Source: an uncultured Christensenella sp.
GTDB lineage: Bacteria > Bacillota > Clostridia > Christensenellales > UBA3700
Length of the DNA: 64,000 nucleotides
Assembly (NCBI GenBank): GCA_949290515.1
Contig: CASERZ010000002.1
Location: 1 to 64,000 of the forward strand
Direction of reading: 5' to 3'
In this document: positions 1 to 64,000 of the stretch, piece after piece
Numbering within the stretch: the first letter of the stretch is position 1
How the letters are laid out: every line of letters starts with the position of its first letter
The notes under the pieces: generated by a model
Seen by the model: the letters and a program-made list of their open reading frames with translations, nothing else
What the model was told of the DNA's origin: nothing
The model's database searches: none
Position numbers and translations under genes: made by a program

Positions 1-148
1 TTCATGGGGACGTTCTGGTGGATACTCGTGCTGATCGCGCTGGTCTCAGGCATCGCGCTCGCCTATGCGGCGATCCTCAAACGCGTGAGAGGCGGCGCCG
101 CAGACAAAACCGCGACCGAAACAGAGGTCGTCGTGGGCGACGCGGCGA
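1..148. other. GC-rich segment unlike the rest of the window
   Basis: The first ~150 bases are visibly far richer in GC than the following sequence. They contain an open frame (from base 4, plus strand) beginning MGTFWWILVLIAL, a single hydrophobic helix followed by a charged Ala/Glu-rich stretch, as in the start of a small membrane protein from a high-GC organism. The frame has no homologous continuation; it runs out of frame into the transposase fragment at about 149. I read this as sequence from another replicon or genome joined at the contig end, not as a gene of this organism. Confidence 0.5.
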
Positions 149-367
149 ACGACGCCGAGGCACAACGGCAAAGTGGAAAGAAGCCACCGCAAAGACAATG
201 AGCGTTTCTACTCCAAACGCAGCTTTTACAGCCTCGCCGATCTACAAGACCAATTAAAGCGATACAATAGAGAGTACAACCAAACTCCTATGCGCCCACT
301 CGGCTGGAAGTCGCCTAACCAATACCTTGCCGATTATTTTAACAGCAAAAGTGTAACAGATGTTTGA
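149..367 (+). pseudogene. 3' end of an IS481/IS3-like transposase (integrase core fragment)
   Basis: The plus-strand frame from about 149 reads TTPRHNGKVERSHRKDNERF and ends ...MRPLGWKSPNQYLADYF before a TGA at 365-367. HNGKVERSHRKD carries the last catalytic Glu of the DDE integrase core, and the PMRPLGWKSP block is typical of the C-terminal end of IS481-like transposases. Only the last ~70 residues are present; upstream the frame is unrelated GC-rich DNA, so no functional transposase can be made. Just after the stop, 361-377 reads as the complement of TGTTGGTTTGTCAAACA, which could be the terminal inverted repeat of the element (inference). Confidence 0.75.
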
Positions 368-387
368 CAAACCAACAGTCGCATACG

Positions 388-420
388 ACAAAAGGCGCGT
401 CCTTTTCGAACGCGCCTTAT
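388..420 (-). terminator. Intrinsic terminator of the hydrogenase operon
   Basis: A 9-bp perfect stem, AAGGCGCGT (392-400) with ACGCGCCTT (410-418), is followed on the minus strand by CTTTTG. It lies about 30 bases beyond the hydrogenase stop codon. Confidence 0.75.
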
Positions 421-447
421 TAATTTATCGTAAAATTATTCTGTCTT

Positions 448-1887
448 TTACTCTTTATTTTCCTTAAGGCTCTCTTCGTACCACGCTACCGCGGTGTCTA
501 TATCCTTATACGTAGCGGCATTGGAATATCTGTCTATCTCTACGCTATTTTTGATATTGTCGTGATGCAACGAGAGTGCGCCGTTGAGGCAGCCTCCGTC
601 GCAAGCCATACCCTCGAAGAAGTTGGCGGTAGTCTTGTTGAACTTGAGTTTGAGAAGATTTGCTCTTATGTCGTCGATACCGCTCATTGCCACAGGCTCG
701 ACTTTCTTTTCGCCCTTGACGAGTTTTGTGATATCTGCGGATATACCGCCGCACTTTGCGAATACTCTGCCCATCGTGGAAGCTTCGTCGATATTGGTTT
801 CTTCAAGCGTAAGCAAATCGACCCCTCTTGCATCCAAAAACGCCTGCAACTCTTCAAAGGAAATTGCGTTGTCCACCGCTCCCTTTGTCTTATCCATTCT
901 GTACTCGAGCTTTTTGCTGGTGCAAGGTCCGATAAATACAGTCTTTATGCCGGGGAATTTTCTCTTGAGGAACATAGCCGTCTCGACCATAGGAGAAGGC
1001 GAAGATGAAATATACTTTGCAAGCTCGGGGAAATTCTTCTCTACGAACATTACGAAAGAAGGACAGCACGAAGTCGTCATAAGTCCTTTTTCTTCAAACT
1101 CCTTTGCCTCTTTGTAAAGCGTGATATCCGCACCAAGAGCCGCTTCGTAAACCTTGCTAAAACCGAGCTTTTTGATACCCGTAACAAGCTGTCCGAAAGT
1201 AGCGGGCTTGAACTGGCTGGCAATCGCGGGAGCGATTATCGCGTAGACTTTGGTACCCTTTTCCTTGCTCTCTTTGAGCAGATTGAGCGTGTCGAGAATG
1301 TAGGATTTGTCTACTATTGCGCCGAAAGGACAGTTATACACGCACGCGCCGCACGCAATACATTTGTCGTTGTCGATTTTTGCTCTGTCGTACTCGTCCA
1401 TAGATATAGCCTTGACTTTACAGCTCTTTATGCAAGGACGGGATTGCTCTATTATCGCGTCGTAGGGACAAGCCTTTGCGCAACGTCCGCACTTGATGCA
1501 CTTATCCATATCAATCACGGGCTTGTTGTCTACAATGGTGATTGCGTCCTTAGGGCAAGCTTCCTTACACTTGTGGACTATACAGCCTCTGCAAGCGGGA
1601 GTAATATACATACCGCTTATAGGACAGGAGTCGCACGCAGCCTCGATAACCTCCACGATATTGGGGTTATCCTTATTTCCGCCGAGAGCGAGTTTTATTC
1701 TCTCCTGAACGATAGCGCGCTCCTTATAGATACAGCATCTGAAGCTGGGCTTGGGTCCGGGAGAAATTGACTTGGGGATATCCATATAGATATTGGACAT
1801 ATCGCCCTTGTCGTATGCCTCTATAATCTGTTTTAAAACTTCGTATTTGAGTTCTTGTACTTTTGTGTCGAATTTACTGTTGCTCAT
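448..1887 (-). CDS. Monomeric [FeFe] hydrogenase, group B-like
   Basis: Predicted iron-only hydrogenase of 479 aa. An N-terminal Cys-rich region (residues ~85-195) holds several CxxCxxC(x)nCP ferredoxin-type [4Fe-4S] motifs, e.g. CIKCGRCAKACP and CIACGACVYNCP. The H-cluster domain follows with TSCCPS (272-277), GPCTSKK (320-326) and EGMACDGGC (425-433). Classical group A enzymes have TSCCPGW and a longer L3 motif, so this fits the group B lineage found in anaerobic Clostridia, whose physiological role is poorly defined. No partner subunits or HydEFG maturases are in the window. The ATG has GAGGT 5 bases upstream. It is last in a minus-strand run with the YfcE-like and aminotransferase genes. 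Reaction (H2 evolution or sensing) is inferred from the family. Confidence 0.88.
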   Translation of the reverse strand: MSNSKFDTKVQELKYEVLKQIIEAYDKGDMSNIYMDIPKSISPGPKPSFRCCIYKERAIVQERIKLALGGNKDNPNIVEVIEAACDSCPISGMYITPACRGCIVHKCKEACPKDAITIVDNKPVIDMDKCIKCGRCAKACPYDAIIEQSRPCIKSCKVKAISMDEYDRAKIDNDKCIACGACVYNCPFGAIVDKSYILDTLNLLKESKEKGTKVYAIIAPAIASQFKPATFGQLVTGIKKLGFSKVYEAALGADITLYKEAKEFEEKGLMTTSCCPSFVMFVEKNFPELAKYISSSPSPMVETAMFLKRKFPGIKTVFIGPCTSKKLEYRMDKTKGAVDNAISFEELQAFLDARGVDLLTLEETNIDEASTMGRVFAKCGGISADITKLVKGEKKVEPVAMSGIDDIRANLLKLKFNKTTANFFEGMACDGGCLNGALSLHHDNIKNSVEIDRYSNAATYKDIDTAVAWYEESLKENKE

Positions 1888-1918
1888 ATATACCTCGCGT
1901 TGTGCAATAGTTGTTGAA

Positions 1919-2458
1919 TTATTTTATTTGTTTGGAGTCGATTAAATTACCGTCGATATCCTTCAGGCACAGAAGTCCTTTGTCGAGAGTGAGATAGCTC
2001 GAAGGCGTATTGTCTTTAGGGAGCGAAACGGAGCCTGCGTTGGCTACCGTAACATTGTCAACCTCTGTGATAAAGCCCGTATGAAAATGCCCGTAGCAAA
2101 GCAAGTCACCTGCATTGCTAGGCATATTGTCCTTGTTGTACTTATGTCCGTGAGTGAGCGTAACCTTTACGCCGTCGGCGCAAAGCTGTGCAAACTCAAC
2201 AAAGTCGAATTCGCTTATCATCTGGTCGACTTCGCTGTCGCAGTTGCCTTTTACGACGAGAAGTTTGCTTTTCATAGCGTTGAAAATCTTTGCGACTTCC
2301 ATAGGCGCATAGTCCTTGGGAAAAGGATTTCTCGGTCCGTGGTAATATATATCTCCAAGCAAAACGAGTAATTCTCCGCCTTCTCTTTCAAAAGCTTCCT
2401 TGACTTTATTCGCATAATAGGACGAGCCGTGCACGTCCGACGCAATAACAATTTTCAT
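1919..2458 (-). CDS. yfcE: YfcE-family metallophosphodiesterase
   Basis: Small calcineurin-like phosphoesterase of 179 aa, the usual YfcE/MJ0936 length. Metal ligands are visible in order: SDVHGS (residues 8-13), LGDIYYHGP, KGNCD, THGHKY and YGHFHTG. These form the dinuclear metal site; the family hydrolyses phosphodiesters, but the physiological substrate is unknown. The ATG has a GGGAG box about 5 bases upstream. It sits 31 bases before the hydrogenase gene and 81 bases after the aminotransferase gene, so it is likely cotranscribed. No link to hydrogenase function is evident. Confidence 0.9.
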   Translation of the reverse strand: MKIVIASDVHGSSYYANKVKEAFEREGGELLVLLGDIYYHGPRNPFPKDYAPMEVAKIFNAMKSKLLVVKGNCDSEVDQMISEFDFVEFAQLCADGVKVTLTHGHKYNKDNMPSNAGDLLCYGHFHTGFITEVDNVTVANAGSVSLPKDNTPSSYLTLDKGLLCLKDIDGNLIDSKQIK

Positions 2459-2539
2459 ACTGTCTCCCTAGTTTAACAATCCTTATGTATATCTATTATC
2501 GGTATAAGGTCTGCTCTTTTATCGTCAGACTGCCGGATA

Positions 2540-3802
2540 TCAGTCTTCGAGAAGTTTTTCGGTGCAAGCGAGTTTTACGCAGCATACGAGAATTTGCGTA
2601 GCAACCTGCAAGTCGCTGTCCGACGTAAACGTAGGAGCAATTCTCAAAACGCTGTCGCTTACGTCTTTGCCGTAAGGGAAAGGCGCGCCCGCAGGGGTAA
2701 GGGTAAGTCCTGCCGCCTTGCAGAGATTGTATACTCTCGTAGCGCAGTTGTCCATTACCTTGAGGGTAATGAAATAACCGCCGTTGGGATTCGTCCAAGT
2801 AGCTATACCGCTGTCCTCTCCGAGATTGTCGGCAAAGGCATTGACGATAGCGTCGAATTTGGGTTTGATAACCGCTCTCTGCTTAGCCATAACAGCCTTG
2901 ATATTATCCACGCTCTTGAGGTAGAGGAAGTGTATGTACTGCCATACTTTGTTGTAGCTTATAGTCTGCATAGTCATATGCGAGAGAATATCCTTGACGT
3001 TGTTGGCAGAGGTTGCTACACAGCTTACGCCGCTGCCCGCATAGGTAATCTTTGAAGTGGAAGTAAACTCGTATACTCTGTCGGGATTACCCGCTTTCTT
3101 GCAAAGTTCCATAATATTTGCAAGATGGTCGGTTTCGTCAAGCAAATCGTGTACTACGTAAGCATTGTCCCAGAAAATTCTGAAGTCGCTTGCCTTGGTC
3201 TTCATAGAAGCAAGTCTTTCGACTACTGTGTCAGAATAAGTGATACCCGTAGGGTTGGAATACTTGGGCACGCACCACATACCCTTGATGCTTTCGTCGT
3301 TAGCAACGAGTTGTTCTACCAAATCCATATTGGGACCTTCCTCGTCCATAGGTATGTTTATCATCTCGATTCCGAAGTGTTCGCAGATTGCAAAATGTCT
3401 GTCGTATCCGGGTACGGGACAGAGGAATTTCGCACCGGTCTTATTCCAGGGCTCGCCGCCGCATACGCCGAACTGCAAGTTTCTCTGAATAGTATCGTAC
3501 ATAAGATTGAGCGAACTGCTTCCACCCATAATAACTTCACCGGCATCTACGCCGAGGATTTGCGCAAAGAGATTTTTCATCTCTGGAATACCGTCAAGCA
3601 TACCGTAGTTGCGGTAACTCTTGGGCATATTTTCAATACCTTCGAGTTTGAGCATTTCGTTGGTAATATCGAGTTGTTCGTTGCAAGGCTTACCTCTTGC
3701 GATATCTACCTTGTAGCCCTGAGATACGAGGGTATCGTACTCTGCTTTCTGACGGGTGTAGAGTTGCTGAAGTTCTTCTTTTGATAACTGCTTAAAATTC
3801 AT
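2540..3802 (-). CDS. Aspartate aminotransferase, type Ic (PLP, fold type I)
   Basis: A 420-aa protein matching the type Ic aspartate aminotransferase family (PF12897 type), which transfers the amino group between aspartate and 2-oxoglutarate. Visible marks are the GGSSSLNLMYD cofactor-phosphate region, YSNPTG, DNAYVVHDL with the PLP-ring Asp, and STSKITYAGSG holding the Schiff-base lysine. Assignment to aspartate rather than another amino acid rests on the family. The ATG has GGTGA 5 bases upstream, and a good promoter lies at 3851-3879, so this is the first gene of the run aminotransferase-yfcE-hydrogenase. Confidence 0.85.
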   Translation of the reverse strand: MNFKQLSKEELQQLYTRQKAEYDTLVSQGYKVDIARGKPCNEQLDITNEMLKLEGIENMPKSYRNYGMLDGIPEMKNLFAQILGVDAGEVIMGGSSSLNLMYDTIQRNLQFGVCGGEPWNKTGAKFLCPVPGYDRHFAICEHFGIEMINIPMDEEGPNMDLVEQLVANDESIKGMWCVPKYSNPTGITYSDTVVERLASMKTKASDFRIFWDNAYVVHDLLDETDHLANIMELCKKAGNPDRVYEFTSTSKITYAGSGVSCVATSANNVKDILSHMTMQTISYNKVWQYIHFLYLKSVDNIKAVMAKQRAVIKPKFDAIVNAFADNLGEDSGIATWTNPNGGYFITLKVMDNCATRVYNLCKAAGLTLTPAGAPFPYGKDVSDSVLRIAPTFTSDSDLQVATQILVCCVKLACTEKLLED

Positions 3803-3850
3803 ATATTCACCTTTTGAGTATAAAATTTGTTTACTGTTTCAATCTTTAAT

Positions 3851-3879
3851 ATTTTACCACATTCGCATAGCGGTGGCAA
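3851..3879 (-). promoter_or_regulatory. Sigma-A promoter for the aminotransferase operon
   Basis: On the minus strand, TTGCCA (3874-3879) and TAAAAT (3851-3856) are separated by 17 bp. The -10 box lies about 50 bases upstream of the ATG. Confidence 0.6.
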
Positions 3880-4032
3880 GTTTATAAATAAACAATTTTT
3901 TCCACTCGCGCGCTTATACACGCGCTTTAAGATAATAGATAATTGCTTAAAATGTGTCGATTATTATCACTCTGACAGTTGCGCTCCCTGTAAGGTATCC
4001 AATCTCGCCCGTCCTAGAGCAAACTCTTTATG

Positions 4033-5346
4033 TCAGTTTTCTTCCTTGCGGTTACGCACCACAAGTCTTATCGGCGTACCCTTGAATTCAAAGGTCTTTC
4101 TCAGAGTGTTTTCAAGATAACGCTGATAACTGAAGTGCATCAGTTTTGCATCGTTGACGAAAAATACGAAAGTGGGAGGACATACCCCGCTCTGCGTAAC
4201 GTAATACACTTTGAGTTTTTTGCCGTTGTGCGAAGGAGGCTCGACAGCCACGATTGCATCGGTGATTACGTCGTTCAGCACGCCCGTAGCCACGCGCTTG
4301 GTAGCTTGCGCATATACCTCGAGAGCGAGAGAAAGTATCTTGTCTACTCTTTGACCCGTAAGCGCGGATACGTATACGGGAACGAGATAGTCCATAAACT
4401 TCAAATCGCTCTGCATTTTCTTGTTGAAAGTATTTACGGTATAAGTATCTTTTTCGACAGCGTCCCACTTGTTCATAACTATTACGCTGGGCTTGCCTTG
4501 CTCGTGCACGTAACCGCAAATCTTTATATCCTGTTCGCTCATACCCTCTGCGGCGTCAACCACTATAAGCACTACGTCGGCGCGACGTATTGCCGCAAGC
4601 GAACGCAATACGGAATACTGTTCTACTCCCTCGTCGACCGCGCTTTTTTTGCGTATACCCGCAGTGTCGATGATATTGAATTTATTTCCGTTCCACTCGA
4701 ACGCAGTATCTATCGCGTCTCTCGTAGTACCTGCGATATCGCTGACTATTACTCTCTCGTAGCCCAACAGCTTGTTGGTAAGACTGCTCTTGCCCGCGTT
4801 AGGCTTACCTACGATTGCGACGTCTATGACGTCGTCCTCTTGCTCGGCTTGGATTTTAGGCAGATTTTCCACTACCAAATCGAGCAAATCCCCTATTCCT
4901 TTGGATTGCTCCGCAGATATTCCTACCACGTCGCCAACTCCTAAAGAATAGAAATCGTAAAGATTATCCTGTTCGTTATTGTCGAGTTTGTTTACCGCGA
5001 CTATCACGGGCTTTTTGCTGGTGCGCAGAAAGTCAGCCACTTCCATATCGTTGGCGGTCATTCCCGCTTTGCCGTCCACGACAAAGATAACCTCTTCGGC
5101 TATCTCCACGGCTATTCTGGCCTGCTCGCGGATATGTCGCCACATCTTGTCTTCGCTCTTTATCTCCAGCCCGCCCGTATCTATAAGCGTAAAATTGAAA
5201 CCGCACCACTCTGCATCGCAATACAATCTGTCGCGCGTAACTCCTTCATAGTCTTCGACTATGCTCACTTTTTTTCCTACTATTCGGTTGAAAAGCGTAG
5301 ACTTGCCTACGTTGGGTCTGCCTACTATCGCAACTAACGGTTTCAC
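4033..5346 (-). CDS. der: Ribosome biogenesis GTPase Der (EngA)
   Basis: Der is an essential double-GTPase that acts in late 50S subunit assembly. The 437-aa length is standard. G domain 1 has GRPNVGKS (9-16), DTGG (56-59) and NKLD (119-122). G domain 2 has GKPNAGKS (180-187), DTAGIRKK (from 227) and NKWD (292-295). A KH-like domain follows (~355-437), ending basic. It starts with GTG; the preceding DUF512 gene ends in the same GTGA (4-bp overlap), with AAGGAG 9 bases upstream, indicating translational coupling. DUF512-der adjacency is recurrent in Clostridia. Confidence 0.97.
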   Translation of the reverse strand: MKPLVAIVGRPNVGKSTLFNRIVGKKVSIVEDYEGVTRDRLYCDAEWCGFNFTLIDTGGLEIKSEDKMWRHIREQARIAVEIAEEVIFVVDGKAGMTANDMEVADFLRTSKKPVIVAVNKLDNNEQDNLYDFYSLGVGDVVGISAEQSKGIGDLLDLVVENLPKIQAEQEDDVIDVAIVGKPNAGKSSLTNKLLGYERVIVSDIAGTTRDAIDTAFEWNGNKFNIIDTAGIRKKSAVDEGVEQYSVLRSLAAIRRADVVLIVVDAAEGMSEQDIKICGYVHEQGKPSVIVMNKWDAVEKDTYTVNTFNKKMQSDLKFMDYLVPVYVSALTGQRVDKILSLALEVYAQATKRVATGVLNDVITDAIVAVEPPSHNGKKLKVYYVTQSGVCPPTFVFFVNDAKLMHFSYQRYLENTLRKTFEFKGTPIRLVVRNRKEEN

Positions 5347-6671
5347 TTTGCCTTGCTCCTTTTGTTTTGGGGTTTATTTTGTTTTTCTTTGCACAGTCCG
5401 TCGATTATCTTCACGTAATCCTCCCCGCCGTGCGATACGACAATATGCGTACCGAGAGCTTTTTCAAGTTCGCCTACCGTAATGCCGTCGAGAAAAGTAT
5501 CGGTAAATTCTCTGAGCATATTGGAAGGAATTATCGTATATTCGGGTGCGTCTTTGAATTGTTTTATTATGTCGCCCGCGGTGATAAGTCCCGCCACCGT
5601 AATGCTTCTGCCGAAAAAGTCGTTGTAGATATCCTTGACGCGCAAATTGACGTTGGGATACTTGTCCTTTAGTTTTTCGCACAAGCTTTTGAGTATGTCT
5701 TTGAAAGACTGACCTGTTACGGACGCGATATTCAGCTCGGCTTTGCTTCCCCCGACTTCGTCGAGCGCGCTTAAAAATTCCTCTTCGAATTCCGCGCAAA
5801 GTCCCACGCCGTTTTCTATCTGGTCAAAATCTCCGTAACTTTCGTATGGTGGTAATTGCTTTTCGGCTTTTATATAAAACTCGTCGCTGCACCAGCAGAA
5901 TTCCCCACCCGCTTTTTTGTTGAATTCCTCTACCTGTGCAATAACCTTTACGGCGTCTTCCTTGCCGAAACTCTCCAAAGGATAAAGCTTCTGTCTGTGT
6001 CCCGTAAGTCCCACGGGTATCACTGCTACCGTCTTGACCGAAGGATAACGTTTGTACAATTCCTCGAGCGTCTTATCCAGCACCTTTCCGTCATTTATAT
6101 TTTTACACAGTACTATCTGCGTATGCATAGTAATGCCGTGCTTTGCAAGAAAATCCATCTTATCGAAGACTTTCGCACTCTCGGGATTGGATACTAGCTT
6201 TGTCTTTATTTCTCTGTCAAAAGCGTGTACGGATATATACAGCGGACTAAGTCTGAGTTTTGCTATTCTGTCAAGTTCTTTTTGACCTATATTGCTTAGC
6301 GTCACGTAATTGCCGCTGACAAAACTCAGTCTGTAATCGTCGTCCTTTACGTAAAGCGTATCGCGCATACCCTTGGGAAGCTGGTCGACAAAGCAGAAAA
6401 GACACTTGTTTTTGCATCGCATAGGCTCGAGCTGAACGCTCTCGTCAAGCTCCAGACCCAAAGATTCGTCCTCTTCCTTTTCTATGTCTATATCGACCTT
6501 TTCGCCCTGCTTGGTGCGCAGATTGAGAGTAAACTCCTCTTGCGAATCGTAAAAAGCGTAGTCAAGTACGTCAACGATTTGCTCACCGTTGAAGCCTAAG
6601 AGTTCGTCGCCGGTTTCCAGTCCTAATTCTTCGCCTATTCCGCCTTTCTGAACGGCAATGATTTTAGCCAT
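5343..6671 (-). CDS. DUF512 family PDZ-radical SAM protein
   Basis: 442-aa protein with a small PDZ-like domain (1-~75, GGIGEELGLETGDELL), then a radical SAM-like Fe-S segment MRCKNKCLFCFVDQ with C86, C90 and C93 spaced CxxxCxxC, a TIM-barrel-like region with TLSN and SVHA motifs, and a C-terminal DUF512 domain (~280-425). The family is widespread in Clostridia and cyanobacteria, and its substrate is not known to me. The ATG has GGAGG 4 bases upstream. Its stop overlaps the der start, so the two products are made together and a role connected to ribosome assembly or modification is possible (inference). Confidence 0.9.
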   Translation of the reverse strand: MAKIIAVQKGGIGEELGLETGDELLGFNGEQIVDVLDYAFYDSQEEFTLNLRTKQGEKVDIDIEKEEDESLGLELDESVQLEPMRCKNKCLFCFVDQLPKGMRDTLYVKDDDYRLSFVSGNYVTLSNIGQKELDRIAKLRLSPLYISVHAFDREIKTKLVSNPESAKVFDKMDFLAKHGITMHTQIVLCKNINDGKVLDKTLEELYKRYPSVKTVAVIPVGLTGHRQKLYPLESFGKEDAVKVIAQVEEFNKKAGGEFCWCSDEFYIKAEKQLPPYESYGDFDQIENGVGLCAEFEEEFLSALDEVGGSKAELNIASVTGQSFKDILKSLCEKLKDKYPNVNLRVKDIYNDFFGRSITVAGLITAGDIIKQFKDAPEYTIIPSNMLREFTDTFLDGITVGELEKALGTHIVVSHGGEDYVKIIDGLCKEKQNKPQNKRSKAK

Positions 6672-6694
6672 ATAGCCTCCGATTTCTCTAATTA

Positions 6695-6723
6695 TTATAT
6701 ATTAACGCGCGCCGTATGTAAAG
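6695..6723 (-). promoter_or_regulatory. Probable promoter for the DUF512-der operon
   Basis: A perfect TATAAT (complement of 6695-6700) lies about 24 bases upstream of the ATG. The best -35 at 17-bp spacing is CTTACA (6718-6723), only a partial match. Confidence 0.4.
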
Positions 6724-6773
6724 TATTTGTCGCAACTTCTCATATTACGCGCGAATAGGCACATAACAAAGTT

Positions 6774-7322
6774 ATGGTAGTTTTGCCCGCGCTTTTGACT
6801 CTGTATTTTGTTTTTACGTATATATCGTCGCTCAGACTCTTTGTAAAAAGAGCCATGCTTGCCGTAATTGCTTTTTGGTGTACTTCGGCTGACGTTATCG
6901 CTAACGGCGCGTTGATGACCTCGCTTTTTCTGACCGTATATTCGGTAATTTTACTGATTAGCACTTCTGTCAAGGCAAGCGATTGGCTGATGTTTTTGAC
7001 AGGACTTTTTGCTTGCGTCTTTTTCCTCTCGATGAGCGAATTCAAAGACGGTTACGCACTCTCGCACGTAGCCGTATCCGTGGCAATAGCAATATATTCT
7101 TTTGCTACTTTTACCCCCTCTTCTCGTCAGTCGATGGCTGTAATAATGCTCTGCACTTGCTTATTGCTCACCTCTTCTAGCGGTATTCCTCTTAGAGCGT
7201 ACGAATTGCTTACGGCTTTTTTCGTAGTATTCGCATTGACGGAGAATTATCAAAAACCCCAAAGATTTTGCCTCTTTTCCAAAGGAGACGTGCTCCCTCT
7301 TTTTTCTCAGTCAGCAATTTGA
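6774..7322 (+). CDS. Hypothetical polytopic membrane protein
   Basis: 182-aa hydrophobic protein with about five predicted membrane helices (residues ~2-20, 28-45, 48-68, 72-90, 100-145 broadly) and a short polar C terminus. I recognise no family. The ATG is the first start after an in-frame TAG at 6756, but no good Shine-Dalgarno is visible, which weakens the call. In favour of a real gene: it is free-standing, its composition is membrane-like, and an intrinsic terminator follows 14 bases after the stop. It diverges from DUF512-der and converges on the cyclophilin gene. Confidence 0.55.
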   Translation: MVVLPALLTLYFVFTYISSLRLFVKRAMLAVIAFWCTSADVIANGALMTSLFLTVYSVILLISTSVKASDWLMFLTGLFACVFFLSMSEFKDGYALSHVAVSVAIAIYSFATFTPSSRQSMAVIMLCTCLLLTSSSGIPLRAYELLTAFFVVFALTENYQKPQRFCLFSKGDVLPLFSQSAI

Positions 7323-7335
7323 CCTCTTTATTAAA

Positions 7336-7371
7336 AACGCGGGATAATCTGTACGATTTCCCGCATTTTTC
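7336..7371. terminator. Bidirectional terminator between convergent genes
   Basis: GCGGGA (7339-7344) pairs with TCCCGC (7359-7364). There is ATTTTT to the right and, on the other strand, GTTTTTAA, so it can serve both the membrane-protein gene and the cyclophilin gene. Confidence 0.65.
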
Positions 7372-7422
7372 TGTACGTTTTCCGTGCTTAATCTCAATAA
7401 GAGTTTTTGGCAGTAAAGAGCT

Positions 7423-7917
7423 TTACGCTCTTACGATTTGTTTGATTACGATAGGGTCGTAAGGCACGTCATCGTAATATCCTACGCTAACTGTCTTTAC
7501 TTTTGAGATATCTACTGCAACTTTTATGCTCTCCTCGTCCGTAAGTTCGCCGAAAGCCGCATATTGTCCGTCAAGAAACGAACAATCTTCTACACATATA
7601 AAAAACTGCGAAGAAGCACTGTCGGGTACGTTGGTACGCGCCATAGAAAGAGTACCTACCTTGTGCTTTAAAGGATTGTTTACACCGTTGGCTCTGAACT
7701 CACCCTTTATAGCTTTTGTGTCCTTAGGACACAACGAAGCGTCCATACCGCCTCCCTGAATCATAAATCCGGGAATTACTCTGTGAAAAATAAGTCCATT
7801 GAAAAAGCTTTTGTCGATAAGCTTGAGAAAGTTATCGACCGTAACGGGTGCCGCACTCTCGTCCAAAGAAGCGTTCATAACCCTGCCGTCTGTAAGTTGA
7901 ATTTGTATTTTTACCAT
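7423..7917 (-). CDS. Cyclophilin-type peptidyl-prolyl cis-trans isomerase
   Basis: Cytosolic single-domain cyclophilin (PPIase) of 164 aa; no signal peptide. Typical active-site segments are FHRVIPGFMIQGG (Arg of the catalytic site), TLSMARTN, SSQFFI and the QYAAFGEL block. The open frame extends 28 codons further upstream, but ATG at 7917 has GGAGGA 5 bases upstream and begins exactly where the family does (MVKIQIQLTDG), so I chose it. The C-terminal ~30 residues (YYDDVPYDPIVIKQIVRA) are a family-variable extension. A general folding role is inferred. Confidence 0.92.
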   Translation of the reverse strand: MVKIQIQLTDGRVMNASLDESAAPVTVDNFLKLIDKSFFNGLIFHRVIPGFMIQGGGMDASLCPKDTKAIKGEFRANGVNNPLKHKVGTLSMARTNVPDSASSQFFICVEDCSFLDGQYAAFGELTDEESIKVAVDISKVKTVSVGYYDDVPYDPIVIKQIVRA

Positions 7918-8086
7918 ATATCCTCCGAGTCGCAGCCTAAAGGCTTTGACTAATTTAGCTTCGGTTTGATTTTTGTACGGTCTAGCAACTCTGCACCGCA
8001 CTTTGCGATATTAAAATAAAATACCCTAACCGTCCTTATCTCGCCTACTCAACCACACTCTCTTACCACATACTGCAATATTCATA

Positions 8087-8249
8087 GATACCGCAAAAAC
8101 GCGGCGAGAGCACGGCGATAAGCGAAAGATTTTTCGATTATTTTCGTCGAGGAAGAAGAAGTAATACTTGCCGTATTACGATGATGACGAGTCGAAAAGA
8201 GCGGAAAAGACACGCTTAGCGACTGCTTGAGCCGCGCTTTTGCGGTATC
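8087..8249. repeat. 163-bp imperfect palindrome (repeat family, copy 1)
   Basis: The ends are 19-bp inverted repeats, GATACCGCAAAAACGCGGC (8087-8105) and its complement at 8231-8249, with one mismatch. The exact centre holds the hairpin TAATAC-TTGCC-GTATTA (8162-8178). The arms between also pair in part (CGATAAGCG against CGCTTAGCG; TTTTCG blocks), so the whole unit could fold as one long stem. The same core occurs in the elements at 23.56-23.98 kb. It fills most of the 338-base gap between the Dabb and cyclophilin genes. It could be a MITE-like element or a structured RNA. Confidence 0.75.
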
Positions 8250-8255
8250 AAAAAA

Positions 8256-8543
8256 TCAATACTGATAGTCCACGCTGTGAGATTTTTCGACTACGCTCTT
8301 TACGTATTCCATTACGGGCAAATGTACGGGGTGTACTCTGTATTTTTCCAAATCATCCATTGATTTGAATTCGCACACGAGCACCACGTCAAAACTTCTG
8401 TCCGACTTAATCTCGTCTACTCCCGACTGTATGTCGACAAGCAAATCAATCTTGCCTTTCATAGACAAAAACTTTTCTTTCAAAGCCTGCTTGTTGATTT
8501 CGGTAGGCTCTTTGAGTTTATACATAACGATATGCTTTACCAT
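8256..8543 (-). CDS. Dabb family (stress-responsive alpha/beta barrel) protein
   Basis: A 95-aa single Dabb domain (PF07876 type). The N-terminal VKHIVMYKLK strand with its His, the central SFDVVLVCEFKSMDDLEKYRVHPVH segment and the final HSVDYQY strand match this dimeric barrel family. Members vary from plant stress proteins to polyketide cyclases, and the bacterial single-domain forms have no settled function. It begins one base after the glycosyltransferase stop, with AGAGG inside the end of that gene, so the pair is an operon. Confidence 0.85.
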   Translation of the reverse strand: MVKHIVMYKLKEPTEINKQALKEKFLSMKGKIDLLVDIQSGVDEIKSDRSFDVVLVCEFKSMDDLEKYRVHPVHLPVMEYVKSVVEKSHSVDYQY

Positions 8544-8544
8544 A

Positions 8545-9870
8545 TTAACCTCTGCCTCTTCTTTTATGTTTTTCGTCTTTGATTTCGATTTCGACTATAT
8601 CGTCCTCGTCGCTCTTGATTTTCTCTTCCAAAGCGTTGGGATTTACGCCCGCGTCAATCATATCGAGTATCTGCAAAAACTTCTCGCAACCGTCATTGGT
8701 AAATCGGTTTTCACAGTGCTTTATCCACGTCTTGAGGTCTTTGAGATAACCTGCCATAGCTATCTTTATTCTCTCGTTGCTTATACCCGAATATGCATAA
8801 CCTCCCGATACGAGATACTTGCTGTTTTTGGTCTCCACGTTGTTTACGCTGTCCATAAGTATGAGAGGTATCTTTCGCATTATCGCTTCGAAACAAATCG
8901 TAGCGGTAGGTGCGGCAATGAGATAGTCGGTAATGCGGTATACGGAATTAAGCCCTTTGACGTTGTCGGCAAAGTAAATATTTCCAGTACACTCGTTTTT
9001 CTTGCTCCACTTGGAGAATTTTCTGTATATGGACTTGTTGCCGTTGGTGATAACTAGTATATTGCAGTCCTTAAACTGCGCTACGTCTTTGAGTGCGTTG
9101 TAAGTGTACCTAGAGCCGTATCTGCCGCCCAACACGGTTATTACGGGAAGCTTGTTGCGGATATTAAACTTATTGCGGATATCCTCTGCGCTTTCGTGAA
9201 TTTCGGCTACTGCGACGTCCTTATTCTGCACGCCGTCTTCACCGCTATCGCTCTTTTGGGAGATTTTGCCCTTGTTTTTGGTCTTCTCGCTTTCCATCGT
9301 CTCGTCCAAATCGACGGGCATATTTATGAGATAAATCTTGTCTTCGGATATTCCTCTCTCCATAAGGGCGGCTCTTGTCTTCTCGGTAATGACGAAATAG
9401 CCGTCTACGTAGATATTGATAAAGTTATGCTGAAGGTCGTAATCTGTAATCAATGCAAAAATCTTACCGCTGAGATTATATTTTTCTCTCGCAAGTATTG
9501 CTCTTTTGATTGCGTACTGAGAAGTGCAGACGGTATATTCCGCGTCATAACGCATACAGATATTTTCGAGTTTTCTGAATCTCGCGGAATGCTCGGACGT
9601 AGGTTTGAAGTTGACTTCGTTGCCGTCGCTGTCCTTTTTTCTTTCCACTTCCGCCGACGGCCAGTTGACCAGCAGGTTGTTGAAAAATGGCGTGCGTCTG
9701 TAAGTGAATTTATATGCCTTGACAAAATTGCGCAAAACCCTGAAGCTGTCGTATTCTCTTTCGTTTACGGCAATAACGTTGTATTTGCCGTCATCCAAAA
9801 GATAGTTTTTCAGAGCCAACGCCGATACGTCGAATAAATTTGAGTAAATTATCAATACTGTCTTTTTCAT
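8545..9870 (-). CDS. GT28-like glycosyltransferase (MGDG synthase/UgtP-like)
   Basis: 441-aa protein resembling the MGDG synthase/processive diacylglycerol glucosyltransferase group. The N-terminal half begins KTVLIIYSNLFDVSALALKNYL and includes ITDYDLQHNFIN and YVDGYFVITEKTR, as in the acceptor-side domain. The C-terminal half has VLGGRYGSRYTYNALK, DCNILVITNGN, and PTATICFEAIMRKIPLIL, the nucleotide-sugar side. A Ser/Lys/Glu-rich insert (~208-235) lies between the domains, and a charged tail ends RRGRG. Likely makes a glycolipid at the inner membrane face, though acceptor and sugar are not readable. Shine-Dalgarno is weak (GGGAATAAG). Confidence 0.75.
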   Translation of the reverse strand: MKKTVLIIYSNLFDVSALALKNYLLDDGKYNVIAVNEREYDSFRVLRNFVKAYKFTYRRTPFFNNLLVNWPSAEVERKKDSDGNEVNFKPTSEHSARFRKLENICMRYDAEYTVCTSQYAIKRAILAREKYNLSGKIFALITDYDLQHNFINIYVDGYFVITEKTRAALMERGISEDKIYLINMPVDLDETMESEKTKNKGKISQKSDSGEDGVQNKDVAVAEIHESAEDIRNKFNIRNKLPVITVLGGRYGSRYTYNALKDVAQFKDCNILVITNGNKSIYRKFSKWSKKNECTGNIYFADNVKGLNSVYRITDYLIAAPTATICFEAIMRKIPLILMDSVNNVETKNSKYLVSGGYAYSGISNERIKIAMAGYLKDLKTWIKHCENRFTNDGCEKFLQILDMIDAGVNPNALEEKIKSDEDDIVEIEIKDEKHKRRGRG

Positions 9871-10067
9871 CTTATTCCCGTCTGGGCACCTTGCGGTGCT
9901 TGATATCTGCTTTTACTGATTGCGAGCGTTAGCATTCGAAGTGCATTATATATTAACTATACCACATATTCGCAAAAGTGCAAATACAAAACGGCAAGAT
10001 TTTCGATATAAACGCAAACTTTAAAGCGCGTATGCAACCGTTGTTTTATTGATTATTTTGTTTTGTT

Positions 10068-11309
10068 TTACTGATTATTTTGTTTCTTTCTCAGGATATC
10101 CCCTTCACTAAGCTCGAAATCCGTAGGAACGTACAAAATTTGCTGTACGCGTTTTGCGTCCTCGACCTCGACCATATCTTCGTCGTACATTACGTCTATG
10201 CGAAGATTTTTGTCAAAGTATCTGTCATCGGGAGAAAGCACTTCGAGCACGTCACCTTTTCTGAATCTGTTGCGCATCTCGACTGCAAGCATTTTTTTAG
10301 CTTTATCGTATCCCTTTACTCTCGCGATAAAATCGTAGTCGCACGCGGGCTGAGAGGTATCCAGACATACGTTGTCTTTTTCTCCGTAATAAAAACCCGT
10401 AGTGTATGCGCGGTGACTGTTTTTGAACAATTCGTCGGCTATGTACTTGGGCAGCACGTATTCTTTGCCGTCCTTTTTACATTCGTAGTACAAGTCTATT
10501 GCCTTGCGGTAAGCGTTTATTACGCTGGCTACGTAATAAGGAGATTTCATTCTTCCCTCTACCTTGAAAGAAGTAACCCCGCTTTCTATAAGCTCGCCAA
10601 TATGCTCAATCATATTGAGGTCCTTTGAATTGAGAAGATATGTACCTCTCTCTTCTTCGCCTATCGTCAAGGGAATACCGCCTCTGTTTTTCTCGACGAT
10701 TGCAAACTCCCATCTGCAAGCCTGCACGCAGTCTCCTCTGTTGGACGAACGTCCCGTAAGAGCGTTGGACAAAAGACATCTGCCCGAATAAGCTATGCAC
10801 ATAGCCCCGTGCACAAAAGCCTCTATCTCGACGTCGGCAGGAAGATAATCGCGTATCTCTTTTATGTCGGACATAGAAGTTTCTCTTGCGAGGACTACTC
10901 TTTTAACTCCCTGTTCCGCCCAGAATTTTGCGGCGTATTTGTTGGTCGTATTGGCTTGAGTAGAAAGGTGTATCTCGAGGTTTGGCGCGACCTGCCTGCA
11001 TAGAGCAAGCACTCCCGCGTCGCTTATGATAACCGCGTCCACGCCCGTACTTTCGAGCATTCTGAAGTATTCTTCCAACGCGGGAAAATCGCTGTTGAAC
11101 GCAAATACGTTGGCAGCGACGTATATCTTTTTGCCTCTCTCGTGCGTGTATTCTACTGCTTCTTTCAGTTGCTCCTTGTCAAAATTCTTCGCGTTGGCGC
11201 GCAGACTGAAACAGCTTCCGCCGATATACACCGCGTCCGCACCGAAGTGCAAAGCCGTCTTGAGTTTGTCCATATCGCCTGCAGGCGCAAGCAATTCCAC
11301 TCTCTCCAT
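10068..11309 (-). CDS. trhP: U32 family protein, TrhP-like (tRNA U34 5-hydroxylation)
   Basis: U32 'peptidase' family protein of 413 aa. It has the LLAPAGDMDKLKTAL start, the signature EAFVHGAMC (163-171) and four conserved cysteines at about C171, C178, C194 and C198 that bind an Fe-S cluster in this family. Homologues YrrN/YrrO (TrhP1/P2) of Bacillus carry out prephenate-dependent 5-hydroxylation of wobble U34 in tRNA. The upstream neighbour is a TrmR-like methyltransferase, as in Bacillus, which supports this role over collagenase. ATG at 11309 is preferred over a TTG five codons earlier because AGAGGA lies 7 bases upstream. A short tandem duplication of AAACAAAATAATCA spans the stop. Confidence 0.85.
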   Translation of the reverse strand: MERVELLAPAGDMDKLKTALHFGADAVYIGGSCFSLRANAKNFDKEQLKEAVEYTHERGKKIYVAANVFAFNSDFPALEEYFRMLESTGVDAVIISDAGVLALCRQVAPNLEIHLSTQANTTNKYAAKFWAEQGVKRVVLARETSMSDIKEIRDYLPADVEIEAFVHGAMCIAYSGRCLLSNALTGRSSNRGDCVQACRWEFAIVEKNRGGIPLTIGEEERGTYLLNSKDLNMIEHIGELIESGVTSFKVEGRMKSPYYVASVINAYRKAIDLYYECKKDGKEYVLPKYIADELFKNSHRAYTTGFYYGEKDNVCLDTSQPACDYDFIARVKGYDKAKKMLAVEMRNRFRKGDVLEVLSPDDRYFDKNLRIDVMYDEDMVEVEDAKRVQQILYVPTDFELSEGDILRKKQNNQ

Positions 11310-11428
11310 ATTTATCCTCTGCAAGGACTTAAAGTCCGATTATTTTTGAATTTACCCTTTTGCTTTTACGGTTTTTCCGTCGGCTGTGCCGTGCCTCAGG
11401 CATTTTATCGTACCGATTGTTTTTCTGA

Positions 11429-12028
11429 TTATTTTTTTATCACTACGGCTATGCCGTTGCCTTCGTCGTAAACTTTGCTGTCAAACAGTCTGCCGTCCGA
11501 TATATATTCGAGAAATGCGCGCATATTCCTGACTATCGTGCGGTGCTTATGCGCTACGTGCTCCTCTCCTCTTACAAGTCCAAGATACAGTACGTCGTCG
11601 CAAAGCACTACTCCGCCGACGTCTATGTGAGGAAGCAAAAATTCAAGCTGATTTTTGTATGCCGATTTTGCCCCGTCTATGAATACGAAATCGTAATTCT
11701 TACCCTCGACTACGCTCGCGAGTATCTCGTCCGCATCCCCCTCGTAAGAGCGAATTCTGTCTCCGATTCCGAGAGTTTTCCACAGCTGTTTGGCTCTTTC
11801 AATCCTGTCCTTGTCTTTTTCTATCGTGTCGACGGTACAATCCGAGCACAGTGCCATAAGCGACGACGAATAACCTATCGCAGTACCTATCTCCAGCACT
11901 CTTTGCGGCTTGTATCTTTCAAACAAATCCTTTAGGACTTTTTCGCACTCGTCAGAAAGTATCATCACGTACTCTTCGCGTGCGCGGTCGTGAACGCCGT
12001 CGAGAATTTTACGCGCTCTTTCGTCCAT
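11429..12028 (-). CDS. trmR: O-methyltransferase, TrmR-like (tRNA 5-hydroxyuridine)
   Basis: 199-aa SAM-dependent class I O-methyltransferase of the COG4122 group. SAM-binding motifs are VLEIGTAIGYSSSLMA (motif I) and VDTIEKD, with the metal-site region DFVFIDGAKSAYKNQLE and LCDDVLYLG. In Bacillus the equivalent YrrM (TrmR) methylates ho5U34 to mo5U34 and is encoded beside the U32 hydroxylases. The same order, methyltransferase then U32 gene, is seen here, so I infer the same function. A small-molecule O-methyltransferase is the alternative. It starts 1 base after the RNase J stop and is surely cotranscribed with it. Confidence 0.8.
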   Translation of the reverse strand: MDERARKILDGVHDRAREEYVMILSDECEKVLKDLFERYKPQRVLEIGTAIGYSSSLMALCSDCTVDTIEKDKDRIERAKQLWKTLGIGDRIRSYEGDADEILASVVEGKNYDFVFIDGAKSAYKNQLEFLLPHIDVGGVVLCDDVLYLGLVRGEEHVAHKHRTIVRNMRAFLEYISDGRLFDSKVYDEGNGIAVVIKK

Positions 12029-12029
12029 A

Positions 12030-13715
12030 TTATTCTTCGCCTTCCGTCTTATCGCTTCTGACCTGCTCTATTAGCAAAGGCAATACCATAGGGCGCTGTC
12101 TGAGCTTGTTGAGTATGACGCGCGATATCTTGCGTTTGAGATTGTTTTTGAGTCCTCCTCTGTCGCTTTCGTTTTTATAGCTGGAGGTCTCGAAAATATC
12201 CTCGGCAAGCTTTTTGAGGTCCTCGAGGAATTCTTCCTCGAATACCATACCTCTTGCAAGTATATCCACGGAATAGAGTTGTCTGTTTTCAACGTCTATA
12301 TTGAGAAGGAGTATGACCACGCCGTCAGTAGAAAGCTGTTTTCTGTCTCTCAATACAAGACTGTCTACGTTGCTGTCTCCGTCGACGTAAACTTCTCCCG
12401 CTTCCACGCTCTGAACAAGCTGAATGGATTTTTTCTTTACGGCAACTCTGTTGCCTATATCGACCAGACGGATGTTTTCTTTGGGGATACCCATCGAAAG
12501 TGCAAGCTCCTCGTGTTTTTTGAGATGTCTGTATTCGCCGTGTACGGGAATAAAATATTTGGGGCGCACGAGGGAAAGCATAAGTTTGAGCTCGTCCTGA
12601 CAGGCGTGTCCCGAAACGTGAAGCTGTTCGAGCGAGCCGTAAAGCACTTTCGCTCCCCTTCTGTAAAGATTGTTGATGAGCGTGTAAACTGCTTTTTCGT
12701 TGCCGGGGATAGGCTGAGAGGATATAGCAACCACGTCGTTTTCGCCTATCACGACTTCTTTATCTTCGCCGTTTGCCATACGCGTAAGCGCGCTCATAGG
12801 CTCGCCTTGCGACCCCGTGGAGATAATACAGAGTTTCTGAGGCTCCACTCCCTTTATTTCTTCGATAGGGATAATCGTATTTTCCTTGCACTCGAGCATA
12901 CCGAGTTTCTTCGCCATTTCGCTTATATTGACCATACTTCTGCCGTCAAAAGCGACCTGACGTCCTACCTTTTCGCAAATGCCGACTATCTGCTGCACGC
13001 GGTTGACGTTTGACGCGAAAGTCGCGATAATAATGCGCTTGTCCGCGTTGGACTCGATAACTCTTTGCAGCGTTATGCCTACTTCTTTTTCGGATATGGT
13101 AGTACCTTTTTTTTCTATATTCGTGGATTCGCCGAGCATAAGAGTTACGCCAGCCTTGCCGATATCGGCAATTCTGCCCAAATCTATGCTCTCACCGTCG
13201 ACGGGAGTATAGTCAATCTTGTAATCTCCCGTATGGAAAACCACTCCCGCGGGAGTAGTGATAGCCAGCGCGAACGCTCCGAGAATGGAGTGCGTAACGT
13301 TGACGAATTCCACTGAAAATACGCCGATATTCTTTTTATCGCCGCCCTTGACCACGTTGAGTTTGGGCATATTGATTTTCTTTTCGGTAAGTTTGTGCTT
13401 TATGAGCGCGATTGCCAGCGAACTGCCGAATACAGGGATATTTCCGCACTCAGCGAGAAGATAAGGAATACCGCCTATATGGTCTTCGTGTCCGTGGGTA
13501 ATGACTATACCCTTGACCTTGTCGATATTTTCTTTTATAAACGTAAAATCGGGGATAATGAGGTCTATGCCGGGCGTATCGTCCATAGAAGGAAACGTCG
13601 AACCGCAATCGACGATGAGAATATCGTTGGCATAACATATAGCCGTCATATTCTTGCCTATCTCACCCACTCCGCCGAGAAAAGCCACTTCGAGCTGTTT
13701 GTTTTTCTTTAACAA
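12030..13715 (-). CDS. rnj: Ribonuclease J
   Basis: 561-aa metallo-beta-lactamase/beta-CASP ribonuclease with 5'-3' exo- and endonuclease activity in mRNA turnover and rRNA maturation. It has the zinc motif HGHEDH (74-79), FHTGDYKID, the GESTN block, beta-CASP TFASNVNRVQQI and STGSQGEP, VHGEYRHL, and a C-terminal domain (~450-561). Start codon is TTG, preceded by AAGGAG at 6 bases; no ATG fits better. A strong promoter lies at 13768-13796. It heads the operon rnj-trmR-trhP. Bacilli often have two RNases J; only this one is seen here. Confidence 0.95.
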   Translation of the reverse strand: MLKKNKQLEVAFLGGVGEIGKNMTAICYANDILIVDCGSTFPSMDDTPGIDLIIPDFTFIKENIDKVKGIVITHGHEDHIGGIPYLLAECGNIPVFGSSLAIALIKHKLTEKKINMPKLNVVKGGDKKNIGVFSVEFVNVTHSILGAFALAITTPAGVVFHTGDYKIDYTPVDGESIDLGRIADIGKAGVTLMLGESTNIEKKGTTISEKEVGITLQRVIESNADKRIIIATFASNVNRVQQIVGICEKVGRQVAFDGRSMVNISEMAKKLGMLECKENTIIPIEEIKGVEPQKLCIISTGSQGEPMSALTRMANGEDKEVVIGENDVVAISSQPIPGNEKAVYTLINNLYRRGAKVLYGSLEQLHVSGHACQDELKLMLSLVRPKYFIPVHGEYRHLKKHEELALSMGIPKENIRLVDIGNRVAVKKKSIQLVQSVEAGEVYVDGDSNVDSLVLRDRKQLSTDGVVILLLNIDVENRQLYSVDILARGMVFEEEFLEDLKKLAEDIFETSSYKNESDRGGLKNNLKRKISRVILNKLRQRPMVLPLLIEQVRSDKTEGEE

Positions 13716-13767
13716 AATTACTCCTTTTTTGAACCTGTGTAATTCAAAACGCTGTTAATACTCTATT

Positions 13768-13796
13768 ATTATATAATAAAATTAACAGCTTGACAA
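13768..13796 (-). promoter_or_regulatory. Sigma-A promoter for rnj-trmR-trhP
   Basis: On the minus strand TTGTCA (13791-13796) and TATAAT (13768-13773) are spaced 17 bp, about 50 bases before the TTG start of RNase J. Confidence 0.75.
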
Positions 13797-14185
13797 GGAA
13801 AATACCTGCAAAGTTTGTCTAAAAAAACTGCAATTCGTCAAAGTATGTATACTTTTGCAAATACGCGCGCTTTTACACTCGCCAAACTACTTTAAAAAGC
13901 CTATTTTGTCCATAAAATTACGACGGTTATGGCAACCGCCGTCAAAAAAAACGTCGCCCGAAAGCTTTTGCAAAATTATTTATAAAATATTGCCTTTTTG
14001 AGCCGTCAAAACACTATAATTATAATACATTATTTAATTAATCAATATCTTAATCTTGTTTCGGCACCTAAATCTTTTTCGATAATTGTTTTTTACATCG
14101 AAAGAATTTTTCCTCTTCTCTGCCTCGCTTTATAAATTCATTTTTAAACTTCTAAGGTAGGCAAAGTTTAAAGCGACAGCAAAAT
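13797..14185. other. AT-rich spacer without a recognisable gene
   Basis: This stretch between the rnj promoter and the end of the nucleotidyltransferase gene has no credible ORF. A GACGG/CCGTC hairpin (about 13921-13945) is followed by eight A residues. A weaker TTTTCGAT/ATCGAAA pairing (14072-14106) could terminate the minus-strand nucleotidyltransferase transcript, but the tail is poor. I see no tRNA or known RNA. Confidence 0.4.
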
Positions 14186-14905
14186 TCAAGTAGTATACTC
14201 GAGGCGCACTCCGAAATCCGAGGGGTGCTCGCACACGTAGCCGTTGGTCGAATAATATTTGGGAAGAGTACCTATATCCGACCAGAAAAAATTGCCTTTA
14301 TATACGCACGCTTCGCCTTTAAGCAGCGGAAATACGTCATAGGAAAAATCCGCGAACCCTTTGGGTATATACCCGAAAATATCCCTTTTAAAGGCATAAA
14401 TACCGGTATTTACCCGTCCTGAACATTTTACTGCGGGCTTTTCCTGAAAATCGCTGACGATACCGTTTTGGGTTCTGACGAGTCCGAAACCTCTAGTGTC
14501 AGAGAGTTTTTTGACGGCAATAGTGGCTATTCTGCCCTTTTGCCTGTGATAATCTTCCATATCTTTGAGATTCAGATTGCAAAAACCGTCAGCCGATAGC
14601 ACGAAAAAGTCGCTCTCGATATATTCTTCGCAAGCTTTTACTCCCCCCGCCGTACCCAATGGAATGTCTTCTTCGAAATACTCAAGGTGAAGCCCCCAGC
14701 GTCTTCCGTCTCCGAAATAGTCCATAATCATATCCTTGCGGTAGCCTACTGTAACCGCAACGTCTTTTACCCCCGCACGGCGCAAGTTAATCACTACGTA
14801 TTCCATAACCGGTTTGTCTATAATCTTAACCAGCGGTTTGGGCATACCGTCCGTAAGCGGTCTCAGCCTGCTTCCCTTTCCGCCTGCCATTATTATTGCC
14901 TGCAT
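14186..14905 (-). CDS. Nucleotidyltransferase (mannose/glucose-1-phosphate type)
   Basis: 239-aa NTP-transferase domain protein. It has the signature MAGGKGSRLRPLT (7-19) with PKPLVKI, the base/sugar-binding EEDIPLGTAGGV, a metal-site SADGF segment (SGD in relatives), EKP, NTGIYAF and WSDIGT near the end. Such stand-alone domains activate sugar-1-phosphates (often GDP-mannose or ADP-heptose type precursors); substrate cannot be read. The region usually reading TDFDL is CNLNL here, replacing two acidic residues. GGAGA lies 6 bases before the ATG. It diverges from serC and shares its intergenic region. Confidence 0.85.
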   Translation of the reverse strand: MQAIIMAGGKGSRLRPLTDGMPKPLVKIIDKPVMEYVVINLRRAGVKDVAVTVGYRKDMIMDYFGDGRRWGLHLEYFEEDIPLGTAGGVKACEEYIESDFFVLSADGFCNLNLKDMEDYHRQKGRIATIAVKKLSDTRGFGLVRTQNGIVSDFQEKPAVKCSGRVNTGIYAFKRDIFGYIPKGFADFSYDVFPLLKGEACVYKGNFFWSDIGTLPKYYSTNGYVCEHPSDFGVRLEYTT

Positions 14906-15031
14906 ATCTTTCTCCTTTGTGAATATTTTATGGAAATATCAGGAAATTATGCGTTTTTTCTGTCGCAAACGACTTTTTTCGAGTACAATCCGATTTTTTA
15001 GCAAATCGTTAAAAAATACACAATATTTTGG

Positions 15032-15060
15032 TTGCCTTAAAGTCTCCTTAGTGATATAAT
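15032..15060 (+). promoter_or_regulatory. Sigma-A promoter for serC-serA
   Basis: TTGCCT (15032-15037) and a perfect TATAAT (15055-15060) are separated by 17 bp. This predicts a ~55-base leader before serC. Confidence 0.8.
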
Positions 15061-15123
15061 AAGTGTATTATTTTATTTACATAAAATTTTCGACTGTATA
15101 TTAGCCGAATTAAGGAGTTAAAA

Positions 15124-16194
15124 ATGAGAGTTTACAATTTTTCCGCAGGCCCTTCTATGTTGCCTATCGAAGTTCTTCAGGAAGCTCAGAGAGACTTGCT
15201 TGATTACAACGGCAGCGGTATGAGCGTGTGCGAAATGAGCCACAGAAGCAAATACTACGAAGCTATCAACAACGAGTGCATCGCCCTCTTCAGAGAATTG
15301 ATGAATATCCCCGAAAATTACAGCGTTATTTTCGTTCAGGGCGGCGGTTCGACTCAGTTTGAAGCTGTTCCTCTCAACCTTTTGACGGGTAGCGGCAAAG
15401 CCGATTATATCGTTACCGGCAACTTCGCTAAAAAGGCTTACAAAGAGGCTATCAAGTACGGAGATATCGCAGTCGCAGGTTCTTCCGAGGATAAAAAATT
15501 CACCTATATCCCCAAAGACCTCAAAATCAGAGACGATATCGACTATCTCTACATCTGTCAGAACAACACCATTTTCGGCACGAGATACTCAAAACTCCCC
15601 GAAACAAAGGCTAATATAGTAGCAGATATATCCTCCAACATTCTCAGCGAAAAAATGGACGTAAGCAAGTACGGCGTACTCTTTGCAGGCGCACAGAAGA
15701 ATATCGCTCCCGCAGGCGTAACTATCGTTATCGCAAGAAACGACCTCGTTACCGACGGTATGAAGATTTGCCCTACGATGCTCAAGTGGAAGACTCAGGT
15801 TGACAACAACAGCCTTTACAACACTCCCCCTTGCTTCCCTATCTATATAGCTATGCTCGTACTCCGTCATCTCAAAAAACTCGGCGGCGTAGAGGAAATG
15901 CAGAAAATCAACGAATACAAGTCTTCGCTTTTGTATGACTTTATCGACAACTCTTCTTTCTACACCAACAACGTAGTCAAGGAAGACCGTTCGTTTATGA
16001 ACGTACCTTTCGTATCCCCCAATCCCGACCTCGACGCAAAATTCATAAAAGAAGCGGGCGAAAACGGTCTCGTATCCATAAAAGGTCACAGACTCGTAGG
16101 CGGTATGCGTGCATCTATCTACAACGCTATGCCCGTAGACGGCGTAAAGAAACTTATCGAATTTATGAAGAAGTTCGAGCTTGAAAACAAATAA
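15124..16194 (+). CDS. serC: Phosphoserine aminotransferase
   Basis: SerC converts 3-phosphohydroxypyruvate and glutamate to O-phosphoserine, the second step of serine synthesis. The 356-aa length is normal. It starts NFSAGPSMLP and has the VQGGGSTQFE phosphate-binding segment, DISSN with the PLP-ring Asp, and FAGAQKNIAPAG with the Schiff-base Lys192. AAGGAG stands 7 bases before the ATG. serA follows 33 bases later, giving a two-gene serine operon. Codon use is strongly biased toward C-ending codons, consistent with high expression. The serB phosphatase is not nearby. Confidence 0.97.
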   Translation: MRVYNFSAGPSMLPIEVLQEAQRDLLDYNGSGMSVCEMSHRSKYYEAINNECIALFRELMNIPENYSVIFVQGGGSTQFEAVPLNLLTGSGKADYIVTGNFAKKAYKEAIKYGDIAVAGSSEDKKFTYIPKDLKIRDDIDYLYICQNNTIFGTRYSKLPETKANIVADISSNILSEKMDVSKYGVLFAGAQKNIAPAGVTIVIARNDLVTDGMKICPTMLKWKTQVDNNSLYNTPPCFPIYIAMLVLRHLKKLGGVEEMQKINEYKSSLLYDFIDNSSFYTNNVVKEDRSFMNVPFVSPNPDLDAKFIKEAGENGLVSIKGHRLVGGMRASIYNAMPVDGVKKLIEFMKKFELENK

Positions 16195-16227
16195 TTTTCA
16201 CTCTCGCATCTTCTTAAAGGAACAATT

Positions 16228-17358
16228 ATGAAAGAAATACTCAAACTCAACGAAATAAGCAGCAAAGTCAACGATATTCTTACCGCCGACAGCTACAACG
16301 TTACTGCCGACGCAAAAAATCCCCAAGCTATCATTCTCAGAAGCTTCTCTATGCACGACTTCGATACTCCCGACAGCGTAGTAGCGGTAGCACGTGCAGG
16401 CGCGGGCGTAAACAATATCCCTCTCGACAAAATGAGTGCTAAAGGTATCTGTGTTTTCAATACCCCCGGCGCAAACGCAAACGCAGTAAAAGAGCTTGTA
16501 CTCTTCTCCCTTCTTCTCTCCTCAAGACGTCTTTACGAAGGTATCGTATGGACCCAGAATCTCGAGAAAAACGGCGAAGTAAACAAGCAGGTAGAAAAAG
16601 GCAAGAAAGCTTTCGTAGGTCAGGAAATCTACGGTAGAACGCTCGGTATAATCGGTCTCGGCGCAATCGGTAAACTCGTAGCGGGCGCAGTGCTTGCTCT
16701 CGGTATGAAAGTTATCGCATACGACCCCTTCGTAAAAGAAACTGACCTTGCAATCACCCTTACCACCGATATCAACGAAGTTTACAAGAACAGCGATTAC
16801 ATTACTCTCCACGTTCCCGCAACGCCCGAAACCAAAAACTCCGTAAATAAGGACACCATTGCTCTTATGAAAGACGGCGTAAGAATAATCAACCTCGCGC
16901 GTGCAGAACTCGTCAACAATGCCGACATCAAGCAAGCAATCGCGGATAAGAAAGTGGCTAAGTACGTTACTGACCTTCCCTGCGACGAACTTCTCGGCGT
17001 TGACAACGTAATCACTATACCTCACCTCGGCGCGTCTACGGGCGAAGCTGAGGACAACTGCGCTGTTATGGCTGCTCACGAACTCAAGGATTATCTCGAA
17101 AACGGCAACGTAGTCAACAGCGTAAACTTCCCTAAACTTCAATCTGCCAGAAACGGCAAATGCCGTGTATGCGTAGTTGCGGAAGACGCTGACAACGCAG
17201 TTGCTAAAATAAGCGTACTCGGCGGAGATAACCTCTCAGGTATCGCAAGCGCGACCAGAGGCAACATCTGCTATATAATCGCAGACTTCAAGGAAAAGGT
17301 CGAAGATGCCGTAGTAGAAAGCATCAAGGCTATCGCTCTCAAAGTCAGAGTGCTTTAA
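16228..17358 (+). CDS. serA: D-3-phosphoglycerate dehydrogenase, short form with C-terminal ACT-like domain
   Basis: SerA oxidises 3-phosphoglycerate to 3-phosphohydroxypyruvate. This 376-aa short form has the NAD-binding GLGAIG motif (143-148), INLARAELV with the substrate Arg, and the IPHLGAST block with the catalytic His (~278). Residues ~309-376 look like an ACT domain but lack the intervening ASB domain of long SerA forms. AAAGGA precedes the ATG by 6 bases. Cotranscribed with serC; a terminator follows ~75 bases after the stop. Serine feedback through the ACT-like domain is possible but not shown. Confidence 0.93.
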   Translation: MKEILKLNEISSKVNDILTADSYNVTADAKNPQAIILRSFSMHDFDTPDSVVAVARAGAGVNNIPLDKMSAKGICVFNTPGANANAVKELVLFSLLLSSRRLYEGIVWTQNLEKNGEVNKQVEKGKKAFVGQEIYGRTLGIIGLGAIGKLVAGAVLALGMKVIAYDPFVKETDLAITLTTDINEVYKNSDYITLHVPATPETKNSVNKDTIALMKDGVRIINLARAELVNNADIKQAIADKKVAKYVTDLPCDELLGVDNVITIPHLGASTGEAEDNCAVMAAHELKDYLENGNVVNSVNFPKLQSARNGKCRVCVVAEDADNAVAKISVLGGDNLSGIASATRGNICYIIADFKEKVEDAVVESIKAIALKVRVL

Positions 17359-17432
17359 TACCAACCTATACGCTTATAAAGATTTAATTAAAATTTTGAA
17401 AAGCTAAAAATTCAAAAATGAATCAAAAATTA

Positions 17433-17466
17433 AAAAGCCGTTGAAAACTCAACGGCTTTTAGTTTT
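17433..17466 (+). terminator. serC-serA terminator
   Basis: AAAAGCCGTTGA and TCAACGGCTTTT form a 12-bp perfect stem with loop AAAC, followed by AGTTTTTT. Confidence 0.85.
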
Positions 17467-17508
17467 TTAAATTGTCTTATACTAATTAGCACATACCGCA
17501 CTTTAATC

Positions 17509-18384
17509 TTAATTATTTTTATCCCTGACGTTATCTCCGTCCTTATCTTTGCCGTCCTCAGTCAAATCCTCGTCTATTATCTCGTAATCTATGCGAACGC
17601 CTTCTTTTCCGTTCTTCCCCTCGTTTTCTTCACCGTAAAGCTGCTTTTTGAAATTGATGAAAATATAAAGCCCCATATTGACGAATACCAACAGCGAAAG
17701 AGCAAAAGGAAGTATACTCATAGCCAGCGCAAAACCTTGCGCTTTCAATATTACACCGCCTGCAAAAGTAATCAAAAGACATACGCCGCTCAGCGTTCCT
17801 GATATACGCAACAGCGTATATTTGTTGATTTTCTTGATAAAGTACAATACCAGATATGTTGACAAATAAGCTATATACACGACAGGCAAAACGTAAACGG
17901 TCATATACGAAAGGTCTTGCCCTACTTTACTCGATACCGTTACTATGACAGAATAAAACAGCATAATCCCCGTCATTATCAAAAGATATCTGCCTATTAC
18001 AGACGGTATGGATTTTTTATTCTTTATCGCAACCGCTATCTTCGCCGCGCTAAATCCTAAAGCCATTAGAATTACGGGATAACAACTCCAGCAATAATCG
18101 CTTACAAACAAGTCTATTACACTCAACAGCACCGCAATATTCGCAAGCACAGTCAATGCGATTATCCAAGGATTGTGTTTTTTTATAGTTGTTTTTATAG
18201 CATCTTTGACGGTCTCTTTGGCAGCACGCGCGATATCGTCTACAATTTGTTCCGCCGCCGAATTTATATCGTCGTTGTCGATTATTTGCGACTGACTGTT
18301 ATCTTCGACGTAACGGTAACCGCAGTGAGGACAAATATCCTCCCTGTCGTCAAACCATTCATTGCAATTAGGACACAATCTCAT
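17509..18384 (-). CDS. Zinc-ribbon membrane protein, function unknown
   Basis: 291-aa protein beginning with a zinc ribbon: C4PNC7 and C18PHC21. An amphipathic/charged linker (~25-68) precedes about six membrane helices (~72-92, 100-118, 130-150, 160-182, 195-215, 222-245), and an acidic cytoplasmic tail closes the protein. Many Bacillota encode such 'zinc-ribbon domain-containing' membrane proteins of unknown role; I do not recognise a specific family. AGGAA precedes the ATG by 6 bases. It is monocistronic or follows the MMPL gene (175-base gap). Confidence 0.75.
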   Translation of the reverse strand: MRLCPNCNEWFDDREDICPHCGYRYVEDNSQSQIIDNDDINSAAEQIVDDIARAAKETVKDAIKTTIKKHNPWIIALTVLANIAVLLSVIDLFVSDYCWSCYPVILMALGFSAAKIAVAIKNKKSIPSVIGRYLLIMTGIMLFYSVIVTVSSKVGQDLSYMTVYVLPVVYIAYLSTYLVLYFIKKINKYTLLRISGTLSGVCLLITFAGGVILKAQGFALAMSILPFALSLLVFVNMGLYIFINFKKQLYGEENEGKNGKEGVRIDYEIIDEDLTEDGKDKDGDNVRDKNN

Positions 18385-18559
18385 ATTTTTATTTCCTTAA
18401 AATTCTAATACGGTCTTATTTTTCTTAGCTGAACCTGCCGTCTGCAATAATTATCTCTGTTGACTGAAAGCGACTTCTATTTTATGTCCACTATGTCAAA
18501 TCTGTGTTCGTTTTATATTAAGCTGCAGGTTCCATCAAGTATGTTTGTAAGGATATATT

Positions 18560-21049
18560 TCATTCCTTGTGCAGTTTGTCGTGGATATCCTTTTTTGTCT
18601 GGCGTACTCTTTCGTTTATCGCACGCGTTGCCTTGCGGTAATTCTCCCTCAGGTATTGCCTGATTGCCTTTGCTTCTCTTTTTCCGCTGGGAGTCAGATT
18701 TGCCACTCTTCCCGTAAAGAGTATCATTACGCTAGGCAATACGAAGAATACGAGTATACCGCTTATGATACTTCCCCTCGCGATAAGCATTACGATTTCC
18801 TGCACTATCAGGTTGGTAGATACAAAGTATACCGACAGACAACAGCCCGCCATAATCGCTACCGATGTCAGCACGGACAGCGCACTTTCGTTGAGTGCCC
18901 TGAAAGCCGCCTCTCTTGCCGACGATTCTTGCGCATACTTCTTATACTTGACCGCAAAGAGTATTGCGTAGTCGACAGTCGCTCCCAGCTGTATGGAAGA
19001 TATTATTATATAACCTATAAAGTTCATCGCGCTTCCCGTGATTACGCTCAGCGACAAATTGACGAATATACCGAATTCTATTACGAGAATTATAAGTGCG
19101 GATATCTTGAAAGACTTCATCGTACACAACAGTATCACGAATATTATAGCCACAGATATCAGCGCGATTACCAAAAAGTCCGTAGGCGTAATTTCTTTCA
19201 AATCGAGAGCCGCCTGCGTCATACCCGTTACGTAACGTTCCTCGCCTTTAAAATTCTTATCCAAAGACGCATAAATATTTTGCATAGTTGCGGCGGTTTC
19301 GGCACTCTCGGCATCTCCCTCTACCATTACGAAATACAATGCGTGATTGTCTCCCACGATATTCTTGAGTGCTTTGGCATCGTCTGGCAGTTGCGACGAT
19401 ATCAAAGGATTGCTCATCATAGAACACAGTAATTCGGCAAGCGAATAGTTTTCCTCGGGTATTATGGAGTATAAGCCCAACACGCCTATTATATTGTCGT
19501 TTTCGTCGGCTTTTACGTCGGCTATAAACTGCAAATTCTTGTTGCGAAGTATATTATCCTTGATATTCGCTTGTTGCTCGCTGTTGTCTGCACGGGATAC
19601 GGGCAAAGCTATTATTATCGAATTTGACATAGAGTCGACAATCTGCTCTATCTTGGTAGGATTTTCCTTTTCCTGACTGAAATCCACGTAACTCAGCTTT
19701 ACGAAAGACTGAATTATTATCGACGGAATAATAAGCACAAAAAGAAGTACAGCAAATATTCTTCTTTTCTTTATGGAAAAACTCGCTACCGGCGTAAGCT
19801 TGGGTACAATTACCGCGTGAGTGGTCTTAGCCTGCAATTTTCTGGTGTAAAGAAGAAGACAAGGCAGCAACAGAATAATAGTCACCAGCGAAAGAAATAC
19901 GCCCTTAGCCAGCACAAGTCCCAAATCTTGTCCTATTCCGAAACGCATAAACAGCAATGCTATAAATCCGCCTACCGTAGTCAATGACGAAGCCGTTATC
20001 GTCGAAAAAGTCTTGGGTATCGCGCGTCGCATTGCCTGCTCGTCACTCAGCGTATGCTGTTTTTCTTCCTTAAAAGCGTGTATGAGGAATATCGCATAGT
20101 CCATCGAAAGTCCTATCTGCAGTATCGACGAAGCGGCAAACGTAACCACCGAAACCGACGGGAAAATTAAGTTGGTACCCATATTGAGAAGCACCGCTAC
20201 TCCCAACGTAATCATAAGTATGAAAGGCTCCACGAGGTTATCCGTAGTGAGCATAAGAATTATAAACATTACCAGTATGGCAACGATTACGTATTTCCAC
20301 ACTTCGTTTATAGTACTGTGATATAAATCGTAGATTATCTTTGTGCTTCCGCCTATTGCGTAATCGTAATCGGCAAAAACTTTGTCAATCTCTTTGAGCG
20401 CGTCCATTGCTTCGTCGGACGATGACGGCACTCCCAGCTGTACGATTACTACGTAATTCGCCTTGGCGTCACTCTCTATTGCGTCGGATATACTCATACC
20501 GTTTTGAGGGAAAAAGAGGTTTTTGACGTCGTCCTGCTCGAGCATACCGTCTACCATAGCTGACAAATCAACGTCCTTGATACACTTTAATTCGTTGCCT
20601 TCGCTATCTGTCTTGCCGCTGTCGAGCGAATAGCCGTAAGGATTTATCAGCCCCTCTATTACGCGCCCCAGACCCGTAGAGGAATTATATTCTCCGATAA
20701 CAGAATTGATATCGAAGTTTTTCATCTCGTACAACGACCCTAGCCACATTACTCCGCCGTCGTTGACGCCTTTTATTTGAGTTACCTGCTCAACCTTATC
20801 TTTGAGTACAGAATACTCTATACCGCTGACGCCTATAAGCGCGTCACCGTCCATACCGTACGTCGACTTGATATACTCAAGTCCCGTCTTAGTCTTCATA
20901 TCGTCGGGAAGATAAGAAAAAATATCCGAATTGACGTTGACGAAAGCTATCGCTACCACGGACAAAACCGCAAGTACCGCTATTATACACACAAGCAAAA
21001 TCTTGTGCCTGACTATGAATTGAGACAACCTGTCGAGAGCTTTTTTCAT
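18560..21049 (-). CDS. MMPL/RND family transporter
   Basis: Approximately 829-aa inner-membrane transporter of the MMPL (RND superfamily) type. It has an N-terminal helix, a large extracytoplasmic domain (~30-200), five to six helices with the LSMDYAIFL motif in TM4, a second external domain (~445-620), and a second helix bundle with the matching QLGATVDYAILFAVKYKKY. The repeated (S/T)xDYAIxL motif holds the proton-relay Asp. Related proteins export lipids or hydrophobic compounds; substrate unknown. The frame can start at a GTG four codons upstream (21061); I prefer the ATG, with GGGTG 9 bases before it. No partner regulator is adjacent. Confidence 0.88.
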   Translation of the reverse strand: MKKALDRLSQFIVRHKILLVCIIAVLAVLSVVAIAFVNVNSDIFSYLPDDMKTKTGLEYIKSTYGMDGDALIGVSGIEYSVLKDKVEQVTQIKGVNDGGVMWLGSLYEMKNFDINSVIGEYNSSTGLGRVIEGLINPYGYSLDSGKTDSEGNELKCIKDVDLSAMVDGMLEQDDVKNLFFPQNGMSISDAIESDAKANYVVIVQLGVPSSSDEAMDALKEIDKVFADYDYAIGGSTKIIYDLYHSTINEVWKYVIVAILVMFIILMLTTDNLVEPFILMITLGVAVLLNMGTNLIFPSVSVVTFAASSILQIGLSMDYAIFLIHAFKEEKQHTLSDEQAMRRAIPKTFSTITASSLTTVGGFIALLFMRFGIGQDLGLVLAKGVFLSLVTIILLLPCLLLYTRKLQAKTTHAVIVPKLTPVASFSIKKRRIFAVLLFVLIIPSIIIQSFVKLSYVDFSQEKENPTKIEQIVDSMSNSIIIALPVSRADNSEQQANIKDNILRNKNLQFIADVKADENDNIIGVLGLYSIIPEENYSLAELLCSMMSNPLISSQLPDDAKALKNIVGDNHALYFVMVEGDAESAETAATMQNIYASLDKNFKGEERYVTGMTQAALDLKEITPTDFLVIALISVAIIFVILLCTMKSFKISALIILVIEFGIFVNLSLSVITGSAMNFIGYIIISSIQLGATVDYAILFAVKYKKYAQESSAREAAFRALNESALSVLTSVAIMAGCCLSVYFVSTNLIVQEIVMLIARGSIISGILVFFVLPSVMILFTGRVANLTPSGKREAKAIRQYLRENYRKATRAINERVRQTKKDIHDKLHKE

Positions 21050-21270
21050 TCGTCGTCGCACCCGAATATATTTATATTTTAATATTATAACAAAAGCAAA
21101 AAAATGTAAATACCAAAAGCCCCTTTAGCCTTTAATATTACCAAAATTTTAGATTAAACACTCTTGCGCAATATTCGCTTTAGGGCAAATCACCTGCCTT
21201 TTATGTAATAATATATCCCTATTTCAACTCAACCAAACAATACCTTGTGATTATCTGAATACAATATTAC

Positions 21271-21416
21271 GCACACATTGCTCAACACGCACATTATCCA
21301 ACCGACAAATCGGCTAGCCGTTGCCCAACTAACACATTTTTCACTAGCACATTTCTAAACAGGCACGTTGCCCTACCAACAAATTGCTAAACCGACACAT
21401 TACCAAACCAACAAAA
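21271..21416. repeat. Degenerate ~16-nt tandem array
   Basis: About nine degenerate units of near-constant 16-nt period, consensus roughly RACACATTNCYAAACC, fill the end of the spacer between the MMPL and pckG genes. Clear copies begin at 21271, 21331, 21347, 21362, 21378 and 21394. There is no spacer structure, so it is not a CRISPR. The remaining spacer (21062-21270) is AT-rich with no gene. Confidence 0.65.
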
Positions 21417-21445
21417 AAAAGGAAGTCCGAAGACTTCCTTTTTAT
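21411..21445. terminator. pckG terminator
   Basis: GGAAGTC (21421-21427) pairs with GACTTCC (21432-21438). The minus-strand T tail has eight T residues, and the plus strand also has CCTTTTTA. It lies about 20 bases after the pckG stop. Confidence 0.85.
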
Positions 21446-21461
21446 ATCAGTTGTGTCTGAA

Positions 21462-23270
21462 TTACTTTTCAAGTCTTGCCTTGAGAGCGTCAGCCTGCTT
21501 AGCAAGCTCCTCAGGCAACTTGTCGCCGAAGGACTTGTAGAATTCCTTAACGCCTTCAGCCTCAACCTTCCAAGCGTCCTTATCGACAGCGAGAATGCTC
21601 TTGAGAGTATCCTTGGTAAATCCTTCGATACCGTCGATATTGATGTCGTCAGCCTTAGGAACGAAACCGATAGGGGTCTCAACAGCGTCAACTTCGCCTG
21701 CGATTCTCTTGAGCATCCAGTCGAGTACACGCATATTGTCACCGAAACCGGGCCAGATGAAGTTGCCGTTTTCGTCTACTCTGAACCAGTTGACGTTGAA
21801 GAACTTAGGCTGCTTGTCTGCGTCTACGCTCTTGCCCATATCGAGCCAGTGCTTGAAGTAGTCGCCCATATGATATCCGCAGAAAGGACGCATTGCCATA
21901 GGGTCTCTACGAACAACGCCGACCTGACCGGTAGCAGCTGCGGTAGTTTCACTACCCATTATAGAGCCGATGAATACACCGTGCTCCCAACTCGTAGCCT
22001 GATATACGAGAGGAACGGTGGAAGGACGACGTCCGCCGAAGATAAACGCGCTGATAGGTACGCCGTTGCCGTTCTCGAACTCGGGAGAGATGCAAGGACA
22101 GTTGATAGCGGGAGCGGTAAATCTGGAGTTAGGATGAGCCGCCTTAACGGGCTTGCCGTCTGCGTCAACGGTATCGGGAGTCCAAGGTCTGCCGATCCAG
22201 TCGATGAGATGAGCGGGCTTCTTCTTATCGGGAGCGTCTTTCTCAAGACCTTCCCACCATACTTCCATAGTCTCGGGATTGAGAGCTACGTTGGTGAAGA
22301 TGGTATTCTTTCTCGTAGATTCGAGAGCGTTGTAGTTGGAGTGAGAGTTGGTACCGGGAGCTACGCCGAAGAAACCGTTTTCGGGGTTGATAGCGTAAAG
22401 TCTGCCATCGGGTCCTTTCTTAATCCAGGAGATGTCGTCACCTACGGTGAACACTCTGTAACCTGCCTTTCTGTAACCCTCGGGAGGAATAAGCATTGCA
22501 AGGTTGGTCTTGCCGCAAGCGGAAGGGAATGCTGCGCACATATAGACGATTTCCTTGTTGGGCTTTTCGATACCCAAAATGAGCATATGCTCTGCCATCC
22601 ACATTTCGTTCTTACCTTGATAAGAAGCGATTCTCAATGCAAAGCACTTCTTGCCGAGCAATACGTTGCCGCCGTAACCGCTGTTGACGGAGATAATAGC
22701 GTTGTCCTCAGGGAACTGGCAGATATATCTCTCTTCGGGGTCGATTTGGCACTTAGCGTGAGTACCTCTTACGAAGTCGTTGCTGTCGCCGAGAGCTTCG
22801 AGTACGTTGTTGCCTACTCTGGTCATAATTCTCATATTCAATACGACGTAAATGGAATCGGTAAGCTCGATACCAATCTTGGAGATAGGACCGCCTACAG
22901 GACCCATAGAGAAAGGAATAACGTACATAGTACGACCCTTGTAAGCGTCTTTGAGAATGCTCTCCAATTTTGCGTATGCCTGCTTAGGCTCCCACCAGTT
23001 GTTGGTAGGACCGCAGTCTTCTTCCTTACGGGAGCAAATGAAAGTTCTTCCTTCTACACGAGCAACGTCGTTGGGGTTGGTGCGGTGGAGCAAGCAACCG
23101 GGAAGGGTCTTCTGATTGAGCTCAATCATTTCTCCAGTGGAAAGAGCTTCTTTGGTCAAAGCGTCGTACTGCTCTTTTTCGCCGGTAATCCAAACTACTT
23201 TGTCAGGGTTACAGAGCTTAACTCTGCTTTCAACAAATTCCAATACTTTCTTATTCGTAGTATTTGCCAT
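21462..23270 (-). CDS. pckG: Phosphoenolpyruvate carboxykinase (GTP)
   Basis: GTP-dependent PEPCK, 602 aa, interconverting oxaloacetate and PEP with GTP/GDP. It shows the family blocks RTNPNDVARVEGRTFICS, the metal-site AEHMLILG, the kinase P-loop SACGKTN (~260-266), DDISWIKKG and the purine-site FIFGGRRPST. In anaerobes it often runs toward oxaloacetate for succinate/propionate or anaplerosis. ATG at 23270 (MANTTNKKV) is chosen over one nine codons upstream because AAAGGAG lies 8 bases before it. A strong promoter precedes it. Very C/G-ending codon use suggests high expression; an even longer open frame on the opposite strand is a side effect of this. Confidence 0.97.
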   Translation of the reverse strand: MANTTNKKVLEFVESRVKLCNPDKVVWITGEKEQYDALTKEALSTGEMIELNQKTLPGCLLHRTNPNDVARVEGRTFICSRKEEDCGPTNNWWEPKQAYAKLESILKDAYKGRTMYVIPFSMGPVGGPISKIGIELTDSIYVVLNMRIMTRVGNNVLEALGDSNDFVRGTHAKCQIDPEERYICQFPEDNAIISVNSGYGGNVLLGKKCFALRIASYQGKNEMWMAEHMLILGIEKPNKEIVYMCAAFPSACGKTNLAMLIPPEGYRKAGYRVFTVGDDISWIKKGPDGRLYAINPENGFFGVAPGTNSHSNYNALESTRKNTIFTNVALNPETMEVWWEGLEKDAPDKKKPAHLIDWIGRPWTPDTVDADGKPVKAAHPNSRFTAPAINCPCISPEFENGNGVPISAFIFGGRRPSTVPLVYQATSWEHGVFIGSIMGSETTAAATGQVGVVRRDPMAMRPFCGYHMGDYFKHWLDMGKSVDADKQPKFFNVNWFRVDENGNFIWPGFGDNMRVLDWMLKRIAGEVDAVETPIGFVPKADDINIDGIEGFTKDTLKSILAVDKDAWKVEAEGVKEFYKSFGDKLPEELAKQADALKARLEK

Positions 23271-23314
23271 AGTAAAACTCCTTTTATTGAATTTCAATAT
23301 TTTTTATCTCATAT

Positions 23315-23343
23315 ATTATACCAAAGGTTTGGTGTAATTGCAA
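23315..23343 (-). promoter_or_regulatory. Sigma-A promoter for pckG
   Basis: Minus-strand TTGCAA (23338-23343), 17-bp spacer, TATAAT (23315-23320); the -10 is about 45 bases upstream of the ATG. Confidence 0.75.
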
Positions 23344-23563
23344 ACAATATTTTGAATTTTTGAATATAATTATTTATATAAAATAAGTATTTTTTTATAT
23401 CATTTTATCCTTATCAAAGGATAATATCAACATTAAAGGCTTATTTATACGTAAATTTTACTAAAAAATTAAATTTTGCCCGCACTATTCGCAACCGACA
23501 ACAGACGAAGAGCGTAAGCCCTACTGTTGTGCAACAACCTTAAAACTTCCCTATATAAAACCG

Positions 23564-23790
23564 GTACCGCCGATAAGGGAAAAATTTTTGCCGCAAAGCG
23601 GTGCTAAATGCAATTTAATAATAATTAAGTACCGCCGATAAGCATTGAGTATATGCCCTTCGGGTGCGCAGCAGTCTTAAAACGAAAAATTTGCGTCTAT
23701 GCAAGGCAAGACTCGCAGGCAATACTTGGTGTATTGTCAAGAGGCTTAACACAGCAGAAAAATGTTATTGAAATTAAATATTATAAGATA
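23564..23790. repeat. Degenerate/nested copies of the palindromic element (copy 2)
   Basis: GTACCGCCGATAAGGG at 23564 is followed by AAAAATTTTTGCCGCAAAGCGG, and GTACCGCCGATAAGC recurs at 23639. The central hairpin CAATAC-TTGGT-GTATTG lies at 23719-23736, with GCAGG to its left as in copy 3. No matching right end (GGCGGTAC) is seen before copy 3 begins, so this looks like one or two truncated copies into which or beside which copy 3 lies. Together with copy 3 these fill the 700-base gap between pckG and the DnaJ-like gene. Confidence 0.6.
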
Positions 23791-23976
23791 GTACCGCCGA
23801 TAAGGGAAAAATTTTTGCCGCAAAGCGGTGCCATTAAAGCAATTTAAGACGGGAGATTTGCGTCTTCTGCGAGGCGTGGTGCGCAGGCAATACTTGCCGT
23901 ATTGTCAAGCGACACAACAAAGCAGGGGCACAAATATCCCGTCTTAAATCAAAAATTTTTCTCTTAGCGGCGGTAC
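23791..23976. repeat. 186-bp nested palindrome (copy 3)
   Basis: The ends are inverted repeats of about 26 bp: GTACCGCCGATAAGGGAAAA at 23791 and its near-complement ending GGCGGTAC at 23976. Inside is a second perfect pair, ATTTAAGACGGGA / TCCCGTCTTAAAT, and near the middle the hairpin CAATAC-TTGCC-GTATTG (23888-23904). The left arm carries an extra small hairpin CCGCAAAGCGG. The right end abuts the stop codon of the DnaJ-like gene, so it could also end that transcript. Confidence 0.75.
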
Positions 23977-23977
23977 C

Positions 23978-24577
23978 CTAGATACAAAACCAGCAGATTG
24001 CATTACAACACAACATAGTCGCGCAATAGCTGCACAATCCGCCGTCGCCCATACCCGCACCGACTTCGCGGGGCTGTTGATAGCCCGCACGCGATTGACG
24101 TTGAGCTTTTACCATATCGTCGACACTTGACTGCTTCTTGTTGAGAGCTTCCAATGTCTGACGGTATTTTTCGTTGTCGGGGTCGTGTGTCAAAGCCATC
24201 TCAACCTGAGATTTACTTTCCAAAAACCAGTTACGCTTGTAGAAGATATGAGCTTGCGTAAAGTGCCATTCGCCGTCTCTGGGCTCGATATCGTCGAGAA
24301 GCTGTTGAGCCTCGTTGAGCTTATCTTCTTTGATAAGTCTTTCGACAGCCTGAAAGAGCGTGCCGTCTCCGACTATCTCACGCTTTTTGATATCTTCTAT
24401 ACAATCGTTGTAAGCTATCTTGATTTTAGAGAGCATCTTTGCGGCAGAGCTTCCTGCCTCGCCCTCTTCAAAACAGAGCTTCTGATATTTTTCTTTGAGA
24501 GTGCGGTACGCGTTTTCAACTTCCTGCAAAGTCGCGTTGTCCTTAAGTCCCAAAATCAAATACGAACTTTTTTGCAT
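23978..24577 (-). CDS. Degenerate J-domain protein with Cys-rich tail
   Basis: 199-aa protein. Residues 4-60 resemble a J domain (YLILGLKDNATLQEVENAYRTL, SKIKIAYNDC) but the HPD tripeptide needed to stimulate DnaK is absent. Residues ~75-150 form a TPR-like helical region (LNEAQQLLDDIEPRDGEWHF, DPDNEKYRQTLEALN). The last 21 residues are Cys- and hydrophobic-rich (LCSYCATMLCCNAICWFC). In Clostridia a J-like protein with a GG/Cys-rich tail commonly accompanies DUF5685, as here, with a 22-base start-stop-scale proximity to its neighbour. Probably not a general DnaK co-chaperone; the Cys tail might bind metal, Fe-S or membrane (inference). Confidence 0.75.
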   Translation of the reverse strand: MQKSSYLILGLKDNATLQEVENAYRTLKEKYQKLCFEEGEAGSSAAKMLSKIKIAYNDCIEDIKKREIVGDGTLFQAVERLIKEDKLNEAQQLLDDIEPRDGEWHFTQAHIFYKRNWFLESKSQVEMALTHDPDNEKYRQTLEALNKKQSSVDDMVKAQRQSRAGYQQPREVGAGMGDGGLCSYCATMLCCNAICWFCI

Positions 24578-25428
24578 TTTTCCGTTCTCCTTAACAGCTC
24601 CTTCGTGCTATTCAACATACCATACCAAAGTATGTTTGTCAATATACCCTCGTATTTTTTTACTTCGATTTTATCGAAGTCGTTGCAAATCGTGTTGTAA
24701 CAACTCATCATTACGAACTCCAGCGTGTCTTTCTTCTCCTCGAGAAAAGTTGCCTTGTCTTTATATTCGTAATCAATCAAAAATACGTTATATTTTTTCT
24801 TTTTAAAGTCTTCGTCGATATCGTCTATCGCGTCGGCAAGATATACCCATTTTCCGAGATTGTACAACAGATTGCTCAGCTCGGGAGTATATTTATCCTC
24901 GAATACCGTCTGCCCTATCCTGACCATTATCTCTCCGAAGTGGTGGGAAATTCTGTCAATGCTCGAACACTTCGCTTTTTCTGCTTCTGCAAGTTCGAGA
25001 TATTTATCCGATATATACTTATCGAGTTCGGGATAATTCTTTCTTGCCTTTTTATAATGTCTTTTTATTACGGCTTTGTCGATAAATCTCTTTGAGAGCG
25101 ACTTATCGTCGAGGATATCGTCCACACATTTATAATGTGCAAGTATTGTGCCTATATCCACGATTTTTTCTGTGAGTTTGTCATTCTGAGCAATAAGCTT
25201 TTTTTGCACCATATTGAGTACGCATTTTCCCATCTTCATCTCAATCTCTACGTCCGTTACAGCGTGAGCGAGAATATTGAGAAATGTCATATCGTAAGTG
25301 GTATTGATTCGCATAAGCTGCGAACAGCGTTTGCCTATGCTCTTGCACAGACCGCAGTAGAAAGCACGGTAACCGTAATAGTCTTTCATAAACATATTCA
25401 TCTTGTCGGGAACTACGTATCCGAACAT
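24556..25428 (-). CDS. DUF5685 family protein
   Basis: 290-aa all-helical protein starting MFGYVVPDKMNMFMKDYYGYRAFYCGLCKSIG, the hallmark of DUF5685. Start at 25428 rather than the ATG two codons upstream, because GGAGG is 8 bases away. Two Asp-rich segments stand out: HYKCVDDILDDKS (~93-105) and YLADAIDDIDEDFKKKKYN (~202-220), about 110 residues apart. Paired Asp-rich helices are typical of class I isoprenoid synthase folds (farnesyl/phytoene synthase-like); this is my inference, not an established function. The conserved CGLC adds a possible redox or metal site. It overlaps the J-like gene by 22 bp and is translationally coupled to it. Confidence 0.8.
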   Translation of the reverse strand: MFGYVVPDKMNMFMKDYYGYRAFYCGLCKSIGKRCSQLMRINTTYDMTFLNILAHAVTDVEIEMKMGKCVLNMVQKKLIAQNDKLTEKIVDIGTILAHYKCVDDILDDKSLSKRFIDKAVIKRHYKKARKNYPELDKYISDKYLELAEAEKAKCSSIDRISHHFGEIMVRIGQTVFEDKYTPELSNLLYNLGKWVYLADAIDDIDEDFKKKKYNVFLIDYEYKDKATFLEEKKDTLEFVMMSCYNTICNDFDKIEVKKYEGILTNILWYGMLNSTKELLRRTEKCKKVRI

Positions 25429-25547
25429 TACCATTGCCTCCTTTGCGCGTTTGCGCTGTATTTTTTTTTGACTTTATCTGCCGTATATTATACGGTAAAA
25501 CCGTCTTGTGCGATACAGCCGATTGTTAACCGTATTATAAAAAGTCT

Positions 25548-26543
25548 TTAAAGCGAGATATATCCTATCGCGTCCTTAAAACGCTTAAGTACTTTTTCAG
25601 CCTTAGCCTGAGCTTTTTCTTTGCCGAGTTTCGCGCACTTGAGAAGATAATCTTTCTCGTTTACAAGTCTCTTATACTCGTCCTGGAAGGGTCTGAGCAT
25701 TTCGACAACGGCTTCGCCTACTCTCACCTTGAGGTCGCCGTATCTTAAGCCCTGACAATCCTCTACCGTCTTTTCGACAGACTTGTTTTCCGCAACTGCG
25801 AGAATACGCAAAAGGTTGGAGATACCCGCCTTATTCTCGGGGTCGTAAGCAATCGTCGTATCGCTGTCCGTAACCGCCTTTTTGAATTTCTTCATAATTA
25901 CCGCGGGGTCGTCAAGACAGGATATAACCGCGTTGGGATTGGGGTCGGACTTACTCATTTTGCTCTCAGGGTCTTGCAAAGACATAATCTTCGCGCCTAC
26001 CTTGGGGATAAATCCCTCGGGCACCTTGAAAATATCTCCGTAGATATTGTTTACTCTCAGCGCGATATCCCTGGTGATTTCGATATGCTGCAGCTGGTCA
26101 TAGCCTACGGGCACGAGGTCGGTATCGTACAAGAGTATATCTGCCGCCATAAGCACGGGGTAATCCATAAGTCCCATATTTACGTTGTCGGCGTGCTTCA
26201 AAGACTTGTCTTTGAACTGCGTCATTCTGTTCATCTCGCCTACGTAGGTATAGCAATTGAGCAACCACGCAAGCTCGCTGTGCTCGTGTACGTGAGACTG
26301 AAGATATACCGTACTTCTCTCCACGTCCAGACCTACGGCAAGCAAAAGCGCGTAAAAACTCCAGCAGTTTGTGTTGAAAGCCTGAGGCTGCTGTCTTACG
26401 GTAATGGTATGCAAATCGGCAAGCGCGAAAATACAATCGTTGTTTTTATCCGCCTGCATAGCGCGCCAGTTGTTGACCGCTCCTATATAATTGCCCAAAG
26501 TCATTATTCCGGAGGGCTGAATTGCACTGTATATAGTCTTCAT
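25548..26543 (-). CDS. trpS: Tryptophanyl-tRNA synthetase
   Basis: Class I aminoacyl-tRNA synthetase charging tRNA-Trp; 331 aa, normal bacterial length. The HIGH-equivalent region is PSGIMTLGNYIGA (10-22), the tryptophan pocket includes MDYPVLMAADILLYD and VGYDQLQHIE, and the signature loop is KMSKS (195-199). GGAGT precedes the ATG by 5 bases. It lies 47 bases downstream of thrC on the same strand; no T-box leader fits in that gap. Confidence 0.97.
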   Translation of the reverse strand: MKTIYSAIQPSGIMTLGNYIGAVNNWRAMQADKNNDCIFALADLHTITVRQQPQAFNTNCWSFYALLLAVGLDVERSTVYLQSHVHEHSELAWLLNCYTYVGEMNRMTQFKDKSLKHADNVNMGLMDYPVLMAADILLYDTDLVPVGYDQLQHIEITRDIALRVNNIYGDIFKVPEGFIPKVGAKIMSLQDPESKMSKSDPNPNAVISCLDDPAVIMKKFKKAVTDSDTTIAYDPENKAGISNLLRILAVAENKSVEKTVEDCQGLRYGDLKVRVGEAVVEMLRPFQDEYKRLVNEKDYLLKCAKLGKEKAQAKAEKVLKRFKDAIGYISL

Positions 26544-26590
26544 AAAACTCCTTAGTGGTTAGCTTAATTTTTCCGATAATAGGAAAGTTT

Positions 26591-28078
26591 TTATTTGCGG
26601 GTGTACTTCAAAACTTCTTCGGCAATCTTGGATTTGTCGATTACGTTAGTAAATCTGACTTCTCTCTTGTCGAGGTCCTTCAAAGGCTCGGGGACGTCCT
26701 CACCGGTAAACGACGCAAGTTTTCGGGTAGCCTTTTGCGCGTCTTCTATACGCTCGCCCGCAACTGCTTCGTATACGTCGCAAGGGAACTTGTAGGCGTT
26801 TGCGGTAGAAACCACCACAGAGGGGGTATCCTCATCGCCGGTAGCCTCGCAATAATCGTCATACACGCTCATAGCGACAGCAGTATGAGTATCCATAAGA
26901 TAGTCGTAAGCTTCCAGACAATTGTCGATGACTTCTTTGGTATCCTCTTCGGTCGCGAAACCTACTGCGAAGATTTTCTTAAGCTCATTGAGCTCTTCTT
27001 TGCTTACAGAATATTTTCCGTCCTTTTTGAGCGCGTCCATTCTCTCTGCCATAAGCTTGTCGTTTCTGCCCGAAAATTCGAAAAGAAGTCTTTCGAGGTT
27101 GGAGGATATGAGAATGTCCATAGAAGGGCTCATAGTCTTGTGGAATTGACGGTGAATATCGTAAGTACCCGTCGTGAAGAAATCGGTAAGTACGTTGTTG
27201 ACGTTGGAAGCGCAAATGAGTTTGTTTACGCCCACGCCCATAAGCGACGCGTAGTATGCGGCAAGGATATTGCCGAAGTTACCGCTGGGTACGCAGAAGT
27301 TGACTTTATCTCCGAGCTTGATTTTGCCCGAAGCTATAAGGTCGCAATAGGACGATACGTAATAAGCTATCTGAGGCGCAAGTCTGCCCCAGTTGATGGA
27401 GTTAGCGGACGAAAGCTTGTATCCGTCGGCAAGAAGTCGAGCCTGTATATCCTTATCGTTGAATATCTTCTTGACTGCAGACTGAGCGTCGTCGAAGTTA
27501 CCGTCGATAGCGCATACGTAGACGTTGCTTCCCTGCTGCGTCATCATCTGAAGTTTCTGCATATCGGATACGCCCTCGGAAGGATAGAATACTATGATAT
27601 CCGTACCCTCTACGTCCTTAAATCCTTCGAGCGCGGCTTTGCCGGTATCTCCCGAAGTAGCTACTAGAATAAGAGTTTTGCTGTCCTCTCCCGTCTTTCT
27701 TCTTGCCGCAGACAAAAGATGAGGCAACATAGTGAGTGCCATATCCTTGAATGCGCACGTAGGTCCGTGCCACAGCTCGAGCACATAAAGGTCTTCGTCT
27801 ACGTTTACAAGCGGACAGGGGTCGTCTCCGTAAAATCTCGAATAAGCCTTTGTAGAGTAATCGAGAAGTTCTTCGTACGTGTAGTCCTCGAGATAGAGCG
27901 AAAGCACTTTAGCCGCTCTTTCGGGATAGCTCATAGCGGTAAGCTCTTCGAAGTCCTTTGCCGAAAGCTTAGGGAAAGTTTCGGGAACGAAAAGTCCGCC
28001 GTCTTTGGAAAGTCCGCTGACGATAGCCTCGGCGGAAGTTACTTTGATGGATTTGTTTCTGGTACTGATATATTTCAT
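26591..28078 (-). CDS. thrC: Threonine synthase
   Basis: PLP-dependent fold type II enzyme converting O-phosphohomoserine to threonine. 495 aa, the long form found in many Bacillota and yeast. The PLP lysine is K111 in GPTCAFKDMAL; the phosphate-binding loop is ATSGDTGKAAL; the N-terminal YISTRNKS...DGGLFVPE block is typical. GGAGAGG lies 4 bases before the ATG. thrA/thrB are not adjacent. The leader (28079-28224) shows no amino-acid-specific riboswitch that I can identify; a hairpin at 28170-28190 (ATCTTTATCC/GGATAAGAT) may instead be the weak terminator of prfA. Confidence 0.96.
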   Translation of the reverse strand: MKYISTRNKSIKVTSAEAIVSGLSKDGGLFVPETFPKLSAKDFEELTAMSYPERAAKVLSLYLEDYTYEELLDYSTKAYSRFYGDDPCPLVNVDEDLYVLELWHGPTCAFKDMALTMLPHLLSAARRKTGEDSKTLILVATSGDTGKAALEGFKDVEGTDIIVFYPSEGVSDMQKLQMMTQQGSNVYVCAIDGNFDDAQSAVKKIFNDKDIQARLLADGYKLSSANSINWGRLAPQIAYYVSSYCDLIASGKIKLGDKVNFCVPSGNFGNILAAYYASLMGVGVNKLICASNVNNVLTDFFTTGTYDIHRQFHKTMSPSMDILISSNLERLLFEFSGRNDKLMAERMDALKKDGKYSVSKEELNELKKIFAVGFATEEDTKEVIDNCLEAYDYLMDTHTAVAMSVYDDYCEATGDEDTPSVVVSTANAYKFPCDVYEAVAGERIEDAQKATRKLASFTGEDVPEPLKDLDKREVRFTNVIDKSKIAEEVLKYTRK

Positions 28079-28224
28079 AGTCCTCTCCGATTGTTTTGTC
28101 GGTAAATTTTTATCCGTTTTGTTTTGTTTGTTTTTTAACTTATGAGAATTTTACGCTTAGAAAATCCTATCTTTATCCTGCGGATAAGATTTGGAATAAA
28201 TATTGTGTTTTTGCGCAAATATTC

Positions 28225-29295
28225 TCAGTTATCGAGTTTCGAAAGCAAAGCGTTTTGATTTGCGAGCTGCAATGCCTCGAGCATTTCGAGTATATCTCCG
28301 TCCATAAAGTTGTCGAGATTGTACATCGTATAACCTATTCTGTGGTCAGTCACGCGGTTTTGAGGAAAGTTGTAGGTACGTATTTTTTCCGACCTGTCGC
28401 CGCTTCCTATCTGCGTTTTTCTGTTGGCGGCGTATTCGCTTTCCGCTTTCTGAGAATAGTAGTCGTACAGTCTCGATTTGAGTACGTTCATAGCCTGTTC
28501 TCTGTTTTTAATCTGCGAACGCTCGTCCTGCGACGCTACGACTATACCCGTAGGCAAGTGCGTAATTCTGACCGCGCTTTCCGTCTTATTGACGTGCTGT
28601 CCGCCCGCACCGCTCGAACGGTAAGTGTCTATCTTGAGGTCCTTTTCGGCAATCTCTATCTGCACGTCGGGCGCTTCGGGAAGTATTGCAACCGTAGCCG
28701 TAGAAGTATGCACTCTGCCTTGCGACTCCGTTTCGGGTACACGTTGTACGCGGTGAACTCCGCTCTCGTATTTGAGTTTTGCATACGCGCCCTTGCCGCT
28801 AATCATAAACACAACTTCCTTTGCTCCGCCGAGTTCGGTATAGTTCATATCTATTTCTTTGATTTTCCAGCGCATACGCTCTGCAAAACGCATATACATC
28901 CTCACGAGTTCGGCACCGAAAAGTCCGCCTTCTTCGCCGCCTGCTCCCGCTCTGACTTCGACTATTACGTTGTTGTCGTCGTTGGGGTCTACGGGCAAAA
29001 GCGAAACTTTGAGTTCGTGCACGAGATTTTCGCTTTCTTTCTGCGCTGAGTGCAGCTCCTCTTTTGCAAGCTGAGTCATATCCTCGTCGCTGCCGTCGCT
29101 TATTATTTCCTTGCACTCCTCTATATTTTTCTGCAAATCGAGATACTTTTTGTAAAGTTCTATAGTGCCCTGCATCTGAGAGTGCTCTTTGACGAGCTGC
29201 TGCCACTTATCTCTGTCCGCGATAACATCGGGGTCGGAGATGAGCGCGGTAAGCTCTTCAAAGCGTTTTAACATCCATTCTAGCTTTTCAAACAT
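28225..29295 (-). CDS. prfA: Peptide chain release factor 1
   Basis: RF1 releases the nascent chain at UAA and UAG. 356 aa. The codon-recognition tripeptide is PET (187-189, PxT of RF1, not SPF of RF2) and the catalytic GGQ is at 231-233 in [16 protein letters not shown]. The Gln is the target of PrmC, whose domain is encoded immediately upstream on the same strand in the fusion gene. Shine-Dalgarno GGAAA is about 12 bases from the ATG, a rather long spacing. Confidence 0.97.
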
Positions 29296-29405
29296 ACAAA
29301 TTTCAATTTCCTGTGTTTTGTCTTTTTATACTGAATACGCTTTCGCGTCTTGCTGTCGGGTTATTAAATGTTGTTACAGGTCAAAACCTATAACAAACAT
29401 ATTTA

Positions 29406-31376
29406 TCAGAGCGCAATTTCGCTTCTGCCGTCCGTAGAAGGAGCGTCGCGTTTTACGCCTAAGACTATTCTGTCCACGCCCTCCAAATCTTTAATGACTC
29501 TGCAATCGAATTTCTCCGCAAGCATCAAACTCACTTCTTCCGTCTGTCCCTGTCCGCATTCGAGCGCGAGCAAACCTCCTTCCTCGAGATAATCTGCCGC
29601 CTTGAAGGCAAATATTCTGTAAAAGTCAAGTCCGTCCTCTCCGCCGTCGAGCGCACAGTGAGGGTCGTAGTCCTTGACCTCTCTGTCAAGCTTGTGAATA
29701 TCTTTTGTACGGATATAAGGAGGATTGGATACTATTATACCGTATTTGCCCTCTACAGCTTCAAACATATCGCTTAAGATAAATTCTATTCTGTCCGCTA
29801 CACCGTTGATTTGGGCGTTTTCTTTTGCCGTAGCAAGAGCTTTTTCGCTGACGTCGCTTGCAACAACCGAGCAGTTTGTCTTCTTAGCGAGTACAATGGC
29901 AATACAGCCGCTTCCCGTACACATATCCAGAATTTTTCCGCTCTTAGGCGCACGCTTTATCACTTCGTCGACAAGTCCTTCCGTCTCGGGACGGGGGCAA
30001 AGCACGTCAGGCGTAACCTTGATATCGCAACCGTAAAAATCCACCTTGCCGAAAACTCTCCACAAAGGCATACCCTCAGCGCGTTTTTTAGCGTACTCGA
30101 TTATCTTTTCGTACTGCACTTGAGTGATATATTCGTAAGGATTGCTCTCTGTCTTTTCGTCTTGCTGAGTGCTTTCGCTACTCTCGCTCTGGACTTTATT
30201 GTCTGAGCCCTTTACTTTTTTATCGTCTTTCTTTACTTTCTCAGGCTCTTTGGGAAGTTCGCTCCTCTTTGCGCCCAGCACTTCGCAGAATATCCAGTCG
30301 ATATCGCTTGCGTCTGCTTTTCTCAGCATATTCTCGACGTCCTTGCGCACTTTGAAATAAGGCTTTTTGGTGTCAAACCTCATCTCGGGCACGTTAGGGT
30401 CGGCGTCCATTGCCATTACTGTCTTGAACGCAGTGATTGCACACTCGACCATATCGTCGTCGGGTTGTTTTGTGGTCAGCTTCTGAAGCGCAAGTCCGGG
30501 GGCTTTGAGAATGCGTACGAACCAGTTGTCGTACTTGGCCATTCCCTTGAGCATCTCATAGCTGATACCCATTATCACGGGAAGCAAAACAATTCTCGAA
30601 GCAAATAGTATGACCTCTTTCCACGCGCCCAAAGGCTCCATATAAGGCTCGAATATTCCTACTATCGAAAACACGAAAATGCTCACGAGCATTATTATAA
30701 ACATAAACGTCGTACCGCATCTGTCGTGTACCGTAGTCATTTTTTGTACGTTTTCCACGGTGAGTTCGAGGTCGTTTTCATACGCGCTTATAGTTTTGTG
30801 TTCGGCTCCGTGATACATATAAGTACGCTTGACCGTCTTCATCAGAGTGGTAGCCCAAATATACAAAACAAATATGATTATTCTCAATATGCCCTCGCCT
30901 ATCGCGTAAAGCACAGTCACGTACCACAGCGAATTAGCCTCTGCACCGCAGTATTTTGCGACAAGAGCTTTTATGCCCGTAAGAATACCCAAAGGCAAGA
31001 AGAAAAAGAGTCCGAGCGCGAGAGCAACACCGATAATTACGGCAAACACCATCATCACGTCGTAGACGTTGATTTTGAGTTTTTGCGCGCACCATTTTTC
31101 GAATTTACCGGGTTCCTCGTCTCCGCCGAACACCTCTCCAGAACGCATAAGAGTGCGCATACCTAAAGCCATCGTCGAGAAAAAGTTGAGCACTCCGCGC
31201 ACGAAAGGCGTGCGGTATGCTTTGGGTTTTTCTTCTATAGGCGTGATATATCTGCTTTCGACGACGATTTTTCCGCTTTCGTCTCTGACCGCCGTAGCGA
31301 TAGAGCGTTCGCCCTTCATCATTACGCCTTCTATAACAGCCTGTCCGCCGATTTTTGAGCTTCTTTTTCTAGCCAT
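29406..31376 (-). CDS. prmC: DUF1385 membrane protein fused to release-factor glutamine methyltransferase PrmC
   Basis: One 656-aa frame joins two genes that usually stand side by side. Residues ~1-310 are DUF1385: GGQAVIEGVMMKG near the start, YHGAEHKTISAYE, and about five membrane helices. Residues ~335-375 and 420-656 are PrmC: KDVENMLRKADASDIDWIFCEVLG, then RPETEGLVDEV, the SAM motif DMCTGSGCIAIVLA and the catalytic NPPY (551-554). A Lys/Ser/Glu-rich linker (~380-420) splits the PrmC N-terminal helical domain. PrmC methylates the GGQ glutamine of RF1/RF2, and prfA lies just downstream. Start at 31376 rather than 13 codons upstream because AGGTGAG precedes it. The fusion would tether PrmC to the membrane. 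Confidence 0.88.
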   Translation of the reverse strand: MARKRSSKIGGQAVIEGVMMKGERSIATAVRDESGKIVVESRYITPIEEKPKAYRTPFVRGVLNFFSTMALGMRTLMRSGEVFGGDEEPGKFEKWCAQKLKINVYDVMMVFAVIIGVALALGLFFFLPLGILTGIKALVAKYCGAEANSLWYVTVLYAIGEGILRIIIFVLYIWATTLMKTVKRTYMYHGAEHKTISAYENDLELTVENVQKMTTVHDRCGTTFMFIIMLVSIFVFSIVGIFEPYMEPLGAWKEVILFASRIVLLPVIMGISYEMLKGMAKYDNWFVRILKAPGLALQKLTTKQPDDDMVECAITAFKTVMAMDADPNVPEMRFDTKKPYFKVRKDVENMLRKADASDIDWIFCEVLGAKRSELPKEPEKVKKDDKKVKGSDNKVQSESSESTQQDEKTESNPYEYITQVQYEKIIEYAKKRAEGMPLWRVFGKVDFYGCDIKVTPDVLCPRPETEGLVDEVIKRAPKSGKILDMCTGSGCIAIVLAKKTNCSVVASDVSEKALATAKENAQINGVADRIEFILSDMFEAVEGKYGIIVSNPPYIRTKDIHKLDREVKDYDPHCALDGGEDGLDFYRIFAFKAADYLEEGGLLALECGQGQTEEVSLMLAEKFDCRVIKDLEGVDRIVLGVKRDAPSTDGRSEIAL

Positions 31377-31623
31377 ACTCACCTGAACAAATATTAAGAT
31401 AATCGTTTTGTACAATTATGCTTTGTACAATTATACTATGATTTTTTAAAATTGTCTATTAATTATTGCGCCTTTAAAATAATATAAAATAATTTTAACA
31501 AAAATTTACCTCGGTTTTATTCAGTTTTTTCTCTTTTCAGTCTTACCGAAATACTTATTGATATATGCCGAAAATTCGCGCCTTTCTAACAAGCTTACGT
31601 CTCAAATAAAAGCCGCACTTTGG

Positions 31624-31658
31624 CGCAAAATAAAAAACAGGGGTATAAATACCCCTGT
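31624..31658 (-). terminator. rpmE terminator
   Basis: ACAGGGGTA (31637-31645) and TACCCCTGT (31650-31658) form a 9-bp stem; the minus strand then reads TTTTTTATTTTG. It separates rpmE from the DUF1385-PrmC gene. Confidence 0.85.
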
Positions 31659-31689
31659 CGCAACGTCCGATCCGATATACGACGAGTTC

Positions 31690-31893
31690 TTACAAGCTGT
31701 AACGCTTCTTGAACTTATCTACTCTACCGCCGGTATCTACGAGTTTTTGCTTGCCCGTATAGTAAGGATGGCACTTGCTGCATACTTCGACTTTGATAGT
31801 GTCTCCTTCCTTGGTAGAACCGCATACGAAACTTGCGCCGCAAGCGCAAACTACAGTAACGTCATGATAATTAGGCTGGATATTCTCGTTCAT
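31690..31893 (-). CDS. rpmE: 50S ribosomal protein L31 (zinc-binding form)
   Basis: L31, 67 aa, at the central protuberance of the 50S subunit. This is the C+ (zinc-binding) form: cysteines in VVCACG, FVCGS and [13 protein letters not shown]. It starts [14 protein letters not shown] as usual, with AGGTGAGG upstream of the ATG. It has its own promoter and terminator. The order rpmE, DUF1385, prmC, prfA is common in Clostridia. Confidence 0.97.
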
Positions 31894-31926
31894 ATTATCA
31901 CCTCACCTGGAATTGTTTACTCAATG

Positions 31927-31955
31927 ATTATACCCGTAATCTTTTTATAAGTCAA
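31927..31955 (-). promoter_or_regulatory. Sigma-A promoter for rpmE
   Basis: Minus-strand TTGACT (31950-31955), 17-bp spacer, TATAAT (31927-31932), giving a ~30-base leader. Confidence 0.8.
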
Positions 31956-31984
31956 GCAGAATTACAAGTATTTTTCAATATTTT

Positions 31985-32100
31985 TCTCGGCGGGTCGACC
32001 GCCCGTCTTTAATAACGCGAGAATAACGCAAGCGCGGCGCAGTAGGTATAACAAGCGCTCCGCAGTAGGCGCAAAAGGTGCGCGACGCGCGTGCTTATTC
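31985..32100. repeat. GC-rich repeat island with imperfect inverted arms
   Basis: A GC-rich patch in an otherwise AT-rich 430-base gap between rpmE and the dehydrogenase-like gene. Arms GAATAACGCAAGCGCG (32021-) and the complement of the run ending GTGCTTATTC (32100) pair imperfectly, and CGCAGTAGG occurs twice within. A GGCGG/CCGCC hairpin stands at the left. It does not share the AATACTTG core of the other palindromes. Nature unknown. Confidence 0.45.
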
Positions 32101-32269
32101 TTAAATTTACCTCAATGAAATGACGTCGAAAAATTAAAAAATATATCATTAACGATTATAAAAAACATTAAAACAGTATTAAAAATTTATTGATTTTTTG
32201 CGATTTTTGCTTGCGGGTGTCGATTTAATGAATTACGGCTTAATTTTTCAACTTCGTTGCCTTTCCCGC

Positions 32270-32298
32270 TTGCACAATCGTATAAACTGTGTTATAAT
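32270..32298 (+). promoter_or_regulatory. Sigma-A promoter for the dehydrogenase-like gene
   Basis: TTGCAC (32270-32275), 17-bp spacer, TATAAT (32293-32298). It fixes the gene start at 32327, because the longer open frame begins upstream of this promoter. Confidence 0.8.
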
Positions 32299-32326
32299 CT
32301 TGTTACTTGTTGAATTAAGAGGGTGT

Positions 32327-33301
32327 ATGAAATCATACAAAATTATCAAAAATTTTACTATCGAAGCCCAATCCGAGGACAATTCCCAACCTCCTAAGGA
32401 CTGCGCCAAGGTAAAAATCATCCGCGCTTCTCTCTGCCCCAGCGACATCGCAGTCTTTCAGGGCAAAGCCGAAGGCGTAAAATTCCCTATAGTCCCCTGC
32501 CGTATAGCAGTAGGTCTTGTCAGCGAAAGCGAAGACATCACTCTGCGCAAGGGACAGAGAGTTATGCTCTCCCCCTATACGCGATACGAAAACGGTACCT
32601 ACCGTATCCACGGTCTTAAGGAAAACGGCTATCTCGGAGACTACGTTTACGTCCCTTATCAGAACGTATATACCATTCCCGACGGCATAGCAGACAACGC
32701 AGTACCTTTTATCGAGGATATAGCAGTCGCACTCAACGTAATCGAAAAACTCGACGTAGACAAAACTCAGTACGTTATGCTCTACGGCTGTACCTCTGTA
32801 AATATGATTATCGCGCAGTTGTGCATATACTATCAGGCAATACCCGTTATCGTAGATAACGACAACGAGCGTCTTGCTGTTGCTCAGGAACAGGGAATTT
32901 ACTACTGCATCAACTACGCCGAAGAAGAAGTATTGCAGAAAATCAAGGAAATCACGAGCGGTAAACTCGTAGAATATCTCATACTCGACAGCGATATTTG
33001 CGACGAAATCGGCAGAATGCTTCACTACGTGCGCCATAGCGGAAAAGTAGCTATCGTAGGATACGATACCTCCGTACAATCACTCAAAGGAGACTTCTCC
33101 CCCGTCATCAAAAACAACCTGACCGTATACGGAATCAGCGACGGCTACGGAGAAATAGAGACGGCAATCAATATGCTGGCTACCGAAACCGTCAACGTCG
33201 ACAAACTCGTAGGAAAAATTATTAACGTCGAAGACGTTCAAAACGAGATGACGGAAATGGCAAAATCGCACAATTATTACAAGACGATAATAAAGTGCTG
33301 A
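32327..33301 (+). CDS. Zinc-type alcohol dehydrogenase-like (MDR) protein
   Basis: 324-aa medium-chain dehydrogenase/reductase. The N-terminal GroES-like domain (1-~130) has ASLCPSDIAVFQG, resembling the CxxD zinc-site start of these enzymes, and FPIVPCRIAVGLV where G-HE is normal (PGHEGVG); that catalytic His-Glu pair is missing. The Rossmann domain has VMLYGCTSVNMIIAQ instead of a canonical GxGxxG. Together these suggest a divergent, possibly non-catalytic or altered-substrate member. AGAGG precedes the ATG. Relatives in Clostridia sit in TarJ-like/sugar-alcohol dehydrogenase groups, but I cannot assign a substrate. Single-gene unit with its own promoter and terminator. Confidence 0.7.
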   Translation: MKSYKIIKNFTIEAQSEDNSQPPKDCAKVKIIRASLCPSDIAVFQGKAEGVKFPIVPCRIAVGLVSESEDITLRKGQRVMLSPYTRYENGTYRIHGLKENGYLGDYVYVPYQNVYTIPDGIADNAVPFIEDIAVALNVIEKLDVDKTQYVMLYGCTSVNMIIAQLCIYYQAIPVIVDNDNERLAVAQEQGIYYCINYAEEEVLQKIKEITSGKLVEYLILDSDICDEIGRMLHYVRHSGKVAIVGYDTSVQSLKGDFSPVIKNNLTVYGISDGYGEIETAINMLATETVNVDKLVGKIINVEDVQNEMTEMAKSHNYYKTIIKC

Positions 33302-33311
33302 TACAAAACAA

Positions 33312-33341
33312 AAAAACGAGCGGATTGACCGCTCTTTTTTA
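33312..33341. terminator. Bidirectional terminator
   Basis: GAGCGG (33318-33323) and CCGCTC (33329-33334), flanked by A7 on the left and T6 on the right, between the convergent dehydrogenase-like and murC genes. Confidence 0.85.
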
Positions 33342-33399
33342 TTTTAAGGTATTTTGGGCTAATTATCTGCCGTCGCAAGATTTTATCAACCTTATTCAA

Positions 33400-34761
33400 T
33401 CATTGTTTTTTTGCAAGTCTTTGGGCAAGAGAATATACGCTGCCCGCACCAAGCACAAGCACGACGTCTTCCTCTCCCGTATGCCGTACGATATAATCGT
33501 ACGCCTTGTCGTAATCGTCCATATACAGCGCGCATTCACCGCGCTTGTTTATATAGCACGCCAAATCCACGCCGTCAAGCCCCTGCTCCTTGTCTTCTCT
33601 TGCGGAATAGGCGGGAAGAATGAGCAGTTCGTCCGTCCAGAAAAAACAGTGTGAAAATTCTTCGAGCAAGGCTTTCGTTCGCGAATATGTATGAGGTTCG
33701 AAAACCGCGACTATACGTCCTTTGGTCATAAGTCTCAACGTATCTACCGCCGAACATATCTCGTCGGGGTGATGCGCATAATCGGCTATGATATCTGCTC
33801 CGCTTGCGCATTTGCCCATATATTCGAAGCGTCGTTCCACTCCTTTTAAGTCCGCTAAATACCTGCCCGCTTGCGCCGCGTCCTGCCACAAAATTCTGCA
33901 CACCGCAATACAAGCAAGAGCATTGAGAACGTTGTGTCTGCCGTATACTGCGAGGTTTACCTTTGCGATTGCTTCCCCTCTGAAAAGCGCGGTAAAAGAA
34001 AACCTTCCCCTCTCTTCTCTTATATCCGCGGCACAAAAATCGGATTTTTCGTCAAGTCCGAAAGTATATACTTTATCCCGTCCGTTTTCGATAGAATACA
34101 AGCCGAGAGTGCGGGCGCAATTTTCCTCTGCAAGCACCACGTGCGATTGCTCGGCAAACTGTCTAAACGCAGCATACATATCCTCTTTCGTCGGATAAGT
34201 ATCGGGATGGTCGTACGCGCTGTTGAGGATTACTCCGACAGTCGGCTCGAGAGCGAGAAAACTTCTTTTATACTCGCACGCTTCCGTAACAAACAAATCG
34301 TTGCCGTCGTCGACGTAATTTGCTTCTATACCGTTGATAATCCCGCCTACGTGTCCTCTGAAAGCCGTACCCAGATTTTTTAAAATCCAGCACAGCATAG
34401 CCGTAGTAGTGGTCTTGCCGTGACTTCCGGCAATTGCCACGCAGGCATTGCACTCTTTTGCCATAAGCGCGAGAAAAGCCTTTCTTTCCATACAGCGTAT
34501 TCTGTTGGTACGCGCAAATTTCAATTCGGGGTCGTCATCTCCTACCGCGCTCGAATATACTACGAGGTCGCATCCCGCGACGACTGAATTGTTGTGTCCG
34601 ACATATACTTTAAGCCCGCACTTGCCGAGCCTTTCGAGTGTCTTTGAATTTTCCCTGTCCGAGCCGCTTACCCACGCCCCGCTCTGACTTGCAAGCACCG
34701 CGAGAGCGGACATACTGATGCCGCCTATACCTATAAAATGTATCTTTCTGAATTCCAACAT
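33400..34761 (-). CDS. murC: UDP-N-acetylmuramate-L-alanine ligase
   Basis: MurC adds L-alanine to UDP-MurNAc in peptidoglycan precursor synthesis. 453 aa. It has the N-terminal HFIGIGGISMSALA, the ATP site GSHGKTTTT (112-120), EACEYKRSFL, NSAYDHPDTY and the C-terminal DYAHHPDEI with FEPHTYSRTK. GAGGTG lies 11 bases before the ATG. It stands alone here, away from other mur genes except an equally isolated murG 20 kb to the right, and directly follows the terminator of the phage-like operon. Confidence 0.96.
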   Translation of the reverse strand: MLEFRKIHFIGIGGISMSALAVLASQSGAWVSGSDRENSKTLERLGKCGLKVYVGHNNSVVAGCDLVVYSSAVGDDDPELKFARTNRIRCMERKAFLALMAKECNACVAIAGSHGKTTTTAMLCWILKNLGTAFRGHVGGIINGIEANYVDDGNDLFVTEACEYKRSFLALEPTVGVILNSAYDHPDTYPTKEDMYAAFRQFAEQSHVVLAEENCARTLGLYSIENGRDKVYTFGLDEKSDFCAADIREERGRFSFTALFRGEAIAKVNLAVYGRHNVLNALACIAVCRILWQDAAQAGRYLADLKGVERRFEYMGKCASGADIIADYAHHPDEICSAVDTLRLMTKGRIVAVFEPHTYSRTKALLEEFSHCFFWTDELLILPAYSAREDKEQGLDGVDLACYINKRGECALYMDDYDKAYDYIVRHTGEEDVVLVLGAGSVYSLAQRLAKKQ

Positions 34762-34825
34762 ATTCTATACTATGCACCTCATTGTCGTAATTTGAACGAT
34801 TTTGCCATTTTGTAAAAAAATCATT

Positions 34826-34862
34826 GAAAAAACCGCTCCCCCGACAAGTCGGGAAAGCGGTC
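34826..34862 (-). terminator. Terminator of the phage-like structural operon
   Basis: ACCGCT..CCCGA (34832-) pairs with TCGGG..AGCGGT (to 34861) around a CAAG loop, and on the minus strand ends GGTTTTTTC. It lies 16 bases after the last holin gene. Confidence 0.85.
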
Positions 34863-34876
34863 TTAGTCAAATAATA

Positions 34877-35206
34877 TCAAAGCGACGTATCGCAATCGCT
34901 CTTACTCTCTGCGTCTTGTCCGTCGCCGCCGTCCTCGCAAGACGGTTTCTGCTCACCGTCCGCATTATCCTGCGCGGTCGGCTGAGTTTCCTGCACAGCC
35001 TCTCCGTCTTCTTCCGCAGTCTGACTTACAACGGTTTTTGCAGAGTTCTTTTTAAGTATTCCCGTCACTGCAAGCAAGCTCAGAAACGCCATAGTTATTT
35101 CGTTGACGTAAGGCACGTCTATCTTGATGCTTATCGTCTGCAACAGTACCATTACGGCACTTGCGACGGATACCCAAAAATCGTAACTTTTTAATTTTTC
35201 TTTCAT
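34877..35206 (-). CDS. Phage holin, phi LC3-like
   Basis: 109-aa protein. MKEKLKSYDFWVSVASAVMVLLQ, a short link, then NEITMAFLSLLAVTGIL gives two membrane helices, as in the phi LC3-type holins of Bacillota phages. The C-terminal half (~55-109) is an acidic Gln/Asp/Glu-rich tail unusual for the family. Start at 35206: ATG overlaps the stop of the upstream BhlA-like gene (ATGA), so the two are coupled; the open frame upstream of it is the neighbour's shadow. Last gene of the operon. No endolysin gene follows. Confidence 0.75.
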   Translation of the reverse strand: MKEKLKSYDFWVSVASAVMVLLQTISIKIDVPYVNEITMAFLSLLAVTGILKKNSAKTVVSQTAEEDGEAVQETQPTAQDNADGEQKPSCEDGGDGQDAESKSDCDTSL

Positions 35207-35448
35207 ACGCTCTCCTTTTTGAGGGTACGTTTGCCCCTGTCGAGCACCGCCCTCATTTCCTCGTGTATTCTGTCGATGCTTTTGTTCATAGCGTTCATAT
35301 ACCCGAGGTTCTGCGACAGCTCGGCGATAGTCTTCTGATACTTCTGTTCTCTCGCTCTGCTGTCCTTGAGTTCGAATATCAACAAAAAACAAAACAACAA
35401 CGCCCATATCCCGTCGTCTATCGCAAGGTTGACTATCTTATCCCACAT
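35203..35448 (-). CDS. BhlA/UviB-like holin
   Basis: 81-aa protein with one N-terminal membrane helix (DDGIWALLFCFLLIFEL) followed by a charged coiled-coil segment, SRAREQKYQKTIAELSQNLG, the BhlA/UviB pattern. This family has holin-like, membrane-permeabilising activity in Bacillus phages. It starts one base after the coiled-coil gene ends and overlaps the next holin by 4 bp. Two different holins in tandem often act as holin/antiholin. Confidence 0.75.
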   Translation of the reverse strand: MWDKIVNLAIDDGIWALLFCFLLIFELKDSRAREQKYQKTIAELSQNLGYMNAMNKSIDRIHEEMRAVLDRGKRTLKKESV

Positions 35449-35449
35449 T

Positions 35450-36445
35450 TCAGCCCGCCTTGTTCTGCAGAGAAGCTACGAGGCGCGTATAGTAGTATCC
35501 GAGATACTTTTGCAAATCGGTATTGCCTTCCACGAGCTTCAAAGCTACATCCTTAGGGATATCCTTGTAATAGTCGTATGCAAGCTGATATCGCGATTCG
35601 TAGTTTTCCGCTTTCTCTCCCGCGTAGCCAATCTGTTGTTCGAGTTTTTCTATTTCGAGTTGGTCCTTTGCCCTTTGGGCAATCTGTTTTTCGATGGCAA
35701 GCTGTCTGTCTTCGAGGTATTGCGCCTCCTTGACTTTGAGATTGTCGTTGTATTTGTTGATATCGTCTATCTGCTTTTGTCTGTCAGCCAGAAGCGTATC
35801 TATTTCTTTCTGAAGCTTCTGCGCATAGTTTATGTTGAGCTCGTTGAGCGCGGCTTCTTTCTGACTGTTGAGTTTTTCTATATCGGCATCGTAGGACGCA
35901 AGCTTATTTTCGAGATTTGCGCCTATTGCGCCGAGTTCCTCGTTTTTGGTCTGCTCTGCACGTGCGCTCTGCGAATCTCCTATGGACGAACGCAAGAGCC
36001 CTTTTTCAACAAGAGAGTTGCGCATCTGTTTTTCAAGCTCGGCATACTCCCTCTCCAGCTCTTCGGACTCGAGTTTGCTTTCGTTTGCCGCTTTGTCTTT
36101 ATCGGTTTCTATCTGACCTATCTTGCCGTCGTAATCCGCGCTGACCGACTGAATATCGCTGCCCAGCAATTCGTCGTACTTCTTTTGAGTTTTGTCTTTG
36201 ATAGTCTTCTCGTCATCGCCCGTATACTCTCTGTATTCGAATTCTATCTTTTCGGGCAACAAGTCCTCGATATCCTCGTACAAATCTTCGTTGCTGTGCT
36301 CGGCTTTATACTCTTCGTCAATCTGCTTGAGCTGTTCGTTGAGCTTGTTTTGAGACTCTTCGTAAGGAGAAAGGTCGATTTCCTTATCTTCCTCTTTACC
36401 GAAAAAGTCCTTAATTTTGTTTACTATTTCGTTAAACCAGCCCAT
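35450..36445 (-). CDS. Phage coiled-coil structural protein (unknown)
   Basis: 331-aa, highly charged protein. It opens MGWFNEIVNKIKDFFGKEEDKE, an amphipathic helix, and continues as almost unbroken heptad-rich coiled coil (~25-280) with many Glu, Lys and Gln; only the end (~285-331, YKDIPKDVALKLVEGNTDLQKYLGYYYTRLV) looks globular. No family recognised. Its position after the tail-accessory genes and before the holins fits an ejection/internal virion protein or tail needle. GGAG precedes the ATG by 7 bases. Confidence 0.65.
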   Translation of the reverse strand: MGWFNEIVNKIKDFFGKEEDKEIDLSPYEESQNKLNEQLKQIDEEYKAEHSNEDLYEDIEDLLPEKIEFEYREYTGDDEKTIKDKTQKKYDELLGSDIQSVSADYDGKIGQIETDKDKAANESKLESEELEREYAELEKQMRNSLVEKGLLRSSIGDSQSARAEQTKNEELGAIGANLENKLASYDADIEKLNSQKEAALNELNINYAQKLQKEIDTLLADRQKQIDDINKYNDNLKVKEAQYLEDRQLAIEKQIAQRAKDQLEIEKLEQQIGYAGEKAENYESRYQLAYDYYKDIPKDVALKLVEGNTDLQKYLGYYYTRLVASLQNKAG

Positions 36446-36566
36446 TTTTATTCTCCTTTTGGTTTTTTGTAGAGTTGCGAACGGCTGAGAGATAGAGGTG
36501 CGTTTTGTATTTGGTAATATCGCGCGTCAATCTTGTCAGCCGCTTGCTTTTCGTATATATCTTCAT
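36432..36566 (-). CDS. Small basic peptide, translationally coupled (44 aa)
   Basis: A 44-codon frame starts with ATG at 36566 that overlaps the TGA of the previous gene (ATGA) and ends 14 bases inside the coiled-coil gene. It begins MKIYTKSKRLTRLTRDITKY and is rich in Lys, Arg and Thr with no hydrophobic helix. It closes what would otherwise be the only gap in this part of the operon. The coupling and tight fit are the evidence; there is no homology I can see. Confidence 0.5.
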   Translation of the reverse strand: MKIYTKSKRLTRLTRDITKYKTHLYLSAVRNSTKNQKENKNGLV

Positions 36567-36946
36567 AGCGAAAGTATGCTGCTGAAGGACACGTCTCCCG
36601 TCAGTCTTACTCTCGCCGACGCGACGTTGGGCGAAGTAAAAAACTCCAGTGTATGGTATCCTCTTTCCGCCTCAATGTCCTCAAGCGTAATTACTCCTTT
36701 GCGCACTTGAAGTTCGACGCCGTCCAGCAAAACTCTGCACTGCACTTCCCCCGACAAAGAGTAGTCGGGCATAGCGATAACTTCGCATTCCGTCTTTCCG
36801 CCCGACGTAAAGAATCTTACCGCGAGTTCACCCGACGCGCCGTTTTGCTGCATAACGTAGTAATACGTGTTTTTAGTATTGAGCAAATGGTTCTGAAGGT
36901 TTTCGTTGACGTCCTCGACCATAAACTCTATTCTCTTCAAATTCAT
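36563..36946 (-). CDS. Phage-cassette hypothetical protein (127 aa)
   Basis: 127-aa soluble protein, mostly predicted beta strands (ELAVRFFTSGGKTECEVIAMPDYSLSGEVQCRVLLDG, YHTLEFFTSPNVASARVRLTG). No family recognised; the beta-rich pattern would fit a small tail or decoration protein. It starts 8 bases after the propeller-like gene ends and its stop overlaps the small basic peptide start. Confidence 0.65.
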   Translation of the reverse strand: MNLKRIEFMVEDVNENLQNHLLNTKNTYYYVMQQNGASGELAVRFFTSGGKTECEVIAMPDYSLSGEVQCRVLLDGVELQVRKGVITLEDIEAERGYHTLEFFTSPNVASARVRLTGDVSFSSILSL

Positions 36947-36954
36947 ACTCCCTC

Positions 36955-38388
36955 CTAAGAGATAAAGTCCACCGTAAATTTAGGGGGACGGATATCTTCG
37001 CTTACGTTGTCGCTCCGTATGTAAAATACGAAGTTTTGCGCCTTTATGTACAGGTGTATTTTGTTTTCCGACGGTGAAAGCACGTACTCGTTTCTCTCAT
37101 CGTTTGCGATAATGCCGAGCGTATACTGACAGGGCGTCGAATACTCTACGCTTCTGAGCACTTTGACCTGAGCGGGCGCGCCGAAATCTATCTCGGGCGT
37201 CTGCCAGTATTTAAGCAAAGATTTGCCGAGATACAATCCGCTGTCGTCGAGCTGAACGATTGCGTCGCAATCGTCGCTAAGACCTATGATACGGTTGAAG
37301 TCACTCGTATTGAGCGCAAGCAGTCGCGAAAAGCTGATGCCTCTCATAATATTTACGCTCTTGTCCGTAAGGTCAAAAAGCAAAAGCACGTTGTTGTCGG
37401 CGTCTCTCGTAAATACGCCGTAATCGGCCTTGTCGGCATTTGTGAAAGAGAGTACGTATTTATGGTGAAGATAACAAGCGTACACGTCGTCGAATCCTCT
37501 TAAGATGAGGTCGTTGGCTTTGATTGAATATCTTGTGACGTCATAGCCGTCAAACAGGTATACGCCGTCCTCGCTCGCGAAGGCTATGTATTCTCCGCAG
37601 TCGGTAACCGTAGGCGCGTAAATTCTACCGCACGAAGTGTAGACCTTTTTCATTGAAAACTGATTTTGGTCGGCAAACGCTGTCAGGCGGTAAATTCCGT
37701 AGTCGCAGAATATGTACAGATAGTTGCTGAAACTTTTGAGTACTCTCACCTCTCCCAATGTGCCGTCGAAGCCGATATAACCGCCCTCGTCTATGGACAC
37801 GTTCCAGTTGAAAGGGTCGAAGTTATCGCTGAACCACAGGCTGTTGCGTATTCCTTTCGCTATCGCGTAAATTCTCTCGTAATGCACGCACAGACCTTCT
37901 ATCTGTCCTTGGTACTCCACGTCGAGAAGCTGACCGTTTTTAAAGACTTTAATGCCGTTGTCTCCCGAGAGTATGAGCAAATCCTCGTCGCCGTAGAGAT
38001 ATCCCGTACCGCTCGTAAAGAATCCTTCGCAGTCTATATGGTTCCACTTATCGTCCCCTACAAGCGCGTAATCCACTCCGTTTTCGTATGTCAATACGAG
38101 AGTGCTTACGAGTTTTCCGTCGGCTTGCGTCTTGGTGCAAAATAGACGTTTGTCCTTTGCTCTAAAATCCTCAGAGAGCGCGGGCGCGCCTTTGCCGTTG
38201 ACGTCCAGTTCGTTGATTCCGTAGGGATTGACGAGTCTGCCGTTTTTAAATCGGTAATTGTACACCGTATCCACGTAATCGCACGGCAAATCGGCAGAAG
38301 TTTTGGTTTCGTCGTAGCCCTTAAACCCCGAAAGAGCTACGGTTTTGCGCTTAGGTTTTGCGAGCGCATAGTCCTTGTCGTAAAACAT
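36955..38388 (-). CDS. Propeller-like tail protein (P22 gp10/T7 gp12-like by position)
   Basis: 477-aa protein made of repeated short beta blades of the kind GYLYGDEDLLILSGDNGIKVFKNG, NYLYIFCDYGIYRLTAF and EYIAFASEDGVYLFDGYDVTRYSIK, indicating a beta-propeller. In short-tailed phages the adaptor gene is followed by such a nozzle/packaged-DNA stabilisation protein (P22 gp10, T7 gp12). Here it likewise starts one base after the adaptor gene. Assignment is by fold pattern plus gene order, not by sequence identity. N terminus FYDKDYALAKPKRKTVALSGFKGYD is peptide-like. Confidence 0.65.
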   Translation of the reverse strand: MFYDKDYALAKPKRKTVALSGFKGYDETKTSADLPCDYVDTVYNYRFKNGRLVNPYGINELDVNGKGAPALSEDFRAKDKRLFCTKTQADGKLVSTLVLTYENGVDYALVGDDKWNHIDCEGFFTSGTGYLYGDEDLLILSGDNGIKVFKNGQLLDVEYQGQIEGLCVHYERIYAIAKGIRNSLWFSDNFDPFNWNVSIDEGGYIGFDGTLGEVRVLKSFSNYLYIFCDYGIYRLTAFADQNQFSMKKVYTSCGRIYAPTVTDCGEYIAFASEDGVYLFDGYDVTRYSIKANDLILRGFDDVYACYLHHKYVLSFTNADKADYGVFTRDADNNVLLLFDLTDKSVNIMRGISFSRLLALNTSDFNRIIGLSDDCDAIVQLDDSGLYLGKSLLKYWQTPEIDFGAPAQVKVLRSVEYSTPCQYTLGIIANDERNEYVLSPSENKIHLYIKAQNFVFYIRSDNVSEDIRPPKFTVDFIS

Positions 38389-38389
38389 A

Positions 38390-38941
38390 TCACAACCACC
38401 TTCTGGGCTTGACTTTAATCTCGCCCTTTTTTCTCACGGCTGTGCGCATATCCTCTTTGAATCTCGTAGAGTATGCGACAGACTGCTCGTACATACCCTG
38501 TATGAGCGTATACTCCGCGCAAATACCCAAAGCCAGCGTTTTCGCGCTGACCAAAGGACTGACGGGACACTGCTCGTCTATCTCGATATCCACGGGCATA
38601 TACGAGTATTTTACCGACGCATTCTTTATGTTTTCGTTATGCAGGACGCATTCGGTAGGGGTCATTCTGAAGTTACTCGCAATGCCGTCGGCAGCGTTTC
38701 GGACGGAGAGTATTTCCAGCACTCTGTGCAGAAGTTTTTCGTAACTTATTCTGCCTCCCTGCACCTCGACCTGCTCGGTTTCGATGAGCGGAATATAGTC
38801 GGTCGCGATTTCTTTGATTACGAGATTAGCGCACTTGACCAACAATTTAAGTCGCGGGTGCTGAGCCGTCTTGTTGTTAACCGACGCGTCTTCGTCCCCC
38901 AGATAAGTCAACGATATCTGTATAGCTTCTTTTAATTCCAT
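38390..38941 (-). CDS. Head-tail adaptor (P22 gp4/T7 gp11-like)
   Basis: 183-aa helical protein (MELKEAIQISLTYLG..., KLLVKCANLVIKEIATDYIPL, VSAKTLALGICAEYTLIQGMYEQSVAYSTRFKEDMRTAVRKKG). Size, helical N and C termini around a short beta region, and position between capsid and propeller-like genes match the ring adaptor that joins portal to nozzle in podoviruses. GGAG is 6 bases before the ATG. A strong hairpin terminator sits directly upstream, so this may be a second transcriptional segment. Confidence 0.65.
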   Translation of the reverse strand: MELKEAIQISLTYLGDEDASVNNKTAQHPRLKLLVKCANLVIKEIATDYIPLIETEQVEVQGGRISYEKLLHRVLEILSVRNAADGIASNFRMTPTECVLHNENIKNASVKYSYMPVDIEIDEQCPVSPLVSAKTLALGICAEYTLIQGMYEQSVAYSTRFKEDMRTAVRKKGEIKVKPRRWL

Positions 38942-38954
38942 TTTTCTCTCCTTA

Positions 38955-38982
38955 TGATAAAAGGGTGAGTTGCCTCACCCTT
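38955..38982 (-). terminator. Internal terminator/attenuator in the phage operon
   Basis: AAGGGTGAG and CTCACCCTT (38961-38982) form a 9-bp stem with loop TTGC, followed on the minus strand by TTTTATC. It lies 5 bases after the 104-aa gene and just before the adaptor's Shine-Dalgarno, so capsid-side transcripts could stop here. Confidence 0.7.
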
Positions 38983-38986
38983 AAGC

Positions 38987-39301
38987 TCAGAGTTCGATGC
39001 TCTGCATCGTTTTTTCAAACAATGCTTTAGCGTGTTCCTCTTCGAGTTGTTTGTTGTGTTGTTCTATTTGTCTGAGTATCATTTCTCTGTTTTTAATTCC
39101 GCTCTCCAGCGCGTAGTCCACGGCACGTTTGTCAAGAGTCGGATAGGGAAACGTAAGCTGATATGTAGGCTTACATCTTTCGTTGTGCAATTCGTAGCGG
39201 TGCGTATCCCCGTTAAAGTAAATTTTGTAGTTTGCGTCTATACTCTTTATCCGCTCCGCTATCGAGAATAAATCGTTGCGCACTTCAAAAAGTTTTTCCA
39301 T
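38987..39301 (-). CDS. Phage-cassette hypothetical protein (104 aa)
   Basis: 104-aa protein. A beta-rich N half (FEVRNDLFSIAERIKSIDANYKIYFNGDTHRYELHN) is followed by a long charged helix (KNREMILRQIEQHNKQLEEEHAKALFEKTM). Small proteins with an NYKIYFN..RYELH pattern occur after capsid genes in Bacillota phages, but their function is not known to me. ATG follows AGGAG 5 bases away; it is 56 bases after the capsid stop and is followed by a terminator. Confidence 0.65.
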   Translation of the reverse strand: MEKLFEVRNDLFSIAERIKSIDANYKIYFNGDTHRYELHNERCKPTYQLTFPYPTLDKRAVDYALESGIKNREMILRQIEQHNKQLEEEHAKALFEKTMQSIEL

Positions 39302-39357
39302 ACTTACTCCTTAAAATTCCGTCGGGCTCTCATATCCGATACCGGACTTTAGAACAC

Positions 39358-40527
39358 TCAGGCGGTAATACCCGAAAGCTTTGCCTGACCGATAGGCTTG
39401 TCGCAAATCATATCGGCATACTTGACGAGAGTTGCGCTGTAAGTAGCACTGCCCGCTTTCTGTTTGATGACCTTGCCGTTGTCGCCTTCGAGCCATCTCC
39501 AGTCGCAAAGCTGATGCATCTTGAAGTCCTTGCTGTTGAGCAAGTACATAGTACCGTTGTCGACAAATCTGTCTGCGATGAGAGGTATGCCGTTGTAAGA
39601 CAAAGCCTTAAAGCCTCCGTCGAGATTCATATAGTCGATATTGGTACGGGTAAGAGCGAGGTAGTCGAGGTATGCTCTTCTTACGTCGTAGGAGCATACG
39701 ATGAAGTCAATCTGACTGCCCGCAACTTCGTCGATATAGTCGATTGCGCTCTGAATTTTAGCCGAAGAAATCGAGCCTACGCTTTCGTAGTGTTTGGGTT
39801 GCAACCAGCTTCTGCCCTCTCTTGCAAGTCCGTAGAGGTCTTTATCCGAGAAGATTGCGCCGAGACCGGTAAGTTCGTTTTCCTTAGAGCCTTGTACGGT
39901 TAAGGTATCGCCGTCCTGAACGGAAGAAGATACGCTGCCGCTGACGGTTACGACGTTGTTTACTCTGTCGATAGCCGTAATTCTTACGCCCTTGAGGTCG
40001 GAATATACGCTGCCCGAAGACTTGGAAAATACGTCTACGACCATACCTTCCATAAGGTTGTTGACTTTGTCAACCTTGATATTGTTTGCGGAAGAGCCGC
40101 TTTGCTGACACGTAGCGAGAATACCGCTGCCGTCGCCGTAGAGCATTCTGCCGAGGTTGAATTTGGACGCTTTGAGAAGTCCTTCCATCTCCGCATTGAG
40201 CAGGTTGACGAACGCGCCGGTATTGGACTGCGAAGCTCTTATAGCCTTGTCGGACAGCTCAATCGTGCCGTAAAGGTTTTTGAGTTCGAGCTTGAATCTG
40301 TCGTAGTTGTTTGCTGCGGGCGTAGGCAATTCGCCGCTTTCGGTACCTGCGCCGATACCGCCGTTGATGCCGTAGGGAACGAGTTTGATTATTTCTTTAC
40401 CCCATACGTCCGAAGTAGTCTGTTCGATTTTTGCAAGGAGTGGATTGACTCCTATGTTAAGTTGGTCTGCCACCACGTTCAAATAAACGCTTTTGAGTGC
40501 TTTTTCCGCTGTTTCTAACGTTACCAT
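39358..40527 (-). CDS. Phage major capsid protein (HK97-fold type)
   Basis: 389-aa protein with features of HK97-fold capsids: N-terminal arm, ELKNLYGTIELSDKAIRASQSNTGAFVNLLNAEMEGL spine helix, an inserted beta domain (~150-215: GMVVDVFSKSSG, VTVSGSVSSSVQDGDTLTV), and the A-domain SYNGIPLIADRFVDNGTMYLLNSKDFKMHQ. GRMLYGDGSG is a common capsid motif. It starts in the TAATG overlap with the scaffold gene and has AGGAGG 6 bases upstream, the best Shine-Dalgarno of the cassette, as expected for the most abundant virion protein. Confidence 0.85.
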   Translation of the reverse strand: MVTLETAEKALKSVYLNVVADQLNIGVNPLLAKIEQTTSDVWGKEIIKLVPYGINGGIGAGTESGELPTPAANNYDRFKLELKNLYGTIELSDKAIRASQSNTGAFVNLLNAEMEGLLKASKFNLGRMLYGDGSGILATCQQSGSSANNIKVDKVNNLMEGMVVDVFSKSSGSVYSDLKGVRITAIDRVNNVVTVSGSVSSSVQDGDTLTVQGSKENELTGLGAIFSDKDLYGLAREGRSWLQPKHYESVGSISSAKIQSAIDYIDEVAGSQIDFIVCSYDVRRAYLDYLALTRTNIDYMNLDGGFKALSYNGIPLIADRFVDNGTMYLLNSKDFKMHQLCDWRWLEGDNGKVIKQKAGSATYSATLVKYADMICDKPIGQAKLSGITA

Positions 40528-41201
40528 TATATCCTCCTGTTGTTGAGCATAGTTGTAATTACTGCACCCGCCTCTTCTATGCTCTTAGGTCTTGAAGGCG
40601 GTGTGAGTGTGATTTGTCCTCCTGAGGAGATAGCCCTTACGGGCATAGATTTTTGCAGATTGTCGAGATAATCGTCCACGATAGCCTGTCTTACGCTCTC
40701 GTTGGAATAGACGTAGTTTTTGAGAAAACTCTCGTCCGTTGCAAGAGTTTCGGGAGCTGTATACTCTCTGCAAAGCACTCTGAGAAGTGCTTTTTCGAGG
40801 CATTCGTCGTCATAATGCAAGCTTTGGTCTTTTGCTATTTCGTCCCCTATCTGTGCGGCAAACCGCTTAGCTACGGGGTATTGTGCGAAAAACTTTGCGA
40901 CCGTGCTTTTCCAGCCGTCTTTGTCGAATACCGGTTTTTTGTTTTCTTCGGGAGTGTCCGATGTTTTCTCCCCCTCTTTATCGGGTATTTCGGACGTAGT
41001 CTGCGCCGTATTGTCGGTTTGAGTTTGGCTATCCGATTGCTCTGCCGTAGGCTCTTGAACGCCGTCTTGAGGGACGGTATCTTTATCTGCAATATCTTCT
41101 GTATCCTCACGGACAGGTATATTTTTCTCCTCGGGGATTATCTCCTCGGGAGCGGGTCGGGCTTGTTGCTCGTTGATTTTTTTATCTTTGTTCTTTTTCA
41201 T
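40527..41201 (-). CDS. Capsid scaffold-like protein
   Basis: 224-aa acidic, low-complexity protein (Glu/Asp/Gln/Thr-rich residues 1-~95), then a helical C-terminal part (AKFFAQYPVAKRFAAQIGDEIAKDQ). A disordered acidic N terminus, helical C terminus and position between portal and capsid are typical of assembly scaffolds. The AISSGGQITLTPPSRPKSIEEAGAVI tail resembles ends seen in such proteins. It overlaps the portal gene by 20 bp and the capsid start by 1 base. No maturation protease is encoded. Confidence 0.7.
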   Translation of the reverse strand: MKKNKDKKINEQQARPAPEEIIPEEKNIPVREDTEDIADKDTVPQDGVQEPTAEQSDSQTQTDNTAQTTSEIPDKEGEKTSDTPEENKKPVFDKDGWKSTVAKFFAQYPVAKRFAAQIGDEIAKDQSLHYDDECLEKALLRVLCREYTAPETLATDESFLKNYVYSNESVRQAIVDDYLDNLQKSMPVRAISSGGQITLTPPSRPKSIEEAGAVITTMLNNRRI

Positions 41202-43062
41202 TTTGCTCCTCGTATGCCTGCATTCCGCCGTTCATCAGTTTTGCAAGTCTGTGTTGTTTTATATGTTCGTCGAGTGCGGTCTTTGCCTTATCGTCCTTGC
41301 TCTCGAGAAGTGCTTTTATATGCTCCTCGATATGCAAGTCGTGCTCGTCGTATTCGGCTACGGCAAGTTTTGCTTTGCCCGCGTCAAGGTTTTCCTTGAG
41401 CGCTTTTTTGCGGTGAGTTTCGTCGGTATCGCGCGCCGATTCCCAGTTTCCGAATCCCAAAAGCTCGAGAATTTTTACTTTATTGCGCGCAGATACTTCT
41501 CCGTTTTCTCCGTTGAAAATACCCATACGCACGAGTTCGAGCACCATATTTCTTCTGTTTTCGAGAGTGTCGGTAAGTTCGTTTTCGTTGTCGAATACCA
41601 AATCGTCGCTTTTCAAATCGCTCGCGTTAAAATAAGCAAGTTCGACTTCTCCGTTATCTCCGGAAAATCTCTTCATTCGCTTACCGCTGCAAAACTGTTT
41701 GTAAAGTCTGAGCATCTGCTCGCATATACGTTTGACCGCATTGCGCAAAGAGGTAGTCGCTATGTTTAGTCGCGTTTCGTCCTGTTCGACGAGCAAGCCT
41801 ATCGCCTTACCCGACATACTGTTGTAGACGTCCGAGTATTTGCTCAGCTCGCTAACGCCCGACATAGTGGTAAACTCCGAAAGTATTCTCTCTTCTTCGT
41901 ACTGAAAATCCACAGGTACTCTTCCCACCTCGAGAAGTCTGGGGGGAGTCGAGCCCTGACGGTACACAAGCACTTTGCCGGGAGACAGTCCCTCGTCTTC
42001 GAGATTGTCGGTATCTATCGAGCCGTCCTCTACGGTAAGCACGCCCATAGCCAGTCTGTTCATAAACTCGTGTTTTCTGTTTTTGACCGCATTGTAAGCC
42101 CTTTGCAAAGGAATAAGTCTTTCGATAATGCTGGTACCGTAAAAACAGCCTATTTTGTCGAGACAAATCGTCTTTGTAAAAGGATAACCTCTGACGTCGT
42201 TAGTTTCGTTGATATAAGGCAAATCTCCGTAGTAAAGAAGTTGGTCGCCCGCGACGATGACGAGTTCTCCGTCGGGTTTTTCGCTGGTCGGCTTGGTGTA
42301 TCTTTCGATTACTATGCACATATCGTGCGCAACGCTGTCTATCATATTGGGAAGCGAGGCATTGTAGCCCAGTCCTCCGCCAATCTGCGCATTGTCGAGA
42401 GAAAAGACGTTGACGTCCTCTCCTTTAACGTCCGCGCCCCAGAGGTTTTTGACCTCGTCCACGTGATAGGCTTTTGCGTGAATAATGCTTTGACAGTCTT
42501 CGAGTTTATCGGTAGTAAGACAGTCGGGAAAGAGTTCGTAAGGCGGTACGACGCTTATTTCGACGTCACCTTCTTTTACTCTCTTTTTGTTTTTATCCAC
42601 GCCGACAGTTCTGCCCTTATCGGGAGACCAAACGGTCTTAAAAAAGCAGGTACCCGTAACTTCGCTCCACGTAGACGCGGTATTGAGCAGAGTTGCGAGG
42701 TTATTTTCTTCGCACAGAGCCTTGATAATCTGCGTAGACAGTTTTGCCGTCTGCACGTCGCTGTCGTCTCCGCTGAAAGGTCTAACGCTGACGCCGCACT
42801 TGAGGCGGTTGAGTTTGGAAAGTCGGGTTTCGACGATTGCCGCGATATGGTTGTAGACTTCTCTCTCCTGCCAGTAATACTGTTTGCCGTACTGTTCGAT
42901 ATCTCCTACGGGAGAGATTTCGGCATACTGATTGCCGTTGTAGAAGTTCATATTAAGACGCCACTGAAGTTCGAGGGGTTTTCTCTCCTCTCGTCTTTGC
43001 AAAAAGTCTTTTCTGACCTCGCTGACAATCTCCTCTTTGAATTTGTCGTAATTTTTCTTCAT
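41182..43062 (-). CDS. Portal protein (P22-like)
   Basis: 626-aa portal, the size of P22-type portals, forming the ring through which DNA is packaged. Typical blocks are FYNGNQYAEI near the N terminus, EVYNHIAAIVETRLSKLNRLKCGVSVRP, SEVTGTCFFKTVW, PPYELFPDC, LIPLQRAYNAVKNRKHEFMNRLAMGVLTVEDGS and the long stem/crown helix region after SGVSELSKYSDVYNSMSGKAIGLLVEQ. The last ~60 residues are a charged coil. ATG overlaps the stop of the zinc-finger gene (ATGA), with AGGGAGA upstream. Confidence 0.85.
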   Translation of the reverse strand: MKKNYDKFKEEIVSEVRKDFLQRREERKPLELQWRLNMNFYNGNQYAEISPVGDIEQYGKQYYWQEREVYNHIAAIVETRLSKLNRLKCGVSVRPFSGDDSDVQTAKLSTQIIKALCEENNLATLLNTASTWSEVTGTCFFKTVWSPDKGRTVGVDKNKKRVKEGDVEISVVPPYELFPDCLTTDKLEDCQSIIHAKAYHVDEVKNLWGADVKGEDVNVFSLDNAQIGGGLGYNASLPNMIDSVAHDMCIVIERYTKPTSEKPDGELVIVAGDQLLYYGDLPYINETNDVRGYPFTKTICLDKIGCFYGTSIIERLIPLQRAYNAVKNRKHEFMNRLAMGVLTVEDGSIDTDNLEDEGLSPGKVLVYRQGSTPPRLLEVGRVPVDFQYEEERILSEFTTMSGVSELSKYSDVYNSMSGKAIGLLVEQDETRLNIATTSLRNAVKRICEQMLRLYKQFCSGKRMKRFSGDNGEVELAYFNASDLKSDDLVFDNENELTDTLENRRNMVLELVRMGIFNGENGEVSARNKVKILELLGFGNWESARDTDETHRKKALKENLDAGKAKLAVAEYDEHDLHIEEHIKALLESKDDKAKTALDEHIKQHRLAKLMNGGMQAYEEQNEKEQR

Positions 43063-43256
43063 TTTTCATCTCCCTTTTTTACGGGTACGCGTTTATAAAT
43101 CGCGCCTGCCTCTTTGAAAAAAGCTCTCATACACTTATCGCAGAGGTTGAGGTAGCTTCTCTTTTCCGTTTCGTCGGGAACGACGGAATAATGTGCGCGT
43201 TCAGGGCAAGTCCCCATATCGCATTTAAGGTTGGTTGTCTGAATAATTATCTTCAT
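43059..43256 (-). CDS. Small zinc-binding protein of the phage cassette
   Basis: 65-aa protein with two Cys pairs, CDMGTC (12-17) and CDKC (39-42), and a His between (RAHYSVV), indicating one zinc site. Basic C terminus KRVPVKKGDEK. It overlaps the upstream 99-aa gene by 32 bp and the portal start by 4 bp. Function unknown; small zinc proteins next to terminase/portal genes can be HNH remnants or packaging accessories, but no HNH residues are seen. Confidence 0.65.
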   Translation of the reverse strand: MKIIIQTTNLKCDMGTCPERAHYSVVPDETEKRSYLNLCDKCMRAFFKEAGAIYKRVPVKKGDEK

Positions 43257-43524
43257 TTTTCTCTCCTTCAGTAAAATCGTTTAACTGGGCAATAAGCCTC
43301 AGTTTGAGCTGTTGCAATTGACTGTCGCTGAGCGAAGCGAGATTACGGGAGGGGTCGTCGTCCATCTCGGCGTAAACCTTAACCGCGCTCATATCGGGCG
43401 GGAAGTGTTTTGTAGTAATCTTACGTTTGAGAAGTTCGTTGTCGCCCGAGTACTCTTCTGTAATCTCCTGTATCTCATAGCCCGTCGCTTTGCGGAACAC
43501 GGCTCTTTCTATTTCTTCATTCAC
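43225..43524 (-). CDS. Phage-cassette hypothetical protein (99 aa)
   Basis: 99-aa acidic protein (EIERAVFRKATGYEIQEITEEYSGDNELLKRKITTKHFPPDMSAVKVYAEM...). Genes with this pattern follow large terminase genes in many Bacillota phages; the role is unknown. I considered a small terminase, but there is no helix-turn-helix. It starts 12 bases after the terminase stop. Confidence 0.7.
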   Translation of the reverse strand: MNEEIERAVFRKATGYEIQEITEEYSGDNELLKRKITTKHFPPDMSAVKVYAEMDDDPSRNLASLSDSQLQQLKLRLIAQLNDFTEGEKNEDNYSDNQP

Positions 43525-43536
43525 AATATCCTCCCA

Positions 43537-44973
43537 TCAGAGAGATTTGTTTTTTCGCCGCGAAGAAAGCTGTTTGATAAGCTTTTGTTTATCCTTTTGA
43601 ATTACGGTGGGTAGCGGCGCGGGAAGCTTAGCCGCTTTAGGTTTTGCGGCTAGATAATAACGGAGTGCGTCAAGCGCGTGGTCGTCTTTTTTAATAGGTT
43701 TGTCTCCCTTTCCCCACCAGTAAGTTTTCAGCTCGCGTATGAGATTTGTACAACACGAGAAGATTTTGATTTTGTCCGCCGTGAAATAACTTTTGACCTG
43801 AGCGATACCCGAGAAAAGCTGTTTGTCGACGTTGGTATTGACGAGTATGCCTCTATCGTAGAAGAGTTCGGATACGCTTTTAGCCGAAGCGAGAGTATGC
43901 TGGTCGGCAGCACTGTCGATTAGAGCGGTAAGTCTGCCCTTTGCGTCGGTGTGCCAGTTGAGCTTATGAGCTAGTTCCTTAATTTTTTGCGCGTGGTAGT
44001 CTACGTCTTTTCCCGCCATATACCATTCCCCGACCACGTATACGGTGCCGTCGTAGTCCGTCGCAAAAAACAGACAGGCAAGCGGATTGTTAAGACCCGG
44101 GTCGATAGATATACCGTCCTGCCATTCGAAAGGCACGTCAAAAGGTTGGATGACGTGCCTTGATTGTTCGAACTCTTTATAGACCATACCCTCTGCTTCG
44201 CAGAATCTTCCGTAACGTCTTGAAGACAGCGTTTCTTCGTCCAGACACTTTGAAAGGGCTTCGACTTCGGATTTATCCAGAAAGGGATTGTCCGCCCATT
44301 CGATATGTTCGTGCCATACTTCTTTGTCGTCTTTTGAATTGAGATAAATCTCGTCATACACCCACGTTAAGCCTTTGAGAGGCGTCATCGTACCCCAAAT
44401 ATCTCCTACTCGGTCAATAACTCTCATACGGCATTCGTCGTAAATATCCTTAGGCGGCTCTTCGTCAAACCACACGAAGTCCAGCGACGTACCCTGAAAC
44501 TTTTCTCTGCCCTGGTCGCAGCTTTTGAACGAAACCTTTGACAGTCCGCCGAATACGTTGCGGATAAGCACGTAATCTATGATACCGTACTCAGCCGACG
44601 ATTTTTTACCCGAAGACATCACTACGTCGGCAATCCATTCGGGGCGCAGATAACTCATAAACTTGCTTTGCGCGACGTCTCTCTGCACCTCGTAGGACAG
44701 CGAAACAATCCAGCCTGAAACGTCTTTTCTGTTTTGTCTGTAAGGGTGAATACCTCTCGCCCACCATACCGCTTCGACCGCACCGCACTCAGTTTTTCCG
44801 CTTCTGTTACCGCCGAAGACCCAGCGGTTACGGCAGAGGCACTTGTGAAACGCGAGCTGTTTTTCATGTACTTTTTCTCCTGTGTTGTAATGCGACAATT
44901 TGTCGCCGTCAAGCCTTTTTTCCTGTTCTTTTTCAATGGCAAGTATTCTGCCGAGTAATTGCTTTTCCGTCAT
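43537..44973 (-). CDS. terL: Terminase large subunit
   Basis: 478-aa packaging motor. ATPase: Walker A GGNRSGKT (54-61), Walker B VWFDEE (167-172), coupling motif WGTMTP. Nuclease: D291 in SIDPGLNNP, D353 in LIDSAAD, and the DDHALDALRY triad region (430-439) with D430/D431 and D435. All catalytic residues are present. The ATG has no clear Shine-Dalgarno. It is first in the structural operon; no small terminase gene is found upstream, where a plus-strand gene lies instead. Confidence 0.93.
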   Translation of the reverse strand: MTEKQLLGRILAIEKEQEKRLDGDKLSHYNTGEKVHEKQLAFHKCLCRNRWVFGGNRSGKTECGAVEAVWWARGIHPYRQNRKDVSGWIVSLSYEVQRDVAQSKFMSYLRPEWIADVVMSSGKKSSAEYGIIDYVLIRNVFGGLSKVSFKSCDQGREKFQGTSLDFVWFDEEPPKDIYDECRMRVIDRVGDIWGTMTPLKGLTWVYDEIYLNSKDDKEVWHEHIEWADNPFLDKSEVEALSKCLDEETLSSRRYGRFCEAEGMVYKEFEQSRHVIQPFDVPFEWQDGISIDPGLNNPLACLFFATDYDGTVYVVGEWYMAGKDVDYHAQKIKELAHKLNWHTDAKGRLTALIDSAADQHTLASAKSVSELFYDRGILVNTNVDKQLFSGIAQVKSYFTADKIKIFSCCTNLIRELKTYWWGKGDKPIKKDDHALDALRYYLAAKPKAAKLPAPLPTVIQKDKQKLIKQLSSRRKNKSL

Positions 44974-45022
44974 AATTCGTCACAATAAATACACTTTTTT
45001 TCATTTTGCTGGTCGAATTGTA

Positions 45023-45051
45023 TTGTAAAAATAATAAATGTAGAATATAAT
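45023..45051 (+). promoter_or_regulatory. Sigma-A promoter for the SH3-like secreted protein gene
   Basis: TTGTAA (45023-45028), 17-bp spacer, TATAAT (45046-45051), leader of about 20 bases. It lies in the 100-base gap that should also hold the oppositely directed terL promoter, so the two may interfere. Confidence 0.7.
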
Positions 45052-45076
45052 TAAGATAATAAAGAGCGAGGTTTGT

Positions 45077-45832
45077 ATGAAAAAACTGATACTTGTTACG
45101 CTTCTACTCGTATTTATAATGATACCGTTTACCTTAGGCGGTACGGTACTTGCCGAGGATGAAGGCAAACTCTATTATTATGTTTTCTATGACAATGAGA
45201 TCCCGGTTTTTGCCGACACCGACGGAGGCACCCCGATTTTCTATATACCCGGGACTTACGCATATCAGTTTGATACCGAAGTCGAAGGCAAGGATTTTGT
45301 CAAGATTACCTACAACGGCAAGGAAGGCTATATCGGCAAATCGCATCACAACTCTACCCACGAGGTAAAGCTCGACTGGCAGGGCGAATATTTCTATACA
45401 ATCGAATTCGATATTACCGCAACTGGTAACATAGATATTTATAGCGACAATACTATGACGTCGGCTATACCTTATGCCGCTTCTTCCACCAAAATAAACA
45501 AAGTGTACAGCTATTATAAGGCGAATGACGTTTATTATTTCTATATCAACTATACCTATGCGACCTTACCCGCTATGGACGGCTATATCAAAGTATCCGA
45601 TACTTCCTTAAGCGGTTTTACCTCTGCGTCGGTACCTCAGAATCCCCATTATGTAGAGGAAACCAAACCCGAAACTCCCGATGAAGACAACCCTTCGGGC
45701 GATAATCCCGACGGAATAGTAGAGCCTACCAACAATCTCGAGAGATATATCCTAATAGCGGTGATAGCTGTACTTTGCGTAGTAATCGTTGTGCTTGTAT
45801 TCTTGCCCAACAAAAACCGCAAGTCCAACTAA
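45077..45832 (+). CDS. Secreted/anchored SH3-like protein
   Basis: 251-aa exported protein. Signal peptide residues 1-~26 (KKLILVTLLLVFIMIPFTLGG..VLA). Two SH3-like beta units follow, ~32-90 (...VFADTDGGTPIFYIPGTYAYQF..YNGKEGYIGKS) and ~105-180 (...IDIYSDNTMTSAIPYAASS..). A Pro/Asp/Glu linker (~190-220) and a C-terminal membrane helix (~226-245) with NKNRK anchor end it. Such bacterial SH3-like proteins bind cell wall. It is encoded against the phage operon with its own promoter and terminator, so it may be a host gene flanking the phage or a cargo gene expressed in the lysogen. Confidence 0.75.
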   Translation: MKKLILVTLLLVFIMIPFTLGGTVLAEDEGKLYYYVFYDNEIPVFADTDGGTPIFYIPGTYAYQFDTEVEGKDFVKITYNGKEGYIGKSHHNSTHEVKLDWQGEYFYTIEFDITATGNIDIYSDNTMTSAIPYAASSTKINKVYSYYKANDVYYFYINYTYATLPAMDGYIKVSDTSLSGFTSASVPQNPHYVEETKPETPDEDNPSGDNPDGIVEPTNNLERYILIAVIAVLCVVIVVLVFLPNKNRKSN

Positions 45833-45880
45833 AACCGACTAATCACTTTTCGCTCAAAACATAACAATTTGTATTTCATA

Positions 45881-45914
45881 CAAAAAGCCGTATTCTTACG
45901 GCTTTATTTTTTTA
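45881..45914. terminator. Bidirectional terminator
   Basis: AAAGCCGTA (45884-45892) and TACGGCTTT (45897-45905) with ATTTTTTT to the right and TTTTTG on the opposite strand. It ends both the SH3-like gene and the convergent regulator gene. Confidence 0.85.
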
Positions 45915-45957
45915 CCTCAAAGGCATTCTTCTTCAGCTATACTCCATCAATTCTCCG

Positions 45958-46527
45958 TCAATTCTCCGCAAGGCTTTCGCCTACGGCGTTTGTCGCAAGC
46001 ACACCCGCAACCGCGCAGGCAAGCTTTTTGATTTTGCCGTTGACGGTATTTTCCTGTCGGGCGCAATTCTTTTCGAGTTGCCAAGAGTGTGTTTCGTTTA
46101 GTCTTACAAACAATGCGTCCCTTCCGTATCGCTTGTCCAGCCACTCCTCGTCATACCCTTTTGACTTGCATACCGCAGAAAAAGACTTGAGGGCAAAGGC
46201 ATAACGCCTGAATACGGTCCTCAGACAAATTCCCAGATTTTTGGCGATGTCTTCAAACGAAGTTTTTTTCAAATACTTAAGTTCGAGGACTTCCCTGTAC
46301 TTGGGTTTGAGGTCTTGAAGAGTGTTGTCCACTATCACTTTAGCGTTTATCAAAGCCTCCTTGCGTTTGTTGTTGTCGATAATTTTTTGCATCAGGTCTA
46401 GCGTATTGCCCGCATAAGAAAAACTGCCGAGTGCAAGCGACATTGTGTAAGAATCTATCGACTTGACTATCTTGGGCAGTATTCTGTAGGACGCGAGCAA
46501 ACTTTTGGACCACGTCTCTTGATTCAT
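45958..46527 (-). CDS. Sigma-70 region 4-like regulator (phage late-type)
   Basis: 189-aa protein. A helical N-terminal part (ETWSKSLLASYRILPKIVKSIDSYTMSLALGSF) is followed by YREVLELKYLKKTSFEDIAKNLGICLRTVFRRYAFALKSFS (~75-118), a sigma region 4-type helix-turn-helix. The C terminus (~130-189) is variable, including a hydrophobic Ala-rich stretch. Similar proteins sit just before terminase genes in Bacillota phages as late regulators (ArpU-like/DUF1492-like). Of two adjacent ATGs I chose the second (46527), 7 bases after GGAGG. It is separated from terL by a terminator and a divergent gene. Confidence 0.75.
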   Translation of the reverse strand: MNQETWSKSLLASYRILPKIVKSIDSYTMSLALGSFSYAGNTLDLMQKIIDNNKRKEALINAKVIVDNTLQDLKPKYREVLELKYLKKTSFEDIAKNLGICLRTVFRRYAFALKSFSAVCKSKGYDEEWLDKRYGRDALFVRLNETHSWQLEKNCARQENTVNGKIKKLACAVAGVLATNAVGESLAEN

Positions 46528-47001
46528 CATATCACCTCCGTTTACACTCAAAGTATATTACAGGCGGTTAGACAAAAGCAATCTTTTGTGACAAATTTAT
46601 GAACATTTGTTTGCATTTTTTCGTAAAATTTTCAAAAAAGCCCTCTCTTGGGAAAAATTTTGGACAATTGATGTAAAATTGATAAAATTCAGTTATTGTT
46701 TTAGAAAATATATTTCTCTTGTATTTGCTTTATCTTTGCCTATCCCAAAAACAAACAATATCATCATCCTCTCCCCGCTTCTTTGAATACAACTTGTTTA
46801 TACCCCTTTACACTTATCTGCAAAGTTATCGACAAAGCTCATTTTCTCTACGCTCATTCTCCCCGCGCTAACTCGGCCCGCTTTACCTACGGACTATTCG
46901 GATAAAACTACAATATAAAAATTCCGATAAATAAAAATAATTTCTCACGCTTAAAAGTCAGACTCCTATATGCAGACGCTTGTATGCCAGAATAGATTTT
47001 T
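46528..47001. other. AT-rich spacer upstream of the phage regulator
   Basis: No ORF above background and no RNA gene seen. The GGAGGTGAT ribosome site of the regulator is at its left end. The reverse-strand TAATATACTTTG near 46545-46557 may hold its -10, but no matching -35 is convincing. No attachment-site repeat pairs with the murC side by eye. Confidence 0.4.
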
Positions 47002-47042
47002 TATATAAAAAACAAGGCGCACCCTTAAAAGGCACGCCTTAT
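47002..47042 (-). terminator. parE-parC terminator
   Basis: AAGGCG (47014-47019) and CGCCTT (47035-47040) extend through G-T pairs to a ~13-bp stem; the minus strand continues GTTTTTTAT. It is ~30 bases after the parC stop. Confidence 0.8.
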
Positions 47043-47072
47043 ATAATTTTACCGTATTATTTAATCAATTAT

Positions 47073-49553
47073 TTAATTAATAATATTGTGTCGTTTACAA
47101 TCGCCTATCGTAAGAATATTTTTATCCTTAGACACAATCTTTATGATATTCTTGCCCTTGTTGGCTCTGTCTTCGATACCTATCTGCTCGGTGTTGACGC
47201 TCTTGACTTCACCGTTGGGAAGCACTACCGCAAAATCGTAAGGCTCTGTCACGACGTCGATAAATACGCATTCTCCCGCCTTTGTATCGAAAATTTTGTT
47301 GCCCTTTGCCATTCTCATTCTCGGCTCGATAGTACCCAGTATCACGCGCTTTGCATAACCGCTGTCGAGTACGCTGATAATTTCGCCGTTGCCGTCGGTA
47401 TGCGTAGCAAACAGCAAGCTGTCGTCATCGTCAAAGCGCATCAGTTTTACGCCTCCCGCTTTTCTGCCCTGCGTAGGTATATCGTCGTAAGATACCAAAG
47501 CCATACCGTTTTGCGTAACAGACAAAATATATCCTCTCGCTTCTCTCGTGCCGTCGTCCACCTGAGGAGGAGTTACGAGTTCTACGGCAGTAATTCTGTC
47601 GTCTTCGTCCTTGAAAGTCATCGCCGTAGTCAACGATTTTTTATCAAAAGTGAATTCTTCGAGGTCGACGTATTTTGCCATACCCATACGGGTAACTATG
47701 AGCATCTTCTTGTCTTTGACTTCTTTTTCGTCGAAAATCTGCACGAATACGTCGTCGCTGTCCACTTTAGCGAACTTATTTACGCTCATACCGCGCGACT
47801 TCCACTTATCCTCGCCGAGTGCCGATACGGGGAATGTAACCGCATTGCCCTTTACGGTTATGCCAAACAGCATACCTTCGCTGTCCGTCTTTATGACTTT
47901 CTTTGACAAGTCCTGAGGATTGCAGTTGACGATACTCTTGGATGCGAGATTGTATCCCTTATCCAGCACGAATTTTACGTTGCCGTTGTAATGCAATACT
48001 ACGTATCCGTCTTTTTTGATTTTTGCATTGAGGTCTACTTCCACGTCGGCAATCATACTCTCGTGTACGATTTCGCTAAGGCGCGGCGTAGGATATTTCT
48101 TTTTGATTTCGAGCAGTTCTTTTTTGACTACTGTATACTGACGTGCTTTTGAATTTGTTATCGCAGTAAGATAACTTATCTTTTCAAGCAACTCTTTCTG
48201 CTCTTCGAGCATCTTGTTTATGTCTAGTTTGTTCAGACGTTTCAAAGGAATATCTAGTACGGCTATGGCTTGCTTTTCCGTCAAGTCAAACCGCATACGC
48301 AATCTGTCCTTTGCTTCCTGATAAGTCTTGCTGTCGAGGACGATATCCACTACTTCGCGGATATTGTTGACTGCTTTGAGAAGTCCTTCGAGGATATGCT
48401 CCCTCTTTTCCGCTACGTCGAGGTCGTATTTGCTTCGTCTGTAAATGACTTCGCGCTGAAACTCTACATAGTGCTTGATTATATCCAACAGTCCCAGCTG
48501 CATAGGACGGTTGTTGACGATAGCCGTCATATTCGCGCTGAAGTTGCATTGCAAATCCGTCTTTTTCAAAAGAAGCGCAATCATCGTATCGGGGTCGGCG
48601 TCTTTTTTGAGTTTTATCACGCAGCGCATACCCGTTCTGTCCGATTCGTCGACGATATCCTGAATATTACCGAACAAATCCTTGTTGTTTTCTCTCAGTT
48701 CGTTTATTCTTGCCAAAAGTAAAGCTTTATTTACCTGATAGGGAATTTCCGTAACGACTATATTCGTTCTTTCCCCTTCTTTTTCGGTATGGATTTTTGC
48801 TCTGACGACGATTCTGCCCCTACCCGTCGAGTATGCGTCGTATATACCTTGATTGTCTACGATTATGCCTCCCGTAGGAAAATCGGGCGCAGGTATGTAC
48901 TTCATCATCTCTTCGAGAGTGATGTCTTTGTTTTCGATATACGCGACTATACCGTCGATAGCTTCGCCCAAGTTGTGCGTAGGTATATTTGTCGCAAGAC
49001 CTACGGCTATGCCGTTTGCGCCGTTGACGAGAAGATTAGGCACTCTCGAAGGCAAAAGCTCAGGCTCTTCGAGAGAGTCGTCGAAGTTGAGCGTCATAGG
49101 TACGGTGTCTTTGTCGAGGTCTCTGAGCATTTCGAGCGCAAAAGGCGTCATTCTCGCTTCGGTATATCTCATTGCCGCCGCGCTGTCGCCGTCCACGCTT
49201 CCGAAGTTACCGTGACCGTCAACTAGCAACATTCTCGTATTGAAAGGCTGAGCGAGTTTTACCATCGCGCCGTATACCGAGCTGTCGCCGTGAGGGTGAT
49301 ACTTACCCAGACAGTCACCGACGATACGCGCCGATTTACGGTGAGGCTTGTCCGGCGTAGTGCCCAGCTCGAGCATCGTGTAGAGTATTCTTCTCTGTAC
49401 GGGCTTGAGACCGTCCTCTACTCTCGGCAATGCTCTGTCGAGAATAACGTATTCGCTGTACGGCAACATAGAATCGTGCAGTACCTGTTCGAATGTACCG
49501 TCGATAATCTTGGAATTGTCCACCGTTTCTTCTGTTTTTTTGTTCTTTGCCAT
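47073..49553 (-). CDS. parC: Type II DNA topoisomerase subunit A (ParC, possibly GyrA)
   Basis: 826-aa breakage-reunion subunit. It has the [13 protein letters not shown] start region, [20 protein letters not shown] with quinolone-region residues, the catalytic Tyr130 in AMRYTEARM, a coiled-coil gate with [12 protein letters not shown], and a C-terminal beta-pinwheel (~500-810). A canonical GyrA box (QRRGGKG) is not visible; [10 protein letters not shown] is the nearest sequence. This favours topoisomerase IV (chromosome decatenation), but the A subunit [10 protein letters not shown] motif is gyrase-like, so gyrA remains possible. It follows the B subunit gene by 48 bases, together forming one operon. 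Confidence 0.85.
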
Positions 49554-49601
49554 ATTTATCCTTATTTTGATATAGGTTTTGATATACGCTGTGCGTAATT
49601 A

Positions 49602-51596
49602 TTAGTCTTTGTTGTCGGGAGCGTGCATATCGGCAGCTTTTTTCGTTTCGATAAAGTTATCCTGCTTATTGAAGTTTGCGTATTCGAAGATATATTCTCT
49701 TCTCATTTCCGCACCGTCGCCCATAAGCGTAACAATAAGCCTGTCGGCTTCCGCGCTGTCGTCGATAGACACTTTCATAAGCGAGCGACCCTTGGGGTCC
49801 ATAGTTGTCTCCCACAGCTGTTCGGGATTCATCTCGCCAAGACCTTTATACCTTTGCAAGGTATAGTTCTTTCCCACGTGCGCGAGAATTTGTTGCAATT
49901 GCTCGTCGTCGTATGCGTATTTGACAGTGTTTTTCTCTGTGATTTTATACAGAGGGGGCATACCGATATACAGGTGTCCGCCCGTAATGAGGGGGCGCAT
50001 ATACCTGAAGAAGAACGTCAGAAGTATTGCCCTTATATGCGCTCCGTCCTGGTCGGCGTCGGCAAGAATTATTACCTTATTGTATTTGAGATTTGCCTCG
50101 TTGAAATCTCTGCCGAAGCCCGTACCCAAAGCGTTGATGATAGTCTTTATCTCCTCGTTTTTGAGTATCTCTTCTACTTTCTTTTTCTCGACGTTGAGAG
50201 GTTTACCTCTCAAAGGCAGAATAGCTTGACAAGACCTGTCTCTGCCCTGCTTCGCACTTCCGCCCGCGCTTTCTCCCTCAACTATGAACAATTCGTTGAG
50301 TTCGGGTTTTCTGCCCGAGCAGTTTGCCATCTTTCCTATGAGCGCAGAGGACGACATACTGTTTATGTTTCGCGCTACCGATTTAGCCTTTGCCGCGCTT
50401 TCTCTCGCTTTTGCGGCTACCTTTGCTTTTTCGAAAATTGCGTCGATAGTATCTTTCTTAGCCTTATTCAGATAATCCTTTATACCGTCCGTCAAAAGGT
50501 TTTCGACAAGAGGTTTTACTTCGGGATTACCCAGTTTCGTCTTGGTCTGTCCCTCGAACTGCATATCCTGCATCTTGACGGTAAGCACTGCCGTAAGTCC
50601 CTCACGGTAGTCCTCTCCGTTGAAGTTTTGCTGTTTGTCTTTGATGATGTTTTTAGCTCGTCCGAAGTCGTTGAGCGCTCTTGTCAAAGCCGAACGGAAA
50701 CCCGTTTCGTGCGTACCGCCCTCGGTAGTCGGAATATTGTTGACGTAACTGAATACGTCTTCGGTATATGTATCCGTATGCTGAAAAGCCAGCTGTACGA
50801 CAAAAAATCCCTGCTTCTTCTCTATGAATGCGGGAGGATTGTACTTGACCGATTTACCCTCGTTGAGGTGTACGACAAAGTCGCTTATTCCGCCCGTATA
50901 GCAATAATTACGTACTTTAGGACGTCCGCTTTCGGTCAGCTGACGATGGTCGGTAAGCGAAAGTTTTACTCCGCCGTTAAGAAAAGCAAGTTCCCTCAAT
51001 CTCTTTGAGATTGTATCGAAAGAAAATTCCTCTTTCCCGAAAACTCTAGCGTCAGGCTTGAACGTAACCTTTGTACCCTTGAGTTTTTTCTCACAGGGCT
51101 TAGATGTCAAATCTTCGAGTTTTCTACCGCTTGCGATTTCTCCGTTAGGAAGCTGATAGGAGTGAAACTTCATCGTATACTGCGTACCGCTTTTAAAAAC
51201 GTCTACGGTAAGCCATTCAGAAAGCGCGTTAGTAACAGACGCGCCTACGCCGTGCAGACCGCCCGAGACGGAATAGTTTTTGTTATTGAATTTACCGCCC
51301 GCGTGCAAAACGGTAAATATAAGTTCCACCGCGGGGATTTTCTTCTGCGGGTGAATGTCCACGGGGATACCTCTGCCGTTATCCGTAACGCTGATAACGT
51401 TGTCGGGGAAAATCTCTATATCAATAGAATTACCGTAGCCGTTGAGAATTTCGTCCATACCGTTGTCGACGATTTCCCAAAGGATATGGTGAAGTCCCTT
51501 GACTCCCGTAGTGCCGATATACATACCGGGTCTTTTTCTTACCGCATCGAGTCCCTCGATGACGTCAATGTCTTTTGCGCCGTAATCTTGTGCCAT
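49602..51596 (-). CDS. parE: Type II DNA topoisomerase subunit B (ParE, possibly GyrB)
   Basis: 664-aa ATPase subunit. GHKL motifs: EIVDNGMDE (Mg-binding Asn), DNGRGIPVD, GGLHGVGAS. Transducer QTKTKLGNPEV; TOPRIM EGESAGGSAKQGRDR and DADQDGAHI; C-terminal RYKGLGEMNPEQLWETTMDP. No gyrase-specific insert. The frame remains open 61 codons upstream, but ATG at 51596 (MAQDYGAKDIDVIEGLDAVRKRPGMYIG) has AAGGAA upstream and matches family length. The HAGGKFNNKNYSVSGGLHGVGASV form is typical of the Clostridia topoisomerase IV pair. Confidence 0.88.
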   Translation of the reverse strand: MAQDYGAKDIDVIEGLDAVRKRPGMYIGTTGVKGLHHILWEIVDNGMDEILNGYGNSIDIEIFPDNVISVTDNGRGIPVDIHPQKKIPAVELIFTVLHAGGKFNNKNYSVSGGLHGVGASVTNALSEWLTVDVFKSGTQYTMKFHSYQLPNGEIASGRKLEDLTSKPCEKKLKGTKVTFKPDARVFGKEEFSFDTISKRLRELAFLNGGVKLSLTDHRQLTESGRPKVRNYCYTGGISDFVVHLNEGKSVKYNPPAFIEKKQGFFVVQLAFQHTDTYTEDVFSYVNNIPTTEGGTHETGFRSALTRALNDFGRAKNIIKDKQQNFNGEDYREGLTAVLTVKMQDMQFEGQTKTKLGNPEVKPLVENLLTDGIKDYLNKAKKDTIDAIFEKAKVAAKARESAAKAKSVARNINSMSSSALIGKMANCSGRKPELNELFIVEGESAGGSAKQGRDRSCQAILPLRGKPLNVEKKKVEEILKNEEIKTIINALGTGFGRDFNEANLKYNKVIILADADQDGAHIRAILLTFFFRYMRPLITGGHLYIGMPPLYKITEKNTVKYAYDDEQLQQILAHVGKNYTLQRYKGLGEMNPEQLWETTMDPKGRSLMKVSIDDSAEADRLIVTLMGDGAEMRREYIFEYANFNKQDNFIETKKAADMHAPDNKD

Positions 51597-52108
51597 ATTA
51601 TTTCCTTGAAAATGCCGAATGTAATTCGGTTGTGCCTTTCGGCAAGAGGTACTGCTTGTCCTAAAGCCTGTCTGTATCCTCGGACAGGTACGGCTCAAGT
51701 CAGCAAAAAGTTGTTTTCTTAAAGTCAAATTCTGACGTCTGATTTTTCTTAGGTCAAATTCTTTCGTCCAATCAAACACTGCGTATGCTTTTCGGCAAGA
51801 TTTGTTTAGCCTGAATGCTTAATCAGCTATTCGGATATCAATCATTGCCTGTTTGAATATTTGACAATTCTGTATTTTCCCTACTGTTTTATAATTCGAC
51901 TGTTTACCGTTTGACTTTTCACTATTCTTTGATACGACCGAGTTATACTCGGTCGCGCTTAAAAAGTCTGTCTGTACGGCTGTCGCATATAGCCAAAGCC
52001 TGTTATGCCCCCTTAAATCCCGCCTTAAATTGTAAGCCGTCCGCTTATCAGCCAAACTGCTATCATAATGTTACAATAATTAATGCAACATACTACAATA
52101 TGTTTGCT
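51597..52108. other. Spacer with two hairpins between hydrolase and parE
   Basis: No gene seen. CGACCGAGT-TAT-ACTCGGTCG (51935-51955) is a 9-bp perfect hairpin without a T tail. CCTGTC/GACAGG (51668-51688) lies in what would be the parE leader. The phrase 'GGTCAAATTCT..' recurs in short direct repeats at 51724-51760. I see no promoter with both boxes. Confidence 0.4.
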
Positions 52109-53434
52109 TTATTTTGCACCGTCCGCTTTAGTCTTACTGCCCGCGCCCGTCTTTCTTTCGGTAGACAACTTTGCTTTTGCCGTAGTTTTAGCGGTTGTTG
52201 TCTTAGGTTTTGCGCTTGCGGGAGTTTTGCTCTTTTCTGCGCTTGCACTCTTTTCGGAAGAGTCCGACTTTGCCTTCGTCTCGGCAGACTTTGCAGCAGC
52301 CGATTTTACCGTTTTCGTTGTCGGTGTCTGACTTTTCGCTTCGTTGTCCTCTGCATTCGAAGCATTGCTCTTTCTTTGCTTTGTCGCAGAAGTCTTTTGG
52401 GGTTTTACCTTTTCGCCTTGCGCCGTCGATTGAGCTTCGCTTATCTGTGAAGGCTTTGAGCCGTCATTGTCCGCTTTCTCGCTCTTTTCGGACTTTGCCC
52501 CGCTCTTTACAGGCAAAACGATACTGCTTATCCAGTCGCTAACGTCCTGATATACTTCCGCTTTGTTAAGCTCGTTGAGAATCTCGTGACGGGCGTTGTT
52601 GTATAGTTTGATTTTGACGTTTTTAATTCCGTTGTCAACATACAAATCGTACAATTCTCTTACAAGCTTGCCCATATTGCCTACGGGGTCCTTGTCGCCG
52701 CTTATGATAAACAAAGGCAAGTCCTTGTTTATCTTGTCGAGTCTTTCCTGTTCGTATATCTTTATAAGTCCGTCAAAGAAGTACTTATAAAACCCTATCG
52801 ACATAGTGTAATTGCAGAATTTATCGTTGTTATACTTTTCGCAAGCGTCCACATCTCTGTTAAGCCAAGCGTTTTTTCTTTTTTCGTGTTTGAAAGGCTT
52901 GTCGTAACCGCCGAAAGAAAGTTTTCTGATAAGATTAGCGGGCTTATCCTTACCGTAAAGCTTGAATTGCATATTTGCGACTTTTCTACCCATTTTGACG
53001 TCGGAGTTATCCATACGTGCCGACCCGCAAAGAACGCAGCCGTTTATTTTGTCGCTGTTTTGCTGTATATATCCTTGTGCGAGGAAAGACCCGTAACTGT
53101 GACCGAAAACTATAGTCGGTACGTCGGGATATTTTGACTGAAGATAGTCCGTGAGAATAATCGCGTCGTCGACGGTATCGAAATAGGTATGTCCGTCGGG
53201 CACTTTGCCCAAATTTTCCTCTCCCGCCGTAAAACCGTGTCCCCTGTGGTCATCTCCTGCCACAGCAAAGCCTAGATTGCAAAGGTATCTTGCGAAGTCG
53301 TCGTATCTGTCAATATACTCAACCATACCGTGCAAAATCTGAACGATTCCTTTTACTTTACCGTCAGGCAACCAAAAAGACACACTGAATTCGTAACCGT
53401 CCTTACCCTTAAGAACTTCTTTAAAATTTTTCAT
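52109..53434 (-). CDS. Alpha/beta hydrolase (lysophospholipase-like) with long basic tail
   Basis: 441-aa protein. Residues 1-~310 form an alpha/beta hydrolase of the monoacylglycerol lipase/lysophospholipase group: HGMVEYIDRYDDFA, GDDHRGHG, nucleophile Ser113 in GHSYGS, Asp249 in SGDKDPVG and His283 in NARHEILNE. Residues 311-441 are a disordered Lys/Ala/Ser/Thr-rich tail (TKTVKSAAAKSAETKAKS-like), recalling histone H1-type tails; this is absent from normal family members. Such a tail could bind nucleic acid, anionic lipid or wall polymer. GGAGAG precedes the ATG. No signal peptide. Substrate unknown. Confidence 0.85.
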   Translation of the reverse strand: MKNFKEVLKGKDGYEFSVSFWLPDGKVKGIVQILHGMVEYIDRYDDFARYLCNLGFAVAGDDHRGHGFTAGEENLGKVPDGHTYFDTVDDAIILTDYLQSKYPDVPTIVFGHSYGSFLAQGYIQQNSDKINGCVLCGSARMDNSDVKMGRKVANMQFKLYGKDKPANLIRKLSFGGYDKPFKHEKRKNAWLNRDVDACEKYNNDKFCNYTMSIGFYKYFFDGLIKIYEQERLDKINKDLPLFIISGDKDPVGNMGKLVRELYDLYVDNGIKNVKIKLYNNARHEILNELNKAEVYQDVSDWISSIVLPVKSGAKSEKSEKADNDGSKPSQISEAQSTAQGEKVKPQKTSATKQRKSNASNAEDNEAKSQTPTTKTVKSAAAKSAETKAKSDSSEKSASAEKSKTPASAKPKTTTAKTTAKAKLSTERKTGAGSKTKADGAK

Positions 53435-53523
53435 ACTCTCTCCTTAGCAAAAGCGTCGGATTTTTGCTTTTAAAAAATCAAACGCATACCTTAACAAAAA
53501 TCAAACACATCCCGAACATATAC

Positions 53524-53552
53524 ATTATATAGTATATTTAAAAATTTTTCAA
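53524..53552 (-). promoter_or_regulatory. Sigma-A promoter for the hydrolase gene
   Basis: Minus-strand TTGAAA (53547-53552), 17-bp spacer, TATAAT (53524-53529); leader of about 85 bases containing two copies of AAAAATCAAACRCAT. Confidence 0.65.
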
Positions 53553-53671
53553 CCCTGTTTATTGTGTTTTGTAAAGTTTTTGCCAAATTTTGTTCTTATA
53601 GTGCCGACTTTAGTCAGCGTCATATTTTATTAGAACGTACACAACAATTCTCACAGCGCAAAAACGCGGAC

Positions 53672-53788
53672 AAAACACCGCGTGAGAGAGCCCGTCAAAG
53701 AAAACACTGCGTTAGAGAGCGCCTCGAAGATAACACCGCGGAACAAAACTCCGCAAGAGAAAACATCGCAAGAGAAAACTCCGCAGAA
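53672..53788. repeat. Degenerate 15-nt repeats
   Basis: AAAACTCCGCAAGAG (53745-53759), AAAACATCGCAAGAG (53760-53774) and AAAACTCCGCAGAA (53775-) are in tandem; looser copies start at 53672, 53701 and 53730, i.e. at multiples of 15. A plus-strand frame through them would read ...SARENIARENSAE, but its only start is a GTG with no ribosome site. The rest of 53435-54610 is AT-rich non-coding DNA apart from the sites listed next. Confidence 0.65.
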
Positions 53789-54117
53789 ATCGGCTAATAT
53801 TTTACGAACCACGATTTGTACCAGTTTTGCATATACGGCTCAACTCGATATTTCATACTGCTAACGCTGTGTTTCCCATACAACATTATAAACATCGTCA
53901 CCAAAACAATGCGGTTTACATATATTCTTAATTGCTGTCGTTTGCGCATTTGTCATTTGCGAGGCTTTTAGCATTTACTACAGATTGTGTATTATTTTTT
54001 GTGCATTGTTCAGGTTTAGTACAGAATTTCGGTGCAGAATAATTGTACAGTGCAGAACATTTTACATTAAATTTTAACTGTCGTATAAACATACAAAAGA
54101 TAATAAGAAAATGGCAA

Positions 54118-54153
54118 TTAATAAAGATATGATTTTTAATAAAGATATGATTT
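54118..54153. repeat. Perfect 18-bp tandem duplication
   Basis: TTAATAAAGATATGATTT occurs twice head to tail (54118-54135 and 54136-54153) and runs directly into the GAACAATGTTC palindrome. Confidence 0.8.
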
Positions 54154-54165
54154 GAACAATGTTCA
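54153..54165. promoter_or_regulatory. Palindromic operator-like site 1
   Basis: TGAACAATGTTCA is a palindrome apart from the central base. An identical GAACAATGTTC core with the same TTT to its left lies 265 bases nearer murG. The spacing GAAC-N3-GTTC differs from the N4 Bacillus LexA box. A third partial match, GCATTGTTCA, is at 54003-54012. Confidence 0.5.
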
Positions 54166-54417
54166 GTTTTGATTAATTACTTACACAAATCCAACGTTTT
54201 ACGCTTTGACCAACACTATGAATTTACCGTTCAATATCAGTATTCGTCTTACATTTACTTTAAATTATCTTATTAAAACTAGTTTCGACTATTTACCTCT
54301 TTAGAGTTTAATTTATGAAAAAACTCTCTTTTACCGCCTCCCGATTGATAAAATTGACTTAATAATTCCCCCTTATCTTAACCCTAAACCTATTGAAGTT
54401 TACGTCTTTATTTACAA

Positions 54418-54432
54418 TTTGAACAATGTTCG
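54418..54432. promoter_or_regulatory. Palindromic operator-like site 2
   Basis: TTTGAACAATGTTCG, same core as site 1, about 180 bases upstream of the murG ATG. Probably bound by a dimeric helix-turn-helix regulator that is not encoded in this window. Confidence 0.5.
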
Positions 54433-54610
54433 ATTAACATATTTTACTTTGTACTGACATTTAGACTTTCATTATAAAAATCAAACTCACCACATTTCCA
54501 TCACCCCGAATAAGGCTCGTAACTTACAAAAGAATTCAAGCATATTATGATTAGACTTTTGATAAAATCGGCATTTTGACAAACACTATTACCGATTTCG
54601 GAGGTGGATT

Positions 54611-55660
54611 ATGAATATCGCACTCACAGGCGGAGGCACCGCAGGACACGTTATGCCCAATCTCGCACTATATGACGAGTTTCAAAAAAGATTTGACAAT
54701 ATCATATATATCGGCAACAAAGAAAAAATAGAATACGATTTATGCACAAAAAACAATATTGATTTTTTTGCTTGCGAAAGTATCAAATTCGACCGCTCGA
54801 AGATATTTTCAAATATACTTATACCTTTCAAAATGCCCGCCTATATACGTCAGGCGCAAGCCATACTGAGCAACAATTCAATTGACGTTGTATTTTCAAA
54901 AGGCGGCTATGTAGCATTGCCGGTAGTGTATGCAGCCAAAAAACTCAAAATCCCCGTAATATGTCACGAAAGCGACTTTTCTATGGGAATAGCCAACAAA
55001 CTGACTTCAAAGTTTGCAAAAGGAATCATTACTTGCTTTCCCCAGACTTTAACCAAAAATAACGTAAAAGTTTTCGCAAATCCCGTGAGACAGTCCATAT
55101 TCGAAGGGGACGCGGGCAAAATATACGCAAAACACGCCCTAAACGCGTCAATCCCCGTACTTTTGGTAGTCGGCGGGTCAATGGGCGCAAAAGCCATAAA
55201 CGACGCCGTATACGCCGCTATAGAGCCTCTTACGCAAAGATATCAGGTCATACACATATGCGGCAAATCCCTTACACCGCTTTCACACAAAAACTACTAT
55301 CAGCTGCAATTTGCCGACAACATTCAAGACTATATCGCGGCAAGCGATATGATAATCTCGCGATGCGGTGCGGGCGCATCAACAGAATTGAATGCGCTCA
55401 ACAAAAAGGCTCTCTATATCCCGCTTGAAAACAAAGCTTCGCGCGGAGACCAAGTTCTCAATGCAGAGTATCAGCAAGACAACGGGTACGCTCTGGTATT
55501 GCACGAGAAAGACCTCAACACTCAAAATCTTTTGAAAACGCTCGATAAACTTATGAATTTTGACAAAAGGCCGTTTTATTACGACCCCGAGAACAATGCA
55601 AAAATAGCCGATTACGTCTATTCGTTAGCACGAGAATATTCCCCCTTACCGCTACAATGA
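54611..55660 (+). CDS. murG: Lipid II synthase MurG (UDP-GlcNAc transferase)
   Basis: 349-aa GT28 glycosyltransferase adding GlcNAc to lipid I at the cytoplasmic membrane face. Motifs: GGGTAGH (7-13), FSKGGYVALPVVYAAK, CHESDFSMGIANK (HE of the acceptor site; usual text is HEQN), VVGGSMGAKAIN, and RCGAGASTELNAL with IPLENKASRGDQVLNA at the UDP-GlcNAc site. GGAGGTGG is 4 bases before the ATG. It is the only gene in its unit, on the plus strand, with a long upstream region. AT-richer codon use than serC or pckG. A second murG in the main dcw cluster cannot be excluded. Confidence 0.9.
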   Translation: MNIALTGGGTAGHVMPNLALYDEFQKRFDNIIYIGNKEKIEYDLCTKNNIDFFACESIKFDRSKIFSNILIPFKMPAYIRQAQAILSNNSIDVVFSKGGYVALPVVYAAKKLKIPVICHESDFSMGIANKLTSKFAKGIITCFPQTLTKNNVKVFANPVRQSIFEGDAGKIYAKHALNASIPVLLVVGGSMGAKAINDAVYAAIEPLTQRYQVIHICGKSLTPLSHKNYYQLQFADNIQDYIAASDMIISRCGAGASTELNALNKKALYIPLENKASRGDQVLNAEYQQDNGYALVLHEKDLNTQNLLKTLDKLMNFDKRPFYYDPENNAKIADYVYSLAREYSPLPLQ

Positions 55661-55671
55661 TATCATTTCAA

Positions 55672-55702
55672 TAAAAAAATACGGCATTTGCCGTATTTTT
55701 TA
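55672..55702. terminator. murG terminator (bidirectional)
   Basis: AAAAAATACGGCA pairs perfectly with TGCCGTATTTTTT, 12 bases after the murG stop. Its symmetry lets it also end the opposing acyl-CoA synthetase transcript. Confidence 0.9.
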
Positions 55703-55884
55703 AATTATAATTACATTGACTTTCGATTGATAAACTTCTTAATCGCACTTTGGCTTTATTTAAATACGACTAGATATAGGCAAAATAATTTCGCTGAAAT
55801 ATTATATATCTTATCGTCGCATATTAAGATTTTCCAGATGCAATAACGCTTTAAAGACGTACGCTTCACATCTTATGCAAAAAA

Positions 55885-57510
55885 TCAATTACCCGAGGCC
55901 TGCTCCTGTAGCTTTTTGAAATCCACCTTACCAATCTGCGTAAGAGGCAAACTTTCTACCTTTTCAACTATTTTCGGCACGCTGTATTTTAAAAGATTTG
56001 CACCTATATATTCCTTAAGACCTTCTATATATTTATCGTCCGCAACAACTCCGTCTTTGACCATTATATAGAGTTTAAGCTGAGGCTTTCCCTCTTTCTC
56101 GACTGATATGACGCAACTTCTGAGAATTCCCTCGTATTTATCTACCAAATCTTCGATTTCCTGAGGAAAAACGTTTACGCCGCTGATTTTGACCATACGT
56201 TTGAGTCTGTCGACAAAATAGACGTATCCGTCTTCGTCCATATATCCGATATCACCCGTTTTGAGCCATTTTTCACCGTTTTTGTCAGTGAATATCGTCT
56301 CTTTAGTCAACTTTTCGTCATTATAATATCCGCTCATCATTCCCAAAGTAGATATTACGAGCATTCCTTTTTGCATAGGAGGCAAAAACTCGTTTTTTTC
56401 GTTGACAACAGCAAATTTATTGTTTTTTGTAGGCTTTCCGAGCGTACCTTCTTTGTGAATATCCATAGTATTCACACAGCACACACCGCCTTCGGTAAGT
56501 CCGTAGCCCGCGCACAGCTTTATAGGGTTTCCACTCTTTGCCATAGCGTCCTCGAATGCTTTTTTCACAGCGTCCGAAAGTTTATCTCCTCCGCAATAGC
56601 AGTTTTTGAGTTTTCTGAGATACTTACCTTTAAACTTGCCCGACGCAACCATTTTTGCATACATATTCGGCACACCCGCAATATACGTAACAGTACGGTG
56701 CTTTACAAGCCTGCACGCGCCTTTAGCATTGAATTTAGGCATCATCACAGCTTGTCCGCCGCCCGAAATAACAGTATGCATACATATTCCCAGTCCGTAA
56801 GTGTGAAAGAGAGGAAGCACCATAAGCATACCGTCTTTATCGTCAACACCGCCCCCCACAAGGTCAATTGTATTGAAAGCGAGATTATTGAACGCAGCAT
56901 TGCTCAGCATAACAGTCTTGGATTTGCCCGTAGTACCGCCGCTATGCATATAAATAGCAATATCGTCACCTTTTATATCGGTTTCTTTATGAGGATACTT
57001 GCCGAGAATTTTCTTGAATTTAACCACTCTGTCGTCATATTTGACGTGTTTTTTAAAGCGGTATGAGTACATCTCGTAAGGAATTTTGTACAAAGACGGC
57101 AGATAATCGCTTGCCGCGCAAAGTATAACGGGCTTGTCACTGTCGCGAAGCCACTCGTATTTTTCGTAAAACTCGTCAAAGAGTATAAAAGCCTTTGTAT
57201 TCATATCGTCAGCAATCTTTTTGAGAGCTTTTGACGGTATGAGAGGATGGACGATATTCGCTACCGCTCCGGTATCGTTGATAGCATAAAAGCTCAGTAT
57301 AGCGTCGGGAATATTGCCGAGGCACAAAATCACATTATCCCCCTTGCCTATTCCGAGATGTTGCAAATAACCGCTCAGACTTCTGATTGTATCTATAAAC
57401 TCACCGAGCCTGATATAATTTCCGTAAAAGCTGAGCGTTTTATTCGTACGCGGAAGACGCTTTGTTTCGTCTACCACGTATGCAAACATAGATTTATCGA
57501 ATTTAGTCAT
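55885..57510 (-). CDS. AMP-forming acyl-CoA synthetase/ligase
   Basis: 541-aa ANL-superfamily adenylating enzyme. P-loop-like A3 motif HSGGTTGKSKTVMLS (~187), LPLFHTYGLGI (A4), CAGYGLTEGG (A5), TGDIGYMDEDGYVYFVDR (A7), KISGVNVFPQEIE (A8) and LTQIGKVDFKKL with the catalytic Lys (A10). No carrier domain, so it likely activates a carboxylic acid to acyl-AMP/acyl-CoA; the chain length is unknown. Followed one base later by a PAP2 phosphatase gene upstream in transcription order, suggesting a lipid role. It ends near the murG terminator. Confidence 0.88.
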   Translation of the reverse strand: MTKFDKSMFAYVVDETKRLPRTNKTLSFYGNYIRLGEFIDTIRSLSGYLQHLGIGKGDNVILCLGNIPDAILSFYAINDTGAVANIVHPLIPSKALKKIADDMNTKAFILFDEFYEKYEWLRDSDKPVILCAASDYLPSLYKIPYEMYSYRFKKHVKYDDRVVKFKKILGKYPHKETDIKGDDIAIYMHSGGTTGKSKTVMLSNAAFNNLAFNTIDLVGGGVDDKDGMLMVLPLFHTYGLGICMHTVISGGGQAVMMPKFNAKGACRLVKHRTVTYIAGVPNMYAKMVASGKFKGKYLRKLKNCYCGGDKLSDAVKKAFEDAMAKSGNPIKLCAGYGLTEGGVCCVNTMDIHKEGTLGKPTKNNKFAVVNEKNEFLPPMQKGMLVISTLGMMSGYYNDEKLTKETIFTDKNGEKWLKTGDIGYMDEDGYVYFVDRLKRMVKISGVNVFPQEIEDLVDKYEGILRSCVISVEKEGKPQLKLYIMVKDGVVADDKYIEGLKEYIGANLLKYSVPKIVEKVESLPLTQIGKVDFKKLQEQASGN

Positions 57511-57511
57511 T

Positions 57512-58498
57512 TCATTCCATTTTTGCTAAGGCTTCGTCAGCGCAAGCAAAATTAGTTCCTTTTCTGAAGTATAGATATTTGAGCAATCTGTATATACCGT
57601 ATGACAACATACTGCTGAATACGACGTCGGACAAGAAGTGCGCGTCATCGCAAATTCTCGATAATGCAGAAAGCACTACAAAGAGGAAGCAGCTTGCAGT
57701 CAGCACGTATTTGAGCCATTTTTTCTCTCTCCACTTAGGCAAGCACTCCCAAAGCGCACACAACAAGAAAATATGCGTCGCGGAATTAGCGTGACCTGAG
57801 GGGAAAGACGTATACTCGTAATCGGGATTAAGCTCGATTTTAGAGGTATCGGGAGTATACCAAGGAGTAAAATAACTGTAGCCGTCATTGCCAAGCGCGT
57901 TTTCCTTGAGCATATCTCTGAATCTCATTCTGTGCCAGAGCATTTTAAGCCCCTGATTGATTACCAGCGCAACAAGCAGATAGGTGATTGCAAAGATAGC
58001 AAACTTGAACAGCGTATATCTTGTCTTTTTAGGAATAAATCTTCCCAAAAATACGCTTAATCCTGCGCAAATCACCGAGACAATGCCCATTACGACGTAA
58101 AAGACAGTGCCGTCAAATCCTACCTCATTGAGCATATCCATAACTTCGCTCTTAAAACAAAGTATTACCCAACCGCCGAAAGTCAAAACAACCATAGCGA
58201 TTTTAAATACAACTCTGTATTTTTCTTCGATAAGGTCATTGCAATAAAAAAGCATAGGTCCGAATATCGGCAAAATAATATATGCGGGGTATTCTGCTAT
58301 AACGGAAAACAGCGTAGCAAACGCAGTCTTTGCCCAATTGCCGTTGATAGATTTTGACAAAGCCTTGTTGATTACAAGGTCATAATACTCACCGTTGCCG
58401 TTTTTGAGCGCAACGAAAACAAGCAAGCCAACAAGAACTGCTCCCAAAACGCTATGCAGTACTATTGATACCAATTTGTCTCTTTTTTGTTCCTCCAT
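57512..58498 (-). CDS. PAP2 family membrane phosphatase
   Basis: 328-aa polytopic membrane protein of the PAP2/PgpB type, with about seven helices. Catalytic motifs: K..WHRMRFRD (motif I variant of KxxxxxxRP), FPSGHANSATH (II) and SRICDDAHFLSDV (III), with both active-site His. The family dephosphorylates phosphatidic acid, PGP or undecaprenyl pyrophosphate on the outer face. ATG at 58498 (MEEQKRDK) is chosen over one 15 codons upstream because AAGGGG lies 6 bases before it. Operon with the acyl-CoA synthetase (1-base gap). Confidence 0.88.
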   Translation of the reverse strand: MEEQKRDKLVSIVLHSVLGAVLVGLLVFVALKNGNGEYYDLVINKALSKSINGNWAKTAFATLFSVIAEYPAYIILPIFGPMLFYCNDLIEEKYRVVFKIAMVVLTFGGWVILCFKSEVMDMLNEVGFDGTVFYVVMGIVSVICAGLSVFLGRFIPKKTRYTLFKFAIFAITYLLVALVINQGLKMLWHRMRFRDMLKENALGNDGYSYFTPWYTPDTSKIELNPDYEYTSFPSGHANSATHIFLLCALWECLPKWREKKWLKYVLTASCFLFVVLSALSRICDDAHFLSDVVFSSMLSYGIYRLLKYLYFRKGTNFACADEALAKME

Positions 58499-58650
58499 AC
58501 TAATCCCCTTTTGAAGCTCTTTATAAATATTGTACAATATCAAAAGTTATTTTGCAATATAATTTATTATCAATATAATTAAATAATTTACGATACATAT
58601 CGTAAAATGACGAATAAACTCGCCGAAAGCTAAAAAGTTCTGATAAAATT

Positions 58651-58698
58651 AAAAAACCAAAAAATTGCCGCTTGCAAACATATAAGCTTGTCAAGCGG
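58651..58698 (-). terminator. Terminator after lipoprotein 1
   Basis: CCGCTTG (58668-58674) and CAAGCGG (58692-58698) pair; the minus strand then reads CAATTTTTTGGTTTTTT. It is ~105 bases beyond the lipoprotein stop. Confidence 0.6.
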
Positions 58699-58803
58699 TA
58701 TGCTTCCTATCGTTATTCAGTATATATCCGACATAAAATTTTAAAAGACTTTTAAATTTTTAAGTCAGAAACGAAATGCTTTAGACAGCCTTTGTCGATA
58801 TCA

Positions 58804-59832
58804 TTAATTTTGCATAGCTATTATACTGCCGAGCTTTTCCACCGCGCTGTCACCGTAAGGCTTTACATACAAAGCGGCAGAATTGTAAAAGGAATTTTCA
58901 AATTCGTCGGCAACGTATCCGCTCTCCGTCTTGTCATAAGAAAACTGCACTTCCGTATTGAGAGTAACCGTACTGTTAAGCACACTGCCCAGCTTCATTG
59001 CGTAAGACTCGGTGATATAAATATTTCTTATCATTCCGTTTGCCCAAAGTACGAATCTGATTCTCAGCTGAAGAAAATCTATTTTATCGACTTCCATACC
59101 GGCATTGACCGAAAGCTGTTGTTTCATAGTCTTGACGTATTCCGTAGTCGACTTGACAGGATTGAATATTATGGCAAATCTGTAAGTATCCGTAGCTTCG
59201 TCGTAAATAGGCACGGAAGCTTCTTCAACGTTTTCTTCAGAAGTATCGTACATCCATATCATTGTGGGATTATTGGACTTCTTGTTTACGTAGTCCTGTA
59301 TATCCTTAAAGTCGGTAGTGATACTGTTCCAGGATTTAATATCAATCGTATCTCCGCGTCTGTTGTATTTGGTATCGGCGTTGCGGTAATAAATTTCGCC
59401 GTTCTTAATCATAGTTTTTTCGTAAAGGCTGGTAATAGACGAATAAGAGATACTGTCGGCATAGTAAGTCGCATTTGAAGAATTCAAGCCTTGAGAATCA
59501 CCTACGCCTATTCTGATTTTTGCTACGTCGATAACCTGAGAAGTAGTGATAAGCCCTGCTTTAGTGAGTGCAGTACCATACTGCTGACTGATTACAAAGT
59601 CAGTATTGTAATAATTATCAAGCGCAAGGGAAAACATCTCGTATGCAGACATATCTGAATCAAGCTTTTTGGAGTCAGTCCACACAGGCTGTTCCTTGCC
59701 AATATTCATTTCTATAATATCAAAGTCCCCCACTGTAACCTGCTCAACTTTATTTGAGCAACCTACCATTGCCGTAAGGACCACCGTAAACACCATAACA
59801 ATCGCTATTATAGTGAGCAAAAACTTTTTCAT
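58804..59832 (-). CDS. Putative lipoprotein 1 (paralogue pair)
   Basis: 342-aa protein with a lipoprotein signal: KKFLLTIIAIVMVFTVVLTAMVGC, Cys25 as the lipidation site. The mature protein is soluble and beta/alpha mixed, with no family I recognise. It is clearly homologous along its length to the product of 60311-61300 (shared DFDIIEMNIGK, YYADSISYSS..SLYEK, YRNADTKYNRRGDT, FAIIFNPVKSTTEYVKTMKQQL, NGMIRNIYITESY). The ribosome site and start, GGAGAAAACTATG, are also identical in both, indicating a tandem duplication. Its own leader is 480 bases, so the genes are probably transcribed separately. Confidence 0.85.
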   Translation of the reverse strand: MKKFLLTIIAIVMVFTVVLTAMVGCSNKVEQVTVGDFDIIEMNIGKEQPVWTDSKKLDSDMSAYEMFSLALDNYYNTDFVISQQYGTALTKAGLITTSQVIDVAKIRIGVGDSQGLNSSNATYYADSISYSSITSLYEKTMIKNGEIYYRNADTKYNRRGDTIDIKSWNSITTDFKDIQDYVNKKSNNPTMIWMYDTSEENVEEASVPIYDEATDTYRFAIIFNPVKSTTEYVKTMKQQLSVNAGMEVDKIDFLQLRIRFVLWANGMIRNIYITESYAMKLGSVLNSTVTLNTEVQFSYDKTESGYVADEFENSFYNSAALYVKPYGDSAVEKLGSIIAMQN

Positions 59833-60259
59833 AGTTTTCTCCTGACTTATTTATTTAAGTTTTTCACTCCCGCAAATGCGACGCAAACGTCCCACCCAAA
59901 CTTTCACTTTTGTAATATCTATGTAAAATCCTAATACATTGTACAATATTAAAATCAAATAATCAATACTTTTTTTCGACAAATTGAGTAAAATTTCAAA
60001 ATAACAAAAATATCTTTAAGAAACTTTTAATAAATCCTTTCAAACTTAAAATAAACTAATTTAATTAGCGGATTTTATAATTTTTGTCTATAAGTCCGAT
60101 ACAGAACGAGTTATTAAAATCAATCTTATATAATAGCGATTTTACAAACATCTTGAAAATTTTATCGGCATTTTTTCATATACCACTCATCTGTACTTCT
60201 ATGCTAATGACATTTCTTTCCACAATAAAAGCAATCCGATGACTGAGGTTTTTCGATAA
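59833..60259. other. AT-rich spacer between paralogous lipoprotein genes
   Basis: No ORF. Apart from GGAGAAAACT next to the lipoprotein 1 start, I see no pair of promoter boxes with standard spacing; TATTAC and TTTACA-like words occur near 59915-59935. Confidence 0.4.
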
Positions 60260-60290
60260 CAAGAAAGAGGAGATTGCTCTCCTCTTTTTG
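60260..60290. terminator. Terminator after lipoprotein 2
   Basis: GAGGAGA (60267-60273) and TCTCCTC (60278-60284) with loop TTGC. The plus-strand tail is TTTTTG and the minus-strand tail TTTCTTG, about 25 bases after the lipoprotein 2 stop. Confidence 0.65.
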
Positions 60291-60310
60291 TCTATTTGTT
60301 ATTGTAATTA

Positions 60311-61300
60311 TTAAGCTTCGGTGTAAGGCTTGGTGTAAGTCTTGTCATCGCTGTCGATAGATGCGATATTTTCAGCGATATTATAACCTGCTTCGTTGGG
60401 ATTGAAAGAGTACTGTACGTCAGAGTTAAGAGTGATAACGCTGTCGATTACTCCTGCGAGCTTCATCTGGTAAGATTCGGTGATGTACATATTTCTAATC
60501 ATACCGTTTTCCCAAAGAACTACACGAAGTCTGAGCTGTTTGAATTCGAGACCTTCAACGCTCATACCTGCATTTACTTCGAGCTGTTGTTGCATCGTCT
60601 TAACGTATTCGGTAGTAGACTTGATAGGGTCGAAGATAATTGCGAATCTGTAAGTCTTGGTTTCTGCATCGTAGATAGGGTCAGAAGCCTTTTGTACATA
60701 GTCTTTCTGCAAATTGTACATCCACAAAACCGTAGGATTGTTGGACTTTTTAGCCGTAAAATCTGCTACGTCGTCAAAATTCGTATCGATGCCGTTCCAG
60801 CTCTTAACTTCAACGGTATCCTGTCTTCTTGCATACTTGGTATCAGCGTTTCTGTACTTGATTTCGTCGGGAGTGATGACGATTTTTTCGTAAAGGCTTG
60901 CAAACTGAGAATAAGAAATGCTGTCTGCAAAGTAGCTGGCACCGTTTGCGTTGTTGCCGGAAGCATCGCCCTTACCGCTTCTGATTTTAGCAGCGTCTAC
61001 CATCTGAGTAACCTTGATAGGTCCGATGTATGTAGCGACGGAACCGAGAAGCTGGGAAATAGCATAGTCAGCATTATAGTAGTTAGTTACGGCAGTCTCG
61101 AGCATTTCGAAAGAAGTCATATCGGACTTAAGTGCGGTTGCGCCTTCAGCCGCAGGCATATCCTTACCGATATTCATATCAATGATTTCGAAGTCGTCAA
61201 CCGTCAACTCTTCGAGCTCAGGGGTACAACCTGCAAAAGCACTGAGAGCTACGGTAAGCATCAAAGCTACAATTACAATAGAAATCAAAACTTTTTTCAT
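60311..61300 (-). CDS. Putative lipoprotein 2 (paralogue pair)
   Basis: 329-aa lipoprotein; signal KKVLISIVIVALMLTVALSAFAGC, with Cys24 the lipidation site. Homologous to lipoprotein 1 over the whole mature part; main differences are the ends and the 90-130 region. This copy has a good promoter, and its codons are more biased to frequent ones, so it may be the more highly expressed of the two. Function unknown. Other Clostridia encode such Asp/Tyr-rich small lipoproteins without annotation. Confidence 0.85.
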   Translation of the reverse strand: MKKVLISIVIVALMLTVALSAFAGCTPELEELTVDDFEIIDMNIGKDMPAAEGATALKSDMTSFEMLETAVTNYYNADYAISQLLGSVATYIGPIKVTQMVDAAKIRSGKGDASGNNANGASYFADSISYSQFASLYEKIVITPDEIKYRNADTKYARRQDTVEVKSWNGIDTNFDDVADFTAKKSNNPTVLWMYNLQKDYVQKASDPIYDAETKTYRFAIIFDPIKSTTEYVKTMQQQLEVNAGMSVEGLEFKQLRLRVVLWENGMIRNMYITESYQMKLAGVIDSVITLNSDVQYSFNPNEAGYNIAENIASIDSDDKTYTKPYTEA

Positions 61301-61335
61301 AGTTTTCTCCTCATTTTTGATTTTTTACTATAACT

Positions 61336-61364
61336 ATAATATCTCATATTTTTTTCTATTGCAA
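61336..61364 (-). promoter_or_regulatory. Sigma-A promoter for lipoprotein 2
   Basis: Minus-strand TTGCAA (61359-61364), 17-bp spacer, TATTAT (61336-61341); leader ~30 bases with GAGGAGA before the ATG. Confidence 0.65.
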
Positions 61365-61687
61365 GCAAATTTATATCATTTTTACAATTTTATTTTTCAT
61401 ACATTTTACATTGTCGCGATTGTCGCGCATTATTATAGCGCACGCAGTATATACAGTTGTAGTTAAAGTGAAAAAAGGCGCATAAGCTTTTGCCGATTTA
61501 TACTCTCTTATGCTTGCTCTCGCTTTCATTTTAAAGTCAGAATACAAGCCCGACGTAATTGGCGCGTGTTTTGCTATTCACTCAAAGAGTGTGGCATAAT
61601 TTTATTTAAGCAAAAGTGCTTTGCGACAAAATTCTTCTTTTTTATATATAAAATCCCTTTTATACGTGCCGTCTGAGAAAAAACATA

Positions 61688-61717
61688 TTGACAACGCCGC
61701 CCATCGGAATATATAAT
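61688..61717 (+). promoter_or_regulatory. Sigma-A promoter for degV
   Basis: Consensus TTGACA (61688-61693) and TATAAT (61712-61717) with an 18-bp spacer. The region 61365-61687 between the divergent promoters holds nothing else I can identify. Confidence 0.75.
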
Positions 61718-61786
61718 ATCTTTATTAAATTATAAACGTAGTTTTACGTTTTCAAAATTCAAAAAAAATCAAGGACGGACTTTTTT

Positions 61787-62692
61787 ATGAAAATTATGAT
61801 TACCGCAGAGGCAACCAGCGATATGCCCGAGAGCCTCATCACCCACAATATTAAAATCTTCCCTATGGCGTATACCGTAAACGGAAAAGCCTATGACGGA
61901 GTTGAAACAAAACTTTCTCCTAAGAAGTTTTACGATATTTGCCGCACGGCAAAGACAAAGGAAGATTTGCCCCAGACTACTATGATAACCGCTTATCAGG
62001 CAGAAGAATACTTCAGACCTATTCTCAAGGCAGGATACGATATAATTCATATCGGTTTTACAAAAGCATTGAGCGGAACTTATGACCAAATGTGTATGGC
62101 GGCAGAAACAATGCGCAAGGAATTCCCCGACAGAAGAATAACCGTAATCGAATCTTACGCCGCTTCTTTCGTACAGGGACTTTTGGTATATTATGTAGAC
62201 CAAAAGCTTCAGGAAGGCGCAAGCTATGACGAGCTTGTAGAATATGCCGAAAATCTTAAGCATCACTGCGGCGGATACTTCACCATAGACGATATGAAGC
62301 ATCTCTACCGCACGGGAAGAGCCAGCAAAACACAGGCATTTTTGGGAGACGCGCTCCAAATAAAGCCCATACTCTACATAAACAAAATAGGCAAGCTTGT
62401 CCCCATAAGCAAGCAGATATCCCACAAAAAAGCTATGAAGACTATGCTTGAGTATTACGAAAAGCAGGCTTTACCCGCAGACGAGCAAAAACTCGTAGGC
62501 ATCGTACACGCAGACGCTACGGAAGACGCGCTGATGATTGAAAAAATCATCAAGGATAAATACGGCGTTAAGAACACTATGCTCGTAGACGTAGGCCCCG
62601 TAATAGGCTCGCACGTCGGCGCGGGAATGGTAGCATTCGTTGCGCTTCTCAAAGAGAAGGTAGAGCCCAACGACAAGAGTATCAAGGAATAA
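61787..62692 (+). CDS. DegV family fatty-acid-binding protein
   Basis: 301-aa DegV/FakB-like protein. It has ITAEATSDMPESL near the N terminus, the conserved TTMITAYQAEEYF and HIGFTKALSGTYDQM (Ser/Thr fatty-acid headgroup site), GGYFTIDDMKHLYRTGRAS, IKPILYI and GPVIGSHVGAGMV (phosphotransfer site). The family binds fatty acids; FakB members present acyl groups to the kinase FakA, but no fakA is nearby. AAGGA is about 12 bases before the ATG. Monocistronic with its own promoter and terminator. Confidence 0.93.
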   Translation: MKIMITAEATSDMPESLITHNIKIFPMAYTVNGKAYDGVETKLSPKKFYDICRTAKTKEDLPQTTMITAYQAEEYFRPILKAGYDIIHIGFTKALSGTYDQMCMAAETMRKEFPDRRITVIESYAASFVQGLLVYYVDQKLQEGASYDELVEYAENLKHHCGGYFTIDDMKHLYRTGRASKTQAFLGDALQIKPILYINKIGKLVPISKQISHKKAMKTMLEYYEKQALPADEQKLVGIVHADATEDALMIEKIIKDKYGVKNTMLVDVGPVIGSHVGAGMVAFVALLKEKVEPNDKSIKE

Positions 62693-62718
62693 TCTCACAA
62701 AACCGACAACCTGAAACA

Positions 62719-62746
62719 AGCCCGCCAAAAGCGGGCTTTTAGTTTA
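62719..62746 (+). terminator. degV terminator
   Basis: AAGCCCGC (62719-62726), loop CAAA(A), GCGGGCTT (62731-62738), then TTAGTTTA. Confidence 0.85.
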
Positions 62747-62919
62747 TTGCATATTATATTTATGTTTTAAACGCAACACGCGTGAATAAATACGCATATA
62801 CCGCACAACCGTCTCTAAATTGCATACTTATCGTAAGCATATTATAGTAATAAAGAAATCTGCTGAATATTTTATCTTTTATTCACTCCCCCACGTTTCC
62901 TTATCATTACTATACATAC

Positions 62920-62958
62920 GGAAAAAGAGCCTACATAGCAGACTCTTTTTTGTTTTTG
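62920..62958. terminator. ilvE terminator
   Basis: AAAAAGAG (62922-62929) pairs with CTCTTTTTT (62943-62951); on the minus strand the tail is CTCTTTTTCCG. It is ~30 bases after the ilvE stop and may also back up the degV terminator. Confidence 0.6.
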
Positions 62959-62982
62959 TTATTTATCAACTTATTGAATTGA

Positions 62983-64000
62983 TTATTTAACTTCGGTTAC
63001 CCAACCGAATTCGTCGGGATATCTTTCGGATTGTATTCCCGTAATCTTGTCATAAAGGAAGGAGGTAATCTCACCCATCTTTCCGCCGTTGACTACCATA
63101 TCCTTACCTTTGTAGGTGATAAGACCTACGGGAGAGATAACTGCCGCCGTACCCGAACCGAAACATTCTTTAAGTTCGCCTTTGTTGTAAGCGTCTACGA
63201 TTTCGTCCATAGATATTCTTCTCTCGCTTATCTTATAACCGTACTTCTTGAGTACTTGTATGCAGGAATTTCTGGTAATACCGGGAAGGATGCTTCCTAC
63301 GAGTTGAGGAGTAACGACTTCGTCGCCTATTACGAAGAAGATATTCATCGAGCCGACTTCTTCTACGTACTTATGCTCTTTTGCGTCCAGCCACAAAGCC
63401 TGGTCATATCCTTTGCTGTTGGCAATTTCGCCGCCCATAAGAGATGCGGCATAGTTACCCATACACTTAGCCTCACCCGTACCGCCGATAGCCGTTCTGA
63501 CAAGTTCTTCTTCGACGAGAATTTTAGTAGGCTGAAGTCCGTGAGCGTAATACGAACCTACGGGAGAAAGAATGATAAAGAATTTATATTTATGGCTTGC
63601 GTGTACTCCGAGCACCTCTTCGTTTGCAATCATAGTAGGTCTGATATAAAGAGCCGTACCGGGTTCGGTAGGTATCCAGTCTTTTTCGAGCTTGAGGAGT
63701 TCGAACAAAGCCGCTTTTACTACCTTAGCGTCGAAGTTAGGCATACACATACGCGTAGCCGAATTATTCATACGTACAAAGTTGTCGTCGATTCTGAATA
63801 CGGTAATTTTGCCTTCTTTGGTCTTGTAAGCCTTTGCGCCCTCGAAAATACCCTGTGCATAGTGAAGCACGTTGGTAGCGGGATACATTTCGAAAGGAGC
63901 GTAAGGCACGATTTCAGGCTCTTTCCACGCGCCGTTTTCGTAGTCCATTACGAGCATATGGTCGGTAAAATATTTACCGAAACCGAGTTTTGAAGAATCG
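62983..64000 (-). CDS. ilvE: Branched-chain amino acid aminotransferase (5' end beyond window)
   Basis: Fold type IV PLP transaminase for Leu, Ile and Val. The frame stays open to the right edge: codons above the internal Met read SSKLGFGKYFTDHMLVMDYENG, the normal family N terminus, so the gene is partial and lacks only a few starting codons. Motifs: NVLHYAQGIFEGAKAY, the RPTMIANE block, GGTGEAKCMGNYAASL with the PLP lysine, EEVGSMNIFFV and FGSGTAAVISPVG. This is the ~350-residue BCAT form (IlvK-like). C-ending codon bias suggests good expression. Confidence 0.93.
   Translation of the reverse strand, partial: DSSKLGFGKYFTDHMLVMDYENGAWKEPEIVPYAPFEMYPATNVLHYAQGIFEGAKAYKTKEGKITVFRIDDNFVRMNNSATRMCMPNFDAKVVKAALFELLKLEKDWIPTEPGTALYIRPTMIANEEVLGVHASHKYKFFIILSPVGSYYAHGLQPTKILVEEELVRTAIGGTGEAKCMGNYAASLMGGEIANSKGYDQALWLDAKEHKYVEEVGSMNIFFVIGDEVVTPQLVGSILPGITRNSCIQVLKKYGYKISERRISMDEIVDAYNKGELKECFGSGTAAVISPVGLITYKGKDMVVNGGKMGEITSFLYDKITGIQSERYPDEFGWVTEVK

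Follow-up and report, generated by a model that had tools for sequence, protein, structure and literature searches.

Very few gene transfer agents (GTAs) are known outside Alphaproteobacteria. RcGTA and its relatives are vertically inherited, multi-locus and siphovirus-like with a long tail, are switched on by an activator with a sigma-like DNA-binding region (GafA), and have a TerS that lacks the DNA-binding domain (Sherlock et al., PMC6854486), a truncation that has been proposed to define GTA packaging. The first podovirus-like GTA, FpGTA I/II of Faecalibacterium, was reported only in 2026 and in one genus, in another clostridial order (Borodovich et al., PMC12946183). FpGTA is near-ubiquitous in its genus and occupies dispersed loci, with a main operon of 10.5 kb encoding a TerS without an obvious DNA-binding domain, TerL, portal, scaffold and capsid, and a second operon with endolysin, fibre and receptor-binding genes; particles and packaged DNA of about 9 kb were demonstrated. 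The same study counted three GTA-like packaging events in Christensenellaceae (genera given as HMG11616 or HGM11616, and QANA01) without naming a gene cluster. PBSX of Bacillus subtilis is likewise domesticated, Gram-positive and packages host DNA, but acts as a tailocin and does not inject its DNA (as described in PMC12946183). P22/Sf6/VP1-type podoviruses, by contrast, are self-packaging phages.

Here we describe a cluster of short-tailed-phage genes in an uncultured Christensenella sp. (assembly GCA_949290515.1, contig CASERZ010000002.1), found in a stretch of 64,000 nt hereafter called the window. The cluster has been inherited like an ordinary chromosomal gene through much of a large order of gut Clostridia, probably Christensenellales (the order name being inferred from record titles and GTDB usage), and we consider that it is most likely a host-domesticated, podovirus-type GTA, although particles, packaging and transfer have not been shown in this lineage.

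Results

Gene content of the cluster

Thirteen tightly packed, co-directional genes run on the minus strand from 44973 to 34877, with murC downstream and parC/gyrB-type topoisomerase genes upstream. The GC content of the region (44–48%) is close to that of the flanks (37–47%). The first gene encodes the packaging ATPase/nuclease TerL (43537–44973; PF03237 and PF17289, Terminase_6N/6C, 7e-13 and 7e-9), whose ATPase motifs GGNRSGKT, VWFDEEPP and GTMTP and nuclease acidic residues are invariant or nearly so in 29 sequences. It is followed by a 99-aa protein (43225–43524) discussed below and by a 65-aa protein of unknown function with paired CxxC-type, zinc-ribbon-like motifs (43059–43256), which is conserved in 41 of 48 fully covered loci; a Cys-motif protein also sits between TerL and portal in a distant phage contig (L235). 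The portal protein (41182–43062) matched P22_portal (1.9e-25) and phrog_156 (8e-36) and is the only portal of this family in the genome. A scaffold-like protein (40527–41201), assigned by position and composition only because no family hit was obtained, is conserved between portal and capsid in 46 of 48 loci. The major capsid protein (39358–40527) matched phrog_14242 (1.9e-58), and a 104-aa protein with no firm family (38987–39301), possibly a head-completion part, is conserved in 43 of 48 loci. A search of solved structures by sequence gave nothing useful for the capsid or the 99-aa protein.

The next two products had only weak or no sequence family hits and were modelled with AlphaFold2 from family alignments. 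The model of the first (38390–38941; pLDDT 87) matched podovirus adaptors in the PDB (KHP30, crAss001, SU10, Pa223) and, more weakly, the RcGTA neck. The model of the second (36955–38388; pLDDT 87, pTM 0.85) gave Pa223 and VP1 tail chains as top matches, and also Sf6 gp8 and the P22 and T7 nozzles, with E-values down to 1.9e-20. These predicted folds support the head-to-tail adaptor and tail nozzle that the first-pass annotation had only guessed, so that the DNA path from portal through adaptor to nozzle is complete, and the suggestion in that annotation that the particle might be tail-less is wrong.

Downstream of the nozzle gene lies a gene for a 127-aa protein (36563–36946) in a slot that varies from 0 to 3 kb in relatives and encodes proteins of about 310–380 and 580–630 aa in other families. 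This gene is a candidate for the tail tip and, given that the slot holds longer tail-like proteins elsewhere, a tip or receptor-binding function cannot be called missing as first annotated, although no separate fibre gene was identified in this genome, where fibre families were not searched. The operon continues with a DUF7934 coiled-coil protein, presumed to be a virion or internal/tail protein (35450–36445; PF25588, 6e-44; 46 of 48 loci), a BhlA-family holin (35203–35448; PF10960, 3.7e-13) and a second holin-like membrane protein (34877–35206; phrog_297, 2.5e-8). It is closed by an intrinsic terminator (34824–34868, −), a 16-pair hairpin followed by a U run (−26.5 kcal/mol, z −6.1). No lysin was found in the cluster and no Amidase_2 anywhere in the genome, this being the only lysin family searched genome-wide. 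The first-pass annotation was thus right about the uninterrupted operon, its terminator, the intact TerL and the host-like base composition.

Two further genes belong to the core of the cluster. A sigma-70 region-4-like transcriptional regulator, presumed to be an activator (45958–46527, −), matched Sigma70_r4_2 (8e-10) and phrog_36 (2e-13) and was found with the cluster in 38 of 48 fully covered loci. A divergent SH3-like protein (45077–45832, +; weak SH3_3 match), with a signal peptide, a C-terminal membrane anchor and a fast-evolving middle, keeps its position in 42 of 48 loci; in the related genome G008 it is 75% identical, while the other 14 genes are 94–100% identical. The same order of about 14 genes recurs in many families, which is far beyond chance.

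A small terminase reduced to its C-terminal part

The small terminase, first annotated as missing, is present but truncated. The 99-aa protein encoded after TerL matched the small-terminase family phrog_309 (1.4e-6 to 2e-6), and 33 of 34 homologues did so; in the window protein the aligned part covers only residues about 194–239 of 319, and all homologues in the alignment are short, so the N-terminal part is absent. A related clostridial prophage has a 256-aa TerS upstream of TerL with a full Terminase_2 domain; a profile comparison of the stub with one prophage TerS was uninformative. As RcGTA TerS likewise lacks the DNA-binding domain (PMC6854486), the stub carries the published signature of a GTA TerS. 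That this makes packaging sequence-independent is an inference.

Vertical inheritance and purifying selection

The capsid gene was found in 237 of 396 genomes sampled across the order (72 of 142 genera; 202 of 330 high-quality genomes), usually in one copy and almost always with an open frame, including genomes of 0.8–1.0 Mb. TerL is present in every genome of the window's genus except two, of which one (G014) has the capsid gene and the other is 69% complete. Nevertheless, about 40% of the sampled genomes lack the capsid gene; another genus of the same family (g6) and some other families lack it, and a few copies are decaying (e.g., in genomes G047 and G194). A tree of TerL, capsid and portal for 29 genomes shared 15 of 26 splits with rpoB (label shuffles: mean 0.3, maximum 4), recovered 15 of 16 well-supported rpoB splits and showed no well-supported conflict (FastTree supports), with a Mantel r of 0.65 (0 of 5000 permutations) and a cassette divergence only 1.3 times that of rpoB. 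Host neighbours also recur, with gyrB/parC in the genus and in two relatives at 60–62% TerL identity (L057 and L061), and ileS/rluD in others. Between the window and its closest relative, dN/dS was 0.026 for TerL, 0.047 for portal, 0.069 for adaptor, 0.086 for nozzle and 0.14 for capsid, compared with 0.029 for parC. Intact frames in much of an order and dN/dS far below 1 refute, for the order, the view that the locus is a decaying prophage remnant, despite the absence of an integrase, a repressor and a recognized lysin and the few decayed copies; we regard that explanation as very improbable.

Separation of the cluster in a reduced-genome family

In one family with genomes of 0.8–1.4 Mb (f28), many members carry regulator-SH3-TerL at one place and TerS-to-holins at another, 38 kb apart in G104, 53 kb in G139, 44 kb in G084, 40 kb in G153, 23 kb in G347, 47 kb in G177 and 103 kb in G165, whereas other members (G229, G304, G122, G257) keep them close. 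TerL has therefore not been lost from these genomes, and the idea of an empty capsid was rejected. A phage or satellite that packages itself could not live with such an arrangement, whereas a host-serving particle can.

Several other results bear on whether the locus might be an active or satellite phage integrating at this site, as its full set of virion genes and its presence in many IMG/VR contigs might suggest. No integrase or replication gene was seen by ORF inspection in the cluster or its surroundings, nor in the 20 kb regions inspected in relatives, apart from a tyrosine recombinase that lies beside the operon in two distant relatives and near it in genome G018; its homologues are absent from G006, G008 and G032, which keep the cassette, and vary from 0 to 4 per genome. 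Among the best hits in the INPHARED phage set, nothing exceeded about 29% identity to the capsid or about 30% to TerL; the nearest phages by sequence, Arthrobacter phage Jasmine and Microbacterium phage Shocker, are about 24–29% identical. Of 48 IMG/VR loci, 43 matched the capsid at ≥45% and carry the same cassette, with regulator and SH3 gene wherever enough upstream sequence exists, that is, they are chromosomal loci called viral, while the five remaining, distant contigs (29–39%, including L235) look like true podoviruses. Taken together with the congruent tree and single copy, these data leave the phage or satellite explanation very unlikely, and the satellite proposed as one candidate in the first-pass annotation is refuted.

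A LexA-like box upstream of the regulator

A GAACAAATGTTC-like palindrome lies upstream of the regulator. It was perfect in 20 of 51 and within one mismatch in 31 of 51 regulator upstream regions, against 1.7% and 8.4% of same-length windows from the same loci. Similar boxes, one mismatch from the palindrome, precede lexA in 17 of 21 genomes of the order (15% in controls). As related sequences are not independent, these counts are descriptive. Genomes of family f28 without a detectable lexA (G104, G139) also lack the box, but a small table (13/5/1/4) gave only p = 0.056 and the genomes are related. In the window the box (46601–46612, −; AAACAAATGTTC) has one mismatch to GAACN4GTTC and lies upstream of the putative −35 region, so SOS control is a hypothesis.

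Discussion

In this study, we found that a complete podovirus-type structural operon, together with a regulator and an SH3-like gene, has been retained through much of a clostridial order, with TerL, portal, capsid, adaptor and nozzle under purifying selection. Of the candidates raised by the first-pass annotation (a domesticated particle such as a GTA or tail-less capsid, a satellite, or a conserved remnant), a domesticated GTA-like particle is strongly favoured. The criteria on which that annotation would have fallen were examined and did not apply: the genome has no second portal of this type, the locus is present in close relatives of good completeness, and pseudogenized relatives are exceptions.

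We propose that DNA damage or a related stress relieves LexA-type repression of the regulator (inferred from the box) and that the regulator switches on the TerL operon (also inferred). Scaffold and capsid protein would then build a small prohead on the portal, as is established for these families, and TerL, with a TerS that has lost its recognition part, would load whatever host DNA is available until the head is full, as inferred from the truncation and by analogy with RcGTA. Adaptor and nozzle would close the head and form a short tail, the two holins would open the membrane, and host wall hydrolases or an unidentified lysin would release particles whose variable tip protein binds kin cells, the delivered DNA being recombined in. 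We hold this explanation with fairly good confidence, although all steps from expression to transfer are inferred.

It is possible, although unlikely, that the particle packages host DNA but acts as a PBSX-like killing or lysis device selected for competition rather than gene transfer, an alternative also raised for FpGTA (PMC12946183). The two holins, the fast-evolving tip slot and the surface protein would fit antagonism between kin and non-kin. However, the packaging motor and the complete DNA conduit have been kept under strong purifying selection for an order's lifetime, a tail-only or DNA-free killer would not need TerL or TerS, and no toxin or lysin was recognized in the cluster. Still less likely, in our view, is a GTA-derived DNA-release system providing repair templates, biofilm DNA or shared nucleotides, in which delivery is secondary. 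The LexA-like box suggests a DNA-damage link, and the Caulobacter GTA promotes survival and DNA repair (PMC9632790), but adaptor, nozzle and tip slot are conserved here. ComEC was kept in 27 of 28 genomes tested, which is compatible with uptake by recipients but is weak evidence because the gene is widespread anyway.

FpGTA is the nearest functional precedent, being podovirus-like, clostridial and built on an operon of about 10 kb with a TerS lacking an obvious DNA-binding domain. The present system spans an order, carries holins and a regulator with the structural operon, and has no lysin found, only Amidase_2 having been searched genome-wide. RcGTA resembles it in vertical inheritance, multiple loci, TerS truncation and a sigma-like activator region, but differs in its siphovirus-like long tail, its capsid and tail proteins, its activator family and its host phylum. 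P22/Sf6/VP1-type podoviruses and the phages nearest by sequence share portal, capsid, adaptor and nozzle families or folds and the TerL-portal-capsid order, but they package themselves. PBSX differs in acting as a tailocin, whereas the system described here is podovirus-type and order-wide.

It is about as likely as not that the cluster represents one of the most widely conserved GTA families outside Alphaproteobacteria: a podovirus-type, SOS-linked GTA that is ancestral to much of a clostridial order and retained even in 0.8 Mb genomes, whose homologues also occur as dispersed loci in a further clostridial family outside the order (f76), and which explains the unassigned GTA-like DNA packaging seen in gut Christensenellaceae.

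In summary, our analysis provides a concrete candidate gene cluster for the packaged Christensenellaceae DNA already observed in human faecal virus-like particles, another instance of the TerS truncation proposed to define GTA packaging, and a possible link to the SOS response. It also warns that these chromosomal loci are called viral by current tools, dozens of such contigs being present in IMG/VR. A vertically inherited particle cluster, usually in single copy, across an order of gut bacteria and kept even in extremely reduced genomes, would make virus-like gene exchange a basic trait of these mostly uncultured organisms.

Several relatives carry insertions in or beside the cassette. In loci L199, L222, L229 and L231, restriction-modification or other defence-like islands are inserted directly downstream of the capsid gene: an insertion hotspot inside the cassette. 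In locus L113 (4295-6571) of genome G229, a 758-aa secreted-looking protein is inserted between TerL and the TerS stub, while in genome G122 the capsid gene is duplicated in tandem (locus L278, 8035-10379). In locus L228 (240-7187), phage tail-like genes with an amidase and holin lie directly upstream of a truncated TerL of the cassette, indicating prophage integration next to or into it. A family of solo tyrosine recombinases, with 0-4 per genome, was also found (genome G000, contig positions C1:164561 and C3:96004), and its members sometimes sit directly next to the cassette (L044, 19469-20401; L059, 18955-19869).

In genome G737 (loci L266, 9011-11050, and L341, 7075-8498), an isolated scaffold and capsid pair lies beside a pyruvate formate-lyase-like gene, with a fragmentary TerL elsewhere, which is possibly a degenerate or minimal version. 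In genome G593 (locus L268, about 4058-19019), a compact cluster of about 15 kb between host genes contains TerS, TerL, lysin, holin, portal, capsid, and a nozzle-like gene, but no replication genes were recognised, making it another candidate GTA or defective prophage. Genus g196 of family f76, which belongs to the same class but lies outside the order, carries a scaffold-capsid-104aa-adaptor-nozzle mini-operon beside serC (MCP loci L271, L273, and L274), and a related TerL (about 630 bits) at another locus together with a 65-aa-like gene and small terminase-like genes (TerL loci L338, L339, and L340). This arrangement looks like a second dispersed GTA.

The SH3 surface protein (window 45077-45832; locus L039, about 9148-9900) is only 75% identical between two near-identical genomes, although the other cassette genes are 94-100% identical. 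Its ends are conserved and its middle has diverged, a pattern pointing to allele exchange or diversifying selection, like a receptor or self-recognition protein.
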